A stretch of 64,000 nt of DNA from Paracoccaceae bacterium (lineage in GTDB: Bacteria; Pseudomonadota; Alphaproteobacteria; Rhodobacterales; Rhodobacteraceae): contig JACSRN010000132.1 of assembly GCA_014879735.1 (NCBI GenBank), positions 1-64,000 of the forward strand. The letters are read 5' to 3'. Of this stretch, positions 1 through 64,000 are shown in pieces (position 1 is the stretch's first letter; each line of letters starts with the position of its first letter). The notes beneath the pieces were generated by a model. It saw nothing but the letters and a program-made list of their open reading frames with translations. It was not told the DNA's origin and searched no databases. A program made the position numbers and the translations under genes.

Positions 1-281
1 CCCGCCTTCCAGCGCCCCGTCCGCTTCGGTGAGGCGGTATTTACGGATGCACCAATCCCTCCGCAAGGGCCTGTGCTACGATTTTCCGATTTTTCTTCGA
101 TATTTTCTGAAATGTGCGTAATTTCAGTAGCTTACGTTTTACAGTTTCTGCGTGTTTTTCTGACGCCCCGACTCGCTATTCCGCCCAGCTGAAAGAAAAT
201 TTCGCGAAGCACCCGGGTTTGCGCAAGGAAATCGACGCCGCAGGCGAATCTCCGGCCGAACACCCGAGTCGCCCGGGCGAT

Positions 282-884
282 TCACCCCTGCATGACGCGA
301 CGCGGCCGGAATCGCAGCACCAGAAGCGCCGTCGCTGCCCCGGCCCAGATCCAGCCCTCGCCGGTGATCACCTTCATTTGCCAGAGATAGTGCACCATTC
401 CGAGACCGACGGCCGGGTAGACCAGCCGGTGCAGCCGCCGCCAGCCCGGCCCCAGCCGCCGGACCGCCGCATCATTCGAGGTCAGCGCCAGTGGGATCAG
501 CAGCACGAAGGCGGTGATGCCGAACAGCAGGTAGGGCCGCTTCACCAGATCTACAGCCGCCTGAGACCATAGAAGCCCCATGTCGAGCCAGAGCCAGGCT
601 ACAAGATGCAGCGCGACATAGAAGAAGCCGAGAAGGCCCACCGCGCGGCGGAAGCGCAGCAGGTTCAAGCCCGCAAGGCGGCGCAACGGGGTGATCGCCA
701 GGCCGCCGAGCAGAAACCACAGGGCGATCTTGCCCAGCCGATGCTCGATCTCCCTCACCGGATCGACGCCGAGGCCGCCGGTCAGCATCAGCCAGACGAT
801 CCAGGCCAGCGGCAAAAGCCCGGCAAGGTAGACGGTCCAGCCCGGCACGCGCCGCAGCGTGCGGTTCAGCCTATCGAGCAACAT
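282..884 (-). CDS. msrQ: MsrQ (YedZ) heme-binding membrane subunit of protein-methionine-sulfoxide reductase
   Basis: 200 aa multi-helix membrane protein; ATG overlaps the msrP stop (ATGA); adjacent to MsrP. Confidence 0.9.
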   Translation of the reverse strand: MLLDRLNRTLRRVPGWTVYLAGLLPLAWIVWLMLTGGLGVDPVREIEHRLGKIALWFLLGGLAITPLRRLAGLNLLRFRRAVGLLGFFYVALHLVAWLWLDMGLLWSQAAVDLVKRPYLLFGITAFVLLIPLALTSNDAAVRRLGPGWRRLHRLVYPAVGLGMVHYLWQMKVITGEGWIWAGAATALLVLRFRPRRVMQG

Positions 885-1795
885 CAGTAGTTGGTCCGCA
901 GATCCATGCCGGAATAGAGACCGGCCACCTGGTCGGCATAGCCGTTGAACATCAGCGTCTCTTCACGACCAGCGAAAAGGCCGCCCCCGATCCGCCGCTC
1001 GGTCGCCTGGCTCCAGCGCGGATGATCGACCGTCGGGTTCACATTGGCGTAAAAGCCGTATTCCTGCGGCTGCAGCAGGTTCCATGTCGTCGGCGGCTGC
1101 TGCTCGGTCAGCGTGATCTTCACGATGCTCTTGATCGACTTGAACCCGTATTTCCATGGCACCACCAGCCGGATCGGCGCGCCATTCGGCCGGGGCAGAT
1201 CCTCGCCGTAAAGACCCGTGGCCAGTATCGTCAGCGGATGCATCGCCTCGTCCAGTCGCAGCCCCTCGACATAGGGCCAGTCGATGCTCCGGCCGTTCTG
1301 GCCTGGCATCTCTTCGGGGCGCAGGAGCGTCTGGAACGCGACATGTTTCGCGCCGGGCTTCACGCCCACCCGGTCCAGCAGGCCGGAAAGCTGAAAGCCG
1401 ATCCAGGGGATGACCATCGACCAGGCCTCGACGCAGCGAAGCCGGTAGATGCGCTCCTCCAGCGGCTGACCCTTCATCACATCGGCCAGATCATAGGTGC
1501 CGGGACGTTCGACCAGGCCGCCGATCTCGACCGACCAGGGATCGAGGGTCAGGTTGCCGGACAGGGCCGCGGCATCGCCCTTGTCCCAGCCGAATTCGTA
1601 GAAGTTGTTGTAGCTGGTAATCTCTTCGAGCGTATTCGGCGTCTCATCGGTGGAGAATGCACTGGGATTGGCCTTGATCCTTGCCAACGCAGGCATGCCG
1701 GCTGCAGCCAGCGCTCCGGTCATCAGCGCCCGCCGATTCAGCCAGGCAGCCTTCGGCGTCACCTCCGACCATTTCAGATCCGGTTTCCATGCCAT
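884..1795 (-). CDS. msrP: MsrP (YedY) molybdopterin-dependent protein-methionine-sulfoxide reductase catalytic subunit
   Basis: Start chosen at MAWKPDLKW within the longer ORF; Tat-like [27 protein letters not shown] Mo-ligand region. Confidence 0.92.
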
Positions 1796-2179
1796 GCTGC
1801 GCTCCTCCGGCTTGTCGCATTGTTGATCACAGTACGGCTCGGCGCAGCAAAACGTTTCATCACGCTGTGGTGAAGGGGTGATGGCGGCGCAAAACGGACA
1901 TTTGCAGATCGAATGGAGGCCAGCCCCGCGTTGCAGCTTGCACTGGTGGAAAAGCGGGGGATGGGCAGGCCCGTCTTTCCCGGCTTTACCCATGGAAGAT
2001 CCCGGCATCGGTGGACGGCAAGACCCCGACCATGGCAGAGGACCCTGAAAATACGGGCGGCCTTGCCGCCATCGAAGCCGGGCCGGTGCGGCGGGAAGAC
2101 CACGGCAAGCGGGTGGAGATCGCCACCCAGGCGCCGGTGCCGTGCCAGCCAATGGGCGAGACGACGGGCCGCCCGAATG

Positions 2180-2203
2180 AAGAAGGGGGCCTTCCGGCCC
2201 CCC
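2180..2203 (-). terminator. Rho-independent-like terminator downstream of clpB
   Basis: Minus strand GGGGGCC-GGAA-GGCCCCC followed by TTCTTCATT. Confidence 0.6.
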
Positions 2204-2211
2204 TCTGAAGC

Positions 2212-4827
2212 TTAATGCACGACGGCCTGCGCCGGGCGTTCGCGTTTGCTGGCGATCACCCTGTCGCCCACGATCAGCCCGTCCGGCCCAGCCGAGACCC
2301 TGACCGTCGAGCCGTCGAGGATATCGCCGGCCAGAAGCATCTCGGCCAGCGGATCCTGCAGCTGGCGCTGGATCACCCGCTTCAGCGGCCGCGCCCCGAA
2401 GACCGGATCGTAGCCTTCGTCGGCAAGCCAGGTCTTGGCCGCATCATCGAGGTCGAGCGTGATCTTCCTTGCCGCCAGCCGCTTTTCCAGCCGCTTCAAC
2501 TGGATCTCGACGATCCCCGCCATATCGGCGCGGTTCAGCCGGTCGAAGATGATCATCTCGTCCAGACGGTTCAGGAACTCCGGGCGGAAGTGATTCCGCA
2601 CCGCTTCCATCACCTGCGCCTTGGCCGCAGTGGCATCGGCGCCGTCCGGCAACTCGCTCAGCGCCCGGGCGCCCAGGTTCGACGTCAGGATGATCAGCGT
2701 CTGCTTGAAATCCACCTTGTGACCCTGACCATCGGTCAGAATACCATCGTCGAGAACCTGCAGCAGGACGTTGAACACATCGGGGTGGGCCTTCTCCACC
2801 TCATCGAACAGCACGACCTGATAGGGCCGCCGCCGCACGGCTTCGGTCAGAACGCCACCTTCGTCATAGCCGACATATCCCGGAGGCGCACCGATCAGAC
2901 GGGCGACCGAATGCTTCTCCATGAACTCGGACATGTCGATGCGGACCATCGCATTGTCGTCGTCGAACAGGTATTCGGCCAGTGCCTTGGTCAGTTCGGT
3001 CTTGCCAACGCCGGTGGGTCCGAGAAACAGGAACGAGCCCAGCGGCTTGTTCTCGTCCGAAAGCCCGGCACGGGCGCGCCGCACCGCCTTGGACACCGCC
3101 TCGACCGCCTGTCGCTGGCCGATGACCCGGCGCCCGAGTTCATCTTCCATCCGCAGCAGCTTGTCCTTCTCGCCCTCCAGCATCTTCGAGGTCGGGATGC
3201 CGGTCCAGCGCTCCACCACCTCGGCGATCTGCTCGGGGCGGACGGATTCCGAAACCAGCGCCTGGCCTTCGCGGCCCTCGGCCTCGCCAAGTTGCTTTTC
3301 CAGCGCCGGAATGCGGCCATATTGCAACTCGCCGGCCTTGGCGAAGTTGCCCTCGCGTTTGGCCTGGTCCAGTTCGGCCCGGGCGCGGTCAAGCTGCTCT
3401 TTCAGCTCGCGCGCCTTCTCCAGGCTGTCGCGCTCGGCCTGCCACTTCGCCGTCATCTCGGCGGACTGGTCCTTCAGATCGGCCAGTTCCTTTTCCAGCC
3501 GTTCCAGCCGGTCCTTGCTTGCGGCATCGTCTTCCTTCTTCAGCGCCTCGGCCTCGATCGTCATCTGCAGGATCTGGCGATCCAGCTGATCAAGCTCCTC
3601 GGGCTTCGAATCCACCTCCATGCGCAGCCGGCTGGCGGCCTCGTCCACAAGGTCGATGGCCTTGTCCGGCAGGAACCGGTCGGTGATATAGCGATGCGAA
3701 AGCTGCGCCGCCGCAACCAGCGCCGAATCCGAAATCTTCACCCCGTGATGGAGTTCGTATTTCTCCTTGATCCCGCGCAGGATCGAGATCGTGTCCTCGA
3801 CCGTCGGCTCTTCCACCAAAACGGGCTGGAACCGGCGTGCCAGGGCCGCATCCTTCTCGATATATTTGCGGTATTCGTCCAGCGTGGTCGCGCCGACGCA
3901 ATGCAGCTCGCCCCGGGCAAGCGCAGGCTTAATCAGGTTCGCGGCATCCATCGCCCCATCGGTCTTGCCGGCCCCCACCAGAACGTGAAGCTCGTCGATG
4001 AACAGGATGATCTCACCGGCAGCGGCCTCGATCTCCTTCAGGATCGCCTTCAGGCGTTCCTCGAACTCGCCCCGGTATTTCGCCCCGGCGATCAGCGCGC
4101 CCATGTCCAGCGCCATCAGCTTCTTGTTGCGCAGCGATTCCGGCACGTCGCCATCGATGATGCGCAGCGCCAGGCCCTCGGCGATGGCGGTCTTGCCCAC
4201 GCCGGGCTCCCCGATCAGGACCGGGTTGTTCTTGGTACGGCGGCTCAGCACCTGCATGGTGCGGCGAATCTCTTCGTCGCGGCCGATGATCGGGTCGATC
4301 TTGCCATCCGCCGCCGCCTCGGTCAGGTCGCGGGCGTATTTCTTCAGGGCCTCCATCGTGTCTTCCGACGAGGCGCTGTCGGCCGTCCGGCCCTTCCTTA
4401 TGTCGTTGATCGCCGCATTCAGCCCCTGCGCCGTGACGGCGCCCGCAGTCAGCGCATCCTTGGCGCGGGTGTTCACCAGCGCCAGCGCCGTCAGCAGCCG
4501 CTCCACGGGAACGAAGCTGTCGCCAGCCTTCTTGGCAACCTGTTCGGCCTCGTCCAGAACGCGGACAAGGCTGGGGTCGATATAGGTCTGTCCATCGCCG
4601 CCCGAAACCTTGGGCAGCTTCGCAATCGAGGCGTTGATCGCCTCGTTCACCCGCTCGGGGCTTCCCCCGGCGCGGCGGATCAGGTTCGCGGCAAGCCCCT
4701 GATCGTCATCCATAAGAGCTTTCAGCAAATGATCGGGCAGCACACGCTGGTGGCTTTCCCGCATCGCAATGGTCTGCGCAGCCTGAATGAACCCGCGCGA
4801 CCGCTCCGTGAACTTTTCCATGTTCAT
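2212..4827 (-). CDS. clpB: ClpB AAA+ disaggregase
   Basis: [13 protein letters not shown] start; two Walker A motifs ([18 protein letters not shown]); coiled-coil middle domain; 871 aa. Confidence 0.97.
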
Positions 4828-4900
4828 CGGTCGTCTCCTTTTCTCAAGCACCACCTGGCGGACGCCCTGAAAAGGCGCATCCGCATCGGCCTTTGCGCTA

Positions 4901-4929
4901 ATCTGGGGCGTTGCGCCGCACGGTTCAAT
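4901..4929 (-). promoter_or_regulatory. Candidate sigma-32 (RpoH) promoter for clpB
   Basis: Minus strand ATTGAAC-N14-CCCCAGAT, close to the CTTGAAA/CCCCATnT heat-shock consensus, about 75 nt upstream of the clpB ATG. Confidence 0.6.
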
Positions 4930-5087
4930 CCCCGTGCCGCGACAGCATGCAAATTTCCCGGCCCGGGCCAGTGGTCGGAATTCCGCCGATTCCGGCACCT
5001 GGCACCGGCGGCAATCCCCGTACCGGCTGCACACCCCGTTGCGCCCGCGCCGGCAGTTCCCCACCCTGCCGCCAAAAGGAACACCGC

Positions 5088-5540
5088 ATGGCTGAAACAC
5101 TGGAACCGATCCTGCCCCAAGTCCCCGTCGAGGAGATCGCCGTCCATATCGGACGGGCCGGTCTGTGCATGGGGGACGAGGCGCGCGCCGCCGTCCTGCC
5201 CGATGGGCGAGTGGGCGTCTTCGCCCGCGTCCGCCGGCCATTTCTCGGGCTGTTTCCCATGCGGCGCGAAGGCTATCTCGGCCATTTCGGCCCGATGGCC
5301 TCGCAGATCCTGGCGCCGGCGCTGACCGAGGGCGTGCCGCTGCGCCTGCGGATCGTGGTCCTGACACCCGAACACCTGGCGACCGCGGGGCCTCCGGAAA
5401 TCTTCGTCTCGGTCTGGGGCGTCTCGCGGCAGATGGCGCCCTATCTCGCGGATCCCGGCCTCTATGTCTCGGCGCCGGCAGAACCCGACAACACGCCTGG
5501 CGCCAGCACGGTCCGGCTGGACCCGGCCTATGGTTCGTAG
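5088..5540 (+). CDS. Hypothetical protein, 150 aa
   Basis: Coding-like [28 protein letters not shown]; divergent to clpB; SD-like AAAGGA upstream. Confidence 0.65.
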
Positions 5541-6355
5541 CGGAAACAGGCGAAAGCATGCCCGTCCGGCGCCCAGTTCGGCACGTTCATCGTGCCCTGG
5601 CCGCCGGTGAACTCCCGGATCACCCGCCGCGCGGCGCCCTCGGGCGAAGACAGCACCAAATGCACCGGCAGATCCGCCGGATGCCCCTCCGTCCCCGGCG
5701 GATAGGACAGATATACCAGCCAGCGCCCGCAGGGCGAGGGATGCGGGAACCAGTTCACCCTGTCATCGGCGAACAGCTGGCGCTGGTCCGAACCGTCGGC
5801 CTGCATCACCCAGATCTGCGCATGCCCGCCGCGGTCGCAGTTCCAGTAGATCCTCCGCCCGTCATGGCTGAAATCCGGCCCGTCGGAATGACCCTCGCCC
5901 CAGGTCAGCCGCTTCTCCTCGCCCCCCGCAACGGCACGGACGAAGATGTCGACCATCCGTTTCTCGTCGCGCACCCCGGGATAGGCCATCCAGATCCCGT
6001 CGGCCGAGATCGCATGCCACCAGCTGGGTGGCCGGGTCGAAATCCGTTCCGGCTCCCCCCCCGCCACCGGGATGCGATAGATCTGCGACCCCTGCCCCTC
6101 GTGATGGCCCGACAGGATGATCCACCGACCATCCGGCGTGATGCCATGATCGTTGTTGCAGCGCGTCGCCGCCCCGGTCTCCACCGGCTCCAGCCGCGGC
6201 CGGTCCAGCGGCACCCGGTAAAGCCGCCCGGCCGCATTCACCAGCAGCCAGCCACCGCAGGGCGACCAGTTCGGCGCCTCGACCCGACCATCAACCCGCA
6301 GGATCTCGCGCACGGAGCCCGTGGCCACCTCGAAGGTCTCGAGAATGGAAATCAC
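5528..6355 (-). CDS. TolB-like/PD40 beta-propeller protein
   Basis: Repeated blades such as [48 protein letters not shown]. Confidence 0.8.
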
Positions 6356-7125
6356 TCGCGCACCTTGGGCGTGACCAGCTTCTTCGGCCGCAACCGCTCG
6401 GCCGCCTTGAACAGGCCGAAGGTCTGGTTCACATAGTTTACTGCACCGCCGATCTGCTCCAGATAGGTCGCCAGTTCCGGCGTCCGCTCGACCTCGATCA
6501 CCTGCAGCGGACGCGAGGGATCCATCCCCTCGAACTGGGCATAGAACAGCGGCTCGCCCCGGCGCAGCACGATGTCCTTCTGCGGCTCATGCCATTCGAA
6601 GGCCCACATCAGCGGCCGCGGCCAGACCGAAACCGGAAACCGCCCGCCAAAGATGGTGCCCGGCAGGGGATCGGGCCGATAATGCATGAAGGGCGACAGC
6701 TGGGTGACATAGACCAGCTCATCGGCAACAAAGCAGTACGGCGTGATCAGCTGGATCGTCGGCCGGTCGGGATAGCGCCATTCCGCCTCGCTCACCAGCG
6801 TCAGCACCTCGTTCAGCTTGTTCGACCGGATCGGGCTGGCCGTGCCCAGCCGGTTCACCAGCACCGGCTTGCCCTTCTCGTCGCGCGAAAAGCCGATCTG
6901 CATGTCGAAGGGCGCCTTCACCATGAAATAGCGGCTTTCGAGCTGGATCACCCCGGGACAGCGGCTGGCGCTCTTGGCATGCGTCCGGTTGGTCTGCCGC
7001 ACGCTCACCCGCTCGGGCGGATCGTAAAGCACGGCATTCTTGTCCGTGGTCAGGAACCAGCCCACCTGGATCGGCCCGGATCCCGGGCCTTCCTCGGGTC
7101 GCTCGACTGTGACGGTGATATCCAT
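6352..7125 (-). CDS. Hypothetical protein, 257 aa
   Basis: MDITVTVERPEEGPGSGPIQVGWFLTTDKNAVLYDPPE; ATGA overlap with the downstream PD40 gene. Confidence 0.75.
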   Translation of the reverse strand: MDITVTVERPEEGPGSGPIQVGWFLTTDKNAVLYDPPERVSVRQTNRTHAKSASRCPGVIQLESRYFMVKAPFDMQIGFSRDEKGKPVLVNRLGTASPIRSNKLNEVLTLVSEAEWRYPDRPTIQLITPYCFVADELVYVTQLSPFMHYRPDPLPGTIFGGRFPVSVWPRPLMWAFEWHEPQKDIVLRRGEPLFYAQFEGMDPSRPLQVIEVERTPELATYLEQIGGAVNYVNQTFGLFKAAERLRPKKLVTPKVRE

Positions 7126-7209
7126 GGCGGACCTCTCGGGTTTTCCGCCAGAGAATCCCCCTTCACCCGCCCTGTCAATCGCGCCGCCAACCGGCTTTGG
7201 CCCTTGCGT

Positions 7210-7236
7210 CTTCTTCTCTGCAAAAATATCCCGGGG
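7210..7236 (+). repeat. Intergenic repeat-like motif CTTCTTCTCTGCAAAAATATCCCGGGG followed by a GC hairpin
   Basis: Related copy at 61675-61699 in opposite orientation; both lie between divergent genes. Confidence 0.45.
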
Positions 7237-7303
7237 ACCGGGGCAGCGCCCCGGGGGCCGGCCCACCCGCGGCACGCTCCCCCTGCCGGACCCGGAGACC
7301 CCG

Positions 7304-7996
7304 ATGGATGACCGCCTGATCGTTGCACTCGACCTGCCCAATGCGGTGCAGGGTCTCGACCTGGCCCATCGGCTGGGCGATGCCGTCGATTTCTACAAGA
7401 TCGGTCTTGGCATGCTGACCGGCGGCGGCCTGGCACTTGCCAATGAACTGAAGCAGGAGCGGGGCAAGCGCATCTTCCTCGACATGAAATTCTTCGACAT
7501 CGGCGCCACGGTCGAAGCGGCGGTTCGCGGCATAGCACGATACGACCTCGACTTCCTGACCGTGCATGGCGATCCGCAGGTGGTGCGCGCGGCGCAGGAG
7601 GGAAAGCGTGGCACGGGGTTGAAGATCCTTGCCGTCACCGTACTTACCTCGGTTGACCGGGCCGATCTCGACGCGGCCATGATCGTGCCGGGCGATATCC
7701 ACGACATCACCGTCGAACGCGCCGCCCGGGCGCTCGCCGCGGGCGCCGATGGCGTGATCGCCAGCCCGCAGGAAGCGGCCCGCATCCGCGCCCTGCCCGA
7801 GGCGACGGGAAAGCTGATCGTAACCCCCGGGGTACGCCCTGCAGGCGCCGCGACCGGCGACCAGAAGCGCATCGCCACGCCGGCCCAAGCGCTGGCCGAT
7901 GGCGCGGACCATATCGTCGTCGGCCGCCCGGTCTGGGCCGCCGCCGATCCGGCCGCCGCCGCCCGCGCCATCCTGGCCGGGCTGCCGCCGCGCTAA
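7304..7996 (+). CDS. pyrF: Orotidine 5'-phosphate decarboxylase
   Basis: MDDRLIVALDLPN, FLDMKFFDIGATV, VTPGVRPAG, DHIVVGRPV motifs. Confidence 0.95.
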   Translation: MDDRLIVALDLPNAVQGLDLAHRLGDAVDFYKIGLGMLTGGGLALANELKQERGKRIFLDMKFFDIGATVEAAVRGIARYDLDFLTVHGDPQVVRAAQEGKRGTGLKILAVTVLTSVDRADLDAAMIVPGDIHDITVERAARALAAGADGVIASPQEAARIRALPEATGKLIVTPGVRPAGAATGDQKRIATPAQALADGADHIVVGRPVWAAADPAAAARAILAGLPPR

Positions 7997-8289
7997 ATCC
8001 CCAGCGCACGCAAACCCGCCGCCACGGCCACCCCGGCCACGGCTGCGGCCACGTCGTTGCGGGTCAGCGCGGTCAGCGCGACGGCCGCCCCCAGCGCCAG
8101 CGCCTCGACCAGCCCGCCCGCGGCCAGCGCCATGGCGGTGATCCCCGACATCACCGCCAACGGCGTTGCCCGCAGCGCGGCATCCAGCCGCGGCGAGGCC
8201 GGCAGGAAGCGCATCGCCAGATAGCCGGCAAAGCGGCAGGTCAGCGCCGCCAGCCCGGCAACCAGCATCAATTGCCACAGCGGCGGCAT
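7993..8289 (-). CDS. azlD: AzlD family branched-chain amino acid export subunit
   Basis: 98 aa four-helix protein immediately downstream of AzlC. Confidence 0.85.
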   Translation of the reverse strand: MPPLWQLMLVAGLAALTCRFAGYLAMRFLPASPRLDAALRATPLAVMSGITAMALAAGGLVEALALGAAVALTALTRNDVAAAVAGVAVAAGLRALGI

Positions 8290-8993
8290 CAGGCCTTGCC
8301 CGCGGGCCGCACGGTCAGCGCCGCAACGACCGCACCGGCCACGCCGGCACCAACGATGCCCCAGGCATGTCCGGCCTGTTGCGCCACCACCAGCGCTGCC
8401 GCGGCGCCCACGGCAACCGGGACCAGCGCCGCGCGGCTGCGCACCATCACCGTCATCATCGAGGCCGCGAAGGCCGGCAGCATCAGATCGGCGCCCAGGG
8501 CCCGGGGGTCGGGCAACACGCTGCCGAAGACCGCCCCGATCAGCGTGCCGGTCAGCCAGCCCGTCATCAGCAGCACGCCGGTTCCCGCCAGATAGGCGCG
8601 GTCTTCCTCGCCCTTCTCGGCCGCGCGCATCGTCGCGATCCAGTTGGCATCGCCCAGCAGCAGCAGGCTGGGCAAGGCGCGCGACGGCCCCGCCGCCGAC
8701 AGCCAGGGCCGCAGCGTGGCCCCGAACAGAAGGTAGCGCGCGTTGATCACCAGAACCGTCGCCGCCGCCGTCCACAGCGTCGCCGTTCCACCCTGCATCA
8801 GACTGACCAGCGCCAGTTGCGCCGAGCCGGAAAAGATCGTGACACTCATCCCCAATGCAGTGGCCCAGCCGATCTGGACCTGCGCCGCCACCATCCCGAA
8901 GGCCAGCCCATAGATCAGAATCGGAAAGCTCAGCGCCAGCCCCATGCGCAGGCCGCGGCGAAACCCGGCCCAGGTGAAGGGCGCGCGGGTCAC
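8289..8993 (-). CDS. azlC: AzlC family branched-chain amino acid export permease
   Basis: GLRMGLALSFPILIYGLAFGMVA and FSGSAQLALVSL AzlC signatures. Confidence 0.9.
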   Translation of the reverse strand: MTRAPFTWAGFRRGLRMGLALSFPILIYGLAFGMVAAQVQIGWATALGMSVTIFSGSAQLALVSLMQGGTATLWTAAATVLVINARYLLFGATLRPWLSAAGPSRALPSLLLLGDANWIATMRAAEKGEEDRAYLAGTGVLLMTGWLTGTLIGAVFGSVLPDPRALGADLMLPAFAASMMTVMVRSRAALVPVAVGAAAALVVAQQAGHAWGIVGAGVAGAVVAALTVRPAGKA

Positions 8994-8994
8994 G

Positions 8995-9855
8995 TCAGAG
9001 GGCAGCCTTCTTCATCTCGTCGATGTAGATTTCGCGCAGGCGGGTGGCCACACTGCCGGGCCTGCCATCGCCCAGATCCACCCCGTCGATCTGCACGACC
9101 GGCATCACGAAGGCCGAGGCCGAGGTAACGAAAGCCTCGTCCGCCGCCTTTGCCTCGTCGATCGAGAAGTTGCGTTCCTCGACCTCCATCTGCGCCTCGC
9201 GGGCAAAGCGCAGCACGGCGGCGCGGGTGATGCCATGCAGGATATCATGGCCCAGCGCGCGGGTGACGATCCGGTTGCCCTTGACGATATAGGCGTTGTT
9301 CGAGGTGCCCTCGGTCACGAAACCGTCTTCCACAAGCCAGGCATCGTCGACGCCGGCCTTCTTCGCCGCCATCTTGGCCATCGATGGATAAAGCAGTTGC
9401 ACCGTCTTGATGTCGCGCCGGCCCCACCGAATGTCGGGCAGCGAGATCACCTTCCAGCCGGCCTTTGCGGCCGGACTGTCGGCCAGGCCGGGCTTCGACT
9501 GGGTGAACAGCACCACGGTCGGTGCGCAATCGGCGCCGGGAAAGGCAAAGTCGCGATCCCCCGGATTGCCGCGCGTGACCTGCAGATAGACCATGCCGTC
9601 GTCAATCCCGTTTCGCGCGATCAGCTGCCGGTGCACCTCCAGCCATTCCGCGGCATCCAGCGGATTGCTCATCTCCAGCTCGTCCAGGCTGCGTTGCAGG
9701 CGCGCCAGATGCCCGCCGAAATCGATCAGCCTGCCGCCAAGGACGGACGTCACCTCATAGACGCCATCCGCCATCAGAAAGCCGCGGTCGAAGATGGAAA
9801 CCCTGGCTTCGGTTTCGGGCAGATAGTCGCCGTTCACATAAACCGTTCGGGTCAT
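8995..9855 (-). CDS. dat: D-amino-acid transaminase (class IV PLP aminotransferase)
   Basis: VYVNGDYLPETEARVSIFDRGFLMADGVYEV; KTVQLLYPSMAK; VTEGTSNNAYIV. Confidence 0.87.
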   Translation of the reverse strand: MTRTVYVNGDYLPETEARVSIFDRGFLMADGVYEVTSVLGGRLIDFGGHLARLQRSLDELEMSNPLDAAEWLEVHRQLIARNGIDDGMVYLQVTRGNPGDRDFAFPGADCAPTVVLFTQSKPGLADSPAAKAGWKVISLPDIRWGRRDIKTVQLLYPSMAKMAAKKAGVDDAWLVEDGFVTEGTSNNAYIVKGNRIVTRALGHDILHGITRAAVLRFAREAQMEVEERNFSIDEAKAADEAFVTSASAFVMPVVQIDGVDLGDGRPGSVATRLREIYIDEMKKAAL

Positions 9856-9930
9856 CTGGGTCTCCTCGGCTGAACGTCGGCTGAACGATTGGTTTTTTCG
9901 CCGAACCGTTGCCGGGGTCAAGGGCCGAGT

Positions 9931-10661
9931 TCAGCCAAATGAGATTGCCGCACCCGTCTTCTGGGACTGCGCAAAGGTCTGGCGCAGGATCGGCAGCGTG
10001 TAGGTGGCAACGGGTTGGGCCTGCCAGCGCTGCGGGTCGGACGACAGGTTCCGGTCGTCCAGATACTGTTTCAGCACATCATGGGGTTCGGGCGGGTCCG
10101 GCGGCAGCTTCAATGCCCTCGCCAGCTGCTCCAGATCCTCCGCCAACTGCTGCACCGGGCCGAGTGGCCAAAGCGGCTCTGTGTCATCGGGCATCACAGC
10201 AGGAAAGAGGGACTTGTCGAAACCGATGGGCACATAGAAGCCCCCGGCATCGGAATGCATCACCAGATGGGCAAAAGGCGGCAAGGCTGGTGTCACTGTC
10301 TTTCGCCCGAGCAATCGGCTCAGAAAGCCTTGCGGTCGGCCGGGTTCATGGGCTGCCAGGGTCGCATTGAACAGGGTCTCGGCCGCCGGAATCCGCTTGC
10401 CGGTGATCCGGGTGTCCAGCGGGATCGGATCGGCTCGCCTTGCCAAACCAGCCCCGCAACCTCGCGCAGCGCATGAGGCCCGGAATAGCCGTAGCCACTT
10501 GCCGACCATGCTTCGGTCGCTTCGGGTTCCTTGTGCGGCGCCAGCCCGGCGCGGGGCATCACATCCGCGGTGGCCTGAAGATTCTGCCGAACCCACGCGG
10601 CGCCCTCGGGCTCACTCTCCGCAAGGTCGGCCAGAATGCCGATGGTTATCCCAAGGCCCAT
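9931..10661 (-). pseudogene. Conserved-looking hypothetical protein disrupted by a frameshift
   Basis: N-terminal half MGLGITIGILADLAESEPEG...LVWQGEPI is in one frame, C-terminal half PLDTRITGKRIPAAETLFNATLAAHE...ISFG in another; removing one 5-bp copy of GATCGGATCG (10423-10432) joins them. Confidence 0.7.
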
Positions 10662-10665
10662 CTGT

Positions 10666-11628
10666 CTACCCCCAAAGCTCTGCCGGGGCCGGATAGATGC
10701 TGCGGTCATCATAGACAACCGGATAGGCGCGGTCGGCTGTCATGTCGACCGGGCCGTCAAGGTCCGACCAGTCGGCGCCCTGCGCCACAAGGATCGCCGG
10801 TGCCATCGACAGGCTGGACGAGATCATGCAGCCCACCATCACCCGAAATCCCAGGCGCCGCGCCGCGTCGCGGGCGCGCAGTGCCTCGGTCAGGCCGCCG
10901 GTCTTGTCCAGCTTCAGGTTCACCACATCGTAGCGGCCCTGCAGCGCCGCCAGCGAGGCCGCATCATGCGCGCTTTCGTCGGCGCAGACCGGCAGCGGCC
11001 GGGCAATTTCGCCCAGCATCGCATCGGCACCCTGCGGCAGCGGCTGTTCCACCATCTCCACCCCCAGCCGCAGCAGATACGGGGCAAGGTCGGTATAGAC
11101 CTCTGGCGTCCAGCCTTCGTTCGCGTCGACAATCAGCCGCACGCCGGGCGCGCCCTGCCGCACCGCCTCGATCCGTGGCATGTCGGCGGCCGTGCCCAGC
11201 TTTACCTTCAGCACCGCGCGGTGGCGATTGCGGGCTGCCGCCTCGCGCATCCGGCCCGGCGTATCCAGCGACAGGGTGAAGGCAATCTCTACTGGCCCTG
11301 GCGCAGCCAGACCAGCCAATTGCCAGACGGCGCGGCCGGCGGCCTTGGCCTCCAGATCCCAGAGCGCGCAATCCAGCGCGTTGCGGGCGGCGCCCGGTGG
11401 CATCGCGTCTTGCAGCGCCAGCCGGGTGATCCCGTCCGGCAGGGCCCGTAGCCTGGCCATGGCATCCTCGACCGTCTCGCCATAGCGCGGATAGGGCACG
11501 CCCTCGCCACGGCCGCGCTGGTCGCCGCGCATGACGGTGGCGGTCACGACCCGCGCCTCGGTCTTCGAGCCGCGACTGATGGTAAAGGGGTTCTTCAGCG
11601 GAAACACATCGGCGGAGACGGTGATCAT
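10666..11628 (-). CDS. dgcA: Enolase-superfamily N-acetyl-D-Glu racemase DgcA / L-Ala-D/L-Glu epimerase-like
   Basis: LKVKLG (KxK), VDANEGW, EQPLP, CADES, NLKLDKTGGL motifs. Confidence 0.85.
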   Translation of the reverse strand: MITVSADVFPLKNPFTISRGSKTEARVVTATVMRGDQRGRGEGVPYPRYGETVEDAMARLRALPDGITRLALQDAMPPGAARNALDCALWDLEAKAAGRAVWQLAGLAAPGPVEIAFTLSLDTPGRMREAAARNRHRAVLKVKLGTAADMPRIEAVRQGAPGVRLIVDANEGWTPEVYTDLAPYLLRLGVEMVEQPLPQGADAMLGEIARPLPVCADESAHDAASLAALQGRYDVVNLKLDKTGGLTEALRARDAARRLGFRVMVGCMISSSLSMAPAILVAQGADWSDLDGPVDMTADRAYPVVYDDRSIYPAPAELWG

Positions 11629-11787
11629 TGGCGCTTCCTTGCGGTTGCGACCAGATTGCAGGCGTCCGCCCGAGGTTCAAGACAGCACCCGGGTATTCTG
11701 CAAGAGCAAAAGGAATGTTGCACTGCGGCGCGCAATATTCTAGCTCTTTGGCGACGAGTCGTGAAATATCATTGCCGAGAGGTCCCG

Positions 11788-12747
11788 ATGAGCTTCCGCA
11801 TTCAGCCCGCCGCCCCTGCGCGTCCGAACCGCTGCCAGCTGTTCGGCCCGGGGTCCCGCCCGGCCCTGTTCGAGAAGATGGCGGCCAGCGCGGCGGATGT
11901 GATCAACCTTGATCTTGAAGATTCGGTCACGCCTGCCGACAAGCCGCAGGCGCGGGCCAATATCATCGACGCCATCAACAGCATCGACTGGGGCAAGAAG
12001 ACGCTTTCTGTACGGATCAACGGCCTCGACACGCCCTATTGGTATCAGGATGTGGTGCAGGTGCTGGAACAGGCCGGCGACCGCATCGACCAGATCATGA
12101 TTCCCAAGGTCGGCTGCGCCGCCGATGTCTATGCGGTGGATGCCCTTGTCACCGCCATCGAACGCGCCAAGGGCCGGCAAAGGCCCATAAGCCTTGAAGT
12201 CATCATCGAGACCGCCGCCGGCATCGCCCATGTCGAGGAAATCGCCGCCAGCAGCCCCCGCCTGCAGGCGATGAGCCTGGGGGCCGCCGATTTCGCCGCC
12301 TCGATGGGGATGCAGACCACCGGCATCGGCGGCACGCAGGAAAATTACTACATGATCCGCGAGGGCCAGAAATACTGGCCCGACCCCTGGCATTGGGCGC
12401 AGACCGCCATCGTTGCCGCCTGCCGCACCCATGGCGTGCTGCCGGTGGACGGGCCATTCGGCGATTTCTCGGATGACGAGGGCTTTCGCGCGCAGGCCCG
12501 TCGCTCGGCCACGCTGGGCATGGTCGGCAAATGGGCGATCCACCCCAAGCAGGTGGCCCTGGCGAACGAAGTCTTCACGCCCTCGGACACCGCCGTGACC
12601 GAGGCGCGTGAAATCCTCGCCGCGATGGAGGCCGCCAAGGCCGCCGGCCAAGGCGCCGCCACCTACAAGGGCCGACTGATCGACATCGCCAGCATGCGGC
12701 AGGCCGAGGTGATCGTGCGGCAGGCGGAAATCATCGCAGGCCGATAG
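11788..12747 (+). CDS. mcl1: L-malyl-CoA/beta-methylmalyl-CoA lyase (CitE-like)
   Basis: [47 protein letters not shown]; 319 aa. Confidence 0.92.
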
Positions 12748-13010
12748 CGCAGATATTGACAGAAGTTTGTGGCGTTTGGCACCGTCCACTGCAGCGGTGC
12801 CCGATTCCCGGGCAGATTGCAAAAGATGCCCGCGCCGCGACCCACGGGGAGAGGAGGCCCCGCGCGGCAAATGGGAGGAGGCGCGCGCCCCGCGGCGAAA
12901 GCTGCGGGGCGCCGCCGCTTCTTGCCGCCCACTGCGTGGCGCGCCGCAAGTCGAGTTGCACTTCGGCCCCCTCCCGGCCATATAGGGCAGGACCGCATGA
13001 GGGTGTGCCG

Positions 13011-13970
13011 ATGATCTATCTCGAGTTCGAGAAGCCCCTGGCCGAAATCGAAGGCAAGGCCGAGGAACTGCGCGCGATGGCGCGCGATGGAAAAGGGATG
13101 GATGTCTCGAAAGAGGCCGAGGCGCTGGACCGCAAGGCCGAAACGGCGTTGCGCGACCTCTACAAGAACCTGACGCCCTGGCAGAAATGCCAGGTCGCGC
13201 GCCATCCCGACCGGCCGCATTGCAAGGACTACATCGAGACGCTGTTCACCGAATATACGCCGCTGGCCGGCGACCGGGCCTTTGCCGACGATCATGCGGT
13301 GATGGGGGGCCTTGCCCGCTTCAACGACCGCCCCGTGGTGGTGATCGGCCATGAGAAGGGCCACGACACCAAGACCCGGATCGAACGCAATTTCGGCATG
13401 GCCCGCCCCGAAGGCTATCGCAAGGCAATCCGCCTGATGGATCTGGCAGACCGCTTCCGCCTGCCGGTCGTGACGCTGATCGACACCGCCGGCGCCTATC
13501 CCGGCAAGGGTGCCGAAGAGCGGGGCCAGGCCGAGGCCATCGCGCGGTCCACCGAGAAATGCCTCGCCATCGGCGTACCGCTCATCTCGGTCATCATCGG
13601 CGAGGGTGGGTCTGGCGGGGCCGTGGCCTTTGCCACGGCAAACCGCATCGCAATGCTGGAACATTCGATCTATTCGGTGATCAGTCCCGAAGGCTGCGCC
13701 TCGATCCTGTGGAAGGATGCCGAGAAAATGCGTGAGGCCGCCGAGGCGCTGCGGCTGACGGCGCAGGATCTGCAGAAGCTGGGCGTGATCGACCGGATCG
13801 TGAAGGAACCCGTCGGCGGCGCGCAGCGGGCGCCCCGCGAGACGATCGAGGCGGTCGGCAAGGCGGTCGAAACGATGCTTGCCGAACTCTCGGGCAAGAA
13901 GCGGGACCTGCTGGTCCGCGACCGCCGGCAAAAGTTTCTCGATCTGGGGTCGAAGGGGCTGGCGGCGTGA
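13011..13970 (+). CDS. accA: Acetyl-CoA carboxylase carboxyltransferase subunit alpha
   Basis: [62 protein letters not shown]. Confidence 0.97.
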
Positions 13971-14281
13971 ATCCCTGGGCCATCGTCGCACTTGCCGGCC
14001 TGATGGAGATGGGCTGGGCGCTGGGGCTGAAATATTCCGACGGTTTCACCCGGCTCTGGCCGACGGTCATCACCGCAGTGCTGGCGCTGGGTTCGTTCTG
14101 GCTGCTGAGCCTGGCGATGAAATCCCTGCCGGTCGGCACGGCCTATGCGGTCTGGGTGGGCATCGGCGCCATCGGCACTGCCATCGCGGCGGTATTCCTG
14201 TTCCACGAACCCGTCGGCCTCTTGCGCGTGCTGGGCGTGGCGCTGATCCTTGCCGGCATCGTCGCGCTGAAATTTGCCTGA
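13967..14281 (+). CDS. sugE: SMR-family exporter of the SugE/Gdx (guanidinium) subtype
   Basis: 104 aa; [17 protein letters not shown] and [24 protein letters not shown] overlap with accA. Confidence 0.9.
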
Positions 14282-14591
14282 TCGGCCAGGTCATTCTTGC
14301 GACGGCCTTGGCAATGGTCGCGGCCGCCACCCCATCGGCATGCGGGACGGGCGGCCTGACACCCTCAGCATGATGCAAGCCCCCGGAGACAATTCGGTGC
14401 GGCCAGACCTTGCGGCCCTGGCGTGCAGCGTCGCGGTGAGCCGGGCGCGGTATTCGGCCCCTGCCCCGAGGACCGGCCAAGGCACTGGATGCAATGCGAT
14501 GCCGGCCATGTCGCAACCGACCTGCCCCACGCAAGGCTGACCTGTCCGCAGGCGGCAGGGCAAGCCCGGGACGGCCTACCCCGCCGGAGCG

Positions 14592-16229
14592 CTATCGCTG
14601 CCGGGTTGCAAAGTCCGGAGCGACGTAGAACGGCGCGCTTTGCGGTGGCAGTTTTTTCCCCAGCAGGATGTCTGCCGCCCTTTCCGCAACCATGAACACC
14701 GGCGCATTGGTATTGGCGCTTGGCTCATCGGGAAAGACCGAGGCATCCACGACGCGCAGCCCCTCGACCCCTCTGACCGCCAGATCCGGGGTGCAGACCG
14801 CGGTCTCGTCCAGGCCCATCCGGCAGGTGCCGACCGGGTGGAAACCGCTTCCCGCATTCGCGCGGATATAGGCATCGACCTCCGCATCCGTGCTGACACC
14901 ATGGCTTGGCCCGAACGGGCGACCCCTGAGCCGGTCAAAGGGCTTTTGTGCCGCGATTTCCATGGTCAGTTTCATGGCATTGCGAATATCGATGACGTCC
15001 TGTTCGGTGCCGAGGAAATTCGGATCGATCAAGGGTGCCGCCGTCGGATCGGCGCTGGCAAGGCGCACCGTGCCGGCACTGGCCGGCCGCATCGTTCCGA
15101 CACCGAAATTGAAGCCATGCTCCTTGCTGACCGACCAGCCATCCAGCAGAAACGGCTTGAAATGGATCTGGGCATCGGGGTGTTCGATCCCCTCCCGGCT
15201 CCTGAAAAATGCCCCCACCTCGATATGTGTCGAGGATCCCGGCCCCTTGTGGGTCAGCAGCCATTCCAGGCCCACGGCAATCTTCCTGTCCCACCGCCGA
15301 TAGCGGTTCAGGGCGATAGGCTCGTTTGCGGCATATTGGGTCAGCACATGGATATGGTCCCGAAGATTCTCGCCAACCCCCGCCAGATCCTGGCGGACAG
15401 TCACGCCAAGCCTGTGAAGCTGGTCTGCAGGGCCGATCCCTGACAGCATGAGCAACTGCGGCGAGTGGAATGCCCCACCGCTCAGAATGACCTCCGCGCC
15501 TGCCGCGGCCCTATGCTCTTGCCCGCCGCGCCGATAGGTGACGCCAACCGCCCGCGTCCCGGAAAAGTCGACATGCGAGACACGGACCCCGGTTTCGACA
15601 GTGACGGTCCTGCCATGATCGCTGTGGCGCAGATAGGCGTAGGAGGCGCTGTCCCTGACGCCGTTTCTTATGTTCATGTCCCAGCAGCCGAAACCTTCCT
15701 GCTGGAATCCGTTGACCTCTTGCGTGACCGGATAACCCGCTGCCACCCCGGCGGCCAGAAACGCCTGATCCATGGGATGCGAGGCTTCGCCGCGCCGCAC
15801 CGAAATTGGCCCGCTGTCGCCGCGATAGTCATTCCCCGGGCCGTGATAGGTTTCCATCCGCCGGAAATAGGGCAGCACATCGGCATAGGACCAGCCCGGC
15901 GCACCCTTCGCCGCCCATCGATCGTAGTCAAGCGCATGGCCGCGCAAATAGACCTGCCCGTTGATCGAGGAGGATCCGCCAAGAACCTTGCCGCGCGGCT
16001 GAAAGATCCTGCGGCCATCCAGGTGCTTTTGCGGAACGGTCCAGAAGCAGTAGTTGAACGGCCCGCCCTGGAAATTCTGCCCGAAGGCGGCGGGCATCTG
16101 GATGCTCCAATGCCTGTCACTGCCGCCTGCCTCAAGCAGGAGGACCTTGTGGCCACTCTCGGCCAGCCGCGATGCTACGACACATCCGGCAGTGCCTGCC
16201 CCGACGATCACATAGTCATAGGCCTTCAT
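14592..16229 (-). CDS. GMC family oxidoreductase (choline dehydrogenase-like)
   Basis: YDYVIVGAGTAGCVVASRLAE, GGSSSINGQVYLRG, SGGAFHSPQLLMLSGIGPA, ASVFPDEPSANTNAPVFMVAERAAD. Confidence 0.93.
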   Translation of the reverse strand: MKAYDYVIVGAGTAGCVVASRLAESGHKVLLLEAGGSDRHWSIQMPAAFGQNFQGGPFNYCFWTVPQKHLDGRRIFQPRGKVLGGSSSINGQVYLRGHALDYDRWAAKGAPGWSYADVLPYFRRMETYHGPGNDYRGDSGPISVRRGEASHPMDQAFLAAGVAAGYPVTQEVNGFQQEGFGCWDMNIRNGVRDSASYAYLRHSDHGRTVTVETGVRVSHVDFSGTRAVGVTYRRGGQEHRAAAGAEVILSGGAFHSPQLLMLSGIGPADQLHRLGVTVRQDLAGVGENLRDHIHVLTQYAANEPIALNRYRRWDRKIAVGLEWLLTHKGPGSSTHIEVGAFFRSREGIEHPDAQIHFKPFLLDGWSVSKEHGFNFGVGTMRPASAGTVRLASADPTAAPLIDPNFLGTEQDVIDIRNAMKLTMEIAAQKPFDRLRGRPFGPSHGVSTDAEVDAYIRANAGSGFHPVGTCRMGLDETAVCTPDLAVRGVEGLRVVDASVFPDEPSANTNAPVFMVAERAADILLGKKLPPQSAPFYVAPDFATRQR

Positions 16230-16340
16230 CGAACGTCCTCCGCCAGGCCATGCTGTCCGGCCCCAAGCCTGCCTTTCAAGGATGCGGCCAGGCACGGCAC
16301 CGCCCGCATCGTTCTTTCAGAGAATCGCCGCCGCCACACC

Positions 16341-17834
16341 TCAGACTGCATACCATGGCGCGGCGACGCGGCCCTGGAATGTCACCGCCTTGACGTGGGT
16401 ATAGAGATTCAGCGTTTCCCGGCAGTGCTCGCTGCCATGGCCGCTTTCCTTGACACCGCCGAACGGCACCCCGGTCGCAAGGTTCGAGAACTGGTTGATC
16501 CAGATTGACCCGGCTTCCAGCCGGTTTGCCGCGTCCATCGCGGTCGCAATGCTGGAGGTATAGACGCCGGCCGACAGTCCGTAGACCGTTCCATTGGCCT
16601 CCTGGATCATCGTTTCGTAGTCCTTCCACCGCACGACGGACAGCACCGGGCCAAAGATCTCCTCCTGCGCGATGCGCATCTCGTTGCGCACCTCAAAGAC
16701 CGTCGGTTCGATGAAATATCCGAACTCATGCCCCGCAACGGATTTTCTGCCGCCACCGACGACGAGGCCCGCCCCCTCCTTCTTTCCGGCATCGATGTAG
16801 CCAAGAACCCGCTGACCCTGCTTCTCGGACACGAGGCAACCGATGCGGGTCGTCTCGTTCATCGGGGCGCCGATGGTCAGCCGCTTGGCGGCCACGGACA
16901 GGCAATGCATGAAATCGTCATACAGGCTGTCGTGCAGGAACAGCCGCGACCCCGCCAGACAGGACTGCCCATTGCAGTACATCGAAGCGACCAGGGCATT
17001 GTCGACGACTGCGTCGACATCCTCGATATCGGGGAACACGATGTTCGCACCCTTGCCGCCCAGTTCCAGGGAAACGGGAACCAGCCGATCAGCGCCGGCG
17101 TGGGAAATGATCCGCCCGATTTCGCCACTTCCGGTGAACGAAAGCTTGCTGACGCCGGGATGGGCGGTCAGGGCGGCACCCGCTTCATGGCCATATCCCG
17201 GAACGATGTTCACAACCCCAGGCGGGAAGATTTCGGCAATGTGCCGCGCCAGTTCCATGGTGGAAAGCGAGGCGTTCTCATCGGGTTTCAGCACCACCGT
17301 ATTCCCGGCGGCAAGCGCAGGCGCAAGTTTGAACGCCGCCATGATCGCGGGCACGTTCCACGGGATGATCTGGCCGCAAACGCCGATCGGCTCGCGCCGT
17401 GCCACAAAATAGCCGTTGGGGATCGGCCGACCGTAATCCTCATATGTCAGGATCGCCCCGGCAAAGTAGCGAAATTGCGAGATCGCCTTCAGATGATCGC
17501 CACGCACCTCGCTGCGGGCACGCCCTACGTCGAGCGTGTCGATGATGGTCAGGCGTTCCAGATCCCGTTCGATCGCATCCGCCAGTTTGAGAAGAAGGGC
17601 CGACCGCACCTCGACCGAGGTGGCTTTCCAGGCCGGGAAAGCGGCACGCGCCGCCCTTACGGCCTCATCGACCTCGGCTGCCCCGCAGCGGGCGACATCG
17701 GCCAGATGCTCGCCCGTTGCGGGATCAATCGCCGGAAAGGTGCCATTCGGCGCACTGTCTCGAAATGTCCCGCCGATGAATGGGCCATAGATCGGCATCA
17801 GCCCCAGATTGGAAATCGAAACAGAGATGTTCAT
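16341..17834 (-). CDS. NAD(P)-dependent aldehyde dehydrogenase
   Basis: FTGSGEIGR, LELGGKGANIVF, NGQSCLAGSR, FGPVLSV. Confidence 0.94.
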   Translation of the reverse strand: MNISVSISNLGLMPIYGPFIGGTFRDSAPNGTFPAIDPATGEHLADVARCGAAEVDEAVRAARAAFPAWKATSVEVRSALLLKLADAIERDLERLTIIDTLDVGRARSEVRGDHLKAISQFRYFAGAILTYEDYGRPIPNGYFVARREPIGVCGQIIPWNVPAIMAAFKLAPALAAGNTVVLKPDENASLSTMELARHIAEIFPPGVVNIVPGYGHEAGAALTAHPGVSKLSFTGSGEIGRIISHAGADRLVPVSLELGGKGANIVFPDIEDVDAVVDNALVASMYCNGQSCLAGSRLFLHDSLYDDFMHCLSVAAKRLTIGAPMNETTRIGCLVSEKQGQRVLGYIDAGKKEGAGLVVGGGRKSVAGHEFGYFIEPTVFEVRNEMRIAQEEIFGPVLSVVRWKDYETMIQEANGTVYGLSAGVYTSSIATAMDAANRLEAGSIWINQFSNLATGVPFGGVKESGHGSEHCRETLNLYTHVKAVTFQGRVAAPWYAV

Positions 17835-17873
17835 GGCTGTCTCCTAGCTGTTGATTGTGGAATGAACGGCGGC

Positions 17874-19028
17874 TCAGCTGGCTTGCCGCTGTTCGAAGCT
17901 GGTCGCCGACTGGCCGGAGATGATCTCGTCCAGCCGGACATCGACGCCAAGGCCCGGCCGGGTCGGGCGAACCAGGTTGCCGTCCTTCACGGTCAGTTCG
18001 CCCGTCATCAGATGATCATCCAGCCGGCAGAATCCATTCATTTCGCCAGGCAGCTTGAGGTTGGGCAACGAGAAGGCAAAATGCGCTTCGGCGGCATTGG
18101 CGACGTAGCCGGCAAGGCCATTGCCCACCGTCACCGGAATGCCCGCCGCCTGAAGGATGGCCGCGATCTTGCGGGCCGGCAGGATGCCACCGACCTTCAT
18201 CAGCTTGATCTTGACGGCATCGGCCGCCCGCCGGTCCACAATGCGCAGGGCGTCTTCGGGTGTGCGCACGCCTTCGTCCGCGATCACGGGGGCGTCGATG
18301 GCTGCCGCGATCCGGGCCATTCCCTCGATATCCCAGCCTGCGACCGGTTGCTCGAACGCCGATGCTCCAGCCTTTTCAAGCGCACGGATATGCGGGATCG
18401 CTGTATCCGCCCGATAGCCGATGACATGCAGCGACTGGCTGAAATCGACCGAAATCGAAACGTCGTTCCCCACGGCCTCGCGGACGGCAGAGACGTTCTC
18501 GATATCCTGCCGCAGGCTTGCGCCGACCCGAAGGTTGATGAACCTGAAACCCTGATCCACATAGCCGCGGGCCTGTGCGGCCAGCTCGGCAGAGGGCAGG
18601 ATGCCAAGATGCGGCGCACACAATGGAATGCTCTCGCGGACCGCGCCGCCGATCATGTCGAAGACCGGCCGATCCGCGATCTTTCCCATGATATCGTGGC
18701 AGGCAAGGTCGATGGTCGCATGGGCATAGAGATGGCCGCGTGCGACGCGCTGCATCCGCTCATGGATCGCTTCCAGATCATAGGGATCCGCGCCGATCAG
18801 GACGGGGGCAAGCTTGTTGTCGACCACCGCGATGATCGACTCCTGGAACTCCTCGAAGGGGGAGTAGAGCGCCGCGCTTGTCGTGCTCTGGCCAAAGCCC
18901 ACGACGCCGGCGTCGGTTTCAACAACGGTCAGCACCGAAGTGGAGACCCGCCGGTCCACCAGCGCGGTGATATAGGGAATCAGCATGGGCGCTTGCACCG
19001 CATAGGCGCGCACGGATGTGATCTTCAT
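17874..19028 (-). CDS. Mandelate racemase/muconate lactonizing enzyme (enolase superfamily) family protein
   Basis: MKITSVRAYAVQAP, FEQPV, IADEGV, KIKLMKVGGI; the KxK position reads INLRVG. Confidence 0.88.
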   Translation of the reverse strand: MKITSVRAYAVQAPMLIPYITALVDRRVSTSVLTVVETDAGVVGFGQSTTSAALYSPFEEFQESIIAVVDNKLAPVLIGADPYDLEAIHERMQRVARGHLYAHATIDLACHDIMGKIADRPVFDMIGGAVRESIPLCAPHLGILPSAELAAQARGYVDQGFRFINLRVGASLRQDIENVSAVREAVGNDVSISVDFSQSLHVIGYRADTAIPHIRALEKAGASAFEQPVAGWDIEGMARIAAAIDAPVIADEGVRTPEDALRIVDRRAADAVKIKLMKVGGILPARKIAAILQAAGIPVTVGNGLAGYVANAAEAHFAFSLPNLKLPGEMNGFCRLDDHLMTGELTVKDGNLVRPTRPGLGVDVRLDEIISGQSATSFEQRQAS

Positions 19029-19078
19029 CTGGAGTTCTCCATTCGTTTCATGTGAATTTCAGTACAGCCGCCTGACGG

Positions 19079-21607
19079 TCAAACGTGACCTGTCCGGCGC
19101 CTGAAGTGCGAGTAGAGGGCAACCGCGCTGATGGTCAGGGCACCCAGCAGCAGGTATTGCCAGGCCGGCGGCAATTTCAGGAAGGTGGTGACGTTGAAGA
19201 CCTGCTGAACCAGTAGCGCGCCCAGCAATGCGCCGACATAAGAGCCGCGTCCGCCAAACAGGCTGGCCCCGCCAAGCACGACAGCCGTCACGCTCATCAT
19301 CGTGTAGTCGACGCCGGCCGTTGGGTCGCCGATCCCGATCTGAGCCATCAGCATCAATGCGCCGAGATAGGCAAACAGCGCCGCAATGGCATAGGCCGAG
19401 AACAGCACGGCCCCGACCGGAACCCCGATACGCCGGGCGTTTGCCATGTGAGAGCCCACCGCCCGCAGGGACAGGCCCCAACGGGTCCGCCGCGTCGCCC
19501 ATTCCATTCCGATCGCCAGCAGGATGACGATCACGAAGGCGACGGGAACAAAGCCGATCCTTGTGCCGATGGCCGCAGTCACCGAGCTGTTGATCAGCCC
19601 GCCGGGTATGTCGCGCAAGAACAGCGACAGGCCGCGCAAGGCCATGAAGGTTGACAATGTGGCGACGACCGGAACGATCCCGACCCAGCGGATCAGCGCG
19701 AAATTGACAGTTCCGACCAGCAGCGAGGCCAGCAGTGCCAGGAAAAACCCCAGTGCGATCCCGGCCGGGCCGACATCATCGAGGATGAAGAACGAGGCGA
19801 CAACAACGGCAAACCCCGTAAGCGGCCCCAGTGACAGATCGATACCGGCGGTCAGCATGACGGTCAGCTGCCCCAGGACGACAAAGGACAGCGCCGTTGC
19901 AAGGGTCAGCACATTGCCGAAATTCCCGGCCGTCAGATAGTAGGGATTGACGCTTGCGACATAGGCCGCCAGCACCAGCATGGAAAATGCAAGGAACAGT
20001 CCCGGTGCGAAGTCGCCGGTCAGGAAGCGGGCCAGGGACGACACCTGTTTCCGCGTCGAAGCTTGCGTGCGCAGGGTGGTTGCGGTCAGCGCGGCATGGG
20101 TAATGTTATGTTCGGTCAACTCGTCGCCTGCAAGGTCCCGCACGACGCGGCCGCGCGAGAAGACAAGTACCCGATCACACAGCCCCTGCAGCTCGATGGC
20201 ATCTGCCGAGGCGATGATCACGGCGCGTCCCTGATCTGCCGCCGCGCGCAGGATCTGATAGATTTCAAGCCTGGCCCCGGCATCCACGCCCTGGCTTGGC
20301 TCGTCGGCCAGCACGACCGCCGGTTCATTCGCCAGGACCCTGGCAATGACGACCTTCTGCTGGTTCCCGCCGGAAAGGGTGCTGACGGGCACCTCCGGTC
20401 CGCCCGCCTTGATGCCGAGGCTTGCCATGCTGCCGGCAACAAGATCGCCTTCGCGCCGGCTTGAGACGACGCCAAGCGTGCTGTTTCTTGCCAGGCTGGA
20501 CAGGCCGATGTTCTTGAAGACCGACAGGGGCCGCAGCAAGGCCTCTGTTTGGCGGTCGCGCGAAATATAGGCGATACGGGCGCGTCCGGCAGCGACCGGG
20601 GTATCGATCCTTGCCGTCTTGCCAGCAACCTCGACCTCTCCACGACTGGCCTCAAGACCAGCCAGCGCCCGCAGGAATTCCCGTTGGCCGTTACCTTCGA
20701 TTCCGGCGAGGCCAATGATCTCGCCGCGCCGGATCGAGAGGCTGACATCCTCGAAGGCCTTGCCGGACAGGCCGCCGGTCTTGAAGATCGGCGTGTAATC
20801 CCTGCCAATCGCGACCGATTTCGGCGGAAAGGCAGAGGCCAGCGTGCGACCGACGACAAGGTCGACGATTCCCTTTTCGGTGACAGAGGCTGCGTCGAAT
20901 GTTCCGCGGATTTCACCATCCCGCAGCACCGTCACCTGATCGGCAATCGCCTTTACCTCATGGATCCGGTGAGAGATGTAGACGATGGCGGTGCCGCCGG
21001 CGGCCAGGTCCCGGATCTTGCGGAACAGACGCGCCACCTCGCTGGCGTTCATGTGTTCTGTCGGCTCATCGAGAATCAGGACCTTTGGCGAAAGGGCCAG
21101 CACCCTGACGACCTCGATAAGGTGCTGGTGGGCCAGCGGTACATCCTCGACCCGCGCCAGAGGATCGATTTCCGCCCCCCAGTACCGGATCTGCTCTCGG
21201 AACCACGCCGGCAGATCGCGCCGCTTTGGCCGAATGGCACGGGGCAGCGACAGGGCCAGGTTCTCGACCACCGTAAGATCGGGAATAAGCACGGGATGCT
21301 GCGAGACAATGCCAAGGCCATGGTCGCGCGCCGCTGTCGGGTTGTCAGTCTGGACCGGCGATCCGCCGATCGTCACGCTGCCTTCATCGGGCCCAAGCAT
21401 GCCGGACGCCACGGCCATCAACGTCGATTTTCCGGCGCCATTCTCGCCGACAAGCGCGCGGATTTCACCGGGATAGGCCGCAAAGTCCACCGCCTTCAAA
21501 GCCCTCACCGAACCGAAGGACTTCGAGACCCCATGCATCGACAGAGCCGCAGGAACCGAGGCAGAGTCGTTGATAGGGGCAATCTGTCTCTGGCCGCTCA
21601 GGCGCAT
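19079..21607 (-). CDS. Fused sugar-type ABC transporter: two NBDs (RbsA-like) plus permease (RbsC-like), 842 aa
   Basis: NBD1 GENGAGKST and LILDEPTE; NBD2 LSGGNQQKVVIARVL and LADEPSQGVD; C-terminal TM domain with TAGIDLSLGPLTGFAVV and GGASLFGGRGSYVGALLGALL in one reading frame. Confidence 0.93.
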   Translation of the reverse strand: MRLSGQRQIAPINDSASVPAALSMHGVSKSFGSVRALKAVDFAAYPGEIRALVGENGAGKSTLMAVASGMLGPDEGSVTIGGSPVQTDNPTAARDHGLGIVSQHPVLIPDLTVVENLALSLPRAIRPKRRDLPAWFREQIRYWGAEIDPLARVEDVPLAHQHLIEVVRVLALSPKVLILDEPTEHMNASEVARLFRKIRDLAAGGTAIVYISHRIHEVKAIADQVTVLRDGEIRGTFDAASVTEKGIVDLVVGRTLASAFPPKSVAIGRDYTPIFKTGGLSGKAFEDVSLSIRRGEIIGLAGIEGNGQREFLRALAGLEASRGEVEVAGKTARIDTPVAAGRARIAYISRDRQTEALLRPLSVFKNIGLSSLARNSTLGVVSSRREGDLVAGSMASLGIKAGGPEVPVSTLSGGNQQKVVIARVLANEPAVVLADEPSQGVDAGARLEIYQILRAAADQGRAVIIASADAIELQGLCDRVLVFSRGRVVRDLAGDELTEHNITHAALTATTLRTQASTRKQVSSLARFLTGDFAPGLFLAFSMLVLAAYVASVNPYYLTAGNFGNVLTLATALSFVVLGQLTVMLTAGIDLSLGPLTGFAVVVASFFILDDVGPAGIALGFFLALLASLLVGTVNFALIRWVGIVPVVATLSTFMALRGLSLFLRDIPGGLINSSVTAAIGTRIGFVPVAFVIVILLAIGMEWATRRTRWGLSLRAVGSHMANARRIGVPVGAVLFSAYAIAALFAYLGALMLMAQIGIGDPTAGVDYTMMSVTAVVLGGASLFGGRGSYVGALLGALLVQQVFNVTTFLKLPPAWQYLLLGALTISAVALYSHFRRRTGHV

Positions 21608-21696
21608 GGTTTCCTCGTCTGTTTGCTTGTGATGGGGCCTTCACGATTGGTCGGAGGAGCACCCGCCGCTGTGTGGCGGGCGCTCGGATCGCATCG

Positions 21697-22797
21697 TTAC
21701 TTGAAAAGCTCCGCCAGCTTTTCGATGCCGAGGCCCGACGACAGCATTGCATCTGCAGGCAGCGAGGGCTCGCATTTTGGCTCCATGCCGGTCACCGTGC
21801 TGTCCTCGATGATCGGCATCTCGATGATCGAGGGTTCGGGATTCTCGATGCCTTGCGCATGGGCAACGGCCTTGCGCAGGGCAAGCCGGACCAGCCAGGT
21901 CCGCGAGCTGACCGTCATCAGTTGAAAGTCCGGATTGGCAGCCTTGTTCTCATACCAGAGGCAAGCAAGTTCGTTGACGTCCTGGGCCGCCCAGGGAACC
22001 AGCGGTTTCTGCGCCGCGACGAAGGCTCTCAGCCCGCCGACGGATCCGCCGCCATAATCCGAGATGATGCCGTCGATCTCGCCCTGCGCCAGCAACCCGG
22101 CAACCACTTTCTGCGTCTCGGCCGGATCCCAATTCGTATCCAGCGCACGATCGCCGATGATTTCCATCTCGGGATACTGCGAAAGCGCCTCCTTGATTCC
22201 TTCGTATTCGGTTTTGCTTTGCAGATTGCCCGGCGTGCCGCCGAGGAATGCGACCCGGCCCTTGTGATCGAGTTGCTCCGCGATCCATGCGCCCCAGGTC
22301 AGCCCATCATGGAAGGCGTCGGAGGCAACGAATTCCACATAGTCCTTGCCAGGCTCACCGCCCGGCGACGCCGCATAGGGAACCACGGAAATACCCGCGG
22401 CGAAGGCCTGGCGGATCGTCGGAAGCATTGCCGGCCCGGCATCGGGCAGCACCACGATTACCTCGACCCCCTGCGCAACAAGACCCTGAAGATCAGAGAT
22501 CGTCTTTTGCGGGTTGCCCTGGCCATCGACATAGAACGTTTCGGTGATCGTGTCACACTTGCTGGCTTCGTCCTCGAACTCGGCACGGGCGGTCCGCCGC
22601 CAGGAATTGCCACCGAAACCGTCGACCAGCGCGACACGAATGGGTTTGGTGCCGCAAAACTGCTCGATAGACAACAGCTCATCAACGGTGCCGGTGCGGC
22701 CGAGATCTGCAGACCACGCTGCACTTGTCGTCGCCAGCACCCCGATCATCGTAAGACAGGATATCCTGAACTTGCCGATATTTGACTTCATTTTCAC
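21697..22797 (-). CDS. Periplasmic sugar-type ABC substrate-binding protein
   Basis: N-terminal signal peptide; type I periplasmic-binding fold pattern (IRVALVDGFGGNSWR, VEVIVVLPDAGPAM). Confidence 0.85.
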   Translation of the reverse strand: MKMKSNIGKFRISCLTMIGVLATTSAAWSADLGRTGTVDELLSIEQFCGTKPIRVALVDGFGGNSWRRTARAEFEDEASKCDTITETFYVDGQGNPQKTISDLQGLVAQGVEVIVVLPDAGPAMLPTIRQAFAAGISVVPYAASPGGEPGKDYVEFVASDAFHDGLTWGAWIAEQLDHKGRVAFLGGTPGNLQSKTEYEGIKEALSQYPEMEIIGDRALDTNWDPAETQKVVAGLLAQGEIDGIISDYGGGSVGGLRAFVAAQKPLVPWAAQDVNELACLWYENKAANPDFQLMTVSSRTWLVRLALRKAVAHAQGIENPEPSIIEMPIIEDSTVTGMEPKCEPSLPADAMLSSGLGIEKLAELFK

Positions 22798-22825
22798 TTT
22801 CTCCTCCGCTGCTATGCCGGGCCGA

Positions 22826-23803
22826 TTATGTTCTGGCCCCGCCTTTTGTTCCCCGCATCCGGCCGATGCCCTCGGCCATTGATTTCAGCGACATGCCGAT
22901 GATGATCGTTGCCGACTGGATCAGAAGCTGCACGGATGTCGGCGCTCCGATCGACAGGACGATTTGGCCAAGCTGGGTCAGAAACAGGGCGGCAATTGCG
23001 CTGGCAACAATGTTGGCCACCCCCCCGGTCAGCGCCGTCCCACCCAAAACCACCGCAGCGACCGTCGGCAACAGCAGGGTATCGCCGACGAAAATTCCCG
23101 GTGTCTTCAGAAAGGCCGCAAGAAGGATTCCGGCGACTGCGTAGAGGATCGCCGCAATCACGTAGGATGCGATGGTGTAGAATGGGACCCGGATCCCGAC
23201 CGCATGGGCGGCGACCGGATTGGCACCTGCCGCCTCGAACCGACGCCCCATCACCGTGCGGTTCAGGGCAAATGCCGTCACCGCGATGATGCCGATTGCC
23301 ACCAGCAGGGTATTCGGCAGTCCAGCCACCGTTCCCAGCGCCCACAGGCTCAGTGCATCCGCGGCAGTCGATGGTATTCCGCCAGACAGCCACTGGACCA
23401 GGCCAAGCGCAAAGGCGTTGACGGCCAGCGTCGCCACCAGCGGCGTAACCGAGAGCAAGCTCACACAAAGCCCGCTTACAAGACCGGCCAGGGCACAGGC
23501 CAGAATGGCAAGCGCCATCGCCTCCAGGATCAGCCTGTCATCCAGCCCCGGATATTTCGTGATGATCAGGGCGGACAGCGAAACGATGCCGGGAACGGAC
23601 AGGTCCAGCCCGCGTTGCTGGATCACCAATGTCTGTCCCACAGCCGTAAGCGCCAGCACGCCGGCAAATGGCAACATAGAGACCAGTGCCGTCCAGGACA
23701 GCGACCCCGGGGCGATCAGATAGCTGACCAGAAACAGGGCGCCCGTGGCGGCATAGATCGCCGGATATCTGTCGGGCCGGATGCTCGGAAACCTCACACG
23801 CAT
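22826..23803 (-). CDS. Sugar-type ABC transporter permease (RbsC-like)
   Basis: TAVGQTLVIQQRGLDLSVPGIVSL, RTVMGRRFEAAGANPVAAHAVGI, VLGGTALTGGVANIVASAIAA. Confidence 0.9.
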   Translation of the reverse strand: MRVRFPSIRPDRYPAIYAATGALFLVSYLIAPGSLSWTALVSMLPFAGVLALTAVGQTLVIQQRGLDLSVPGIVSLSALIITKYPGLDDRLILEAMALAILACALAGLVSGLCVSLLSVTPLVATLAVNAFALGLVQWLSGGIPSTAADALSLWALGTVAGLPNTLLVAIGIIAVTAFALNRTVMGRRFEAAGANPVAAHAVGIRVPFYTIASYVIAAILYAVAGILLAAFLKTPGIFVGDTLLLPTVAAVVLGGTALTGGVANIVASAIAALFLTQLGQIVLSIGAPTSVQLLIQSATIIIGMSLKSMAEGIGRMRGTKGGART

Positions 23804-23910
23804 CTGGCACCTCCGACCCGCAAACGCGAATGCGTGCACTTGCCGCCCTGCTCCATGCCCGCCTCCCAAGCTGGCCCCGATCTTTGCTAACGCTACCGCA
23901 GTTCATACTA

Positions 23911-23930
23911 TATTGCAACCGCGTGCAATA
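23911..23930. promoter_or_regulatory. LacI-family-type operator palindrome upstream of the ABC/catabolic operon
   Basis: TATTGCA-ACCGCG-TGCAATA: perfect 7-bp arms, central CG. Confidence 0.65.
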
Positions 23931-24365
23931 TTTGCGATTTTGCTGTTTAATGGAATGATTTTATTGTATTTTTATGACCGCAAGCGTAGATCAATTCTGG
24001 TGTTGAAAAAATTTCAGCCTGCGTGTTGCCCACGAATCAAAGGGAATCTGGCGGTTGTCTCGCCCGCACACCTTCAGAATTGGCTTGTGGCGCGTGGTGG
24101 ACGCCCACTTCTTGCAAGCGCTGGCAAATAGATCGTTGATGGATCAGGGTGCGCCTGGACGTGGTGACGTTCAGGCCCGCCGCATGGCGGACACTTCAAG
24201 CCCATCGTTGCGATTGCCCTGGGATGCCGGGAAACGCCAGATCCTTCCGGCGCTCGCCCCGACAGGGCGTCGGGCATAGCCGCCCGCCTTCAGCAACGCT
24301 TGCCAACCCAGCCCGCGATCGCCGCCTGGATCTTTCCTCTGGAATGCTGGTCAAGGCGGCCGGCG

Positions 24366-25166
24366 CTATCGTCCGGTGAACCGCGCCGCCCGCCCTTCCA
24401 TATGTGCGGCGGCCCCCTCGTCGGCATCAGCGGTCCATTCAAATTCAGCGCGCAGCTGGTCGGACAGTCGGCGCGCGGCGGCAAAGCCCGGCTCCAACCG
24501 CGCCTGCATGATCCGTTTTGCGCCGCGCAAAGCCAGCGGGCCATTGGCCAGAAAACCGGCGGCCATGGCGGTCAATGCGCCGGGAATGTCACCCTTGGGC
24601 ACAACGGACTGCACGAAACCGATACGCTCCATTTCTGCGGCATCGATCTCGCGTGCCGAACAGATCAGCTCAAGCGCACGTGCATGCCCCACCACCATCG
24701 GCAGCCGAACGGGCGCGCCCGCACCGGGAAAGCCGCCCCATTTCGCCTCGGGCAGCGACAGCCGGCTGTGTTCTGCGGCGATGCGGATGTCGCAGGCCAG
24801 CACCAGTTCAACCGCACCGGCGCACACATAGCCATTGATGCCGGCGATCACCACCTGCGGAAGCGCCTCAATCGCATCAAAGGTGCGATTGGCCAGCCGG
24901 ACCACGTCCAGCACACCATCCTTCCCGAGTGCAAGCTTGATGCCGGGCGTCAGGATCCCCTTTGAAAACCAGTCGCTCCCCGCACCGCTCAGCGTGACGA
25001 CATGAACCGAACCGTCTGCGGCAAGGCGGCTGCAGAGGTCAAGCAGGGTCTGCAGCACGGCCGGTGCAAGCAGGTTGTCCTCGGGCTGGTTATCGATGAC
25101 GATGTCCGCCCGGCCCGCGCCCAGCGACAAGCGGACGCCAGGGCCAGCCTCTTCAGGGTTGCTCAT
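24366..25166 (-). CDS. Enoyl-CoA hydratase/isomerase family protein
   Basis: Crotonase fold pattern: ALPQVVIAGINGYVCAGAVELVLACDIRIAAEHSRLSLPEAKWGGFPGAG. Confidence 0.87.
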   Translation of the reverse strand: MSNPEEAGPGVRLSLGAGRADIVIDNQPEDNLLAPAVLQTLLDLCSRLAADGSVHVVTLSGAGSDWFSKGILTPGIKLALGKDGVLDVVRLANRTFDAIEALPQVVIAGINGYVCAGAVELVLACDIRIAAEHSRLSLPEAKWGGFPGAGAPVRLPMVVGHARALELICSAREIDAAEMERIGFVQSVVPKGDIPGALTAMAAGFLANGPLALRGAKRIMQARLEPGFAAARRLSDQLRAEFEWTADADEGAAAHMEGRAARFTGR

Positions 25167-25208
25167 CTTCACCTCGCATGGATCCGTCCGATCCGGCGAG
25201 CATAGCAA

Positions 25209-25228
25209 GTATGCAAGCGCGTGCAAAG
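25209..25228. promoter_or_regulatory. Second copy of the LacI-type operator upstream of the enoyl-CoA hydratase gene
   Basis: GTATGCAAGCGCGTGCAAAG, TGCA-AGCGCG-TGCA with central CG; closely similar to 23911-23930. Confidence 0.6.
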
Positions 25229-25446
25229 TGACCACATGCAAAGGTCAACACGTTCCGCCAGCCCTGCGCCGGCCACGACCTTCGAGCCTGGGTCGCACCA
25301 GTTGCTATCCCAGGAGCGGCTTAAATCCACCGATCCCGGTCATTTTATCGGCCGTCGCTCGTTTTGTGGGTAGATACTGGCCATCCAGTTGTGCCATGGT
25401 CATTGCAATCGGTATCACTCATAGTGCGAACCATCGAAAGCCCAAT

Positions 25447-26472
25447 ATGGCGAACGCCCCCCGCGATGCGACACGAATCCTGAGAGCCCGCGACGTGGCG
25501 GATCTTCTGGGCGTGTCCACCTCGATGATCTCGCGGGCGTTCAACCCGCAAGCCAGCATCTCGCCTGCGATGCGCAAACGGATCATGGAGGCGGCAGAGG
25601 CGCTGGGCTACCGGCCGAATGTCATTGCCAGCAGCCTGTCGACCCGACGCAGCAAGATCGTCGCAGTGATCCTCGGCACCCTGGAGAACCCGTTCTACGC
25701 CCAGGTTCTGGAAAGGCTGAGCCGCGAACTGCAGGGCGCCGGCTACCAGTCTCTGCTGTTCAACCTTGCCCCGGGGCAGGATGTCGACAGCCAGTTGCCC
25801 TATCTGCTGCAGTATAATGTCGACGCGGTCATCATCGTTTCCGCCAGCATCTCGTCGGGTATCGCGAACGACTGGACGAACAGCGGCCGCAAGGTGATCC
25901 TGTTCAACCGCACCCTGCCGAACATGCCGGTGCCCAGCGTCTGCTGCGACAACCAGCAGGGCGCGCGGCTGGCGGTGGATCATTTCGTCGCAACGGGGCG
26001 CGAACGGCTGGCGTTTGCCGCGGGGCGGCGCGACACCTCGACCAATGCCGAGCGCGAACTCGGTTTTCTCGCCCGGCTGGCCGAAGTCGGGACAAAGCTG
26101 GCCGCCAAGGTCGACAATCCGCACTGCTCGTTTCGCGACGGATACAATGCCGCGCTCAAGCTTGCACCCGCACAACCCGATGCGATCTTCTTTGCCAATG
26201 ACGTGATGGCGCTGGGCGGGGTCGAGGCAATCGAGAAGGAACTGAAGCTGCGAGTGCCCGAGGATATCGCGGTGATCGGTTTCGACGATATTCCGATGGC
26301 CGCATGGCCCACCTATTCCCTGACGACGATCCACCCGCCCCTGGACGAGATGGTTGCGAGCGCGGTGAAGCTGCTGTCGGTGCCAGAGGGGAGCACCGAG
26401 GATACCCGCATCATCCACCCCGTCACGCTGGTCGTCCGCGACTCGACCCAGCCACGCGAAATCACCGGGTGA
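25447..26472 (+). CDS. LacI family transcriptional regulator
   Basis: N-terminal HTH LRARDVADLLGVSTSMISRAFNPQASISPAMRKRIMEAAEALGYRPN; periplasmic-binding-like effector domain. Confidence 0.95.
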   Translation: MANAPRDATRILRARDVADLLGVSTSMISRAFNPQASISPAMRKRIMEAAEALGYRPNVIASSLSTRRSKIVAVILGTLENPFYAQVLERLSRELQGAGYQSLLFNLAPGQDVDSQLPYLLQYNVDAVIIVSASISSGIANDWTNSGRKVILFNRTLPNMPVPSVCCDNQQGARLAVDHFVATGRERLAFAAGRRDTSTNAERELGFLARLAEVGTKLAAKVDNPHCSFRDGYNAALKLAPAQPDAIFFANDVMALGGVEAIEKELKLRVPEDIAVIGFDDIPMAAWPTYSLTTIHPPLDEMVASAVKLLSVPEGSTEDTRIIHPVTLVVRDSTQPREITG

Positions 26473-26478
26473 TGGCCG

Positions 26479-27243
26479 CTACTCTGCGGTCCATCCGCCA
26501 TCGACCATCAGCGCACTTCCCGTAACCATGGCGGAGGCGTCGGAGGCGAGAAAGATGACGGGACCCATGATGTCCTCGATCTCGCCGACGCGGCCAAGCT
26601 TGATCTTCGACAGGATCCAGCTGCGCCGGGCGTGGTCGCGCAGGGTTTGCTCACCCAAGGGAGTACGGATGAAGGTAGGGCAGAGCGTGTTGACGCGGAT
26701 GCCCTTTGACCCCCATTCGATCGCCATCGCCTTGGTCATGCCCTCCAAGGCATGTTTGCTGGCGCAATAGACCGCACGGTCCGGGCCGCCGACATGCCCC
26801 ATCTGCGACGAGATGTTGATCAGGCTGCCCGGCTTTCCCGCCGCCGCCAGCCCGCGCGCCACCTCGCGCGTCAGGAAATAGGCGGCGCGCAGGTTCAGCG
26901 CCATCACGGCGTCATAGTCGGCAGATGTGGTCTCCAGCGCCGGCGCATGCCGCGCCAGCCCGGCCGAATTCACCAGCACGTCGAACGGCCCGCTTGCCGC
27001 AACTGCCGCAGCCGTTCTCGCCAGGTCGGTGATGTCGAGCGCCATCGCCTCGGCGCGCCCGCCTGCCGCCCGGATCGCGTCACGGGCGGCCATCAGTTCT
27101 TCGTCCCGCCTGGCGACCAGCCAGACCTCGGCCCCGGCTTCGGCCAGCGCGGCCGCCGCCGCAAGACCGATGCCCGAAGAAGCCCCGGTGACAAGTGCAC
27201 GGCGACCGTCCAGCCGGAACGACGGCGATTGTGGCAGCCTCAT
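26479..27243 (-). CDS. SDR family oxidoreductase
   Basis: LVTGASSGIG, NSAGLAR, YCASKHALEGMTKAMA. Confidence 0.94.
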   Translation of the reverse strand: MRLPQSPSFRLDGRRALVTGASSGIGLAAAAALAEAGAEVWLVARRDEELMAARDAIRAAGGRAEAMALDITDLARTAAAVAASGPFDVLVNSAGLARHAPALETTSADYDAVMALNLRAAYFLTREVARGLAAAGKPGSLINISSQMGHVGGPDRAVYCASKHALEGMTKAMAIEWGSKGIRVNTLCPTFIRTPLGEQTLRDHARRSWILSKIKLGRVGEIEDIMGPVIFLASDASAMVTGSALMVDGGWTAE

Positions 27244-27248
27244 GCCCG

Positions 27249-28565
27249 CTACTCCGCCGCCATGCCATAACCGACATCACGATGCCCATAGCGGCGGACG
27301 CGGAGGTTGCATTGTTCGGCATGGCCGACGAAACCTTCCAGCATGCACAGCCGGCTGCCATAGGCGCCGACCAGCGCCGCCGCATTGTCGGTATCGATAC
27401 GCTGGTAGGAATGGGTCTTCAGGAACTTGCCGACCCAAAGCCCGCCGGTATAGCGCCCGGCCTTGCGGGTCGGCAACGTGTGGTTGGTGCCGATCACCTT
27501 GTCGCCATTGGCGACATTGGTGCGCGGCCCAAGGAACAATGCGCCATAGCTGTTCATGTTCTCAAGGAACCAGCCGTCGCGGTCGGTCATCACCTGAACA
27601 TGTTCCGAGGCGATGGTGTTGGCCTGCTCCAGCATCTCGTCATAGCTGTCGCACAGGATGACCTCGCCATAGTCGCGCCAGCTTGCCGCGGCGGTTTCGG
27701 CGGTGGGAAGTATTGTCAGCAAGCGGTCGATTTCGGCCATGGTGGCCTCGGCAAGGCGGCGGCTGTTGGTGATCAGGATGGCGGGCGAGTTGTAACCATG
27801 CTCGGCCTGGCCCAGAAGATCCGTCGCGCATAGTTCGGCATCCACCGTCTCATCCGCAATCACCATGGTTTCTGTCGGACCGGCAAACAGGTCGATCCCC
27901 ACCCGGCCGTAAAGCTGGCGCTTGGCCTCGGCGACATAGGCATTGCCCGGACCGACCAGCATGTCGACCGGCTTGATCGTTTCGGTGCCGATGGCCATGG
28001 CGCCCACCGCCTGCATCCCGCCCAGCACATAGATCTCATGCGCGCCGCCCATATGCATCGCGGCCACGATCGCGGAGTGCGGGGCGCCCTTGACGGGTGG
28101 CGCCGAGGCCACGATGCGCGGAACTCCGGCTACATTGGCTGTCAGTACCGACATATGCGCCGAGGCGACCATGGGAAACTTGCCGCCGGGCACATAGCAG
28201 CCCACCGACTGCACCGGAATGTTGCGGTGGCCCAGAAAGACGCCGGGCAGGGTTTCCACCTCGATATCGGTCATGCTGGCACGTTGCGCCTCCGCAAAGC
28301 GGCGGATCTGGTCTTGGGCAAAGCGGATGTCTTCCATGTCGCGCAAGCTGACCTGCTGCATCGCGGCCTCGATCTCGCTGGCAGTCAGGCGGAATGAGGG
28401 CGGATCATATTTGTCGAACCGCAGCGAAAGATCACGCACCGCTGCATCGCCCCGCAGTTCGATATCCTTGAGCACATCCTCAACCACCACCCGAACCCGC
28501 GCATCATCTTCTGCACGAGCGGCTTCCGGCCGGCCAACCTTCAGATTGCTAATCGACATGCGCAT
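27249..28565 (-). CDS. HisD-like dehydrogenase (histidinol dehydrogenase family; possibly HpsN/sulfopropanediol-dehydrogenase-type paralog)
   Basis: [44 protein letters not shown]; catabolic context (SDR, LacI) rather than a his operon. Confidence 0.85.
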
Positions 28566-28651
28566 CCTCCCTTTTCCAGTCGGGATCTACTGTGCTAGTC
28601 CCGATTCAAGCAAGTTTTCAATACCGTGGTGAAATTCTTTCAAGGATCGCG

Positions 28652-29632
28652 ATGAAACCCACCGCAAAACAGGTCGCCCATGCCGCTGGCGTGTCGCTCT
28701 CGGCGGTCTCGCGCGCTTTCGCACCTGACGGATCGCTCGACCCCGACAAGAAGAAGCGCATTCTCGCCCTGGCCCATGCCATGGGCTATGTCAGCCCGGC
28801 GCGCCGCACGGCAGAGGCGATTGCACGCAATACCATCACCCTTGTGACCGGCGATCTGCTCAACCCCTTCTATCCCATGGTGCTGGACATGCTGGCGCGG
28901 CAGTTGCAGGCCGTCGGCCGGCAATTGCTCGTCTATGCCTTGCCCGGCGGGGTTGGCGTGGACGCGGTTACGGATCAGATTCTAGCTGCCCGGCCTTCGG
29001 GAATCATTGTCACCTCGGCACAGCTTACCTCGCGCATGACGCGCGCCTGCCACCAGCATCGCATCCGGGTCGTGCTGATGAACCGCATCCAGCGCGATAT
29101 CCGCATTCCCGCTGTAACCTGCGACAATTATGGCGGGGGTCGGGATGCCGCAGCGCTGCTGCTGTCCCGTGGCCGACAGCGGATCGGTTTTGTGGCTGGC
29201 CTGGCCGACACCTCGACCCACACCGAGCGCGCGCGCGGATTTCGGGACATGCTGAACGAGGCTGGTCAAAGCCCCTATCTCCAGGCGGACGGCGCGTTCA
29301 GCTATCAGGCCGCACATACGGCGGTTTCCGAGATGATCGCCGGGCAGCGCCAGCCCGATGCCCTGTTCTGTTGCAACGACATCATGGCCCTTGGCGCCAT
29401 CGATGCCGTAAAGGCGCGCGGAATGCGCCCGGGCGAAGATATTGCCATTGTCGGCTTTGACGATATTCCCATGGCCGCCTGGGGGGCATATCGGCTGTCG
29501 ACAATCCGGCAACCCGTCGAGACCATGGTGCGTGAAACGGTCAACCTTCTGCTTGACGAGGCAGACACCCCACCGGAGGAGGGCGGGCTGCGGATCGTAC
29601 CGGGCAAACTGATCATCCGCGCCAGCGCCTGA
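28652..29632 (+). CDS. LacI family transcriptional regulator
   Basis: TAKQVAHAAGVSLSAVSRAFAPDGSLDPDKKKRILALAHAMGYVS; effector domain. Confidence 0.94.
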   Translation: MKPTAKQVAHAAGVSLSAVSRAFAPDGSLDPDKKKRILALAHAMGYVSPARRTAEAIARNTITLVTGDLLNPFYPMVLDMLARQLQAVGRQLLVYALPGGVGVDAVTDQILAARPSGIIVTSAQLTSRMTRACHQHRIRVVLMNRIQRDIRIPAVTCDNYGGGRDAAALLLSRGRQRIGFVAGLADTSTHTERARGFRDMLNEAGQSPYLQADGAFSYQAAHTAVSEMIAGQRQPDALFCCNDIMALGAIDAVKARGMRPGEDIAIVGFDDIPMAAWGAYRLSTIRQPVETMVRETVNLLLDEADTPPEEGGLRIVPGKLIIRASA

Positions 29633-29866
29633 TCCGCGTCAGGCGGCATCCGCACCGTCGGACATGGGCGATGCCATGTCCATGCGCCATTTCTTCGGAT
29701 CGCAACGCGCCCGATGGATGTCATCTTCTGCCGCGGCCCCCCGGGCCCCGGGGGGCATCGACCTCACTCAATCGCTGTCCGGAAATCATGCTGAATGCGT
29801 GGCAGGATCGTCCTGCAGCCGGCCCTGCGCCAGACTGGCCGCGCCCATGAATGATTGCCCGGTGGC

Positions 29867-32800
29867 TCAAATGGCCCTGTCACCAGGTTCATCGGCCGGT
29901 GCAACGCAGAAGACGGCGCAGTACAGCGCGGGGGCGAACAGCAGCGTGATCAGCGTGCCGGCGATGATGCCACCCATCATCGCGAATGCCATCGGACCCC
30001 AGAATACCTGCCGCGAGATCGGGATCAGCGCCAGGCTGGCCGCCGCTGCCGTCAAGAGGATCGGCCGGGCACGGCTGTCTGACGCCTCGAACACCGCATC
30101 CCATCTTGAGCGGCCGTGCTCGATCAGCACCTGAATTTCATGCACAAGGATGATCGAGTTGCGGATCAGGATGCCGACCAGCGCCAGCACTCCCAAAATG
30201 GCGACGAACCCCAGGGGCGCACCGCTGGCCAGCAAGGCGCCGACCACGCCGATCAGCCCCAGCGGCGCTACGGCGAGGACAATGAACATCAGCCGGAAGC
30301 CCTGCATCTGGACCATGACCAGCAGCATGATGGCCAGGATCATGACCGGAACCACGGCAATGATCGGCGCCTGGCTTTCGCCGCTGGTTTCATCGGCACC
30401 GCCGGCCACGATGGCATAGCCGGCCGGCAGGTCGGCGCGGATCGCGTCGATCCCCGATGCCAGCGCGCGGGTGATGGTGGCGGGGGTGTCCTTGCCGGCG
30501 ACCGCCGCCTTGACGGTGATCGTCGCCACGCGGTCGCGTCGGTGCAGAAGAGGGGGCTCCAGATCCCACTGGATCGTCGCAAAGGCGCTGATCGGGATCG
30601 GAATGCCGGTCGGGCTGCCGAATTGCAGCGATTGCAGCGCCGCGATGGAGGAACGGTCTTCCTTGCGACCCACGGCCACCACGTCGACCAGCGTCTTGCC
30701 ATCAGCCAGTTCGGTGATCGTCGCGCCATCGAACAGCGTATACAGGCTTTGTGCCACGTCGCGTTGGGTCAGCCCCAAGTGGCGCAATTGCTCCTGATCC
30801 AGCACCACGCGGGCGACGCGGTAAGGTTCGCCCTGGTCGATGGTAATCGCTTCAAGCCGGTCATCCTGGCTAAGGACAGCGGCAATGTCGCGCGCGCGTG
30901 CCAGCAGCAGGTCGGGGTCGGCACCGCTGACGCGATACTGCACCGGCTTGCCCACCGGCGGCCCCAGTTCCAGCGACTTGGCAAAAAGTTCGATCCCGGC
31001 AAGGCCGTCGCCATAGGCCTTGATCGCGGCCCGCAGGCTTTCACGCGCCTCGATGCTGTCGGTCATCACCACGACCTGCCCCATATAGGGCGCGGGTGTG
31101 GGCGCATCCAGCGCCAGGAGGAAGCGCGGGGCCGAGCGGCCGACATAGGTGGACCAGAACACCGGCTCTTCCCGGCCATCCAGCCAAAGCTCAAGCTCGC
31201 GGATGGCCGCATCGGTGGCGGTGATGTTCGAGTTCTGCCGCAGGTTCACGTCGATCAGCAGTTCCGGCCGGTCGGAGGATGGGAAGAACTGCTGCTGCAC
31301 ATAGCCCATGCCAAAGACCGACAGCGCGAACAGGCCCACCGTCAGCGCAATGGTCGCCCATTTGAACCGCATCGCCGCCTTGAGGCTGCGCCGGAACGTC
31401 CGCCGCAGCCGGCTCGGCTCGGCCGAGTGATGCTTCAGCTTGGCCGGCAGCACGGTCACGCCCAGCAGCGGCGTAAACAGCACCGCCACCAGCCAGGACA
31501 GCACCAGCGAGACCGCGATCACATAGAACAGCGACTGGGTATATTCCCCCGCCATCGAGTTGTTGAAGCCGATGGGAATGAAGCCCGCCACCGTGACCAG
31601 CGTGCCCGACAGCATCGGAAAGGCAATCGAGGTCCAGGCATAGGAGGCGGCCTTGCCCAGGCTTTCCCCCATCTCCAGCCGGGAAATCATGGTTTCGATG
31701 GCGATCATCGCATCATCGACCAGCAGTCCCAGCGCAATGATCAGCGCACCCAGCGAGATGCGCTGCAGCGTGATGCCCATCTGGTCCATGATGACAAAAG
31801 TCAGCGCCAGCGTCAGCGGGATGGCCATCGTCACCACCAGGCCGGCGCGAATGCCCAGCGACACGAAAGACACCACAAGCACGATGATCACGGCCTCGAT
31901 CAGCGCCCGGATGAAGTGGTTGACCGATTCCTCCACCACATGCGGCTGGTCGGCAACCTTGTGCAGGTCGATGCCGATGGGCAGGCGGGTCTCGACCCCG
32001 GCCATCATCCCGTCAAGCTCGGCGCCGAATTCCAGGATATTGGCGCCTTCGCGCATGCCGACGATCAGGGCGATGGCATCCTTGCCGTCATAGCGGAACA
32101 GGGTGGTCGGCGGGTCGGCATAACCCTCTGTCACCGTCGCCACATCGGCCAGGGTGAAATAGGCATCCCCCACGCGCAGCGGCGCACGGGCCAGTTCCTC
32201 GGCGGTGGCAAAGCGGCCGCTGACGCGGACGGCGATCTGTTCATCGGCCGTGCGGATTACGCCGGAAGACACGATGGCATTCTGCGCCGTCAGCGTATCA
32301 AGGACCGAGGCCCGGTCCAGCCCCAGTGCCGCCAGCCGCCGGGTGGAAAACTCGATATGGATCTGGCGGTCGCGGGTGCCGACAAGGTCAACCTTGCCGG
32401 CGTCCTTCAGCGTCATCACCAGATCGCGCACATCCTCAACCTTGTCGCGCATTTCCTGCGGGGAAAAGCCGTCGCTGGTGAAGGCATAGACATTGCCGTA
32501 GACATCGCCAAAATTGTCGTTGAACTGGAAGCCTGCGAATTCGCTGGGAAATTCGCCGCGGATATCGGCCATCATGTTGCGGATGCGCAGCCAGGTCTGG
32601 CGCACCGCATCACCGCGCACGGTTGCCTCAAGCTCGACATTCACCACAGCGCGGCCGGGGAAGGATTCCGACCGGGTGGATTTCAGCGAATCCAACTCCA
32701 TCAGCTTGTGTTCGATGCGCCGCGTCACCTGATCTTCGGTTTCCTGCGCGGTGGCACCGGGCAAGGCCGCACTGATCACCATCTGCTTGATGGTGAAGGC

Positions 32801-32923
32801 GGGGTCTTCCTCGCGCCCGAGGTTGAAATAGGCCAGGCCGCCGGCGATGATCGAGATGATGATCAGGAACCAGACGAAGGATCGGTGGTGCAATGCCCAG
32901 TCCGACAGGTTGAAGCCCTTCAA
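29867..32923 (-). CDS. RND family efflux transporter permease
   Basis: 1018 aa; VVSFVSLGIRAGLVVTMAIPLTL, ALGLLVDDAMIAIE, internally duplicated RND architecture. Confidence 0.95.
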   Translation of the reverse strand: MKGFNLSDWALHHRSFVWFLIIISIIAGGLAYFNLGREEDPAFTIKQMVISAALPGATAQETEDQVTRRIEHKLMELDSLKSTRSESFPGRAVVNVELEATVRGDAVRQTWLRIRNMMADIRGEFPSEFAGFQFNDNFGDVYGNVYAFTSDGFSPQEMRDKVEDVRDLVMTLKDAGKVDLVGTRDRQIHIEFSTRRLAALGLDRASVLDTLTAQNAIVSSGVIRTADEQIAVRVSGRFATAEELARAPLRVGDAYFTLADVATVTEGYADPPTTLFRYDGKDAIALIVGMREGANILEFGAELDGMMAGVETRLPIGIDLHKVADQPHVVEESVNHFIRALIEAVIIVLVVSFVSLGIRAGLVVTMAIPLTLALTFVIMDQMGITLQRISLGALIIALGLLVDDAMIAIETMISRLEMGESLGKAASYAWTSIAFPMLSGTLVTVAGFIPIGFNNSMAGEYTQSLFYVIAVSLVLSWLVAVLFTPLLGVTVLPAKLKHHSAEPSRLRRTFRRSLKAAMRFKWATIALTVGLFALSVFGMGYVQQQFFPSSDRPELLIDVNLRQNSNITATDAAIRELELWLDGREEPVFWSTYVGRSAPRFLLALDAPTPAPYMGQVVVMTDSIEARESLRAAIKAYGDGLAGIELFAKSLELGPPVGKPVQYRVSGADPDLLLARARDIAAVLSQDDRLEAITIDQGEPYRVARVVLDQEQLRHLGLTQRDVAQSLYTLFDGATITELADGKTLVDVVAVGRKEDRSSIAALQSLQFGSPTGIPIPISAFATIQWDLEPPLLHRRDRVATITVKAAVAGKDTPATITRALASGIDAIRADLPAGYAIVAGGADETSGESQAPIIAVVPVMILAIMLLVMVQMQGFRLMFIVLAVAPLGLIGVVGALLASGAPLGFVAILGVLALVGILIRNSIILVHEIQVLIEHGRSRWDAVFEASDSRARPILLTAAAASLALIPISRQVFWGPMAFAMMGGIIAGTLITLLFAPALYCAVFCVAPADEPGDRAI

Positions 32924-33984
32924 GATGCGATCCTTTCGCCCACAACCTGCCCTTCGCTGACCGAATTGATGCCGCGCACCAGCACCTCGTCGCCCATGTT
33001 CAACCCCGATGTCACCACCTGACGGCCACCGATGTCCTCGCCCAGCGTCACGGCGACCTTCTCGATCTTGCGCCCGGCCCCAACCCGCCAGACCGTGCCA
33101 TCGGCCATGATCGCCGAATGCGGCAGCGTCAGGACCGGGTTCTCCGCCTGCCGTTCCACCGCCACCCGCACCAGAGAGCCCAAGCGCAGCCCGCTGCCCG
33201 CGGCCAGGGTGATGCGCAGGCGATGGGTGCGCGAGGCGGCATTGGCAACCGGCTCGATCAGCCGCAGCGTACCGGCGAAGTCCGTCGCCTCCTGTCCGTC
33301 CCGGCGGCGGATCACAAAGCTGGTCCCCGGCTCCAGATAGGCGGCAAGCTGCGCGGGCACGTCGATCACGGCTTCAAGGCCGGAATCGGTGGCAAGGGTG
33401 ATGACCGGCGATCCGGCGGAAACCACGCTGCCCGGCTCGGCCTGCGTGGCCACCACCACGCCGTCGGCAGGGACAAGAAGCGTGCCGTTGCTGGCCGCAT
33501 CATACGCCCGCGCCAGATCAGCCTCGGCGGCGGTAACGGCGGCGGCGGTGGCATCGCGGCCGGCGGTGGCCTGTTCCAGTTGCGCCGCGGTGGCCACATT
33601 GCGCCGGACGAGTTCTTCGATACGCGCATGGGTTTCCCGTGCCAGATCGGCCTCGGCCCTGGCCGCACGCAGCTTGGCCTCGGCAGCATCGACATCGGCA
33701 TTCAACGCAATCCGGTCAAGCGTGGCAATCACATCGCCGGCCTTGACCACATCGCCGACATCGACAGGCCGGGTTTCGATCCGTCCTGCCGCCAGAAAGC
33801 CTAGCGCGGTTTCCACCTGCGGCATGATCGTTCCGGGAAAGTCGCGCAGTCGCGTCGCCTCGCCGGCGATGATCTCGGTCACGACCGGGCGCGGCGCCGC
33901 GGTCTCGCCAGGGGGTGCGGGGTCTTCGGCAACAGTGACCTGTGCCAGCATCACCAGAATTGCAGCCAGAAAGAGCGGCTTCAT
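32920..33984 (-). CDS. RND efflux periplasmic adaptor (membrane fusion protein)
   Basis: Lipoyl/barrel-sandwich hybrid pattern (VDVGDVVKAGDVIATLD, LVPADGVVVATQAEPGSVV); coupled to the RND gene. Confidence 0.92.
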   Translation of the reverse strand: MKPLFLAAILVMLAQVTVAEDPAPPGETAAPRPVVTEIIAGEATRLRDFPGTIMPQVETALGFLAAGRIETRPVDVGDVVKAGDVIATLDRIALNADVDAAEAKLRAARAEADLARETHARIEELVRRNVATAAQLEQATAGRDATAAAVTAAEADLARAYDAASNGTLLVPADGVVVATQAEPGSVVSAGSPVITLATDSGLEAVIDVPAQLAAYLEPGTSFVIRRRDGQEATDFAGTLRLIEPVANAASRTHRLRITLAAGSGLRLGSLVRVAVERQAENPVLTLPHSAIMADGTVWRVGAGRKIEKVAVTLGEDIGGRQVVTSGLNMGDEVLVRGINSVSEGQVVGERIAS

Positions 33985-35075
33985 TGACCTTCCCCAACTG
34001 CCCGGACAATGCGGCCGGGGTACAGCAGCTGCGACCCCGCCGCCACGACCAGATCACCATCCTTCAGCCCGGCGGCGATATCCACCATCGCCGAGGTATA
34101 GCGCGTGACCTCAACCTCGGTCAGGGCCACGGCCCCGCTGGCCGGATCGACAGTCCAGACCGCGGGGTTCGCGCCGCCCGCCACCAGCGCCGACCATGGC
34201 ACAGCGAAAGCCGGTTCGGTCTCGACCGTGACATGGCTTGTCACCGGCTCGCCCAGTCCCGGCTCGCCCGACCCCGGCTCAAGCCGCGCCTTGACGGCAA
34301 CGGTCCCGGTCCGGATATCGGCCAGCGGCGAGATTTCCGACACCACCGCCACCATTCTGCGCCCCGGCTCATTGATCGGGATCAAAGTCACCCGGTCGCC
34401 AAGCAGGCTGTCCAGCAACCTGTGGTTTGGCGCATAGAATACCGCCTCGCGCTGCTTTTCCGGTGCGAGGGTCAGCACCGGCTGCCCCGCGCCAATCACC
34501 TGGCCCGGCTCGGCGCTGCGCTCTGTCACAATCCCGTCGAAGGGGGCGGTGATCTCCGTATCCGCCACCGCCTGCCGCGCCGTCTTCAGCGCCGCCTCGA
34601 CCTGATCCCGCGATGCCATCGCTGCAAGCAGCGCCTCGTCGGCATCCAGCAACTCGGCACGGGTGCTGGCACCGCGGCCCAGAAGTTCGGAGACCCGGTC
34701 CCGCGCCAGCCGGGCCTGTGTCAGGCCGGCTTCGGCGGCAACAAGCTGCGCCAGTGCCGCCTGCAAGGCCGCATTGGGCTGGACATCCTCCACGCTGGCC
34801 AGAACCTGACCGGCCAGGACATTGTCGCCGACATCGACGACAAGGGTGACGATGCGCCCGCCATTGCGAAACGACACTGGCACGGAATGGGTTGCCTCGA
34901 TCGTGCCGGTCAACTCGTAGGTTATTTGTGCGGGTCGCTTTTCAACCGTGACAATCTCGACGGCCAGGATCTGATCGGCGCTGGCCGGCGAGGGCAGAGC
35001 CTGGATGAATATCGGGGCCACAGCCAGCCCGGCAATCTGCAACAAGCGCGCCATGCTTCGGGTCACTTCTGTCAT
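33981..35075 (-). CDS. Second RND efflux periplasmic adaptor
   Basis: VDVGDNVLAGQVLASV, ITAPFDGIVTERSAEPGQVIGAGQPVL; start at MTEVTRSMARL preferred over 35105. Confidence 0.9.
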   Translation of the reverse strand: MTEVTRSMARLLQIAGLAVAPIFIQALPSPASADQILAVEIVTVEKRPAQITYELTGTIEATHSVPVSFRNGGRIVTLVVDVGDNVLAGQVLASVEDVQPNAALQAALAQLVAAEAGLTQARLARDRVSELLGRGASTRAELLDADEALLAAMASRDQVEAALKTARQAVADTEITAPFDGIVTERSAEPGQVIGAGQPVLTLAPEKQREAVFYAPNHRLLDSLLGDRVTLIPINEPGRRMVAVVSEISPLADIRTGTVAVKARLEPGSGEPGLGEPVTSHVTVETEPAFAVPWSALVAGGANPAVWTVDPASGAVALTEVEVTRYTSAMVDIAAGLKDGDLVVAAGSQLLYPGRIVRAVGEGQ

Positions 35076-35345
35076 CCAACCTTGGTTAGGAGAGGGAAAA
35101 TGCATTGAACACGGTGCGTTGCCTGCATGCGATGGTGATCATTCACGGCCACGATTCTGTCAATGCCCACAGAACAGGGCCAAAGTCTCGCCCCCCAAGG
35201 CCGGGACCAGGGGCCATTCGGCCGAGCGGTCCGCAAGGCGGACAAGGCCGGGGCCGACGCCGCAGGGACAATCCAGTCCCTCAAGCAGATTGACGAATCC
35301 TGACCCCGGACCACAGGGCGCTCCACGGCAGGCCGGCCGGCAGGT

Positions 35346-36074
35346 TCAGCCAGGTCGGAACCCGGCCTCGGCGATCAGCCGGTTCGAGGTGCCTTCGATA
35401 TCGGCTTCCAGCCGGGCCATGAATTCAGGCACCGGCAGGCCGGGGGCGATCGGCGGCAGGAACTCTACCACGGCAAGCCCCGGTTTGCGCAGGATACCGC
35501 GCTTGGGCCAGAACACGCCAACATTCGTCGCGGCCGGAACGCAGGGCTGGCCGAGTTGCGCGTAGATCAGCCCCGTGCCCACCTTGTACGGCTTGCTGGT
35601 GCCGGGCGCCACGCGGGTGCCCTGCGGGTAGATCACCAATTGCCCCGGATCCGCGGTGCCGCGGATCACATCCTCCTTCATCTTCGCGATGGCCGCGCCG
35701 CGCTTGCCGCGGTCAACCGGAATGCAGCCGATCTTCAGCGCATACTGACCCAGAAAGGGCGCGTAGATCAGTTCCCGCTTCATGATGAAGCGCGGCCGCG
35801 GCAGGCTGCCGAAGATCATGATGATGTCAAAGAAGCTTTGATGCTTGGCAGCGACGACGACCTCGCCCTGCGGGATCGGCCCGCGCACCTCTGAATGCAG
35901 GCCGCACAGGATGCGGGCGGTAAACCGCACCCAGCGGCAATAGCTATGCGCTGCAAACAGCGCGCCTTCGCGCGAGAACAGCGCCCACGGCGCGAAGGCC
36001 ACGGCCATCACCGCCATGGCAAGATACATCTGCACGACGAAAACCAGCGAAAGCAGCCAGCGAATGACGATCAT
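35346..36074 (-). CDS. plsC: 1-acyl-sn-glycerol-3-phosphate acyltransferase
   Basis: AKHQSFFDIIMI (HX4D-like), IYPQGTRVAPG. Confidence 0.93.
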   Translation of the reverse strand: MIVIRWLLSLVFVVQMYLAMAVMAVAFAPWALFSREGALFAAHSYCRWVRFTARILCGLHSEVRGPIPQGEVVVAAKHQSFFDIIMIFGSLPRPRFIMKRELIYAPFLGQYALKIGCIPVDRGKRGAAIAKMKEDVIRGTADPGQLVIYPQGTRVAPGTSKPYKVGTGLIYAQLGQPCVPAATNVGVFWPKRGILRKPGLAVVEFLPPIAPGLPVPEFMARLEADIEGTSNRLIAEAGFRPG

Positions 36075-36994
36075 GTCAGCTCCTTCAGCTTTTTGAACGC
36101 CGCGCGGCGGGTCGCGGCAAAGGCGACCAGCGCCGCAAGGGGCGGCAGGATGAAGGGCCAGAGCCAACCGGCCCCCGAAAAGCCCAGCCCGGTCAGAAAG
36201 CCCCCCGCGGCATCGGCCGCAGGCAGCAGCAGCACGCCGGCCAGCCCTGCCAGCGCACCCGCCGCCGATCCAGTCAGCGCGCGCAGGGTGAAACGGCGGA
36301 CGAAGGCGCGGGCGATGTAGCTGTCCTGCGCGCCGATCAGCCGCAGAACCTTTACCACCTGGGCATTGGCGGCCAGCGAGGCATTGGCGGCCAGGGTGAT
36401 CATCGCGGCCATCGTGGCCCCGATCAGCACGATCGACAGCCAGCCCAGCAGCCGCAACCGCGCGGCTGCCTCGGCCAGCGGCCGCCGCCAACGGGTATGG
36501 TCGTCAAGGATCGCACCCGGCGCCTCGGCGGCCAGGCGCTGGCGAAGACCCTCGCCATCATAGCCCTGCCCATCCTCGACCACCTCGATCAGCCGGGGCA
36601 GCGGCAGGTCCTGCACCGGAAGATCGGGACCAAACCACGGCTCCAGCAGCCGGCGGTTCTCTTCATCGGTCAGCGCACGGGCCGAGGCGATGCCGGGCGT
36701 GGTCGACAGCAGCGCCAGCACGGCGTCGGTCTGGGCCTGCATCTGCTGCGGTGGCGCCGAAAGACGGATCGTCGCCGTGCGGGCCAGCGCATCCGACCAT
36801 CGGTCCGCCAGGCGCCCCGAGGCCAGCGACAGCGCCAGCGCGAAGACGCAGAGGAAGGTCATGGCACCGGCGGTAAAGGTGGTGAGCCAGGCCGTCGGCC
36901 CCGAGGGCGGCACCACGCGGTCGGCCTGCCGGTCAGGGACCATCAGCGCCACGAACGGATCAGCCAGGCGGGACAGCAGCGGGGGCAGGGTCAC
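36071..36994 (-). CDS. ftsX: FtsX-like cell division permease
   Basis: Four-TM pattern; ATGA coupling with upstream FtsE and downstream PlsC. Confidence 0.85.
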   Translation of the reverse strand: MTLPPLLSRLADPFVALMVPDRQADRVVPPSGPTAWLTTFTAGAMTFLCVFALALSLASGRLADRWSDALARTATIRLSAPPQQMQAQTDAVLALLSTTPGIASARALTDEENRRLLEPWFGPDLPVQDLPLPRLIEVVEDGQGYDGEGLRQRLAAEAPGAILDDHTRWRRPLAEAAARLRLLGWLSIVLIGATMAAMITLAANASLAANAQVVKVLRLIGAQDSYIARAFVRRFTLRALTGSAAGALAGLAGVLLLPAADAAGGFLTGLGFSGAGWLWPFILPPLAALVAFAATRRAAFKKLKELT

Positions 36995-37662
36995 AGATCC
37001 GCCCCCGCCAGTTGGATGCGCCGTTTCGAGATGCGCAGGACACGCGCCGGGACCTGGTTCTTGGCCTGCCGGATCAGGTTCAGGTCGTGGGTGGCAATGA
37101 CGATGGTCTTGCCCATGCGGTTCAGCTCCACCAGCAAGGTCAGCAACCGCAGCGACATCTCCCAGTCGACATTGCCGGTCGGCTCGTCGGCCAGGATCAC
37201 GTCCGGCCCCATGATGATGGCCCGCGCCAGCGCAGCGCGCTGCCGTTCGCCCCCCGACAGCGAGGGCGGCAGCGCATCCGACAGATGCTTCAGCCCCACC
37301 CAGGCCAGCAGCGCGCCAAGATCCTCGGCATTGCCGCGCCGCTCGGCCACCATCAGCGGCAGCATCACATTGGTGGCCAGCGGCAGATGGTCAAGGAACT
37401 GGCCGTCCTGGTGCACCACCCCGATCCGCCGTCGCGTCCGGGCAATATCGTCCCGCGACAGGCTTTTCACCTCGCGGTCGAAGATCGTGACGTGGCCGGC
37501 CGTCGGCATCAGTTCGGCATAGGCCATCTTCAGGAAGGTGGTCTTGCCCGAGCCCGACGGGCCGGTCAGGAAGTGGAACGATCCCGGCGCAAGACGCAGC
37601 GAGACCTCGGACAGCAACTCGCCCCCGCCATAGTTGTAGGCCGCATTCTCGAAGGCAATCAC
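36991..37662 (-). CDS. ftsE: FtsE cell division ATP-binding protein (GTG start)
   Basis: GPSGSGKTTFLKMAY, LSGGERQRAALARAI, ILADEPTGNVD. Confidence 0.92.
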   Translation of the reverse strand: MIAFENAAYNYGGGELLSEVSLRLAPGSFHFLTGPSGSGKTTFLKMAYAELMPTAGHVTIFDREVKSLSRDDIARTRRRIGVVHQDGQFLDHLPLATNVMLPLMVAERRGNAEDLGALLAWVGLKHLSDALPPSLSGGERQRAALARAIIMGPDVILADEPTGNVDWEMSLRLLTLLVELNRMGKTIVIATHDLNLIRQAKNQVPARVLRISKRRIQLAGADL

Positions 37663-37835
37663 CGCCTGTATCCCCTGCCCCTGTGCGCTCGTCCCGCACG
37701 AATTGGCCGCGTTTCCCCTGTGCCTTCCATCGCACGCGCCTTGCGGATCCCACAAGAGCAGGACACAAAGTCTTGGATGGTCTTGGGTTCGTTGCTACAA
37801 CAGCACCGGGCGAATGCCTAGACGGGGTGGAATTG

Positions 37836-38600
37836 ATGCGTTTGGCCTGCCCAAACTGCGATGCCAGATACGAGATTCCCGACGACGCGATTCCTGAGGC
37901 CGGTCGCGACGTGCAATGCTCGAATTGCGGGCATGCCTGGTTCCAGACACGCCCTGCCACTGACGCAGGCGCGGATATCCCGGCGCCGCGCGCCGCCGCG
38001 CAGGAAGGCCCGGCGCCCGCACTTTCGGCGCCCGCCCCCGAAGCGGCACGGAACACCATCGACAATTCGGTCCTGTCCATCCTGCGCGAAGAGGCCGACC
38101 GCGAGGCTGAGGCACGCAGGGCCGAGGCACGGCGCAGCGCCTCGCGTCGGGCAGAAGCGGAGGAGCAGTTTCGCACCCAGCCCGATCTGGGTATCGCTTT
38201 GCCCCCCGCGGCTTCGGCGGGCGGGCAGCGGCTGAAGCCCCTGACAGGTGAAGATGCCGAGACGGCCGCCGCCAAACCGGCCGCCCGGCGCGACCTTCTG
38301 CCAAATGTCGACGACATCAACTCCACGCTGCAGCCCGACAGCACAGACGGGGAGGAGGAGGAGGACGAGGCCGCGTCCGAACTGACGCGAGGCACCGCTT
38401 TCCGCATCGGCTTTCTGATTGCGCTATCAGTTCTGGTGGCGGCTGCCGTGGTCTATCTGGCGGCGCCCGCCATTCAGAAGACGGTGCCGGCACTGGAAAC
38501 CCCGCTCGCCTCCTATGTCGGTTTTGTCGACGGGCTGCGCCACCGGCTTGACGCGCTGATGGACAGCGCGACCGACAAGCTGAACGGCGATGGCGGCTGA
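37836..38600 (+). CDS. MJ0042-type zinc-ribbon protein with C-terminal TM segment
   Basis: MRLACPNCDARYEIPDDAIPEAGRDVQCSNCGHAW; TM helix GFLIALSVLVAAAVVYLAA. Confidence 0.9.
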   Translation: MRLACPNCDARYEIPDDAIPEAGRDVQCSNCGHAWFQTRPATDAGADIPAPRAAAQEGPAPALSAPAPEAARNTIDNSVLSILREEADREAEARRAEARRSASRRAEAEEQFRTQPDLGIALPPAASAGGQRLKPLTGEDAETAAAKPAARRDLLPNVDDINSTLQPDSTDGEEEEDEAASELTRGTAFRIGFLIALSVLVAAAVVYLAAPAIQKTVPALETPLASYVGFVDGLRHRLDALMDSATDKLNGDGG

Positions 38601-38603
38601 CGC

Positions 38604-41114
38604 TCAGAACAGGTCCAGCAGACGCTTGAGGTAGTCGAGTTCCTCTTGCGGCCGTTCCGCTTCGCCTGAGCGGCGGCGGATTTCGTCCAGCAGTTCCTGC
38701 GCGCGGGTGTCGGGGTCGTTCTGCACCATGTTCTGGTCCGAACCGATCCGCGCCGCATCGCCAGTCTCGCGACCCAGCGGATCCTTGCCGTTCGGATCGG
38801 CACGGCCGGCCTGACGCTGGTCGCCGCCGGTGCCCTGCTCGTCGCGCTGTTCCTGCGCCAGAGCATCGCCGAATTCCTTCATGCCTTCACGCATGGCCTG
38901 CATCGCTTCGGCCTGTCGGTCGAGCGCGCCGTCCAGGTCGCCCTCCTCCAGCGCCCGCTCGGCCTGGCGCATCGCCTCTTCGGCGCGGTCCAGCGCATCG
39001 CGACCGGCCTCGCCATCTTCCGTACCGTCGCCGGGCAGCCGGCCCGACTGCAGGTCGTTCAGCCGCTGGCGCAACTCGCCCTGCCGCTCGGCCAACTCGT
39101 CCGGATCCTGCGCGCCCGGCTCGCCGTTGCGGTCGCGCTGCATGTCGCGATAGGCGTCATCGGACAGGCCCTGCTGATCTTGCAGCGTTTGGCCCAGTTC
39201 CTTCATCGACGGATTGCCCTGGCCTTCGCCCTGACCCTCGCCCTGCGTGACCTGCAGGTTTTCCATCAGCTGGCGCAACTGCTCCATCAGCGCCATCGCC
39301 TCGGCGGTCTTGCCCTCGTTCATCAGCCGCTCGATCTCGTCCAGCATCTGCTGCAACTGGTCGCCGGTGATTTCCTGGCCACCCTCCTGCGGCGGCTGGG
39401 GGTTGCGCATGGCCTCTTCGCCAAGCTCGCGCGTATAATCGCGCATCGCCTGCTGCATATCCTTCATCAACTGGTCGATTTCCTCGGGCGAGGCGCCGTT
39501 GCGGATCGCCTCTTCCAGTCGGTCCTGCGCGCGCTGCAGCCGGTCCATCGCAGAACCGAGATCGCCCTCCTCGAACATGAAGGCGATCTGCCACAATTCC
39601 TCGGCAATCGCGTCGCGCTGTTCGGTGGTCAGCGGTAGTGCCATGGCGTCCAACTCGCGGATCAGCACCCGCAACCGCTTCGCGGCACTGGCCGAGCGCG
39701 ACAGATCCTCGGGCCGGTACATCATCGCCTTCAGGATTGGCAGCGCCCGCGACAGGTTCTCGCGGTTCCAGAGCAGATCGCGCCGCATCTCGATCACGGC
39801 CGCAGCCATCGGATCGAAGAACCGCCGGCCGGGCAGGGTAACGGCATAGGCCGGCGCCTCGCCCGCATTGGCACCGGCATCGGTCACGGAAAACACCATG
39901 CTGACCGGCATGTTCGCCAGCACCGATTGCGATACGTCATCGACCAGCGTCTCGTCGATCTTCGCGCGATCGCCCTTCACCGGCATGGGCAAGTCCAGAA
40001 CCAGCGGTGCGATGGGCTCGGGTTCGATCGACAGGCCGAAGCGGCGGTCGACCCCGGCAAGATCAAGCGTGATCGACACCTGCCCGCCGGTGACGCCATA
40101 GTCGTCCTCGGCGGCGAAGCCCTGCTTGAACTTGCCATCCGCCTCGCGCCCCATCTCGCCCGAGACCTGAACCGTCGGCGCCAGATCGGGGATCGCCATC
40201 ACTTGCCATTCGCGACCGCCGCGGCCGGCAATGGCCAGCCGGCCCGATTGGCTGACGGTCAGGTCGGTCAGACCCGCCAGCCCCTGTGGCACCGCGGCCG
40301 TAGCACCATCGGCCGTGGCCGGCGCGGGTGGAGCGACCTGCGCGATGTCCTGTTCCACGGTCAGCCCACCCTCGGGGCCGTAAAGCCGGATCTGGATGCG
40401 GGTCCCGACCGGCACCTCGATTGTGTCGCCGGCGATCTCGTTCAGGTAGAGGGTGGGTTTGCCGGTATAGGCGGGAGGTTTGGCCCAGCCCTCCCAGACC
40501 GGGCCGCCGGGCATCGCCTCGGCCGGGCCGGGCGCGATGCCGGTCACTTCCGTCACCCGCCAGAGCGAGCCGAACAGCGCCGCCATGACCGCCGCCGTCA
40601 GCGCCACATAGCGCAGAGAATAGGGATCGCGGGCGGAAAGCTGCAGGTTGGGCTGCACGGGCCGGGCCGCACGCGCCCGTTCGGCCATGCGGGCAAGATG
40701 CACCCGCCAGACCGCGACCGAGGCCGGATCGGCAGAGCCGACGATCTGGGTGTCGCGCAGCGCAGCGATCGGGCGGCCGGGCAGCGCGGCATCAAGACGG
40801 GCGAGCGCCTCGTCCATGGTGGGGCGACGAAACCGATAGAGACCCCACGCCAGCGCGATCAGGGTCAGCAGCGCCAGAAGCCCGGCGCCGATCTGCACCC
40901 AGAGCAGCGGCCCGTGGTCATGCGCACCGAAGGCTATGGCTGCAAAAGCGAAAAGCAGGATCGTCCAGAGCGGCCAGAAAGCCTGGGTCAGACGCTCGGC
41001 CCACAACCCCGCCAGCGTCAGCCTGCGGGGCCATTTCAGTGCGTCGAGGGCCGTCTCGGGCGCGGGATCCGCCATTCCGCCATCGCTTTCCGGGCTGCCG
41101 AAGATCACAGCCAC
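38604..41114 (-). CDS. DUF4175/TIGR02302 family protein
   Basis: About 836 aa; N-terminal TM helices, C-terminal Q/E-rich coiled region (QGEGQGEGQGNPS). Start may be internal at about 41075. Confidence 0.85.
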   Translation of the reverse strand: MAVIFGSPESDGGMADPAPETALDALKWPRRLTLAGLWAERLTQAFWPLWTILLFAFAAIAFGAHDHGPLLWVQIGAGLLALLTLIALAWGLYRFRRPTMDEALARLDAALPGRPIAALRDTQIVGSADPASVAVWRVHLARMAERARAARPVQPNLQLSARDPYSLRYVALTAAVMAALFGSLWRVTEVTGIAPGPAEAMPGGPVWEGWAKPPAYTGKPTLYLNEIAGDTIEVPVGTRIQIRLYGPEGGLTVEQDIAQVAPPAPATADGATAAVPQGLAGLTDLTVSQSGRLAIAGRGGREWQVMAIPDLAPTVQVSGEMGREADGKFKQGFAAEDDYGVTGGQVSITLDLAGVDRRFGLSIEPEPIAPLVLDLPMPVKGDRAKIDETLVDDVSQSVLANMPVSMVFSVTDAGANAGEAPAYAVTLPGRRFFDPMAAAVIEMRRDLLWNRENLSRALPILKAMMYRPEDLSRSASAAKRLRVLIRELDAMALPLTTEQRDAIAEELWQIAFMFEEGDLGSAMDRLQRAQDRLEEAIRNGASPEEIDQLMKDMQQAMRDYTRELGEEAMRNPQPPQEGGQEITGDQLQQMLDEIERLMNEGKTAEAMALMEQLRQLMENLQVTQGEGQGEGQGNPSMKELGQTLQDQQGLSDDAYRDMQRDRNGEPGAQDPDELAERQGELRQRLNDLQSGRLPGDGTEDGEAGRDALDRAEEAMRQAERALEEGDLDGALDRQAEAMQAMREGMKEFGDALAQEQRDEQGTGGDQRQAGRADPNGKDPLGRETGDAARIGSDQNMVQNDPDTRAQELLDEIRRRSGEAERPQEELDYLKRLLDLF

Positions 41115-42370
41115 CGCGGCAGCTTATCTCGGGCGATCATTTCGTCAAAGGTCGGCCTTTCGCGAATGACAGCGAATTGATCCCCATGGACCAGAACCTC
41201 GGGCACCAGCGGCCGGCTGTTGTATTCGCTGGCCATCACCGCACCATAGGCCCCCGCGCTGCGAAACGCGACCAGATCGCCCTCGGCCAGCAGCGGCAGT
41301 TCCCGGCCCCGCGCGAAAGTGTCGCCGGTTTCGCAGACCGGGCCCACCACGTCGAACGGCCGGGTCGGCTCGCCGGGCGCCGTCTCGATCACGGGCAGGA
41401 TGTCGTGATGCGCCTCGTACATCGCGGGACGGATCAGATCGTTCATCGCGGCATCGAGGATCAGGAAATCGCGCCCCTCGCCATTCTTCACATAGATCAC
41501 CTGGGCAACCAGAAGGCCCGAGTTGCCCGAAATCAGCCGGCCCGGCTCGATCTCGATCTCGCAATCCAGATGACCGAGCGTCCGCTTGATCATCGCGCCA
41601 TAATCGGTGGGCAGCGGCGGCGCCTCGTTCGAACGGGCGTAGGGAATGCCGAGCCCGCCGCCGAGATCCAGCCGCTCGATGCGGTGGCCCTGGGCGCGCA
41701 GGGTTTCGGTCAGATCCGCGACCTTGCGAAAGGCCATCTCAAAGGGGGAAAGTTCGGTCAGCTGGCTGCCGATGTGGACATCGATCCCGACGACCCGCAG
41801 CCCGGGCAGGCGCGCGGCCTCGGCATAGGCGGGAACGGCCCTGGAGATGGGGATGCCGAACTTGTTCTCGCTTTTTCCGGTGGCAATCTTGGCGTGGGTC
41901 TGGGCGTCGACATCAGGGTTCACCCGGATCGCGATGGGCGCAGTGGTACCCAGCGACACCGCCACCTCGGAAATCGCCCGCATCTCGGGTTCGGATTCCA
42001 CGTTGAACTGGCGGACACCGCCCTCCAGCGCGGCGCGAATTTCAGCCCGCGTCTTGCCGACACCGGAAAAGACGATGCGATCCCCTGGCACACCTGCCGC
42101 CCGGGCCCGCAGATATTCGCCGATGGAGACCACATCCATCCCGGCGCCAAGATCGCCCAGCGTCTTCAGCACGGCCACATTCGACAGCGACTTGATCGCA
42201 AAGCAGACCAGATGCGGCAGCGGCGTCAATGCCTCGGTGAACAGGCGGAAATGCCGGGCCAGCGTTGCGGAGGAATAGATGTAGAACGGGGTGCCGACCG
42301 CAGCCGCGATCTCGGTCAGCGCGACATCCTCGGCATGCAGAATGCCGCCCCTGTAAAGGAAATGATCCAT
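41105..42370 (-). CDS. lysA: Diaminopimelate decarboxylase
   Basis: MDHFLYRGGILHAEDVALTEIAAAVGTPFYIYSSATL; VCFAIKSLSN PLP lysine. Confidence 0.96.
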   Translation of the reverse strand: MDHFLYRGGILHAEDVALTEIAAAVGTPFYIYSSATLARHFRLFTEALTPLPHLVCFAIKSLSNVAVLKTLGDLGAGMDVVSIGEYLRARAAGVPGDRIVFSGVGKTRAEIRAALEGGVRQFNVESEPEMRAISEVAVSLGTTAPIAIRVNPDVDAQTHAKIATGKSENKFGIPISRAVPAYAEAARLPGLRVVGIDVHIGSQLTELSPFEMAFRKVADLTETLRAQGHRIERLDLGGGLGIPYARSNEAPPLPTDYGAMIKRTLGHLDCEIEIEPGRLISGNSGLLVAQVIYVKNGEGRDFLILDAAMNDLIRPAMYEAHHDILPVIETAPGEPTRPFDVVGPVCETGDTFARGRELPLLAEGDLVAFRSAGAYGAVMASEYNSRPLVPEVLVHGDQFAVIRERPTFDEMIARDKLPRWL

Positions 42371-42461
42371 CGCCCCCTCGCCGCCCGTGACCGCGCCGCT
42401 ATAGCATGCCTCGCGCTCCGTGCAATTGGCGGCAACGGCCCTCCGGGCTGAAGGCCGGCGC

Positions 42462-42659
42462 TCAGAACCCCGCGGACAACCCAACCGGCCCCAGCCGGGT
42501 GCCGACCGTTCCGCCGGCGCCACTCGCGCCCACCGTGACCGGGCCCAGCGTGGTGGCCAGCGATGGCCTGACATGGCCGGTTGCCGTGTCAAGATGCAGC
42601 CCCATCTGCGGCGTCGAACAGCCGCCCGCCAGCACAAGAAGCAGCAGGAACCGCCTCAC
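42462..42659 (-). CDS. Small lipoprotein, 65 aa (GTG start)
   Basis: RRFLLLLVLAGGCSTPQ lipobox; start overlaps the upstream lipoprotein stop (GTGA). Confidence 0.65.
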   Translation of the reverse strand: MRRFLLLLVLAGGCSTPQMGLHLDTATGHVRPSLATTLGPVTVGASGAGGTVGTRLGPVGLSAGF

Positions 42660-42793
42660 AACTCGCCTGCCACCCCGAACCGGGCCGTGCCTGTGACAGT
42701 CAGTCCCGGTTTTTCGGTCGGCGGCTGGGGGGCGCCGTCCACGCCGCAGGCGGCAAAAAGCGACACAAGGGCAAGGGCAAGGATCAGACGCAT
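42656..42793 (-). CDS. Small LptM/YifL-like lipoprotein, 45 aa
   Basis: MRLILALALVSLFAACGVDGAPQPPTEKPG lipobox; located between argH and lysA. Confidence 0.65.
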   Translation of the reverse strand: MRLILALALVSLFAACGVDGAPQPPTEKPGLTVTGTARFGVAGEL

Positions 42794-42827
42794 CGAAGAA
42801 CTCCACTCGGCTCCGGCCGAACCTGCC

Positions 42828-44231
42828 TTAGCCCAGCGCGGCTTGCCAGCGGGCGATCTGTTCGCGCACCCGCACCGGCGCGGTTCCGCCGTAGGACATC
42901 CGCGAATTGACCGAATTCTCGACCCCCAGCACATCGAAGATCTCGTCCGTGATCCCGGCATGAACGGACTGCATCTCGGCCAGCGTCAGACCGGGCAGAT
43001 CAACACCCTTCTTCTCGGCCATTGCCACCAGCGTTCCGGTTACATGATGCGCCTCGCGGAAGGGCAGGCCCAGGCGGCGTACCAGCCAGTCGGCCAGATC
43101 GGTCGCGGTGGAAAACCCCGAGGCGGCTGCAGCGCGCAGCGCCTCGCGGTTGGCCGTCATGTCGCCGACCATGCCGGTCATCGCAGCAAGGCCCAGCATC
43201 AGGCTGTCGGCGGCGTCGAAGGCCTGTTCCTTGTCTTCCTGCATGTCCTTGGAATAGGTCAGCGGCAGGCCCTTCATTACCGTGAACAGCGCAACCGTGG
43301 CGCCAAGGATGCGGCCAAGCTTGGCCCGCAAAAGCTCTGCCGCATCGGGATTCTTCTTTTGCGGCATGATGGAGGAGCCGGTCGTCCAGCGGTCTGACAG
43401 CCGCACGAAGCGGAACTGCGCGCTGGACCAGATCACCAGTTCTTCGGCAAAGCGCGACAAGTGCATGGCGCAGATCGAGGCGGCCGACAGGAATTCCAGC
43501 GCAAAATCGCGGTCGGAAACCGAATCGAGGCTGTTGGCCGTAGGCCGGTCGAAGCCCAGCGCTGCCGCGGTCATTTCCCGGTCGATGGCAAAGGAGGTCC
43601 CGGCCAGCGCGGCGGCACCCAAGGGGCATTCGTTCATCCGCGCCCGGGCATCGACAAAACGTGCGCGGTCGCGCGCGAACATCTCGACATAAGCCATCAT
43701 GTGATGGCCCCAGGTCACGGGCTGCGCGGTCTGCAGATGGGTAAAGCCCGGCATCACCCAATCCGCCCCGGCCGCTGCCTGCGCCACGAAGGCGCGCATC
43801 AGCGCGGTCAGCCCGGCGATGGCGGCATCGCACTGGTCACGCACCCAAAGCCGGAAATCCACCGCCACCTGATCGTTGCGCGACCGTGCCGTGTGCAGCC
43901 TTTTGCCAGCCTCGCCCACGATCTCGGTCAGCCGCGCCTCGACATTCATGTGAATGTCCTCGCGGTCGGCGCGGAAATCGAACCGGCCGGCCTCGATCTC
44001 TGACAAGACCGTGAGCAGGCCTTCCCCGATGGCATCGGCATCGGTAGGGTTCAGAATGCCCGTTGCCGCCAGCATGGCGGCATGGGCGCGCGATCCGGCG
44101 ATATCCTGCGCGTAAAGCCGCTTGTCGAATCCGATCGAGGCGTTGATCGCCGTCATGATCGCATCCGGCCCCTCGGCGAAACGCCCGCCCCACATCTGGT
44201 TGGCGGCCTGGGTCTGGTCGGAAGCGGTCAT
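42828..44231 (-). CDS. argH: Argininosuccinate lyase
   Basis: [33 protein letters not shown]. Confidence 0.97.
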
Positions 44232-44252
44232 GTCGGGGCCTCGGGGGTGAAG

Positions 44253-44855
44253 ATGGCGGTGCGGACAGGTCTGGCGGTGCTCTACACGGCCTTGGCGCTT
44301 GGTGCAAATCTCGGTGCGACTCCGGCGCTGGCCGAGGAACCCACCGCAGTGGCGGACACGGCGGCGGCCACCGGGGCCGATCCGGCCGCCTTGCGCGAAG
44401 GATCGATGAAGAAGCTTGCAATCCACGAGGCACCGCAGCCGGTGCCGACTGCCGAGCTTGTGACCATGGAGGACGCCCCGGCCAGCCTGGAGGCCTATCG
44501 CGGCAAATGGGTGGTGCTGAACTTCTGGGCAACCTGGTGCGCACCCTGCCGGGCCGAGATGCCGGCGCTGGACCGGCTGCAGGTGGCCATGCCGGACTTG
44601 GTCGTTTTGCCCCTTGCCACCGGCCGCAACCCGCCCGAGGGAATCGGCCGATTCTTTGAAGAGGCCGGAATCACCAGGCTGCAGACGCTGCGCGACCCCA
44701 AGTCCGCGCTGGCACGGCAGATGGGCGTCCTCGCCCTGCCGGTAACGGTGATCCTGAACCCCGAAGGGCAGGAAGTGGCCCGTATGATCGGCGATGCCGA
44801 ATGGGACAGTGACAGTGCCCGCGCCGTGCTGGCGGCGTTGATGGCCGGCAGTTGA
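44253..44855 (+). CDS. tlpA: TlpA/ResA-type thiol-disulfide oxidoreductase
   Basis: [23 protein letters not shown] thioredoxin motif; N-terminal signal/anchor. Confidence 0.92.
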
Positions 44856-44896
44856 ACCGCTTGCCGCAGGTGCCCCGCTGCGGCTAGCCTGCGGGC

Positions 44897-45553
44897 ATGC
44901 AGCGCCGAGTCTTCCTCGCCGGTCTCTCGCTTCCCCTTGCGCCATGGTCGGCGGCGGCGACGGGAGGGGATTCGGTCGTGGTCGCCATCGAAGGCGGGGG
45001 CGAGGCGCAGATTTCCGGCGGCGATAGCGTTGCCCTGACGCCGGGTTTGCGGCTGCCGCCCGGAAGCCGGATCGTCACCGGACCGGGCGCGCGGGCCGAA
45101 CTGGCGCTGGCCAGCGGTGGAAGCCTGCATGCCGGAAGCGAAACTTCCGTCGGGCTTGCCAGCGGCAGCGGGAACGAAAGCCTGAATATCTCGGGTGTCG
45201 CAGTGATCGACCGCCGCGGGACGCCCGGCGAGGTCACGGTCGATATTGCAAGCTTCGAGGTCCTGCTCGCCGATGCGCGGGTGTTTATCGACAGCGTCCA
45301 GGGCGGTTCGGTCTTCGTCAAGGACGGCACGGCCGAGGTCGTGCTGCCTGACACCCGCCTTGCCCTGCTCGAGGGCCAGGGCGTCGACCTGCCCGGTCGG
45401 GCCGAACCCACAGGCGGCGGTCTGCCGCCCGTCACCGGAACGCGGCCGGCACCGAGCCCACCCTTGCCCGGTGCGGATGCGCCACTTCTGCCGCAGGTCT
45501 GGGGCGAGCGCCGGATCGAGGCCGCTTTCGCCAGCGTCGGCCTGATCGCCTGA
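44897..45553 (+). CDS. FecR-domain periplasmic protein 1
   Basis: Signal peptide; [31 protein letters not shown] FecR pattern; C-terminus [15 protein letters not shown]. Confidence 0.8.
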
Positions 45554-45637
45554 TCGGTCCGGGGCGGCCTTGCCCGACTAGGCAGATCCGGGTGCGGCTG
45601 CTAGGCTGCGGCAATTGCCCTGTTCCGCGAGGCTGCC

Positions 45638-46252
45638 ATGATCCGACTGACCCGCCGCCATACCCTTCTGGGCGCCGGCCTTCTGCCGTTCTTACCCGGC
45701 CCGGTGCTGGCCAATACGCCGATCGGGACGGCGGCCGAGGTGACGGGCGACGCCTCGCTGACGCATGAGGGCGCCGTCGCGGCGATGGCGCCCGGCGCGG
45801 CGCTGGCCGAGGGCGATCTTGCCGAAACCGGCACCGACGGGCTGGCGCTGCTCATCCTCGAAACCGACACCAGGCTAAACATGGGGCCGGTTACATCGGT
45901 CGTGCTGGCAAAATACCTGGCGGATGTGGGCGGCACGATCACCCTCGGCGGCGCCGACGGCGGGGCGCTGGTCTTCGACCGGCCCGAGGACCTGCCGCCG
46001 ATCGACCTGACCTTCGACACCGCCTTCGGTCAGATCGGCGTGCGCGGCACCCGGTTCTTCGCCGGGCCAAGCCGCGGCACCTTTGCCGTCTTCTGCCAGC
46101 GCGGCCGGGTGACGGTGGTCAATGCCGGAACCACGCGCGACCTTGGCCCCGGCGACGGGGTGAACCTGTCGGACGGCGCGCCGTCTGAGGTGGCGCAGTG
46201 GAAGCCCGAACGCATCGCCGAGGCTTTTGCCCTGGTCGGCCTGGCGCCCTGA
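45638..46252 (+). CDS. FecR-domain periplasmic protein 2 (paralog of the previous gene)
   Basis: Signal peptide; FDTAFGQIGVRGTRFFAG FecR pattern; C-terminus PERIAEAFALVGLAP. Confidence 0.82.
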   Translation: MIRLTRRHTLLGAGLLPFLPGPVLANTPIGTAAEVTGDASLTHEGAVAAMAPGAALAEGDLAETGTDGLALLILETDTRLNMGPVTSVVLAKYLADVGGTITLGGADGGALVFDRPEDLPPIDLTFDTAFGQIGVRGTRFFAGPSRGTFAVFCQRGRVTVVNAGTTRDLGPGDGVNLSDGAPSEVAQWKPERIAEAFALVGLAP

Positions 46253-46312
46253 CCCCTTGCCGAGGCGGGCCGCTTGCGCGCAGCATGGCGGTGAATATGT
46301 GCGGGAGGCAGC

Positions 46313-47002
46313 ATGGCCGGACGTGGGTTCTGGAAATCGTTCCGCATGTTCGCGCCACTCGCACCCGAGGCGCTGGACGCGGTCGAGGCGGTGGCCCGGA
46401 CCCGGATCTGGGCGCCGGGCGAGCTGATCTTCCAGCGCGGAGACGATGGCGACTGGCTGGTCGCACTGGCCAAGGGCCGGGTGAAGATCTCGCTTCTGTC
46501 CGCGGCCGGGAAGGAACTGGTGCTACGGCAGGCCGAGGCGGGCGAAATGCTCGGGGAACTGGCGCTGTTCGATGCCCGTCCCCGCTCGGCCGACGCGACG
46601 GCCGTGACACCCGTCCAGGGCCGGGTGCTGACCCGAGGCGCCTTTCGCGCTGTCGCCGCGCAGCATCCGTCGCTGAGCGAAGCCGCATTGGCGCATCTGA
46701 GCGCGATGCTGCGCGACACCACGGCCCAGCTCGAATCCATCGCGCTCTACCAGTTGCGGGCCCGTGTGGCGCGGTTCTTCCTCTACGCCCTGACACAGCT
46801 GAACGGCGACGACATTCCCGACGAGGCGCGGCTGGCACCGGGGTTGAACCAGGGTGAACTGGCCGCACTTCTGGGTGCCAGCCGGCCGAAGGTGAACCGC
46901 GTGCTGCAGGATTTCCGCGACGAGGGTGTCCTGACCGATGCCGGCGGTATTTGGCTCTGCAACCTGGCGCTGTTGCGGGCCGAGGCCGCGGCGGATGACT
47001 AG
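46313..47002 (+). CDS. Crp/Fnr family transcriptional regulator
   Basis: cNMP-binding pattern (LIFQRGDDGDWLVALAKGRVKI, GEMLGELALFDARPRSADATA) and HTH NQGELAALLGASRPKVNRVLQDFRDEG. Confidence 0.93.
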   Translation: MAGRGFWKSFRMFAPLAPEALDAVEAVARTRIWAPGELIFQRGDDGDWLVALAKGRVKISLLSAAGKELVLRQAEAGEMLGELALFDARPRSADATAVTPVQGRVLTRGAFRAVAAQHPSLSEAALAHLSAMLRDTTAQLESIALYQLRARVARFFLYALTQLNGDDIPDEARLAPGLNQGELAALLGASRPKVNRVLQDFRDEGVLTDAGGIWLCNLALLRAEAAADD

Positions 47003-48821
47003 CCTGGGCCCCAGGCTGCGACGCGCACAGGCGGCAATCGTCTCGGCGGCGCTGTCGCTGGCCCTTGCTGCGGGTCTGGCGCTGTCGCCGGACGGGCTGC
47101 GCAACGCACGGGAACGCGCGCTGGATGTGATGATCCGGCTTTCGCCCGCGCCGGCGCCCACCAGCCCTGCAGTCGTGATTGTCGACATCGGCGCAGCGGA
47201 CGAGGCTGGCCGGCCGTGGAACCGGGTCGCCTCGGGGCGCCTTGCCGCGGCGCTGGCCGCTGCTGCACCCGCCGCCATGGCATGGGACATCGTCTTTGCC
47301 GGGGATTGCGCTGCCGGCACCGGCAAGGACCTTGCCGCCGGTCTGGCAGCGGCGCCGGCCGTCCTTGGCATGCTGCTCTCCGCCCTGCCCACGCCGGCAC
47401 CCCGGCCTTTGCCGGTCTTCGGCACCGCCGAGGGCGCGGGCGCCGGCCTCTGGTCCGCGCCGGGGCTGGAGGCCCCCTGCCCCGCCTTCACCGCGGACGG
47501 CGCCACGCTGGGGTCGATCTCGCTGCCCGGCGACAGTACGGCGCGGGTGCGGATGGTGCCGGCCGCGGTCGCAGCCGCCGGCGAGATCTGGCCCGCGTTG
47601 CCGGTCGAACTTCTTCGCAGGGGCGGGGCGGCACCGCTGCCGGTTCTGGATGCTGCCCCGGCATTGCACCTGGGCCGCGCGATCTTTCCGCTGGATCCCG
47701 GCGCCATGCTGCGCTTTCGCCCCTCAAGCCGCGAGGAACGGCTGGCGCGCACCGTTCCGGCCGAAGCGGTTTTGCAGGGTCTGGTCGCGCAGGACCGTTT
47801 TCGGGATGCGCTGGTCCTGGTCGGCTCGTCCCTGCCCCAGCGCGGCGGGCTGCGGCCCACCGCGGCCGATCCGCTCTATCCTTCCGTCCAGATCGCCGCC
47901 GACGTGGCCGTTGGGCTGCTGGCGGATCGCCTGCCCTGGCGGCCCGCAGGCGCCGCTTGGGTCGAGGCGAGCAGTCTGGCACTGGCCGGCCTTGTGCTGG
48001 CGCTGGCGCTGATGCACCTGCCACCCCTTGCCACGGCGGGGCTGGCGCTGGTGGCCGGCGGGCTGTGGGCGGCGGGGGCGGTTGCGATACATCTGCTGAC
48101 CGGGCGGCTTTACGACCCGCTGTTTCCCGCCCTTGGCCTGGTCATGCCAGTGCTGGCGGGGCTGATCCTGCGGGCCGCCGCCCATGCGCGCGCCGAACGC
48201 GCCCTGCGCCGGCGGATGGGCCAACTGCTGCCCGGCGCCGTGGTCGCCCGGCTGGCCGACGACCCCCACCTTCTGCGCCTTGCCGGCGAACGGCGCGAGA
48301 TCACCGCGCTGTTCACCGACATCGAAGGCTTTTCGGCGATGGCAAACCGGCTGCCGCCCGAGATCCTGATCGCCACGCTGGACCGCTATTTCGCCACCGT
48401 CACCACCATCGTGCTGCGCCATGGCGGGATGGTCGACAAGATTGTCGGCGATGGCTTGCATGCATTGTTCAACGCGCCGCTCGACCAGCCCGGCCATGTC
48501 GACGCCGCCCTCGCCGCCGCAGGCGAGATCGTGCGGGAGACCGAGGTCCTGCGTCCGGTGCTCGGCCTTGGCCGCACCCGCATCGGGGTGGAAACCGGGC
48601 CGGTGATTCTGGGTGACGTGGGCGGCGGCGCGCGCATCGACTATACTGCGCACGGGCCGGCGGTGAACCTGGCCGCGCGGCTGCAGGAGATGGGCAAGAC
48701 CCTCGGCCCCGCAGTGATCGTCGGTCCCGCGGCCGCAACTCGCGCCACGCTGCCTCTGCGCCCGCTGCAGACCATCGAGATCCGCAGCTTTGGCCCTCTG
48801 CCGCTTTTCACCCTCGGCTGA
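46995..48821 (+). CDS. CHASE2-domain class III adenylate/guanylate cyclase
   Basis: N-terminal CHASE2-like extracytoplasmic domain, TM cluster, cyclase core ALFTDIEGFSAMANRLPPE, GGMVDKIVGDGLHALFNAP, RIDYTAHGPAVNLAARL; overlaps the crp-like gene by 8 bp. Confidence 0.92.
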   Translation: MTSLGPRLRRAQAAIVSAALSLALAAGLALSPDGLRNARERALDVMIRLSPAPAPTSPAVVIVDIGAADEAGRPWNRVASGRLAAALAAAAPAAMAWDIVFAGDCAAGTGKDLAAGLAAAPAVLGMLLSALPTPAPRPLPVFGTAEGAGAGLWSAPGLEAPCPAFTADGATLGSISLPGDSTARVRMVPAAVAAAGEIWPALPVELLRRGGAAPLPVLDAAPALHLGRAIFPLDPGAMLRFRPSSREERLARTVPAEAVLQGLVAQDRFRDALVLVGSSLPQRGGLRPTAADPLYPSVQIAADVAVGLLADRLPWRPAGAAWVEASSLALAGLVLALALMHLPPLATAGLALVAGGLWAAGAVAIHLLTGRLYDPLFPALGLVMPVLAGLILRAAAHARAERALRRRMGQLLPGAVVARLADDPHLLRLAGERREITALFTDIEGFSAMANRLPPEILIATLDRYFATVTTIVLRHGGMVDKIVGDGLHALFNAPLDQPGHVDAALAAAGEIVRETEVLRPVLGLGRTRIGVETGPVILGDVGGGARIDYTAHGPAVNLAARLQEMGKTLGPAVIVGPAAATRATLPLRPLQTIEIRSFGPLPLFTLG

Positions 48822-48920
48822 GCCTGTTCCCCGGGAAACAGCGCGCATCGCGCCATCGGCCTAATCTTGGACCATCAAGACCGGCGGGTAGGCCCCGGTC
48901 ACAATCCAAGGAGAAACCCG

Positions 48921-49196
48921 ATGTTCCGCAAGTTCCTGACCGCCGCCCTGATCGTTGCCGCCCTGCCCGCCGCCGCCCTTGCCGGCAATGGCTGGACCAC
49001 CGGCGGCGTCAAGTTCCGCAGTGGCCCCGGCACCCAGTACAATGCGATTGCCACCCTGCCGAAATGCGCCGCCGTCACCACCTATGGCAGCAAAGGCGGC
49101 TGGGTCGAGATTGCATGGCAGGGCCAGCGCGGCTGGATCTCGGCGAAATACCTCGCCCATTCGAACGCCCATTGCGCCTACGGCTACGATTACTGA
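48921..49196 (+). CDS. Secreted SH3-domain protein
   Basis: Signal peptide then VKFRSGPGTQYNAIATLPKCAAVTTYGSKGGWVEIAWQGQRGWISAKYL. Confidence 0.87.
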   Translation: MFRKFLTAALIVAALPAAALAGNGWTTGGVKFRSGPGTQYNAIATLPKCAAVTTYGSKGGWVEIAWQGQRGWISAKYLAHSNAHCAYGYDY

Positions 49197-49297
49197 GCCG
49201 GCCGAGACGATTTCGGCGCATTTTCGGGCCGCCGCCGCCTGCGCGCGCTCATCCGCCCCTGCCCGGTGCCGCCTCCCGCGGCCCGGGCAATTTCGCG

Positions 49298-50086
49298 TCA
49301 AAGGTCGAAGGTTGCGAAGACCGGCACATGGTCGGACGGCTGCTCCCATCCCCGGACCGGGCGCAGGATACGGCTGGAATGGCCCGCATTGGCGATATCG
49401 GGCGTGGCCCAGATGTGATCCAGCCGACGGCCCTTGTCGGCGGCATCCCAGTCGGGGCTGCGATAGCTCCACCAGCTGTAAAGCAGCCCCTGCGGCAGAT
49501 CCTTGCGGGTGATGTCGACCCAGGCCCCCGCCTCCTGTGCGGCGCCGAGGTGATCCACCTCGACCGGGGTGTGCGAGACGATCTTCAGCAACGCCTTGTG
49601 GTTCCAGACGTCATCCTCGCGCGGGGCGATGTTCAGATCGCCGACCAGGATCGCGCGCTCCGGCCGCTCTGCCAGAAAGACATCGCGCATTTCGGTCAGG
49701 AAATCGAGCTTCTGGCCAAATTTCTCGTTCTGTGCACGGTCGGGAATGTCTCCGCCAGCCGGGACGTAAAAATTGTGGATCGTGACGCCATTCTCCAGCC
49801 GCGCCGCCACATGGCGGGCATGGCCCAGACCGGCATAGTCGCGATCCCCGCTATCCTCGAGCGGCAGCTTCGACAGGATGGCGACGCCGTTGTAGCCCTT
49901 CTGCCCCCGCGCCACGAGATGGCGATATCCCAGCGCGGCAAAGCCCTCGAGCGGGAACTTGTCGATCGGAGTCTTGATCTCCTGCAGGCACAGGATGTCG
50001 GGCGCTTCTTCGCGCAGCAGGCGTTGCACCAATCCTTCACGCAGCCGGACCGAATTGATGTTCCAGGTGGCAAGGGTGAAAGGCAT
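49298..50086 (-). CDS. xthA: Exodeoxyribonuclease III
   Basis: ATWNINSVR, LCLQEIKTP, GDLNIAPREDDVWN, RLDHIWAT. Confidence 0.95.
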   Translation of the reverse strand: MPFTLATWNINSVRLREGLVQRLLREEAPDILCLQEIKTPIDKFPLEGFAALGYRHLVARGQKGYNGVAILSKLPLEDSGDRDYAGLGHARHVAARLENGVTIHNFYVPAGGDIPDRAQNEKFGQKLDFLTEMRDVFLAERPERAILVGDLNIAPREDDVWNHKALLKIVSHTPVEVDHLGAAQEAGAWVDITRKDLPQGLLYSWWSYRSPDWDAADKGRRLDHIWATPDIANAGHSSRILRPVRGWEQPSDHVPVFATFDL

Positions 50087-50162
50087 CGCGGTCTCCTCTG
50101 CTGCGGGCCGAGAGCCTAGGGTGCCACGCCCGGCACGACAAGGGCAGCCCTCGTCTCCGGAC

Positions 50163-50214
50163 AAAAGAAAGCCCGGGACTAAGAAGTACCGGGCCTAAGT
50201 CCAACAGGGAGGTG
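50163..50214 (-). ncRNA. Candidate small RNA/terminator module 1
   Basis: Minus strand CACCTCCCTGTTGGAC-TTAG-GCCCGG-loop-CCGGGC-TTTCTTTTGTCC; homologous to 50486-50533. Confidence 0.45.
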
Positions 50215-50485
50215 AGAATACATATCACGATATCCGGACTTCTTGCAGCCCTGTGGCCGCTCTGCCTGATCGGCGCATCAGACCGTGACTTTTTGACCAC
50301 AACCGCAGATCGCCGGCGCCGCCAGTCAGCTCGCGTTCGACAAGGTCGCATCGCGCAATGATCGGCAATGGCAAGGAGACCGGCCTGTCCCGCAGCGGTG
50401 GGCAGAAGGCCCTGCGGCCTTGCCGCCATCAGGCGACCGCGGGCCGCGCAGCGATTGACGGGCCTGCGCAGAAACGGCCGATCGG

Positions 50486-50533
50486 ACAAAAAAAGGCCGG
50501 GCAAGAAGCCCGGCCAGGTCCAACAGGGAGGAT
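50486..50533 (-). ncRNA. Candidate small RNA/terminator module 2
   Basis: Minus strand TCCTCCCTGTTGGACCT-GGCCGGGC-TTCTT-GCCCGGCC-TTTTTTTGTCC: perfect 8-bp stem plus U-run. Confidence 0.5.
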
Positions 50534-50628
50534 GCCGTGTCATAACCCCGGCACGGCAAGGGGGTTCGATGGAAACATTCTGCGCCCGAGCCCCTTAATA
50601 CAGGCTGAATCGGGCGCCAATGCGGCTG

Positions 50629-51315
50629 TCAGGCGACCAGGCAATAACCGCCACTTTCCGTGACCAGAAGGCGGGCATTCGAGGGATCCGGCTCGATCTT
50701 CTGGCGCAGGCGGTAGATATGGGTTTCCAGCGTATGGGTGGTGACGCCGGCGTTGTAACCCCAGACCTCGTGCAGAAGCACATCCCGCGCCACGACACCT
50801 TGTTGTGCGCGGTAGAGGAACTTCAGGATGTTGGTTTCCTTCTCGGTCAGGCGGATCTTCTTGTCCTTCTCGCCCACCAGCATCTTCTGCGCGGGGCGGA
50901 AGGAATAGGGGCCCAGCTGGAAAACCGCATCTTCCGATTGTTCATGCGTGCGCAACTGCGCCCGGATCCGCGCCAGAAGGACCGGAAACTTGAACGGCTT
51001 CGTCACATAGTCGTTCGCGCCCGAATCAAGGCCCAGAATCGTATCGCTGTCGGTATCGTGGCCGGTCAGCATCATGATCGGGCATTTCACCCCGGCCTTG
51101 CGCATCCGCTTGCACAGTTCCCGCCCGTCGGTATCGGGCAGGCCCACATCCAGAATGACCAGGTCATAAAGTCCGGCCCGGGCCTTCTCCATGCCCTCGG
51201 CTCCGGTCCTGGCCTCGAACACGTCGAAATCCTCGGTCATCACCAGTTGTTCCGAGAGCGCCTCACGCAGGTCGTCATCGTCGTCTACAAGCAGGATCTT
51301 GCGAAGCTGTGCCAT
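50629..51315 (-). CDS. OmpR/PhoB-family response regulator (CenR-like)
   Basis: [53 protein letters not shown]; winged-helix effector. Confidence 0.93.
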
Positions 51316-51463
51316 CTTGGCCTCCGTTTTCCGTGTGGATCAGATGCGCCGGGGTGCCGCATCCGGCAAGGGATGTGACGGAAGGCTCACGCGCTCGTGT
51401 CGAAGGGTCGGGATATGTTTCAATCCTGTCATCCCGCAACTAGATAAGGGACAGGAGAACAAC

Positions 51464-52564
51464 ATGATCCCCCATCCGTCCCTAGGCCCCGGCGCCGTCG
51501 AAAACCTGTCCCGCGCGCGGGGTGATCTGCGCATGGGCGTCCCCGTGGCGCTGGTGGGCGATGGCGGCGGTGTGCTTGCCGCGGCCGTCGAGACGCTGGA
51601 CCCCGCACGGCTGGCGGCCCTGCAGGCGCTGGGCGCGCCGGAACTGGCGCTGACTGCGCGGCGGGCCGAAACGCTGAAGGCGCGCGCCTATGACGGCGAT
51701 CTGGCACGGATCGAGGTTCCGCCTGGCACCGATGCCGGCTGGCTTCGCGCGCTGGCCGATCCGGCAGACGATCTGCGTGTGCCGATGAAGGGACCGCTGC
51801 GATCCCTGCGCGAGGGCAGTGCGGCGCTGCACCGCGCCGCCATTCTGCTGGCCAAATCGGCCCGGCTTCTGCCCGCGGCACTGCTGGTGCGCGTGCCCGA
51901 TGCATTTGCGCTGGCGGCTGCGAATGGCCTCACCCTGCTTCGACTGGACGAGATTGCCCCCGAACTCGCCCGCCTTTCGCCGATGGACGAGGTGGTTTCG
52001 GCTCGTCTGCCGATGGCCGCCGCCGGTGCTGGCCGCGTCCATATCTTCCGCCCCGAAGATGGTGGCGACGAACATTACGCCATCGAGGTCGGTCGACCCG
52101 ACCGCACCCTTCCGGTGCTGGCGCGGTTGCATTCGGCCTGTTTCACCGGCGACGTGCTCGGCAGTTTGAAATGCGACTGCGGCCCGCAGCTGCATGCCGC
52201 GCTGGCGCAGATGGGCGAGGAGGGCGCGGGCGTCCTGCTCTATCTAAACCAGGAAGGCCGCGGCATCGGCCTGGCCAACAAGATGCGCGCCTATTCGTTG
52301 CAGGACCAGGGCTTCGATACGGTCGAGGCCAATCATCGGCTCGGCTTTGAGGATGACGAACGCGATTTTCGCATTGGTGCTGCGATCCTGCGGCAGATGG
52401 GTTTCTCCGACGTGCGGCTCCTGACCAACAACCCGAGAAAGGTCGCCATGCTGGAAAGCAGCGGGCTGAAGGTTGTGGAACGGGTCCCGCTGAAGGTGGG
52501 CCGGACCGCTGAAAATGCTGCCTATCTTGCGACAAAAGCCGCGAAATCCGGGCACCTTCTGTGA
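51464..52564 (+). CDS. ribA: GTP cyclohydrolase II with long N-terminal extension
   Basis: [61 protein letters not shown]. Confidence 0.93.
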
Positions 52565-53055
52565 GGGACGACCTGGTCCTCACCCCTACCGGCGTGTTGT
52601 TTCTCGGCCGTCGCTTCCCCTGCACCATCGGCCGCAGCGGCGTGACCCGGAACAAACGCGAAGGCGACGGTGCCACGCCCGCCGGGCTGCACCGGATCGT
52701 CGGCATGCTCTATCGCCCGGACCGGATGCCGCCGCCCGCCGCCTGGGCGGTCCCCATCCGGCCGGGCGATCTGTGGTCGGACGATCCCGAAGACCCCGGC
52801 TACAACACGATGGTCCGCGCACCGCATGGATTTTCCCACGAAAGCCTGCGCCGTGCCGATCCGCTGTATGATCTGGTCCTGATCACCGACTGGAACTGGC
52901 CCAGAGCCACGCCCGGCCGCGGCTCGGCAATCTTCCTGCATCGCTGGCGTCGGCCCTGTGCTGCAACCGCGGGTTGCTTGGCCTTCGCCCCCGGCGATCT
53001 GCTCTGGATCGCCCGCCACCTGCGACCCGAAGCCCGGGTGATCATTTCCGGCTGA
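52561..53055 (+). CDS. L,D-transpeptidase (YkuD-like) family protein
   Basis: [58 protein letters not shown] catalytic H/C region; GTG start. Confidence 0.85.
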
Positions 53056-53118
53056 ACCTTTCCAAACCGCTTTGAATGACGTAGTCTCCGCGCGTGAGAT
53101 CAGCGGAGAAGGACTGCC

Positions 53119-55005
53119 ATGACCAAAGCGGCCGCCATGCCCGGGGAAGAGATTTTCGCGTTGCGCCTCGCCCGGTCGGCGCCCGACCTCTGGCCAATGC
53201 TGGAAACGCTGTATGGCGGGCATCCCGACTACGCCGCCTTCCGCACCCGCCTGTTGAAGGCGCTGCGCAAGGCCTGGGAGGATCGGCCCGACGACCTCAA
53301 ACATCTCGATCTGAAACGCGACCTCGAACCCGACTGGTTTCAGCGGCCGGGCATGGCGGGCTATGTGCTCTACATCGACCGTTTCGCGGAGAACCTGACC
53401 AATATACTGGAAAAACTGGATTATCTTCAGGACCTCGGCATCACCTACGCCCATTTCATGCCGTGCCTGAAACCCCGGGCCGGCGACAGCGACGGCGGCT
53501 ATTCGGTGATGGACTACCGCCGGATCAACCCGGCCTATGGCACGATGGCGGATTTCGAGACCGTCGCCCGCGCCCTGCGCGAACGCGGCATCTCGCTTTG
53601 CATCGATCTCGTGCTGAACCACACCGCCAAGGAGCACAGCTGGGCCAAGAAGGCGGCGAAAGGCGATCCGAAATATCGCGACTATTACCTCATGTTCGAT
53701 TCGTCCGAGATTCCAAAACGCTTTGAAGAAAGCTTGGTCGAGGTCTTTCCTGACAATGCCCCCGGCAATTTTACCCATTACCCCGAGATCGGGAAATGGG
53801 TCTGGACCACCTTTAACGAACACCAATGGGATCTGAACTGGGCCAATCCACAGGTCTTTCTGGAAATCGTCGGGATCATGCTTTTCCTCGCCAACCGTGG
53901 GGTCGACGTGCTGCGCCTCGACGCCGTGGCCTTCATGTGGAAGCGCATGGGCACCCGCTGCCAGTCGGAGCCCGAGGTGCACATGATCCTGCAGGCCCTG
54001 CGCGCCTGTTCGCGCATCGCCGCCCCGGCCGCGATCCACCTGGAGGAAGCGATCGTCGCGCCGGCCGAGATGCTGCCCTACCTCGGCCGCGGGCGGCACG
54101 ACGGGAAAGAGGGCAACCTTGCCTATCACAACAGCCTGATGGTGCAGTTCTGGTCATCGCTCGCCACCCGCGACACAAGACTGATGACACATGTGCTACG
54201 CGGCCACTTTCCGACACGGCTAACCAACGCCACCTATGCCACCTATATCCGCTGCCATGACGACATCGGCTGGGCCGTCACCGACGAGGATGCCGGCGCG
54301 CTCGGCTTCTCCGGGTCGGCGCATCGGGCCTTCCTGTCGGATTTCTACGACGGCACCTTTCCGGGCAGCTTTGCCCGCGGCACGCTGTTTCAGGTGAACG
54401 AGGCGACGGGCGACAAACGGATCTCCGGCAGCTTTGCATCGCTTGCCGGGCTGGAAAAGGCGGTGTCCGCCGCCGATGCGGCGGGAACGGAGGCGGCGGT
54501 GCAGCGGATATTGCTGGGCCATGCGCTGATTGCCAGTTTCGGGGGCATCCCGCTGATCTACATGGGCGACGAACTGGCGCAGCTGAACGACTGGTCCTAT
54601 GCGGATGTGCCGGCGCATGCCCATGACAGCCGCTGGATTCACCGCCCGCAGATGGACTGGACGGCCGCAACCCAGGGCGAAGCCGATGCGACCCCGGCCG
54701 GCCTTGTCTTCCGGGGCACGCGGCACATCCTGGCCCGCCGGGCTGCAACCGCCGGGCTGCACGCCGGTAATCCGACCGAAATCCTCTCGCCACCGGGCGC
54801 CGGCCTGTTCGCCTTTCGCCGCGCAGCACCGGAGGGGCCGATACTCTGTTTGTTCAACTTTACCGAAGGTTGGCAAAATCTGCCGGAGACCTGGGCGCGC
54901 CATATGGGCGCGCGGGGCTTCCATGATGCGCTGTCCGACACCCCGGTCACGGCACATCACGGCGTGGTCGCCCTGCCGCCCTATGCACGGCTCTGGCTGC
55001 TCTAG
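53119..55005 (+). CDS. GH13 alpha-amylase family, amylosucrase-like
   Basis: VDVLRLDAVAFMWKRMGT, IHLEEAIV, RCHDDIGWAV resemble amylosucrase catalytic regions. Confidence 0.85.
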   Translation: MTKAAAMPGEEIFALRLARSAPDLWPMLETLYGGHPDYAAFRTRLLKALRKAWEDRPDDLKHLDLKRDLEPDWFQRPGMAGYVLYIDRFAENLTNILEKLDYLQDLGITYAHFMPCLKPRAGDSDGGYSVMDYRRINPAYGTMADFETVARALRERGISLCIDLVLNHTAKEHSWAKKAAKGDPKYRDYYLMFDSSEIPKRFEESLVEVFPDNAPGNFTHYPEIGKWVWTTFNEHQWDLNWANPQVFLEIVGIMLFLANRGVDVLRLDAVAFMWKRMGTRCQSEPEVHMILQALRACSRIAAPAAIHLEEAIVAPAEMLPYLGRGRHDGKEGNLAYHNSLMVQFWSSLATRDTRLMTHVLRGHFPTRLTNATYATYIRCHDDIGWAVTDEDAGALGFSGSAHRAFLSDFYDGTFPGSFARGTLFQVNEATGDKRISGSFASLAGLEKAVSAADAAGTEAAVQRILLGHALIASFGGIPLIYMGDELAQLNDWSYADVPAHAHDSRWIHRPQMDWTAATQGEADATPAGLVFRGTRHILARRAATAGLHAGNPTEILSPPGAGLFAFRRAAPEGPILCLFNFTEGWQNLPETWARHMGARGFHDALSDTPVTAHHGVVALPPYARLWLL

Positions 55006-55008
55006 CTT

Positions 55009-55677
55009 CTAGCCATCCGCCCGGGTGGAATAGTCCCTTGCACCGAAGATCGCACTTCCAACCCGGATATGGGTGGCGCCCTGCGCGATGGCGGCTTCGA
55101 AATCCGAACTCATGCCCATCGACAGGCCTTTCAACCCGTTTCGGGCGGCCATTCCCGCCAGAGCCGAAAAATGCGGCACCGGATCCTCGCTTTCCGGGGG
55201 AATGCACATCAAGCCGCAGAGCGGCAGGCCCAGCCCGCGGCAGGCGGTCACGAAACCGTCCACCGCATCGGGCAGCACCCCGGCCTTCTGCGCCTCTGCC
55301 CCGGTATTCACCTGTATGAACAGCGCCGGGCAGGCGCCGCGCGCCTGGGCCAGACGAGCAAGCCTTTCGGCCAGCGACGGCCGGTCAAGCGTATGGATCG
55401 CCTCGAACAGATCCAGCGCGACCTTGGCCTTGTTGGTCTGCAACGGGCCGATCATGTGCAGCCCCACCCCGGGGAAGCGCGCCTTCCAGGCCGGCCATTT
55501 GCCCTGCGCTTCCTGCACGTAATTTTCGCCAAAGATCCGCTGGCCGGCGGCCAGCACCGCCTCGACCCGTTCGGCCGGCTGCACTTTCGACACCGCGATC
55601 AGCGTGACCGCACCCGTATCGCGGCCTGCGGCCCGCTCTGCCGCCCGGACTCGCGCGGTGATCTCTTGCAATGCCAT
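55009..55677 (-). CDS. yggS: YggS/PROSC family PLP homeostasis protein
   Basis: LIAVSKVQPAERV, GENYVQEA, HMIGPLQTNKAK, LSMGMSSDFEAAI. Confidence 0.94.
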   Translation of the reverse strand: MALQEITARVRAAERAAGRDTGAVTLIAVSKVQPAERVEAVLAAGQRIFGENYVQEAQGKWPAWKARFPGVGLHMIGPLQTNKAKVALDLFEAIHTLDRPSLAERLARLAQARGACPALFIQVNTGAEAQKAGVLPDAVDGFVTACRGLGLPLCGLMCIPPESEDPVPHFSALAGMAARNGLKGLSMGMSSDFEAAIAQGATHIRVGSAIFGARDYSTRADG

Positions 55678-55748
55678 GTCCTGCCTCCGTCTTGCCGCGG
55701 CAAGGCTAACGGCCGGCGCACGGAAGGAAAAGACACCGCGGAAAATGA

Positions 55749-55774
55749 AAAGAGCGGGCCGGAGCCCGCTCTTT
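55749..55774 (-). terminator. Rho-independent terminator of the porin gene
   Basis: AAAGAGCGGGC-TCCG-GCCCGCTCTTT hairpin followed by TCATTTT on the minus strand. Confidence 0.8.
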
Positions 55775-55795
55775 CCGTTTCGCCTGATCGTCAGA

Positions 55796-56740
55796 TCAGA
55801 ACGAGAACTTCACGCCGAGGTCGGCGTAGGTGGTCTTGCTGTACGAACGGTGCACAGCGCCGGTCAGCGTCGCGCCGCCGAGGTCGTAGGACGCGCCGAT
55901 ACCATAGGCGGTGTCGGTCTGGTTCGCGTTGGCGTCGTTGTTGGCAACATAGCCAGCCAGCGTGGTCGCGCCGAAGGCATACGAGCCGTAGACCACGATG
56001 GTGCGGTCGCCGGTCGCATCAGCCTTCTCACCGGTTTCGTCGATGTAGTTCAGGCCGATGGTGGCAGCGTCGTTGATGGTGTAGGCAGCGCCGAGGAACC
56101 ACATGTCGGCGTCTTTCACGCCGGCAGCGTTCTGGGCAACAGCCGCCGAGACCGCGAACGGACCCGAAGCGTAGTCGACCGAGACCGAGAGTTCGTCATC
56201 CATGCCAGCCGGCAGGGTGCTGAGACGCTGGTCGGGCTGGATGTAGGAGATGCGGCCCGTGAAGTCGCCCATCGAGTAGGAGGCGAAGACGCCTTCATAG
56301 CCCGAATACGGCGCCGCCAGGCTGCCCTGCGACTTGTAGCCGTAGAAGTTCGACTGCGGGTCGCCATAGGACGACGCGGTCAGGCCGATTTCCGAATTCC
56401 AGATCAGGCCGGCCGAGTCGATCGCGGTGTTCGCGTTGCCGACTTCGAGACGCAGGCCCATGTATTCGGCGAACAGCAGCGCCTGGTTGCCGGCGGTGAT
56501 GTTCTCACCATCGTTGTTCCGCAGGCGGAACTTGCCACCGAAGGTCACGCCGGCATCGGTTTCTTTGGTGCCGGTGATATCGAACTGCAGACGGTGATCG
56601 ATGATGGTTTTCGACATGCCGGCGCCCGGCTTGCTGTAATAGACCAGACCGAAACGGCCCGAGCCCGACACCGTCACGTCAGCGGCAGCGATACCAGCGC
56701 CAGCGACGATCATGGTGGTCGCGAGAAGGATCTTTTTCAT
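55796..56740 (-). CDS. Gram-negative porin
   Basis: Signal peptide MKKILLATTMIVAGAGIAAA; alternating beta-strand pattern; C-terminal aromatic (GVKFSF). Confidence 0.93.
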   Translation of the reverse strand: MKKILLATTMIVAGAGIAAADVTVSGSGRFGLVYYSKPGAGMSKTIIDHRLQFDITGTKETDAGVTFGGKFRLRNNDGENITAGNQALLFAEYMGLRLEVGNANTAIDSAGLIWNSEIGLTASSYGDPQSNFYGYKSQGSLAAPYSGYEGVFASYSMGDFTGRISYIQPDQRLSTLPAGMDDELSVSVDYASGPFAVSAAVAQNAAGVKDADMWFLGAAYTINDAATIGLNYIDETGEKADATGDRTIVVYGSYAFGATTLAGYVANNDANANQTDTAYGIGASYDLGGATLTGAVHRSYSKTTYADLGVKFSF

Positions 56741-57025
56741 CGTTTTCCCTCGTTGAATTCCAGGTTCTGCCCAGGCCAGGGGAATCCGGTCTGGGGATGG
56801 CGCCTATTTCATGCCGCACGCCGGTAATTTCAATTGAAGCTTCCGCTCCGGCGGCAAACGGGCGGGCGATGGTGCAGCAAAGCCACACCAAAGCCACATT
56901 GCCGCCGACAGGCCGGGGCGACGGGCGCCCGATTTTGCCGGCAGGGCCGGATATGTGGCGCCGAAGACCCTTGTTCCACCTGTTCCGCTCGGCTAGACAA
57001 CGACGAGACGCTGCTGGAGATCGCG

Positions 57026-57505
57026 ATGCCCTTGCCGCAACTGGCCAAATTCGTGCTTTTCGGTGGGATTTGCGTGGCACTGGGCGCCTGCTCGGGCAGC
57101 AAACCCCCGTCCGAGGCGGATTCGCTGACCTCGACGTCCGAGATCCGCGAGCAGAAGGGCACGACGCTGCGCGATCTTTTCACCAGCAGCGCCGACCCCA
57201 ACACCACGGTGGAAGTGAACAAATACCTCTGGCAGGCCAGCCTTGAGGTGCTGAATTTCCTGCCCATCGAGTCGGTCGATCCCTTCACCGGGGTCATCGT
57301 GACGGGCTATGGCGTGCCGCCGGGTGGCGGGCGTGCCTATCGCGCGACGATCTATGTGCAGGATCCCGCGCTTGAGGCGCGCAGCCTGAAGATTGCACTG
57401 CAGGGCCGCGGTGGCGGGGCTGTGGCCCCCGAGACCGTCCGCGCGGTCGAGGATGCGATCCTGACCCGCGCCCGCCAGCTGCGTATTCGCGACAGCCGGA
57501 TGTAG
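57026..57505 (+). CDS. DUF3576 family lipoprotein
   Basis: Lipobox LGACSG; VNKYLWQASLEVLNFLPIESVDPFTGVIVTGY. Confidence 0.88.
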   Translation: MPLPQLAKFVLFGGICVALGACSGSKPPSEADSLTSTSEIREQKGTTLRDLFTSSADPNTTVEVNKYLWQASLEVLNFLPIESVDPFTGVIVTGYGVPPGGGRAYRATIYVQDPALEARSLKIALQGRGGGAVAPETVRAVEDAILTRARQLRIRDSRM

Positions 57506-57529
57506 GCCGGACCTGCCGCCGCGCCGGAC

Positions 57530-58543
57530 CTACCGCCGTGTCAGTGCAATCCTGAGAAGCGCGCGCTCCAAAAGCGCCATCGTCGGCGCGCGGCTGGACG
57601 AGCGCAGGGTCAGATCGGTATCGAGCAGCAGGCCGATCGCCGTTTCAAGCCGGTCGCGGCCCCAATCAGATGCCTGGCGCTGCATTCTGTCCCGACGGGG
57701 GCCGAAGACCCGCGCACGGGCAAGGCCCGAGGCGATGCCGCCCGGATCGCTTGCCGCCACATGCAGCGCACGGAAATGGCGAAGGGCGGCGATGCAGATG
57801 GTAACGGCCAGCACGCCCTGCCCCTCCAGCCGGCGCATCAGCAGGCCCACCGCCTTGCCGTCATGCTCGGCCACGGCATGCAGCAGATCGTCGACCTCGG
57901 CTTCGATGGTAGCGGGGGCCAGCGCGGCAACCTCGGCCGACACCAGCGGCGTGGCATCGCCGAACTTGTAAAGCCCGATCTTTTCGACCGTCTGGCGAAA
58001 ATCACCGGGGTCGAGCGCACGCGACAATGTGACGAGATCGGTCATGGCCGCGGGGTCGATCCGGTCCAGCCCGGCACGGCGGACGTCGGCCTCGATTTCC
58101 TCGCGCGAGGGCGGGTCGTCGTAAAGACCGATGCAGACGGCGGCGGGGTGCTTTTCAAACAGCGCCTTCAGCGACGACTTGCCGGCCAGTGCACCGGCGG
58201 TGACGACAATGGTTGCATCGCCCGGCCGCCACAGCTTCAGCGCCGCGGCGATGGTGTCGACCAGCCCGTCGGTCGCATCCTCGACAAAGGCGATGCGCGG
58301 GCCGGGAAAGAAGCCGACCTCCCGGATCGAATCGGCCAGAATCGCCGGGTCCTTGCGCAGATCGCCCGCCGCAATGCGGGAAAGGCGCATCTCGGCCTCT
58401 CCGCCAGAGCCAAGCAATGCGGCAATCGCCTCCTGCCGTTTCAGAGCCACCCGCATGGGATCGGCGCCGAAGATCAGCAGGCCCGGACGCGCAGGGTCGG
58501 GCCTGGCGCAATAGCGGCCGGCCTCGGTGCCGCGCAGGATCAT
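57530..58543 (-). CDS. holA: DNA polymerase III subunit delta
   Basis: LLIFGADPMRVALKRQEAI, FVEDATDGLVDTI; conserved leuS-lptE-holA order. Confidence 0.9.
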   Translation of the reverse strand: MILRGTEAGRYCARPDPARPGLLIFGADPMRVALKRQEAIAALLGSGGEAEMRLSRIAAGDLRKDPAILADSIREVGFFPGPRIAFVEDATDGLVDTIAAALKLWRPGDATIVVTAGALAGKSSLKALFEKHPAAVCIGLYDDPPSREEIEADVRRAGLDRIDPAAMTDLVTLSRALDPGDFRQTVEKIGLYKFGDATPLVSAEVAALAPATIEAEVDDLLHAVAEHDGKAVGLLMRRLEGQGVLAVTICIAALRHFRALHVAASDPGGIASGLARARVFGPRRDRMQRQASDWGRDRLETAIGLLLDTDLTLRSSSRAPTMALLERALLRIALTRR

Positions 58544-59025
58544 CCGCCTGCAGCCATGACCGCCATCAGCCGGGCGACCACATCGTCGGCAAGAAGACGC
58601 ATCAGCCGCAGCCCGGCATCGGCTTCCGCCGCCAGCCCTGCGACGGTAGAGCCGGTCGCGGCATAGGCGGTAAAGCTCTGCACCCGGCCCTTCGCAACCT
58701 CGGCGCCGGTCGTGGCATCTGTCAGCCGGTAGTCGATGGCGCCCTTCAGGTTGTAGCGCGTGGTCCGGCTGTCGGCGGTGATGCCGACGCCCACGGTCTC
58801 GGTGACGATCCGGTAGGTCAGATCATAGCCGGTGGTTTCCGGCCGGCCCAGCCGCTCTTCGATCCGCTCGACAAAGTCGAAGTCGTTCCTGGTCGTCGGA
58901 TCGGCGGCACGGACCTTGCCGAGCAGCCGGGTTGCCCCGGCGCCGGGCGCCAATGCCGGCGTGAAACCGCAGGCGGCCAGCGCCAGCGGCAGAAAAAGCA
59001 AGGTGCGGCGTTCAAGCGACGACAT
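58540..59025 (-). CDS. lptE: LPS assembly lipoprotein LptE
   Basis: Lipoprotein signal [15 protein letters not shown]; between leuS and holA. Confidence 0.88.
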
Positions 59026-61567
59026 TGACGATGCGGCCCGGCACGACGATGATCTTCTTCACCGGCTGGCCGGCAAGGAAGTGCTGCACATCTTCGTTCG
59101 CAAGCGCGATCTTTTCAACTTCGGCCACCGGCAGATCCTTGGCCACGCGGATTTCGGCCCGCCGCTTGCCATTGATCTGGATCGGCAGGGTGACGGTATC
59201 GTCCACCAGCAGCGCCGGGTCGGCCTTGGGCCATTGCGCCAAAGCACAGAGGCCCGCGCCGCCCTGATAGCTCCAGATCGATTCGGCGATATGCGGGGTC
59301 ATCGGCGACATCAGCTTCGCCAGCGTGCGGATCGCCTCTTTCATCACGGGGGTGGAGGCCGTGGCGCGGCTGAGCGTATTGGTGAAGGCATAAAGCGCCG
59401 CGATGGCCTTGTTGAAGGCAAAGCCCTCGATTCCGCGCGTCACCTCGTCAATCGCCCGTGCCGTGGCGCGACGCAGGTCATCGTCGCCTTCGCCCATATG
59501 ATCCGCCGGCATCTGGCCGATGCGCGAGCACAGCGCCCAGACACGGGTCAGGTGCTTGTGGGTGGCGTCCGCCCCGGCCGCCGTCCATTCGACATCGCGT
59601 TCGGGCGGGCTGTCCGACATCACGAACCAACGCGCAGTATCGGCACCATAGGCGGTGATGATGTTCACCGGATCGACGACGTTCTTCTTCGATTTCGACA
59701 TCTTGGCCGAGGGGATGACCTCGACCTTCGTGCCGTCCTGCAGCGTGGCACCGGTATCGCTGCGGATCACATCCTCGGGCAGGTGATAGACCGGGCGGCC
59801 CTGGGCATCCCGCGTCATGTAGATCTCATGCGTCACCATGCCCTGGGTGAACAGCGCATTGAACGGCTCCACTGCCTTGGACGGCAGGTGGCCGGTCACG
59901 TTCATCGCCCGGGCGAAGAAGCGCGAGTACAGCAGGTGCAGGATCGCATGTTCGATGCCACCGATATACTGATCAACGTTCATCCAGTAATCGGCGTCAT
60001 GCGGCACGGTCGGCGTCGGCGCGCGGGGTGCGGTGAAGCGGGCGTAGTACCAGGACGAATCGACGAAAGTATCCATCGTATCCGTCTCGCGCTTGGCCGG
60101 CTGGCCGCAACGCGGGCAGGGCACGTCGCGCCAGGTCGGGTGGCGGTCCAGCGGGTTGCCCGGTTTGTCAAAGCTGACGTCATAGGGCAGGCGGACCGGC
60201 AAGTTTTCCTTCTTTTCCGGCACCACGCCACAGGTGGCGCAATGCACCACCGGAATCGGGCAGCCCCAATAGCGTTGCCGCGAAATCCCCCAGTCGCGCA
60301 GGCGGAACTTGGTCACGCCCTGGCCAAAGCCCATGTCCTCGGCGATGGCGATGGCCTGTGCCACGCCCTCATCGCCGGTCATCACGCTGTCGCCCCGGAT
60401 GCCGCGCAGGTAATGCACGCGCTCGGATTTCATCGGCGTATAGGCTTCGGCCAGGGGGGCCTCGCCGGCGCCTTCCGCCACGAAGACCGGCGGGATGGGT
60501 AGGTGATACTTCGTGGCAAAGTCGAAATCGCGCTGGTCATGCGCGGGGCAGCCAAAGATCGCGCCGGTGCCGTAATCCATCAGGATGAAGTTGGCGATCC
60601 AGACCGGCAGTTCCACCGACGCATCCAGCGGATGCCTGACGCGGATGCCGGTATCGATGCCGACCTTCTCGGCCGTCTCGATTTCCTCGGCCGAGGTGCC
60701 GCCCCGCCGCGCCTCGGCCACAAAGGCCGCGACCTTGGGGTTGCCCTCCAGCGCCTTGGCCAGCGGGTGATCGGGGCTGATCGCGGCAAAACTTGCCCCC
60801 ATCAGCGTATCGGGCCGCGTGGTATAGACCTCAAGCTTTTCAAAGCCTTCCGGCGCCCCCGCTGTCTGGAACGCGAATTGCAGCCCCCGCGACTTGCCGA
60901 TCCAGTTGGCCTGCATCAGCCGCACCTTCTCGGGCCAATGCGCCAGCCCGTCCAGCGCATCCAAAAGCTCCTCGGAGTAATCCGAGATGCGGAAGAACCA
61001 TTGCGTCAACTCGCGCCGTTCCACTGCCGCGCCGGAACGCCAGCCCTTGCCGTCGATCACCTGTTCGTTTGCCAGCACGGTCATGTCGACCGGATCCCAG
61101 TTCACCACCGCCGCCTTGCGGTAGACGAGGCCCGCTTCCATCATGTCGATGAACATGGCCTGCTGCTGGCCGTAATATTCCGGGTCGCAGGTCGCCAGTT
61201 CGCGCGACCAGTCGATCGACAGACCCAGGGGCCGCATCTGCGCCTTCATGTCGGCGATGTTGCCATAGGTCCAGTCCTGCGGATGGCCGCCGCGTTCCAT
61301 CGCGGCATTTTCCGCAGGCATGCCAAAGGCATCCCAGCCCATCGGGTGCAGCACCGCATAGCCCTGCGCCAGCTTGGTCCGCGCCACCACATCACCCATG
61401 GTGTAGTTGCGCACATGGCCCATGTGGATGCGCCCCGAAGGGTAGGGGAACATCTCAAGCACATAATACTTGGGCTTCGCCGCATCCATCCGCGCCGTGA
61501 AGGCGCCTGCCTCGTCCCAGGCTTGCTGCCATCTGGGTTCGATTGCCGAAGGTTCATAGCGCGACAT
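59012..61567 (-). CDS. leuS: Leucyl-tRNA synthetase
   Basis: [21 protein letters not shown] (HIGH), [12 protein letters not shown] (KMSKS). Confidence 0.98.
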
Positions 61568-61674
61568 GGGAAGCCTCTTGATCCAGCCCCAAGGCACTTA
61601 GCGCTCCGGCGGCAAGAGGTAAAGCGCCGCATGGGCGGCGGCGTGGCGCGCAATCGCGCCGGCGGACGCTCCGC

Positions 61675-61699
61675 GGGGGGTATTTGGATCAAGAGGAAG
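61675..61699 (-). repeat. Second copy of the intergenic motif (minus strand CTTCCTCTTGATCCAAATACCCCCC)
   Basis: Similar to 7210-7236; also between divergent genes (leuS / MBL-fold). Confidence 0.4.
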
Positions 61700-61788
61700 C
61701 AGCCATGCCGCGGCGATGCCGGCGATTGGCCCCGGGGGGCGCCACGTCAGCCCTTGCGTCCGCCGCCGGCCTGCCGCAAGCCTGCGCC

Positions 61789-62829
61789 ATGGCCGACCAG
61801 ATCCACCACCCTTTCCCCGAACCACCGACCGAAGGCGAGGCGATTGAAGTCGCGCCCGGCATCCTGTGGCTGCGGCTGCCGCTGCCGATGGTGCTGGATC
61901 ATGTGAACATCTATGCGCTGGACGACCCCGACGGATGGACGGTGATCGACACCGGCTTTCGTGGCCGCCGCAGTCTGGCGCTGTGGGAGCGGATACTTGC
62001 CGGGCCGCTGGCGGGGCGACGGGTGGCGCGGGTGATCGGCACCCATCACCACCCCGACCATATCGGCCTGGCCGGCTGGTTCCAGGACCGGGGGGCCGAG
62101 CTTCTGATGACCCAGACCGCCTGGCTCTATGCGCGGATGCTGGTTCTTGACGTGCAAGAGCAGCCGACATCCCAGACCATGACCTTCTGGCGCCGCGCCG
62201 GGCTACCGCCCGACCGACTGGCACAGCGTGCCGCGGAGCGGCCGTTCAACTTTGCCGATTCCGTGGCTCCGATGCCGGTGGGCTTCACCCGCCTGGACGA
62301 GGGCCAGGTGCTGCACATGGCCGGCCGCGACTGGACGATACATCTGGGAAACGGCCATGCGCCGGCCCATGCCACCTTCTGGAGCGAGGGGCTGGTGATT
62401 GGCGGCGACCAGCTTCTGCCCGGCATCTCGGCCAATATCGGGGTCTACCCGACCGAGCCCGAGGCCGATCCGCTGACCGAATGGCTGGACAGCTGCGCGC
62501 GCCTTGCAGCCTTCGCCCGCGACGACCAGCTTGTCCTGCCCGGGCACAAGCTGCCCTATACCGGCCTGCCCTTCCGGCTGTGGCAGATGGCGGAAAACCA
62601 CCGTACCATTCTTGACCGGCTGGCGCTGCATCTGTCCAGCCCGCGGACCGCGATCGACTGCTTTCCCGTGCTGTTTCGCCGTGAGATCGACCACGGCACC
62701 GAGGGGATGGCACTGGTCGAGGCGGTGGCGCATCTGAACCACCTGCTGCGCGCGGGCCGCATCGGCCGCCACCTGTCGCCCGAAGGCGCCTGGATCTGGC
62801 AGGCCTGCGACCACCGCCCGGTCACGTGA
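61789..62829 (+). CDS. MBL-fold metallohydrolase
   Basis: GTHHHPDHIGLAGWF (HxHxDH), IHLGNGHAPAHATFW, VLPGHKLPYTG. Confidence 0.92.
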   Translation: MADQIHHPFPEPPTEGEAIEVAPGILWLRLPLPMVLDHVNIYALDDPDGWTVIDTGFRGRRSLALWERILAGPLAGRRVARVIGTHHHPDHIGLAGWFQDRGAELLMTQTAWLYARMLVLDVQEQPTSQTMTFWRRAGLPPDRLAQRAAERPFNFADSVAPMPVGFTRLDEGQVLHMAGRDWTIHLGNGHAPAHATFWSEGLVIGGDQLLPGISANIGVYPTEPEADPLTEWLDSCARLAAFARDDQLVLPGHKLPYTGLPFRLWQMAENHRTILDRLALHLSSPRTAIDCFPVLFRREIDHGTEGMALVEAVAHLNHLLRAGRIGRHLSPEGAWIWQACDHRPVT

Positions 62830-62898
62830 CCGCGTGACAGCCGGAGATGAATCGGATAACAATCGGGCGAAGCGTACGAAACTAGGGAATTTGCGACG

Positions 62899-63042
62899 AT
62901 GGCCAACCACCCCCAGCACAGCCACGGCTCGATGGATGTCCGCGAGCACGAGCGGACATTCGCGAACTTTGTCCGCTTTGTCGGCTGGTCCCTCGTGGTG
63001 ATTTTTGCCGTCCTGATCTTCCTGGCGCTCGCCGATTCCTGA
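62899..63042 (+). CDS. aa3-type cytochrome c oxidase subunit IV-like, 47 aa
   Basis: MANHPQHSHGSMDVREHERTFANFVRFVGWSLVVIFAVLIFLALADS; absent from the supplied ORF track because it is under 60 aa. Confidence 0.82.
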   Translation: MANHPQHSHGSMDVREHERTFANFVRFVGWSLVVIFAVLIFLALADS

Positions 63043-63064
63043 TCCTGACCTGCCGAGACATCCG

Positions 63065-63694
63065 ATGCTTCGCGCCCTCCTTGCCCTGGCATGCGTCTCG
63101 ACGCTGGCTGCCTGTGGCGCAGATCGCACCTGGGCGCCCGACGACCAGATCGCCGCTGCGCGTTATGTCGCGGGGCCGCCGCCCTCGATCACGCTTTTCA
63201 CCGTGATCAACGACCGCAACGGTTCTGGCGCGCATTCCGGGCTGATGATCAACGGGTCGGAGCGCATTCTCTTCGATCCGGCCGGCACCTTCGAAATGCC
63301 GCGCACGCCAATCCGGAACGATGTGCATTTCGGTATTTCCGACCGGGTGCTGGCCTTCTATCGCGACTATCACGCCCGCGATTCGGAGACGGAGAAGTTC
63401 CATATCGTCGAGCGGACGGTTATCGTCTCGCCCGAGGTGGCGCAGATCGCAATGCAGCGGGCGCTGGATTACGGTGCCGTGCCGAAGGCCTTCTGCGCCA
63501 ATTCGATCTCGGCGATCCTGCGCGGCGTTCCGGGATTCGAGGCGATGCCGTCGACCATGTTCCCGATCAAGCTGGGCGATGCCTTCGGCACGCTGCCGGG
63601 CGTCCAGACCCAGATCATTACCGAGGAAAACGACAATCCGGGCCTTGGCCACGGCGTCGTTATGGTCGACAAGAAGGGCAACCGGATCAACTGA
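63065..63694 (+). CDS. Hypothetical lipoprotein, 209 aa
   Basis: [23 protein letters not shown] lipobox; coding-like throughout. Confidence 0.75.
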
Positions 63695-63731
63695 TCGCCC
63701 GCCGTCCGGCGGGGCCCGAGGGAATTGGCCG

Positions 63732-64000
63732 TTGCAGATCGATGCCGTCATCCTTGCCGGGGGCGAGGGCCGCCGTATGGGCGGGGCTGACAAAGCCCTG
63801 CTGGTGCTGGAGGGGCGGTCGCTTCTGGCGCATGTTGCGGGCCGCCTGCGCCCGCAGGTCGGGCGAACAGCGCTTTCGGCCAATGGCGATCCGGCCCGGT
63901 TCGCCGCCTTCGATCTGCCCGTCTTGCCGGATGCCCGACCGCTCGGCCCGCTGGCCGGCATCCTTTCGGGCCTGGGCTGGGGCCTGGCGAACGGGGTCGA
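63732..64000 (+). CDS. mobA: Molybdenum cofactor guanylyltransferase (partial, truncated by window end)
   Basis: [38 protein letters not shown] start inferred. Confidence 0.9.

Follow-up and report, generated by a model that had tools for sequence, protein, structure and literature searches.

The legume symbiont S. meliloti carries a compact cassette that brings together a FecR-domain protein, a cAMP-responsive regulator and a membrane cyclase, arranged as Clr-CyaD1-SMc02177(FecR)-SMc02178 (PMC5498481; CP090106.1). In this organism smc02177 is a Clr target and is activated, and CyaD1 deprived of its CHASE2 domain produces cAMP constitutively, indicating that CHASE2 is inhibitory at rest (PMC5498481). 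Mutants of smc02177 retained their response to plant extract (PMC5498481); the plant-extract signal used in that test was later assigned to CyaK and not to CyaD1 (PMC7529298), and so the mutant result bears on the CyaK signal. Two further systems pair CHASE2 with FecR: a Campylobacterota cluster, in which a CHASE2 adenylate cyclase is encoded with a cAMP phosphodiesterase, a FecR-domain envelope protein and a TPR protein, no Clr-type Crp being described (PMC9239204), and the Burkholderia BiofilmReg operon, in which a CHASE2 sensor gene adjoins a FecR-domain protein fused to LysM and the output is a histidine kinase/response regulator (PMC5192318).

The window analyzed here, a 64-kb stretch of DNA from a Paracoccaceae bacterium, harbors a cassette of this kind (Table 1). 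Adjacent Crp, CHASE2 cyclase and FecR genes are found as in S. meliloti, their products sharing 48, 44 and 42% identity with Clr, CyaD1 and SMc02177, respectively, and a predicted Clr box again lies by an exported gene adjoining the cassette, while in S. meliloti a Clr box lies by the FecR gene and an exported target gene. The two loci differ in that FecR2 lies 5' of the Crp gene on the same strand, whereas the S. meliloti FecR gene is convergent; in the overlap of the Crp and cyclase genes and the extra FecR1 of the window; and in the boxed neighbor, an SH3_3 protein here and a Sel1-annotated protein in S. meliloti. The original prediction had described the four cassette genes as one run with an 8-bp Crp/cyclase overlap, and both the order and coordinates and the overlap (46995-47002) proved right, as did the lack of an adjacent sigma factor or TonB receptor gene among the ORFs read by eye from 40000 to 54000. 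As an architecture the cassette is not new, the Clr-CyaD1-FecR module (SMc02175-77) being already known in S. meliloti and the association of FecR with CHASE2 cyclases in PMC9239204. Linkage of FecR2, Crp and cyclase is kept across many Alphaproteobacteria among the related loci that we compared, indicating that the run is not a product of chance. With a Clr-type Crp, a CHASE2 cyclase, an SMc02177-type FecR and a predicted Clr box by an exported gene all present, the cassette is probably a CyaD1-Clr-type cAMP module whose Crp output would be at this box.

Table 1. Features of the cassette and its predicted target in the window
Feature	Position	Strand	Description	Basis
FecR1	44897..45553	+	diverged exported FecR-like protein	Twin-Arg-like leader, weak Pfam FecR
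FecR2	45638..46252	+	exported FecR-domain protein	Pfam FecR, homologue of S. meliloti SMc02177
Crp/Fnr regulator, Clr type	46313..47002	+		cNMP_binding + HTH_Crp_2
CHASE2 class III adenylate cyclase, CyaD1 type	46995..48821	+		CHASE2 + Guanylate_cyc
Predicted Clr binding site TGTTCCCCGGGAAACA	48825..48840	.		only HGTYHCNNNNGRWACA match in 64 kb
Putative -10 element TAATCT	48862..48867	+		read from sequence
SH3_3-domain protein, small (91 aa) and exported; predicted target of Clr/cAMP	48921..49196	+		Pfam SH3_3

The cyclase matches Pfam CHASE2 (E 3.5e-25) and Guanylate_cyc (E 7.5e-12), with helices at residues 6-30 and 320-411 flanking the CHASE2 region. A fold search with the full protein was uninformative on CHASE2, its best 50 matches all being cyclases by name. 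The metal-binding aspartates D442 and D486, the substrate residues K482 and D549, and N558 and R562 are all present; K482, D442, D486 and N558 are invariant among the relatives covering these positions, and D549 and R562 have one exception each. The earlier proposal that the lysine of VDKIVGDG (K482) is in line with ATP use is thus sustained, all the ATP-specific residues that we checked being kept, and by residues and homology the protein is an adenylate cyclase of the CyaD1 type. It was also the one class III cyclase and the one CHASE2 protein found in the genome of the window, whereas S. meliloti has 28 AC/GC genes.

The neighboring Crp carries cNMP_binding (E 1.3e-17) and HTH_Crp_2 (E 1.1e-13) domains, and among solved structures its closest match was S. 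meliloti Clr (7pza, E 2.5e-63). Its cNMP-contact residues G81, E82, R91, S92, T136 and T137 are retained, the pocket residues given in PMC10127613 being G85, E86, R95, S96, T140 and T141; from structure and residues we infer that this Clr-type Crp binds cAMP.

The predicted Clr box lies 3 bp past the end of the cyclase gene. When both strands of the 64 kb were scanned it was the single HGTYHCNNNNGRWACA match, shuffled sequences giving a mean of 0.19 matches and none of 100 giving two. As a positive control, scanning for the box in S. meliloti picked up the one that separates the FecR gene from the gene at the SMc02178 position. Near the cassettes of 36 relatives and the window, 22 sites with at least 11/12 matches were found, compared to 1.0 in shuffles and 2 with the reversed motif, and 8 perfect boxes compared to 0 in both controls. 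Within the window's family, boxes were found at 4/5 Clr-type loci, the remaining one lying on a contig of 4 kb, whereas 0/25 of the other CHASE2 cyclase loci had one at 11/12 matches. Downstream lies TAATCT, a putative -10 that is weak by itself: it matches TATAAT at 3/6 positions, and CCTAAT, 2 bp 5' of it, at 4. The 21-bp spacing between the box and this -10 is common to several relatives. Given a transcript start at 48874, the box is centered at -41.5, the class II CRP geometry. The gene that follows has an AAGGAGA ribosome site and an ATG at 48921 and encodes a protein matching Pfam SH3_3 (E 4.7e-12), and an SH3 gene likewise adjoins the cassette in five relatives (L004, L005, L009, L011 and L092). 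These observations make the exported SH3_3 gene the predicted Clr/cAMP target of the cassette.

A palindrome sitting right after a stop codon could also be the stem of a cyclase terminator, or a chance site, and near matches do run at background level across the genome: TGTTCCN4GGAACA with one mismatch occurs at 15 sites, compared to 18 for the reversed control. We consider this explanation quite unlikely, in view of the single match in 64 kb and the strong excess near the relatives' cassettes, the kept spacing to a -10-like hexamer beside a conserved SH3 gene, and the absence of the palindrome from the output of a terminator scan. The background count, no higher than that of the reversed control, and the location of most matches inside genes did lead us to reject a genome-wide Clr regulon drawn from the motif alone. 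Two of the genomic sites that fit the strict consensus read TGTTTCACGTGAAACA, a parS-like sequence in appearance.

As for the two secreted FecR-domain proteins of the original prediction, FecR2 is one. It scored E 6e-5 and 23.8 bits against Pfam FecR (cut-off 24) and 25.3 bits, over the cut-off, in another Pfam search, and its AF2 model (pLDDT 88.8) resembles the periplasmic FecR domain of PupR (6ovk, E 1e-5, TM 0.53). By Pfam and alignment it consists of an export signal at its start followed by a FecR domain alone, the RR leader being almost invariant among 24 aligned homologues. In FecIRA cell-surface signaling (PupR, FecR) there are a cytoplasmic anti-sigma region, a sigma factor and a TonB receptor; FecR2 is wholly exported and has no anti-sigma region, and no gene for an ECF sigma factor or TonB receptor was seen among the ORFs from 40000 to 54000, so that a classical FecIRA system was rejected.

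FecR1 answers to the description more weakly. Its leader, MQRRVFLAG, is Twin-Arg-like as read directly from the sequence, its Pfam FecR match is under the cut-off (E 0.078, 13.9 bits), and it shares 28% identity with FecR2 over 165 columns (E 0.003). A profile of FecR2 relatives finds it at E 3e-12, which makes it a probable diverged paralogue. No strong counterpart was found beside 36 related loci (L004-L039), and a conserved FecR pair was consequently rejected; FecR2 alone is conserved, and FecR1, which would be a diverged, lineage-specific extra, probably stands outside the core module.

Of 249 genera in the window's family, the 5 that have FecR2 are also the 5 with the Clr-type cyclase, and the two genes are adjacent in 5/5. 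We rejected the idea that the family's other CHASE2 cyclases have no FecR, since at a lower threshold a FecR protein of a different, larger class was found adjacent to 22/25 of them. Both domains occur in 114 of 289 alphaproteobacterial genomes (Fisher 5e-49), FecR-CHASE2 pairs were present in 10/20 of a near-systematic sample, and at least 31 pairs lie under 3.5 kb apart, a lower bound and not a rate, the CHASE2 list having been ranked and the FecR list partly hand-picked. That FecR is tied to CHASE2 cyclases even outside the Clr-type cassette points to a FecR–CHASE2 partnership.

A gene island inherited as a whole, its FecR and cyclase having no direct bearing on each other's function, could yield both the linkage and the correlation of tree distances (r 0.87), and the spread in the family is patchy (5/249 genera). 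Yet adjacency persists though order and strand vary, FecR being upstream or convergent and Crp in places divergent, and a different FecR class adjoins the other CHASE2 cyclases; we regard common ancestry alone as improbable. Two observations do speak against a role of FecR2 at the cyclase. In some relatives FecR is convergent to the cyclase and in Gemmobacter it lies 6.6 kb away, suggesting that the two need not be co-expressed; and around five related cassettes (L006, L008, L024, L029 and L030), no FecR2 match was found within the DNA examined.

A stronger contender, though still unlikely, is that FecR2 does not sense but is produced in response: Clr-cAMP would switch on fecR2 and other exported proteins, and FecR2 would do its work in the envelope without any part in controlling the cyclase. 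The activation of smc02177 by Clr and its dispensability for the plant-extract response fit this explanation, as do Clr boxes 5' of FecR2 in five relatives (L092, L019, L022, L036 and L037). Against it, the window has no Clr box with at least 9/12 matches 5' of the Crp gene or of either FecR gene, and the plant-extract signal has been reassigned away from CyaD1. Moreover, FecR proteins lie beside CHASE2 cyclases that have neither Clr-type cassette nor box, and beside CHASE2 histidine kinases (PMC5192318), indicating that their shared partner is CHASE2. The roles of target and feedback partner are in any case compatible. On balance we lean towards FecR2 acting on CHASE2 as a partner or co-receptor.

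Taken together, we propose that CHASE2, outside the inner membrane, would keep the class III domain in the cytoplasm restrained, and that a signal reaching the envelope would release the cyclase to make cAMP from ATP. The co-encoded Clr-type Crp would bind this cAMP and then the 48825-48840 palindrome, giving class II activation of the adjacent exported SH3_3 gene; a small number of further genes would be activated as well. In the compartment of CHASE2, which it would reach probably through Tat, the exported FecR2 would most likely serve as partner or co-receptor of CHASE2 and tune the cyclase, the contact, sign and signal all being conjectural. Of the signaling layout foreseen by the original prediction, a CHASE2 adenylate cyclase feeding a neighboring cAMP-type Crp, with an exported FecR present, stands; a closed module is not supported, since the probable local output is the exported SH3 protein with its Clr box, and the genome offers at least one candidate besides.

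What is new here is the predicted target gene beside the cassette, the survey evidence for FecR/CHASE2-cyclase gene linkage, and the recognition that the earlier negative FecR-sensor test concerned a signal later assigned to CyaK, a different cyclase. More tentatively, FecR-domain proteins may be general periplasmic co-receptors of CHASE2 sensors, coupling envelope or outer-membrane signals to cAMP synthesis; with the same reserve, the role that FecR plays for sigma factors may have been redirected to serve a cyclase and, through Clr, a regulon made up of exported proteins. The FecR beside CyaD1 has a symbiosis phenotype. With one class III cyclase, one CHASE2 protein and a predicted target gene adjoining the cassette, the genome of the window offers a simpler test case than S. 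meliloti and its 28 cyclase genes.

Judged from protein identity, shared locus content and best matches in the S. meliloti genome CP090106.1, the gene run in the window is the Clr–CyaD1–FecR cassette: its Crp, cyclase and FecR2 are 48%, 44% and 42% identical to their S. meliloti counterparts, and the best matches of the window proteins include CyaD1 and its neighbouring FecR. The originally predicted run, with an 8-bp overlap between the Crp and cyclase genes, agrees with the coordinates on the + strand. FecR lies upstream and on the same strand in the window, whereas in S. meliloti the order is Crp/Fnr, cyaD1, a convergent FecR, a Sel1-annotated protein and a phosphodiesterase. The last of these, annotated as a phosphodiesterase gene (7899-8705 of L117, the fetched S. 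meliloti locus) and two genes past FecR, may be SpdA, and no counterpart of it was noticed adjoining the window cassette. SpdA is a 2',3'-cNMP phosphodiesterase (PMC4222275). In a cyclase tree the window's nearest group is Pararhodobacter (L004, L005; support 100), within a wider grouping that takes in Rhizobiaceae, other loci of its own family being placed elsewhere, a pattern possibly due to patchy transfer or old paralogy.

Features of the cassette and its flanks (window coordinates)
Feature	Position	Strand	Remarks
TlpA-like thioredoxin gene	44247-44855	+	ends 41 bp 5' of FecR1
FecR1	44897-45553	+	Pfam FecR below cut-off
FecR2	45638-46252	+	Pfam FecR at cut-off
Crp	46313-47002	+	Pfam cNMP_binding and HTH_Crp_2, strong support
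Cyclase	46995-48821	+	Pfam CHASE2 and Guanylate_cyc, strong support
Predicted Clr box	48825-48840		near-palindrome, 3 bp past cyclase
Putative -10, TAATCT	48862-48867		hexamer weak by itself
Exported SH3_3 protein, 91 aa	48921-49196		Pfam; 3' of predicted Clr box

Judged by their residues, cyclase and regulator both appear functional. Nearly every relative retains metal-binding Asp 442 and 486, substrate Lys 482 and Asp 549, and the Asn/Arg pair 558 and 562, a set that is ATP-type among class III cyclases and that bears out the lysine proposed to fit ATP use. The closest solved structure to Crp is S. meliloti Clr (7pza, E 2.5e-63), whose nucleotide contacts G85, E86, R95, S96, T140 and T141 (PMC10127613) are kept as G81, E82, R91, S92, T136 and T137. 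Since S. meliloti Clr responds to both cAMP and cGMP, we do not assume that the window Crp uses cAMP only. By the profile models searched, the window's genome holds one class III cyclase and one CHASE2 protein, alongside three cNMP-binding domain matches.

Two FecR proteins had been proposed; Pfam bears this out, at its cut-off, for FecR2, and FecR1 is probably a diverged paralogue, since the FecR2-family profile matches it at E 3e-12. At the 36 related loci no strong FecR1 counterpart was found, the FecR1 profile matching FecR2 homologues only. FecR1 also matches the NCBIfam LapA retention module weakly (E 3.4e-5, below cut-off), and it may be co-transcribed with the thioredoxin gene instead of FecR2. 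A near-invariant RR in the FecR2 leader, missing in three homologue loci (L019, L095 and L096), suggests export by Tat. The predicted FecR2 structure (pLDDT 88.8) resembles the periplasmic part of PupR, a signal-relaying domain.

According to PMC5498481, the S. meliloti FecR gene smc02177 is Clr-activated, and its mutant hyperinfects as a clr mutant does and retains the response to Medicago shoot extract; its authors concluded that smc02177 plays no part in perception, while allowing that other signals might differ. A later paper, PMC7529298, has signal 1 (nodules, shoots) transduced by CyaK, and CyaD1 and CyaD2 serving another signal, 1'. Because signal 1 goes via CyaK, the negative smc02177 result is no test of FecR as a partner of CyaD1, its gene neighbour. 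CyaD1 without CHASE2 produces cAMP constitutively (PMC5498481), so that CHASE2 restrains the cyclase; this restraint could be lifted or strengthened by a partnering FecR. The evidence supports the proposed chain from envelope through CHASE2 and cAMP to Crp well, as far as the step at FecR, which we infer.

The suggested check on co-occurrence found FecR associated with CHASE2 cyclases. The survey of the window's family took one genome per genus for 249 genera. Five of these genomes had a FecR2-type gene (E <= 5.2e-57), exactly those with a Clr-type cyclase (E <= 4.5e-172), and the two were adjacent in all five; one further genome carried a weaker FecR (1.6e-34). At the next 25 CHASE2 cyclase loci of this survey, none had a Clr box matching at least 11 of 12 consensus positions, and another FecR-domain ORF adjoined 22, two of them Pfam-confirmed. 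In several FecR-domain neighbours of CHASE2 cyclases (L072, L074, L077 and similar loci) the C-terminal part is long, acidic and repeat-like, as in large surface adhesins. Across 289 alphaproteobacterial genomes our tallies gave 114 with both FecR and CHASE2, 5 with FecR only, 24 with CHASE2 only and 146 with neither, genome size being a confounder, and FecR lay within ~6 kb in 10/20 CHASE2 loci of a near-systematic sample. FecR is also paired with a CHASE2 cyclase in Campylobacterota (PMC9239204) and with a CHASE2 histidine kinase in Burkholderia (PMC5192318); what stays constant across the pairings is CHASE2, a periplasmic domain that shares its compartment with exported FecR.

The published Clr consensus, HGTYHCNNNNGRWACA (PMC5498481), has a single site in the 64-kb window, and the SH3_3 gene beyond it is a predicted Clr target. 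With TAATCT as the -10, the centre of the box would fall at -41.5, where class II CRP sites lie. The same scan recovered, as a positive control, the S. meliloti intergenic site at the FecR/SMc02178 position. The 36 loci and the window together hold 22 sites with at least 11/12 matches; Markov shuffles gave 1.0 and the reversed motif 2. The 22 are not all independent events, as some loci are close relatives. Predicted boxes lie ahead of the SH3 gene (L004, L005, L009, L011), FecR2 (L092, L022, L019, L036, L037) or Crp (L093, L094), and in Gemmobacter fulvus a perfect box is flanked by crp and, divergent from it, the gene of an RTX-repeat protein. Downstream of the cyclase, L004 (6813-7732) and L005 (6723-7651) carry three tandem Clr-like boxes. 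Every box precedes the gene of a small exported protein, SH3_3 in the first case, and keeps the 21-bp distance to a -10-like hexamer, by sequence a local mini-regulon of Pararhodobacter and a related Rhodobacter-labelled strain.

Genome-wide, Clr near matches in the window's genome were no more frequent than background. One intergenic Clr-like box on contig C118 (10225-10240, AGTTCCCTGGGGAACA; L051) has TATCCT at the class II position, and the gene 3' of it is a second candidate target, whose 136-aa product starts with an export-like leader and matches no Pfam family. On contig C89, TGTTTCACGTGAAACA occurs twice, 5.3 kb apart (15732-15747 and 21086-21101; L049, L050); we take it to be parS-like, and as a nearby ORF seems to resemble MnmG, these sites may be near the replication origin.

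The cassette is real, functional-looking and conserved, yet of a known kind; what this analysis adds is the SH3 gene as a predicted target, the counts from the surveys and a gap recognised in the published test of FecR.
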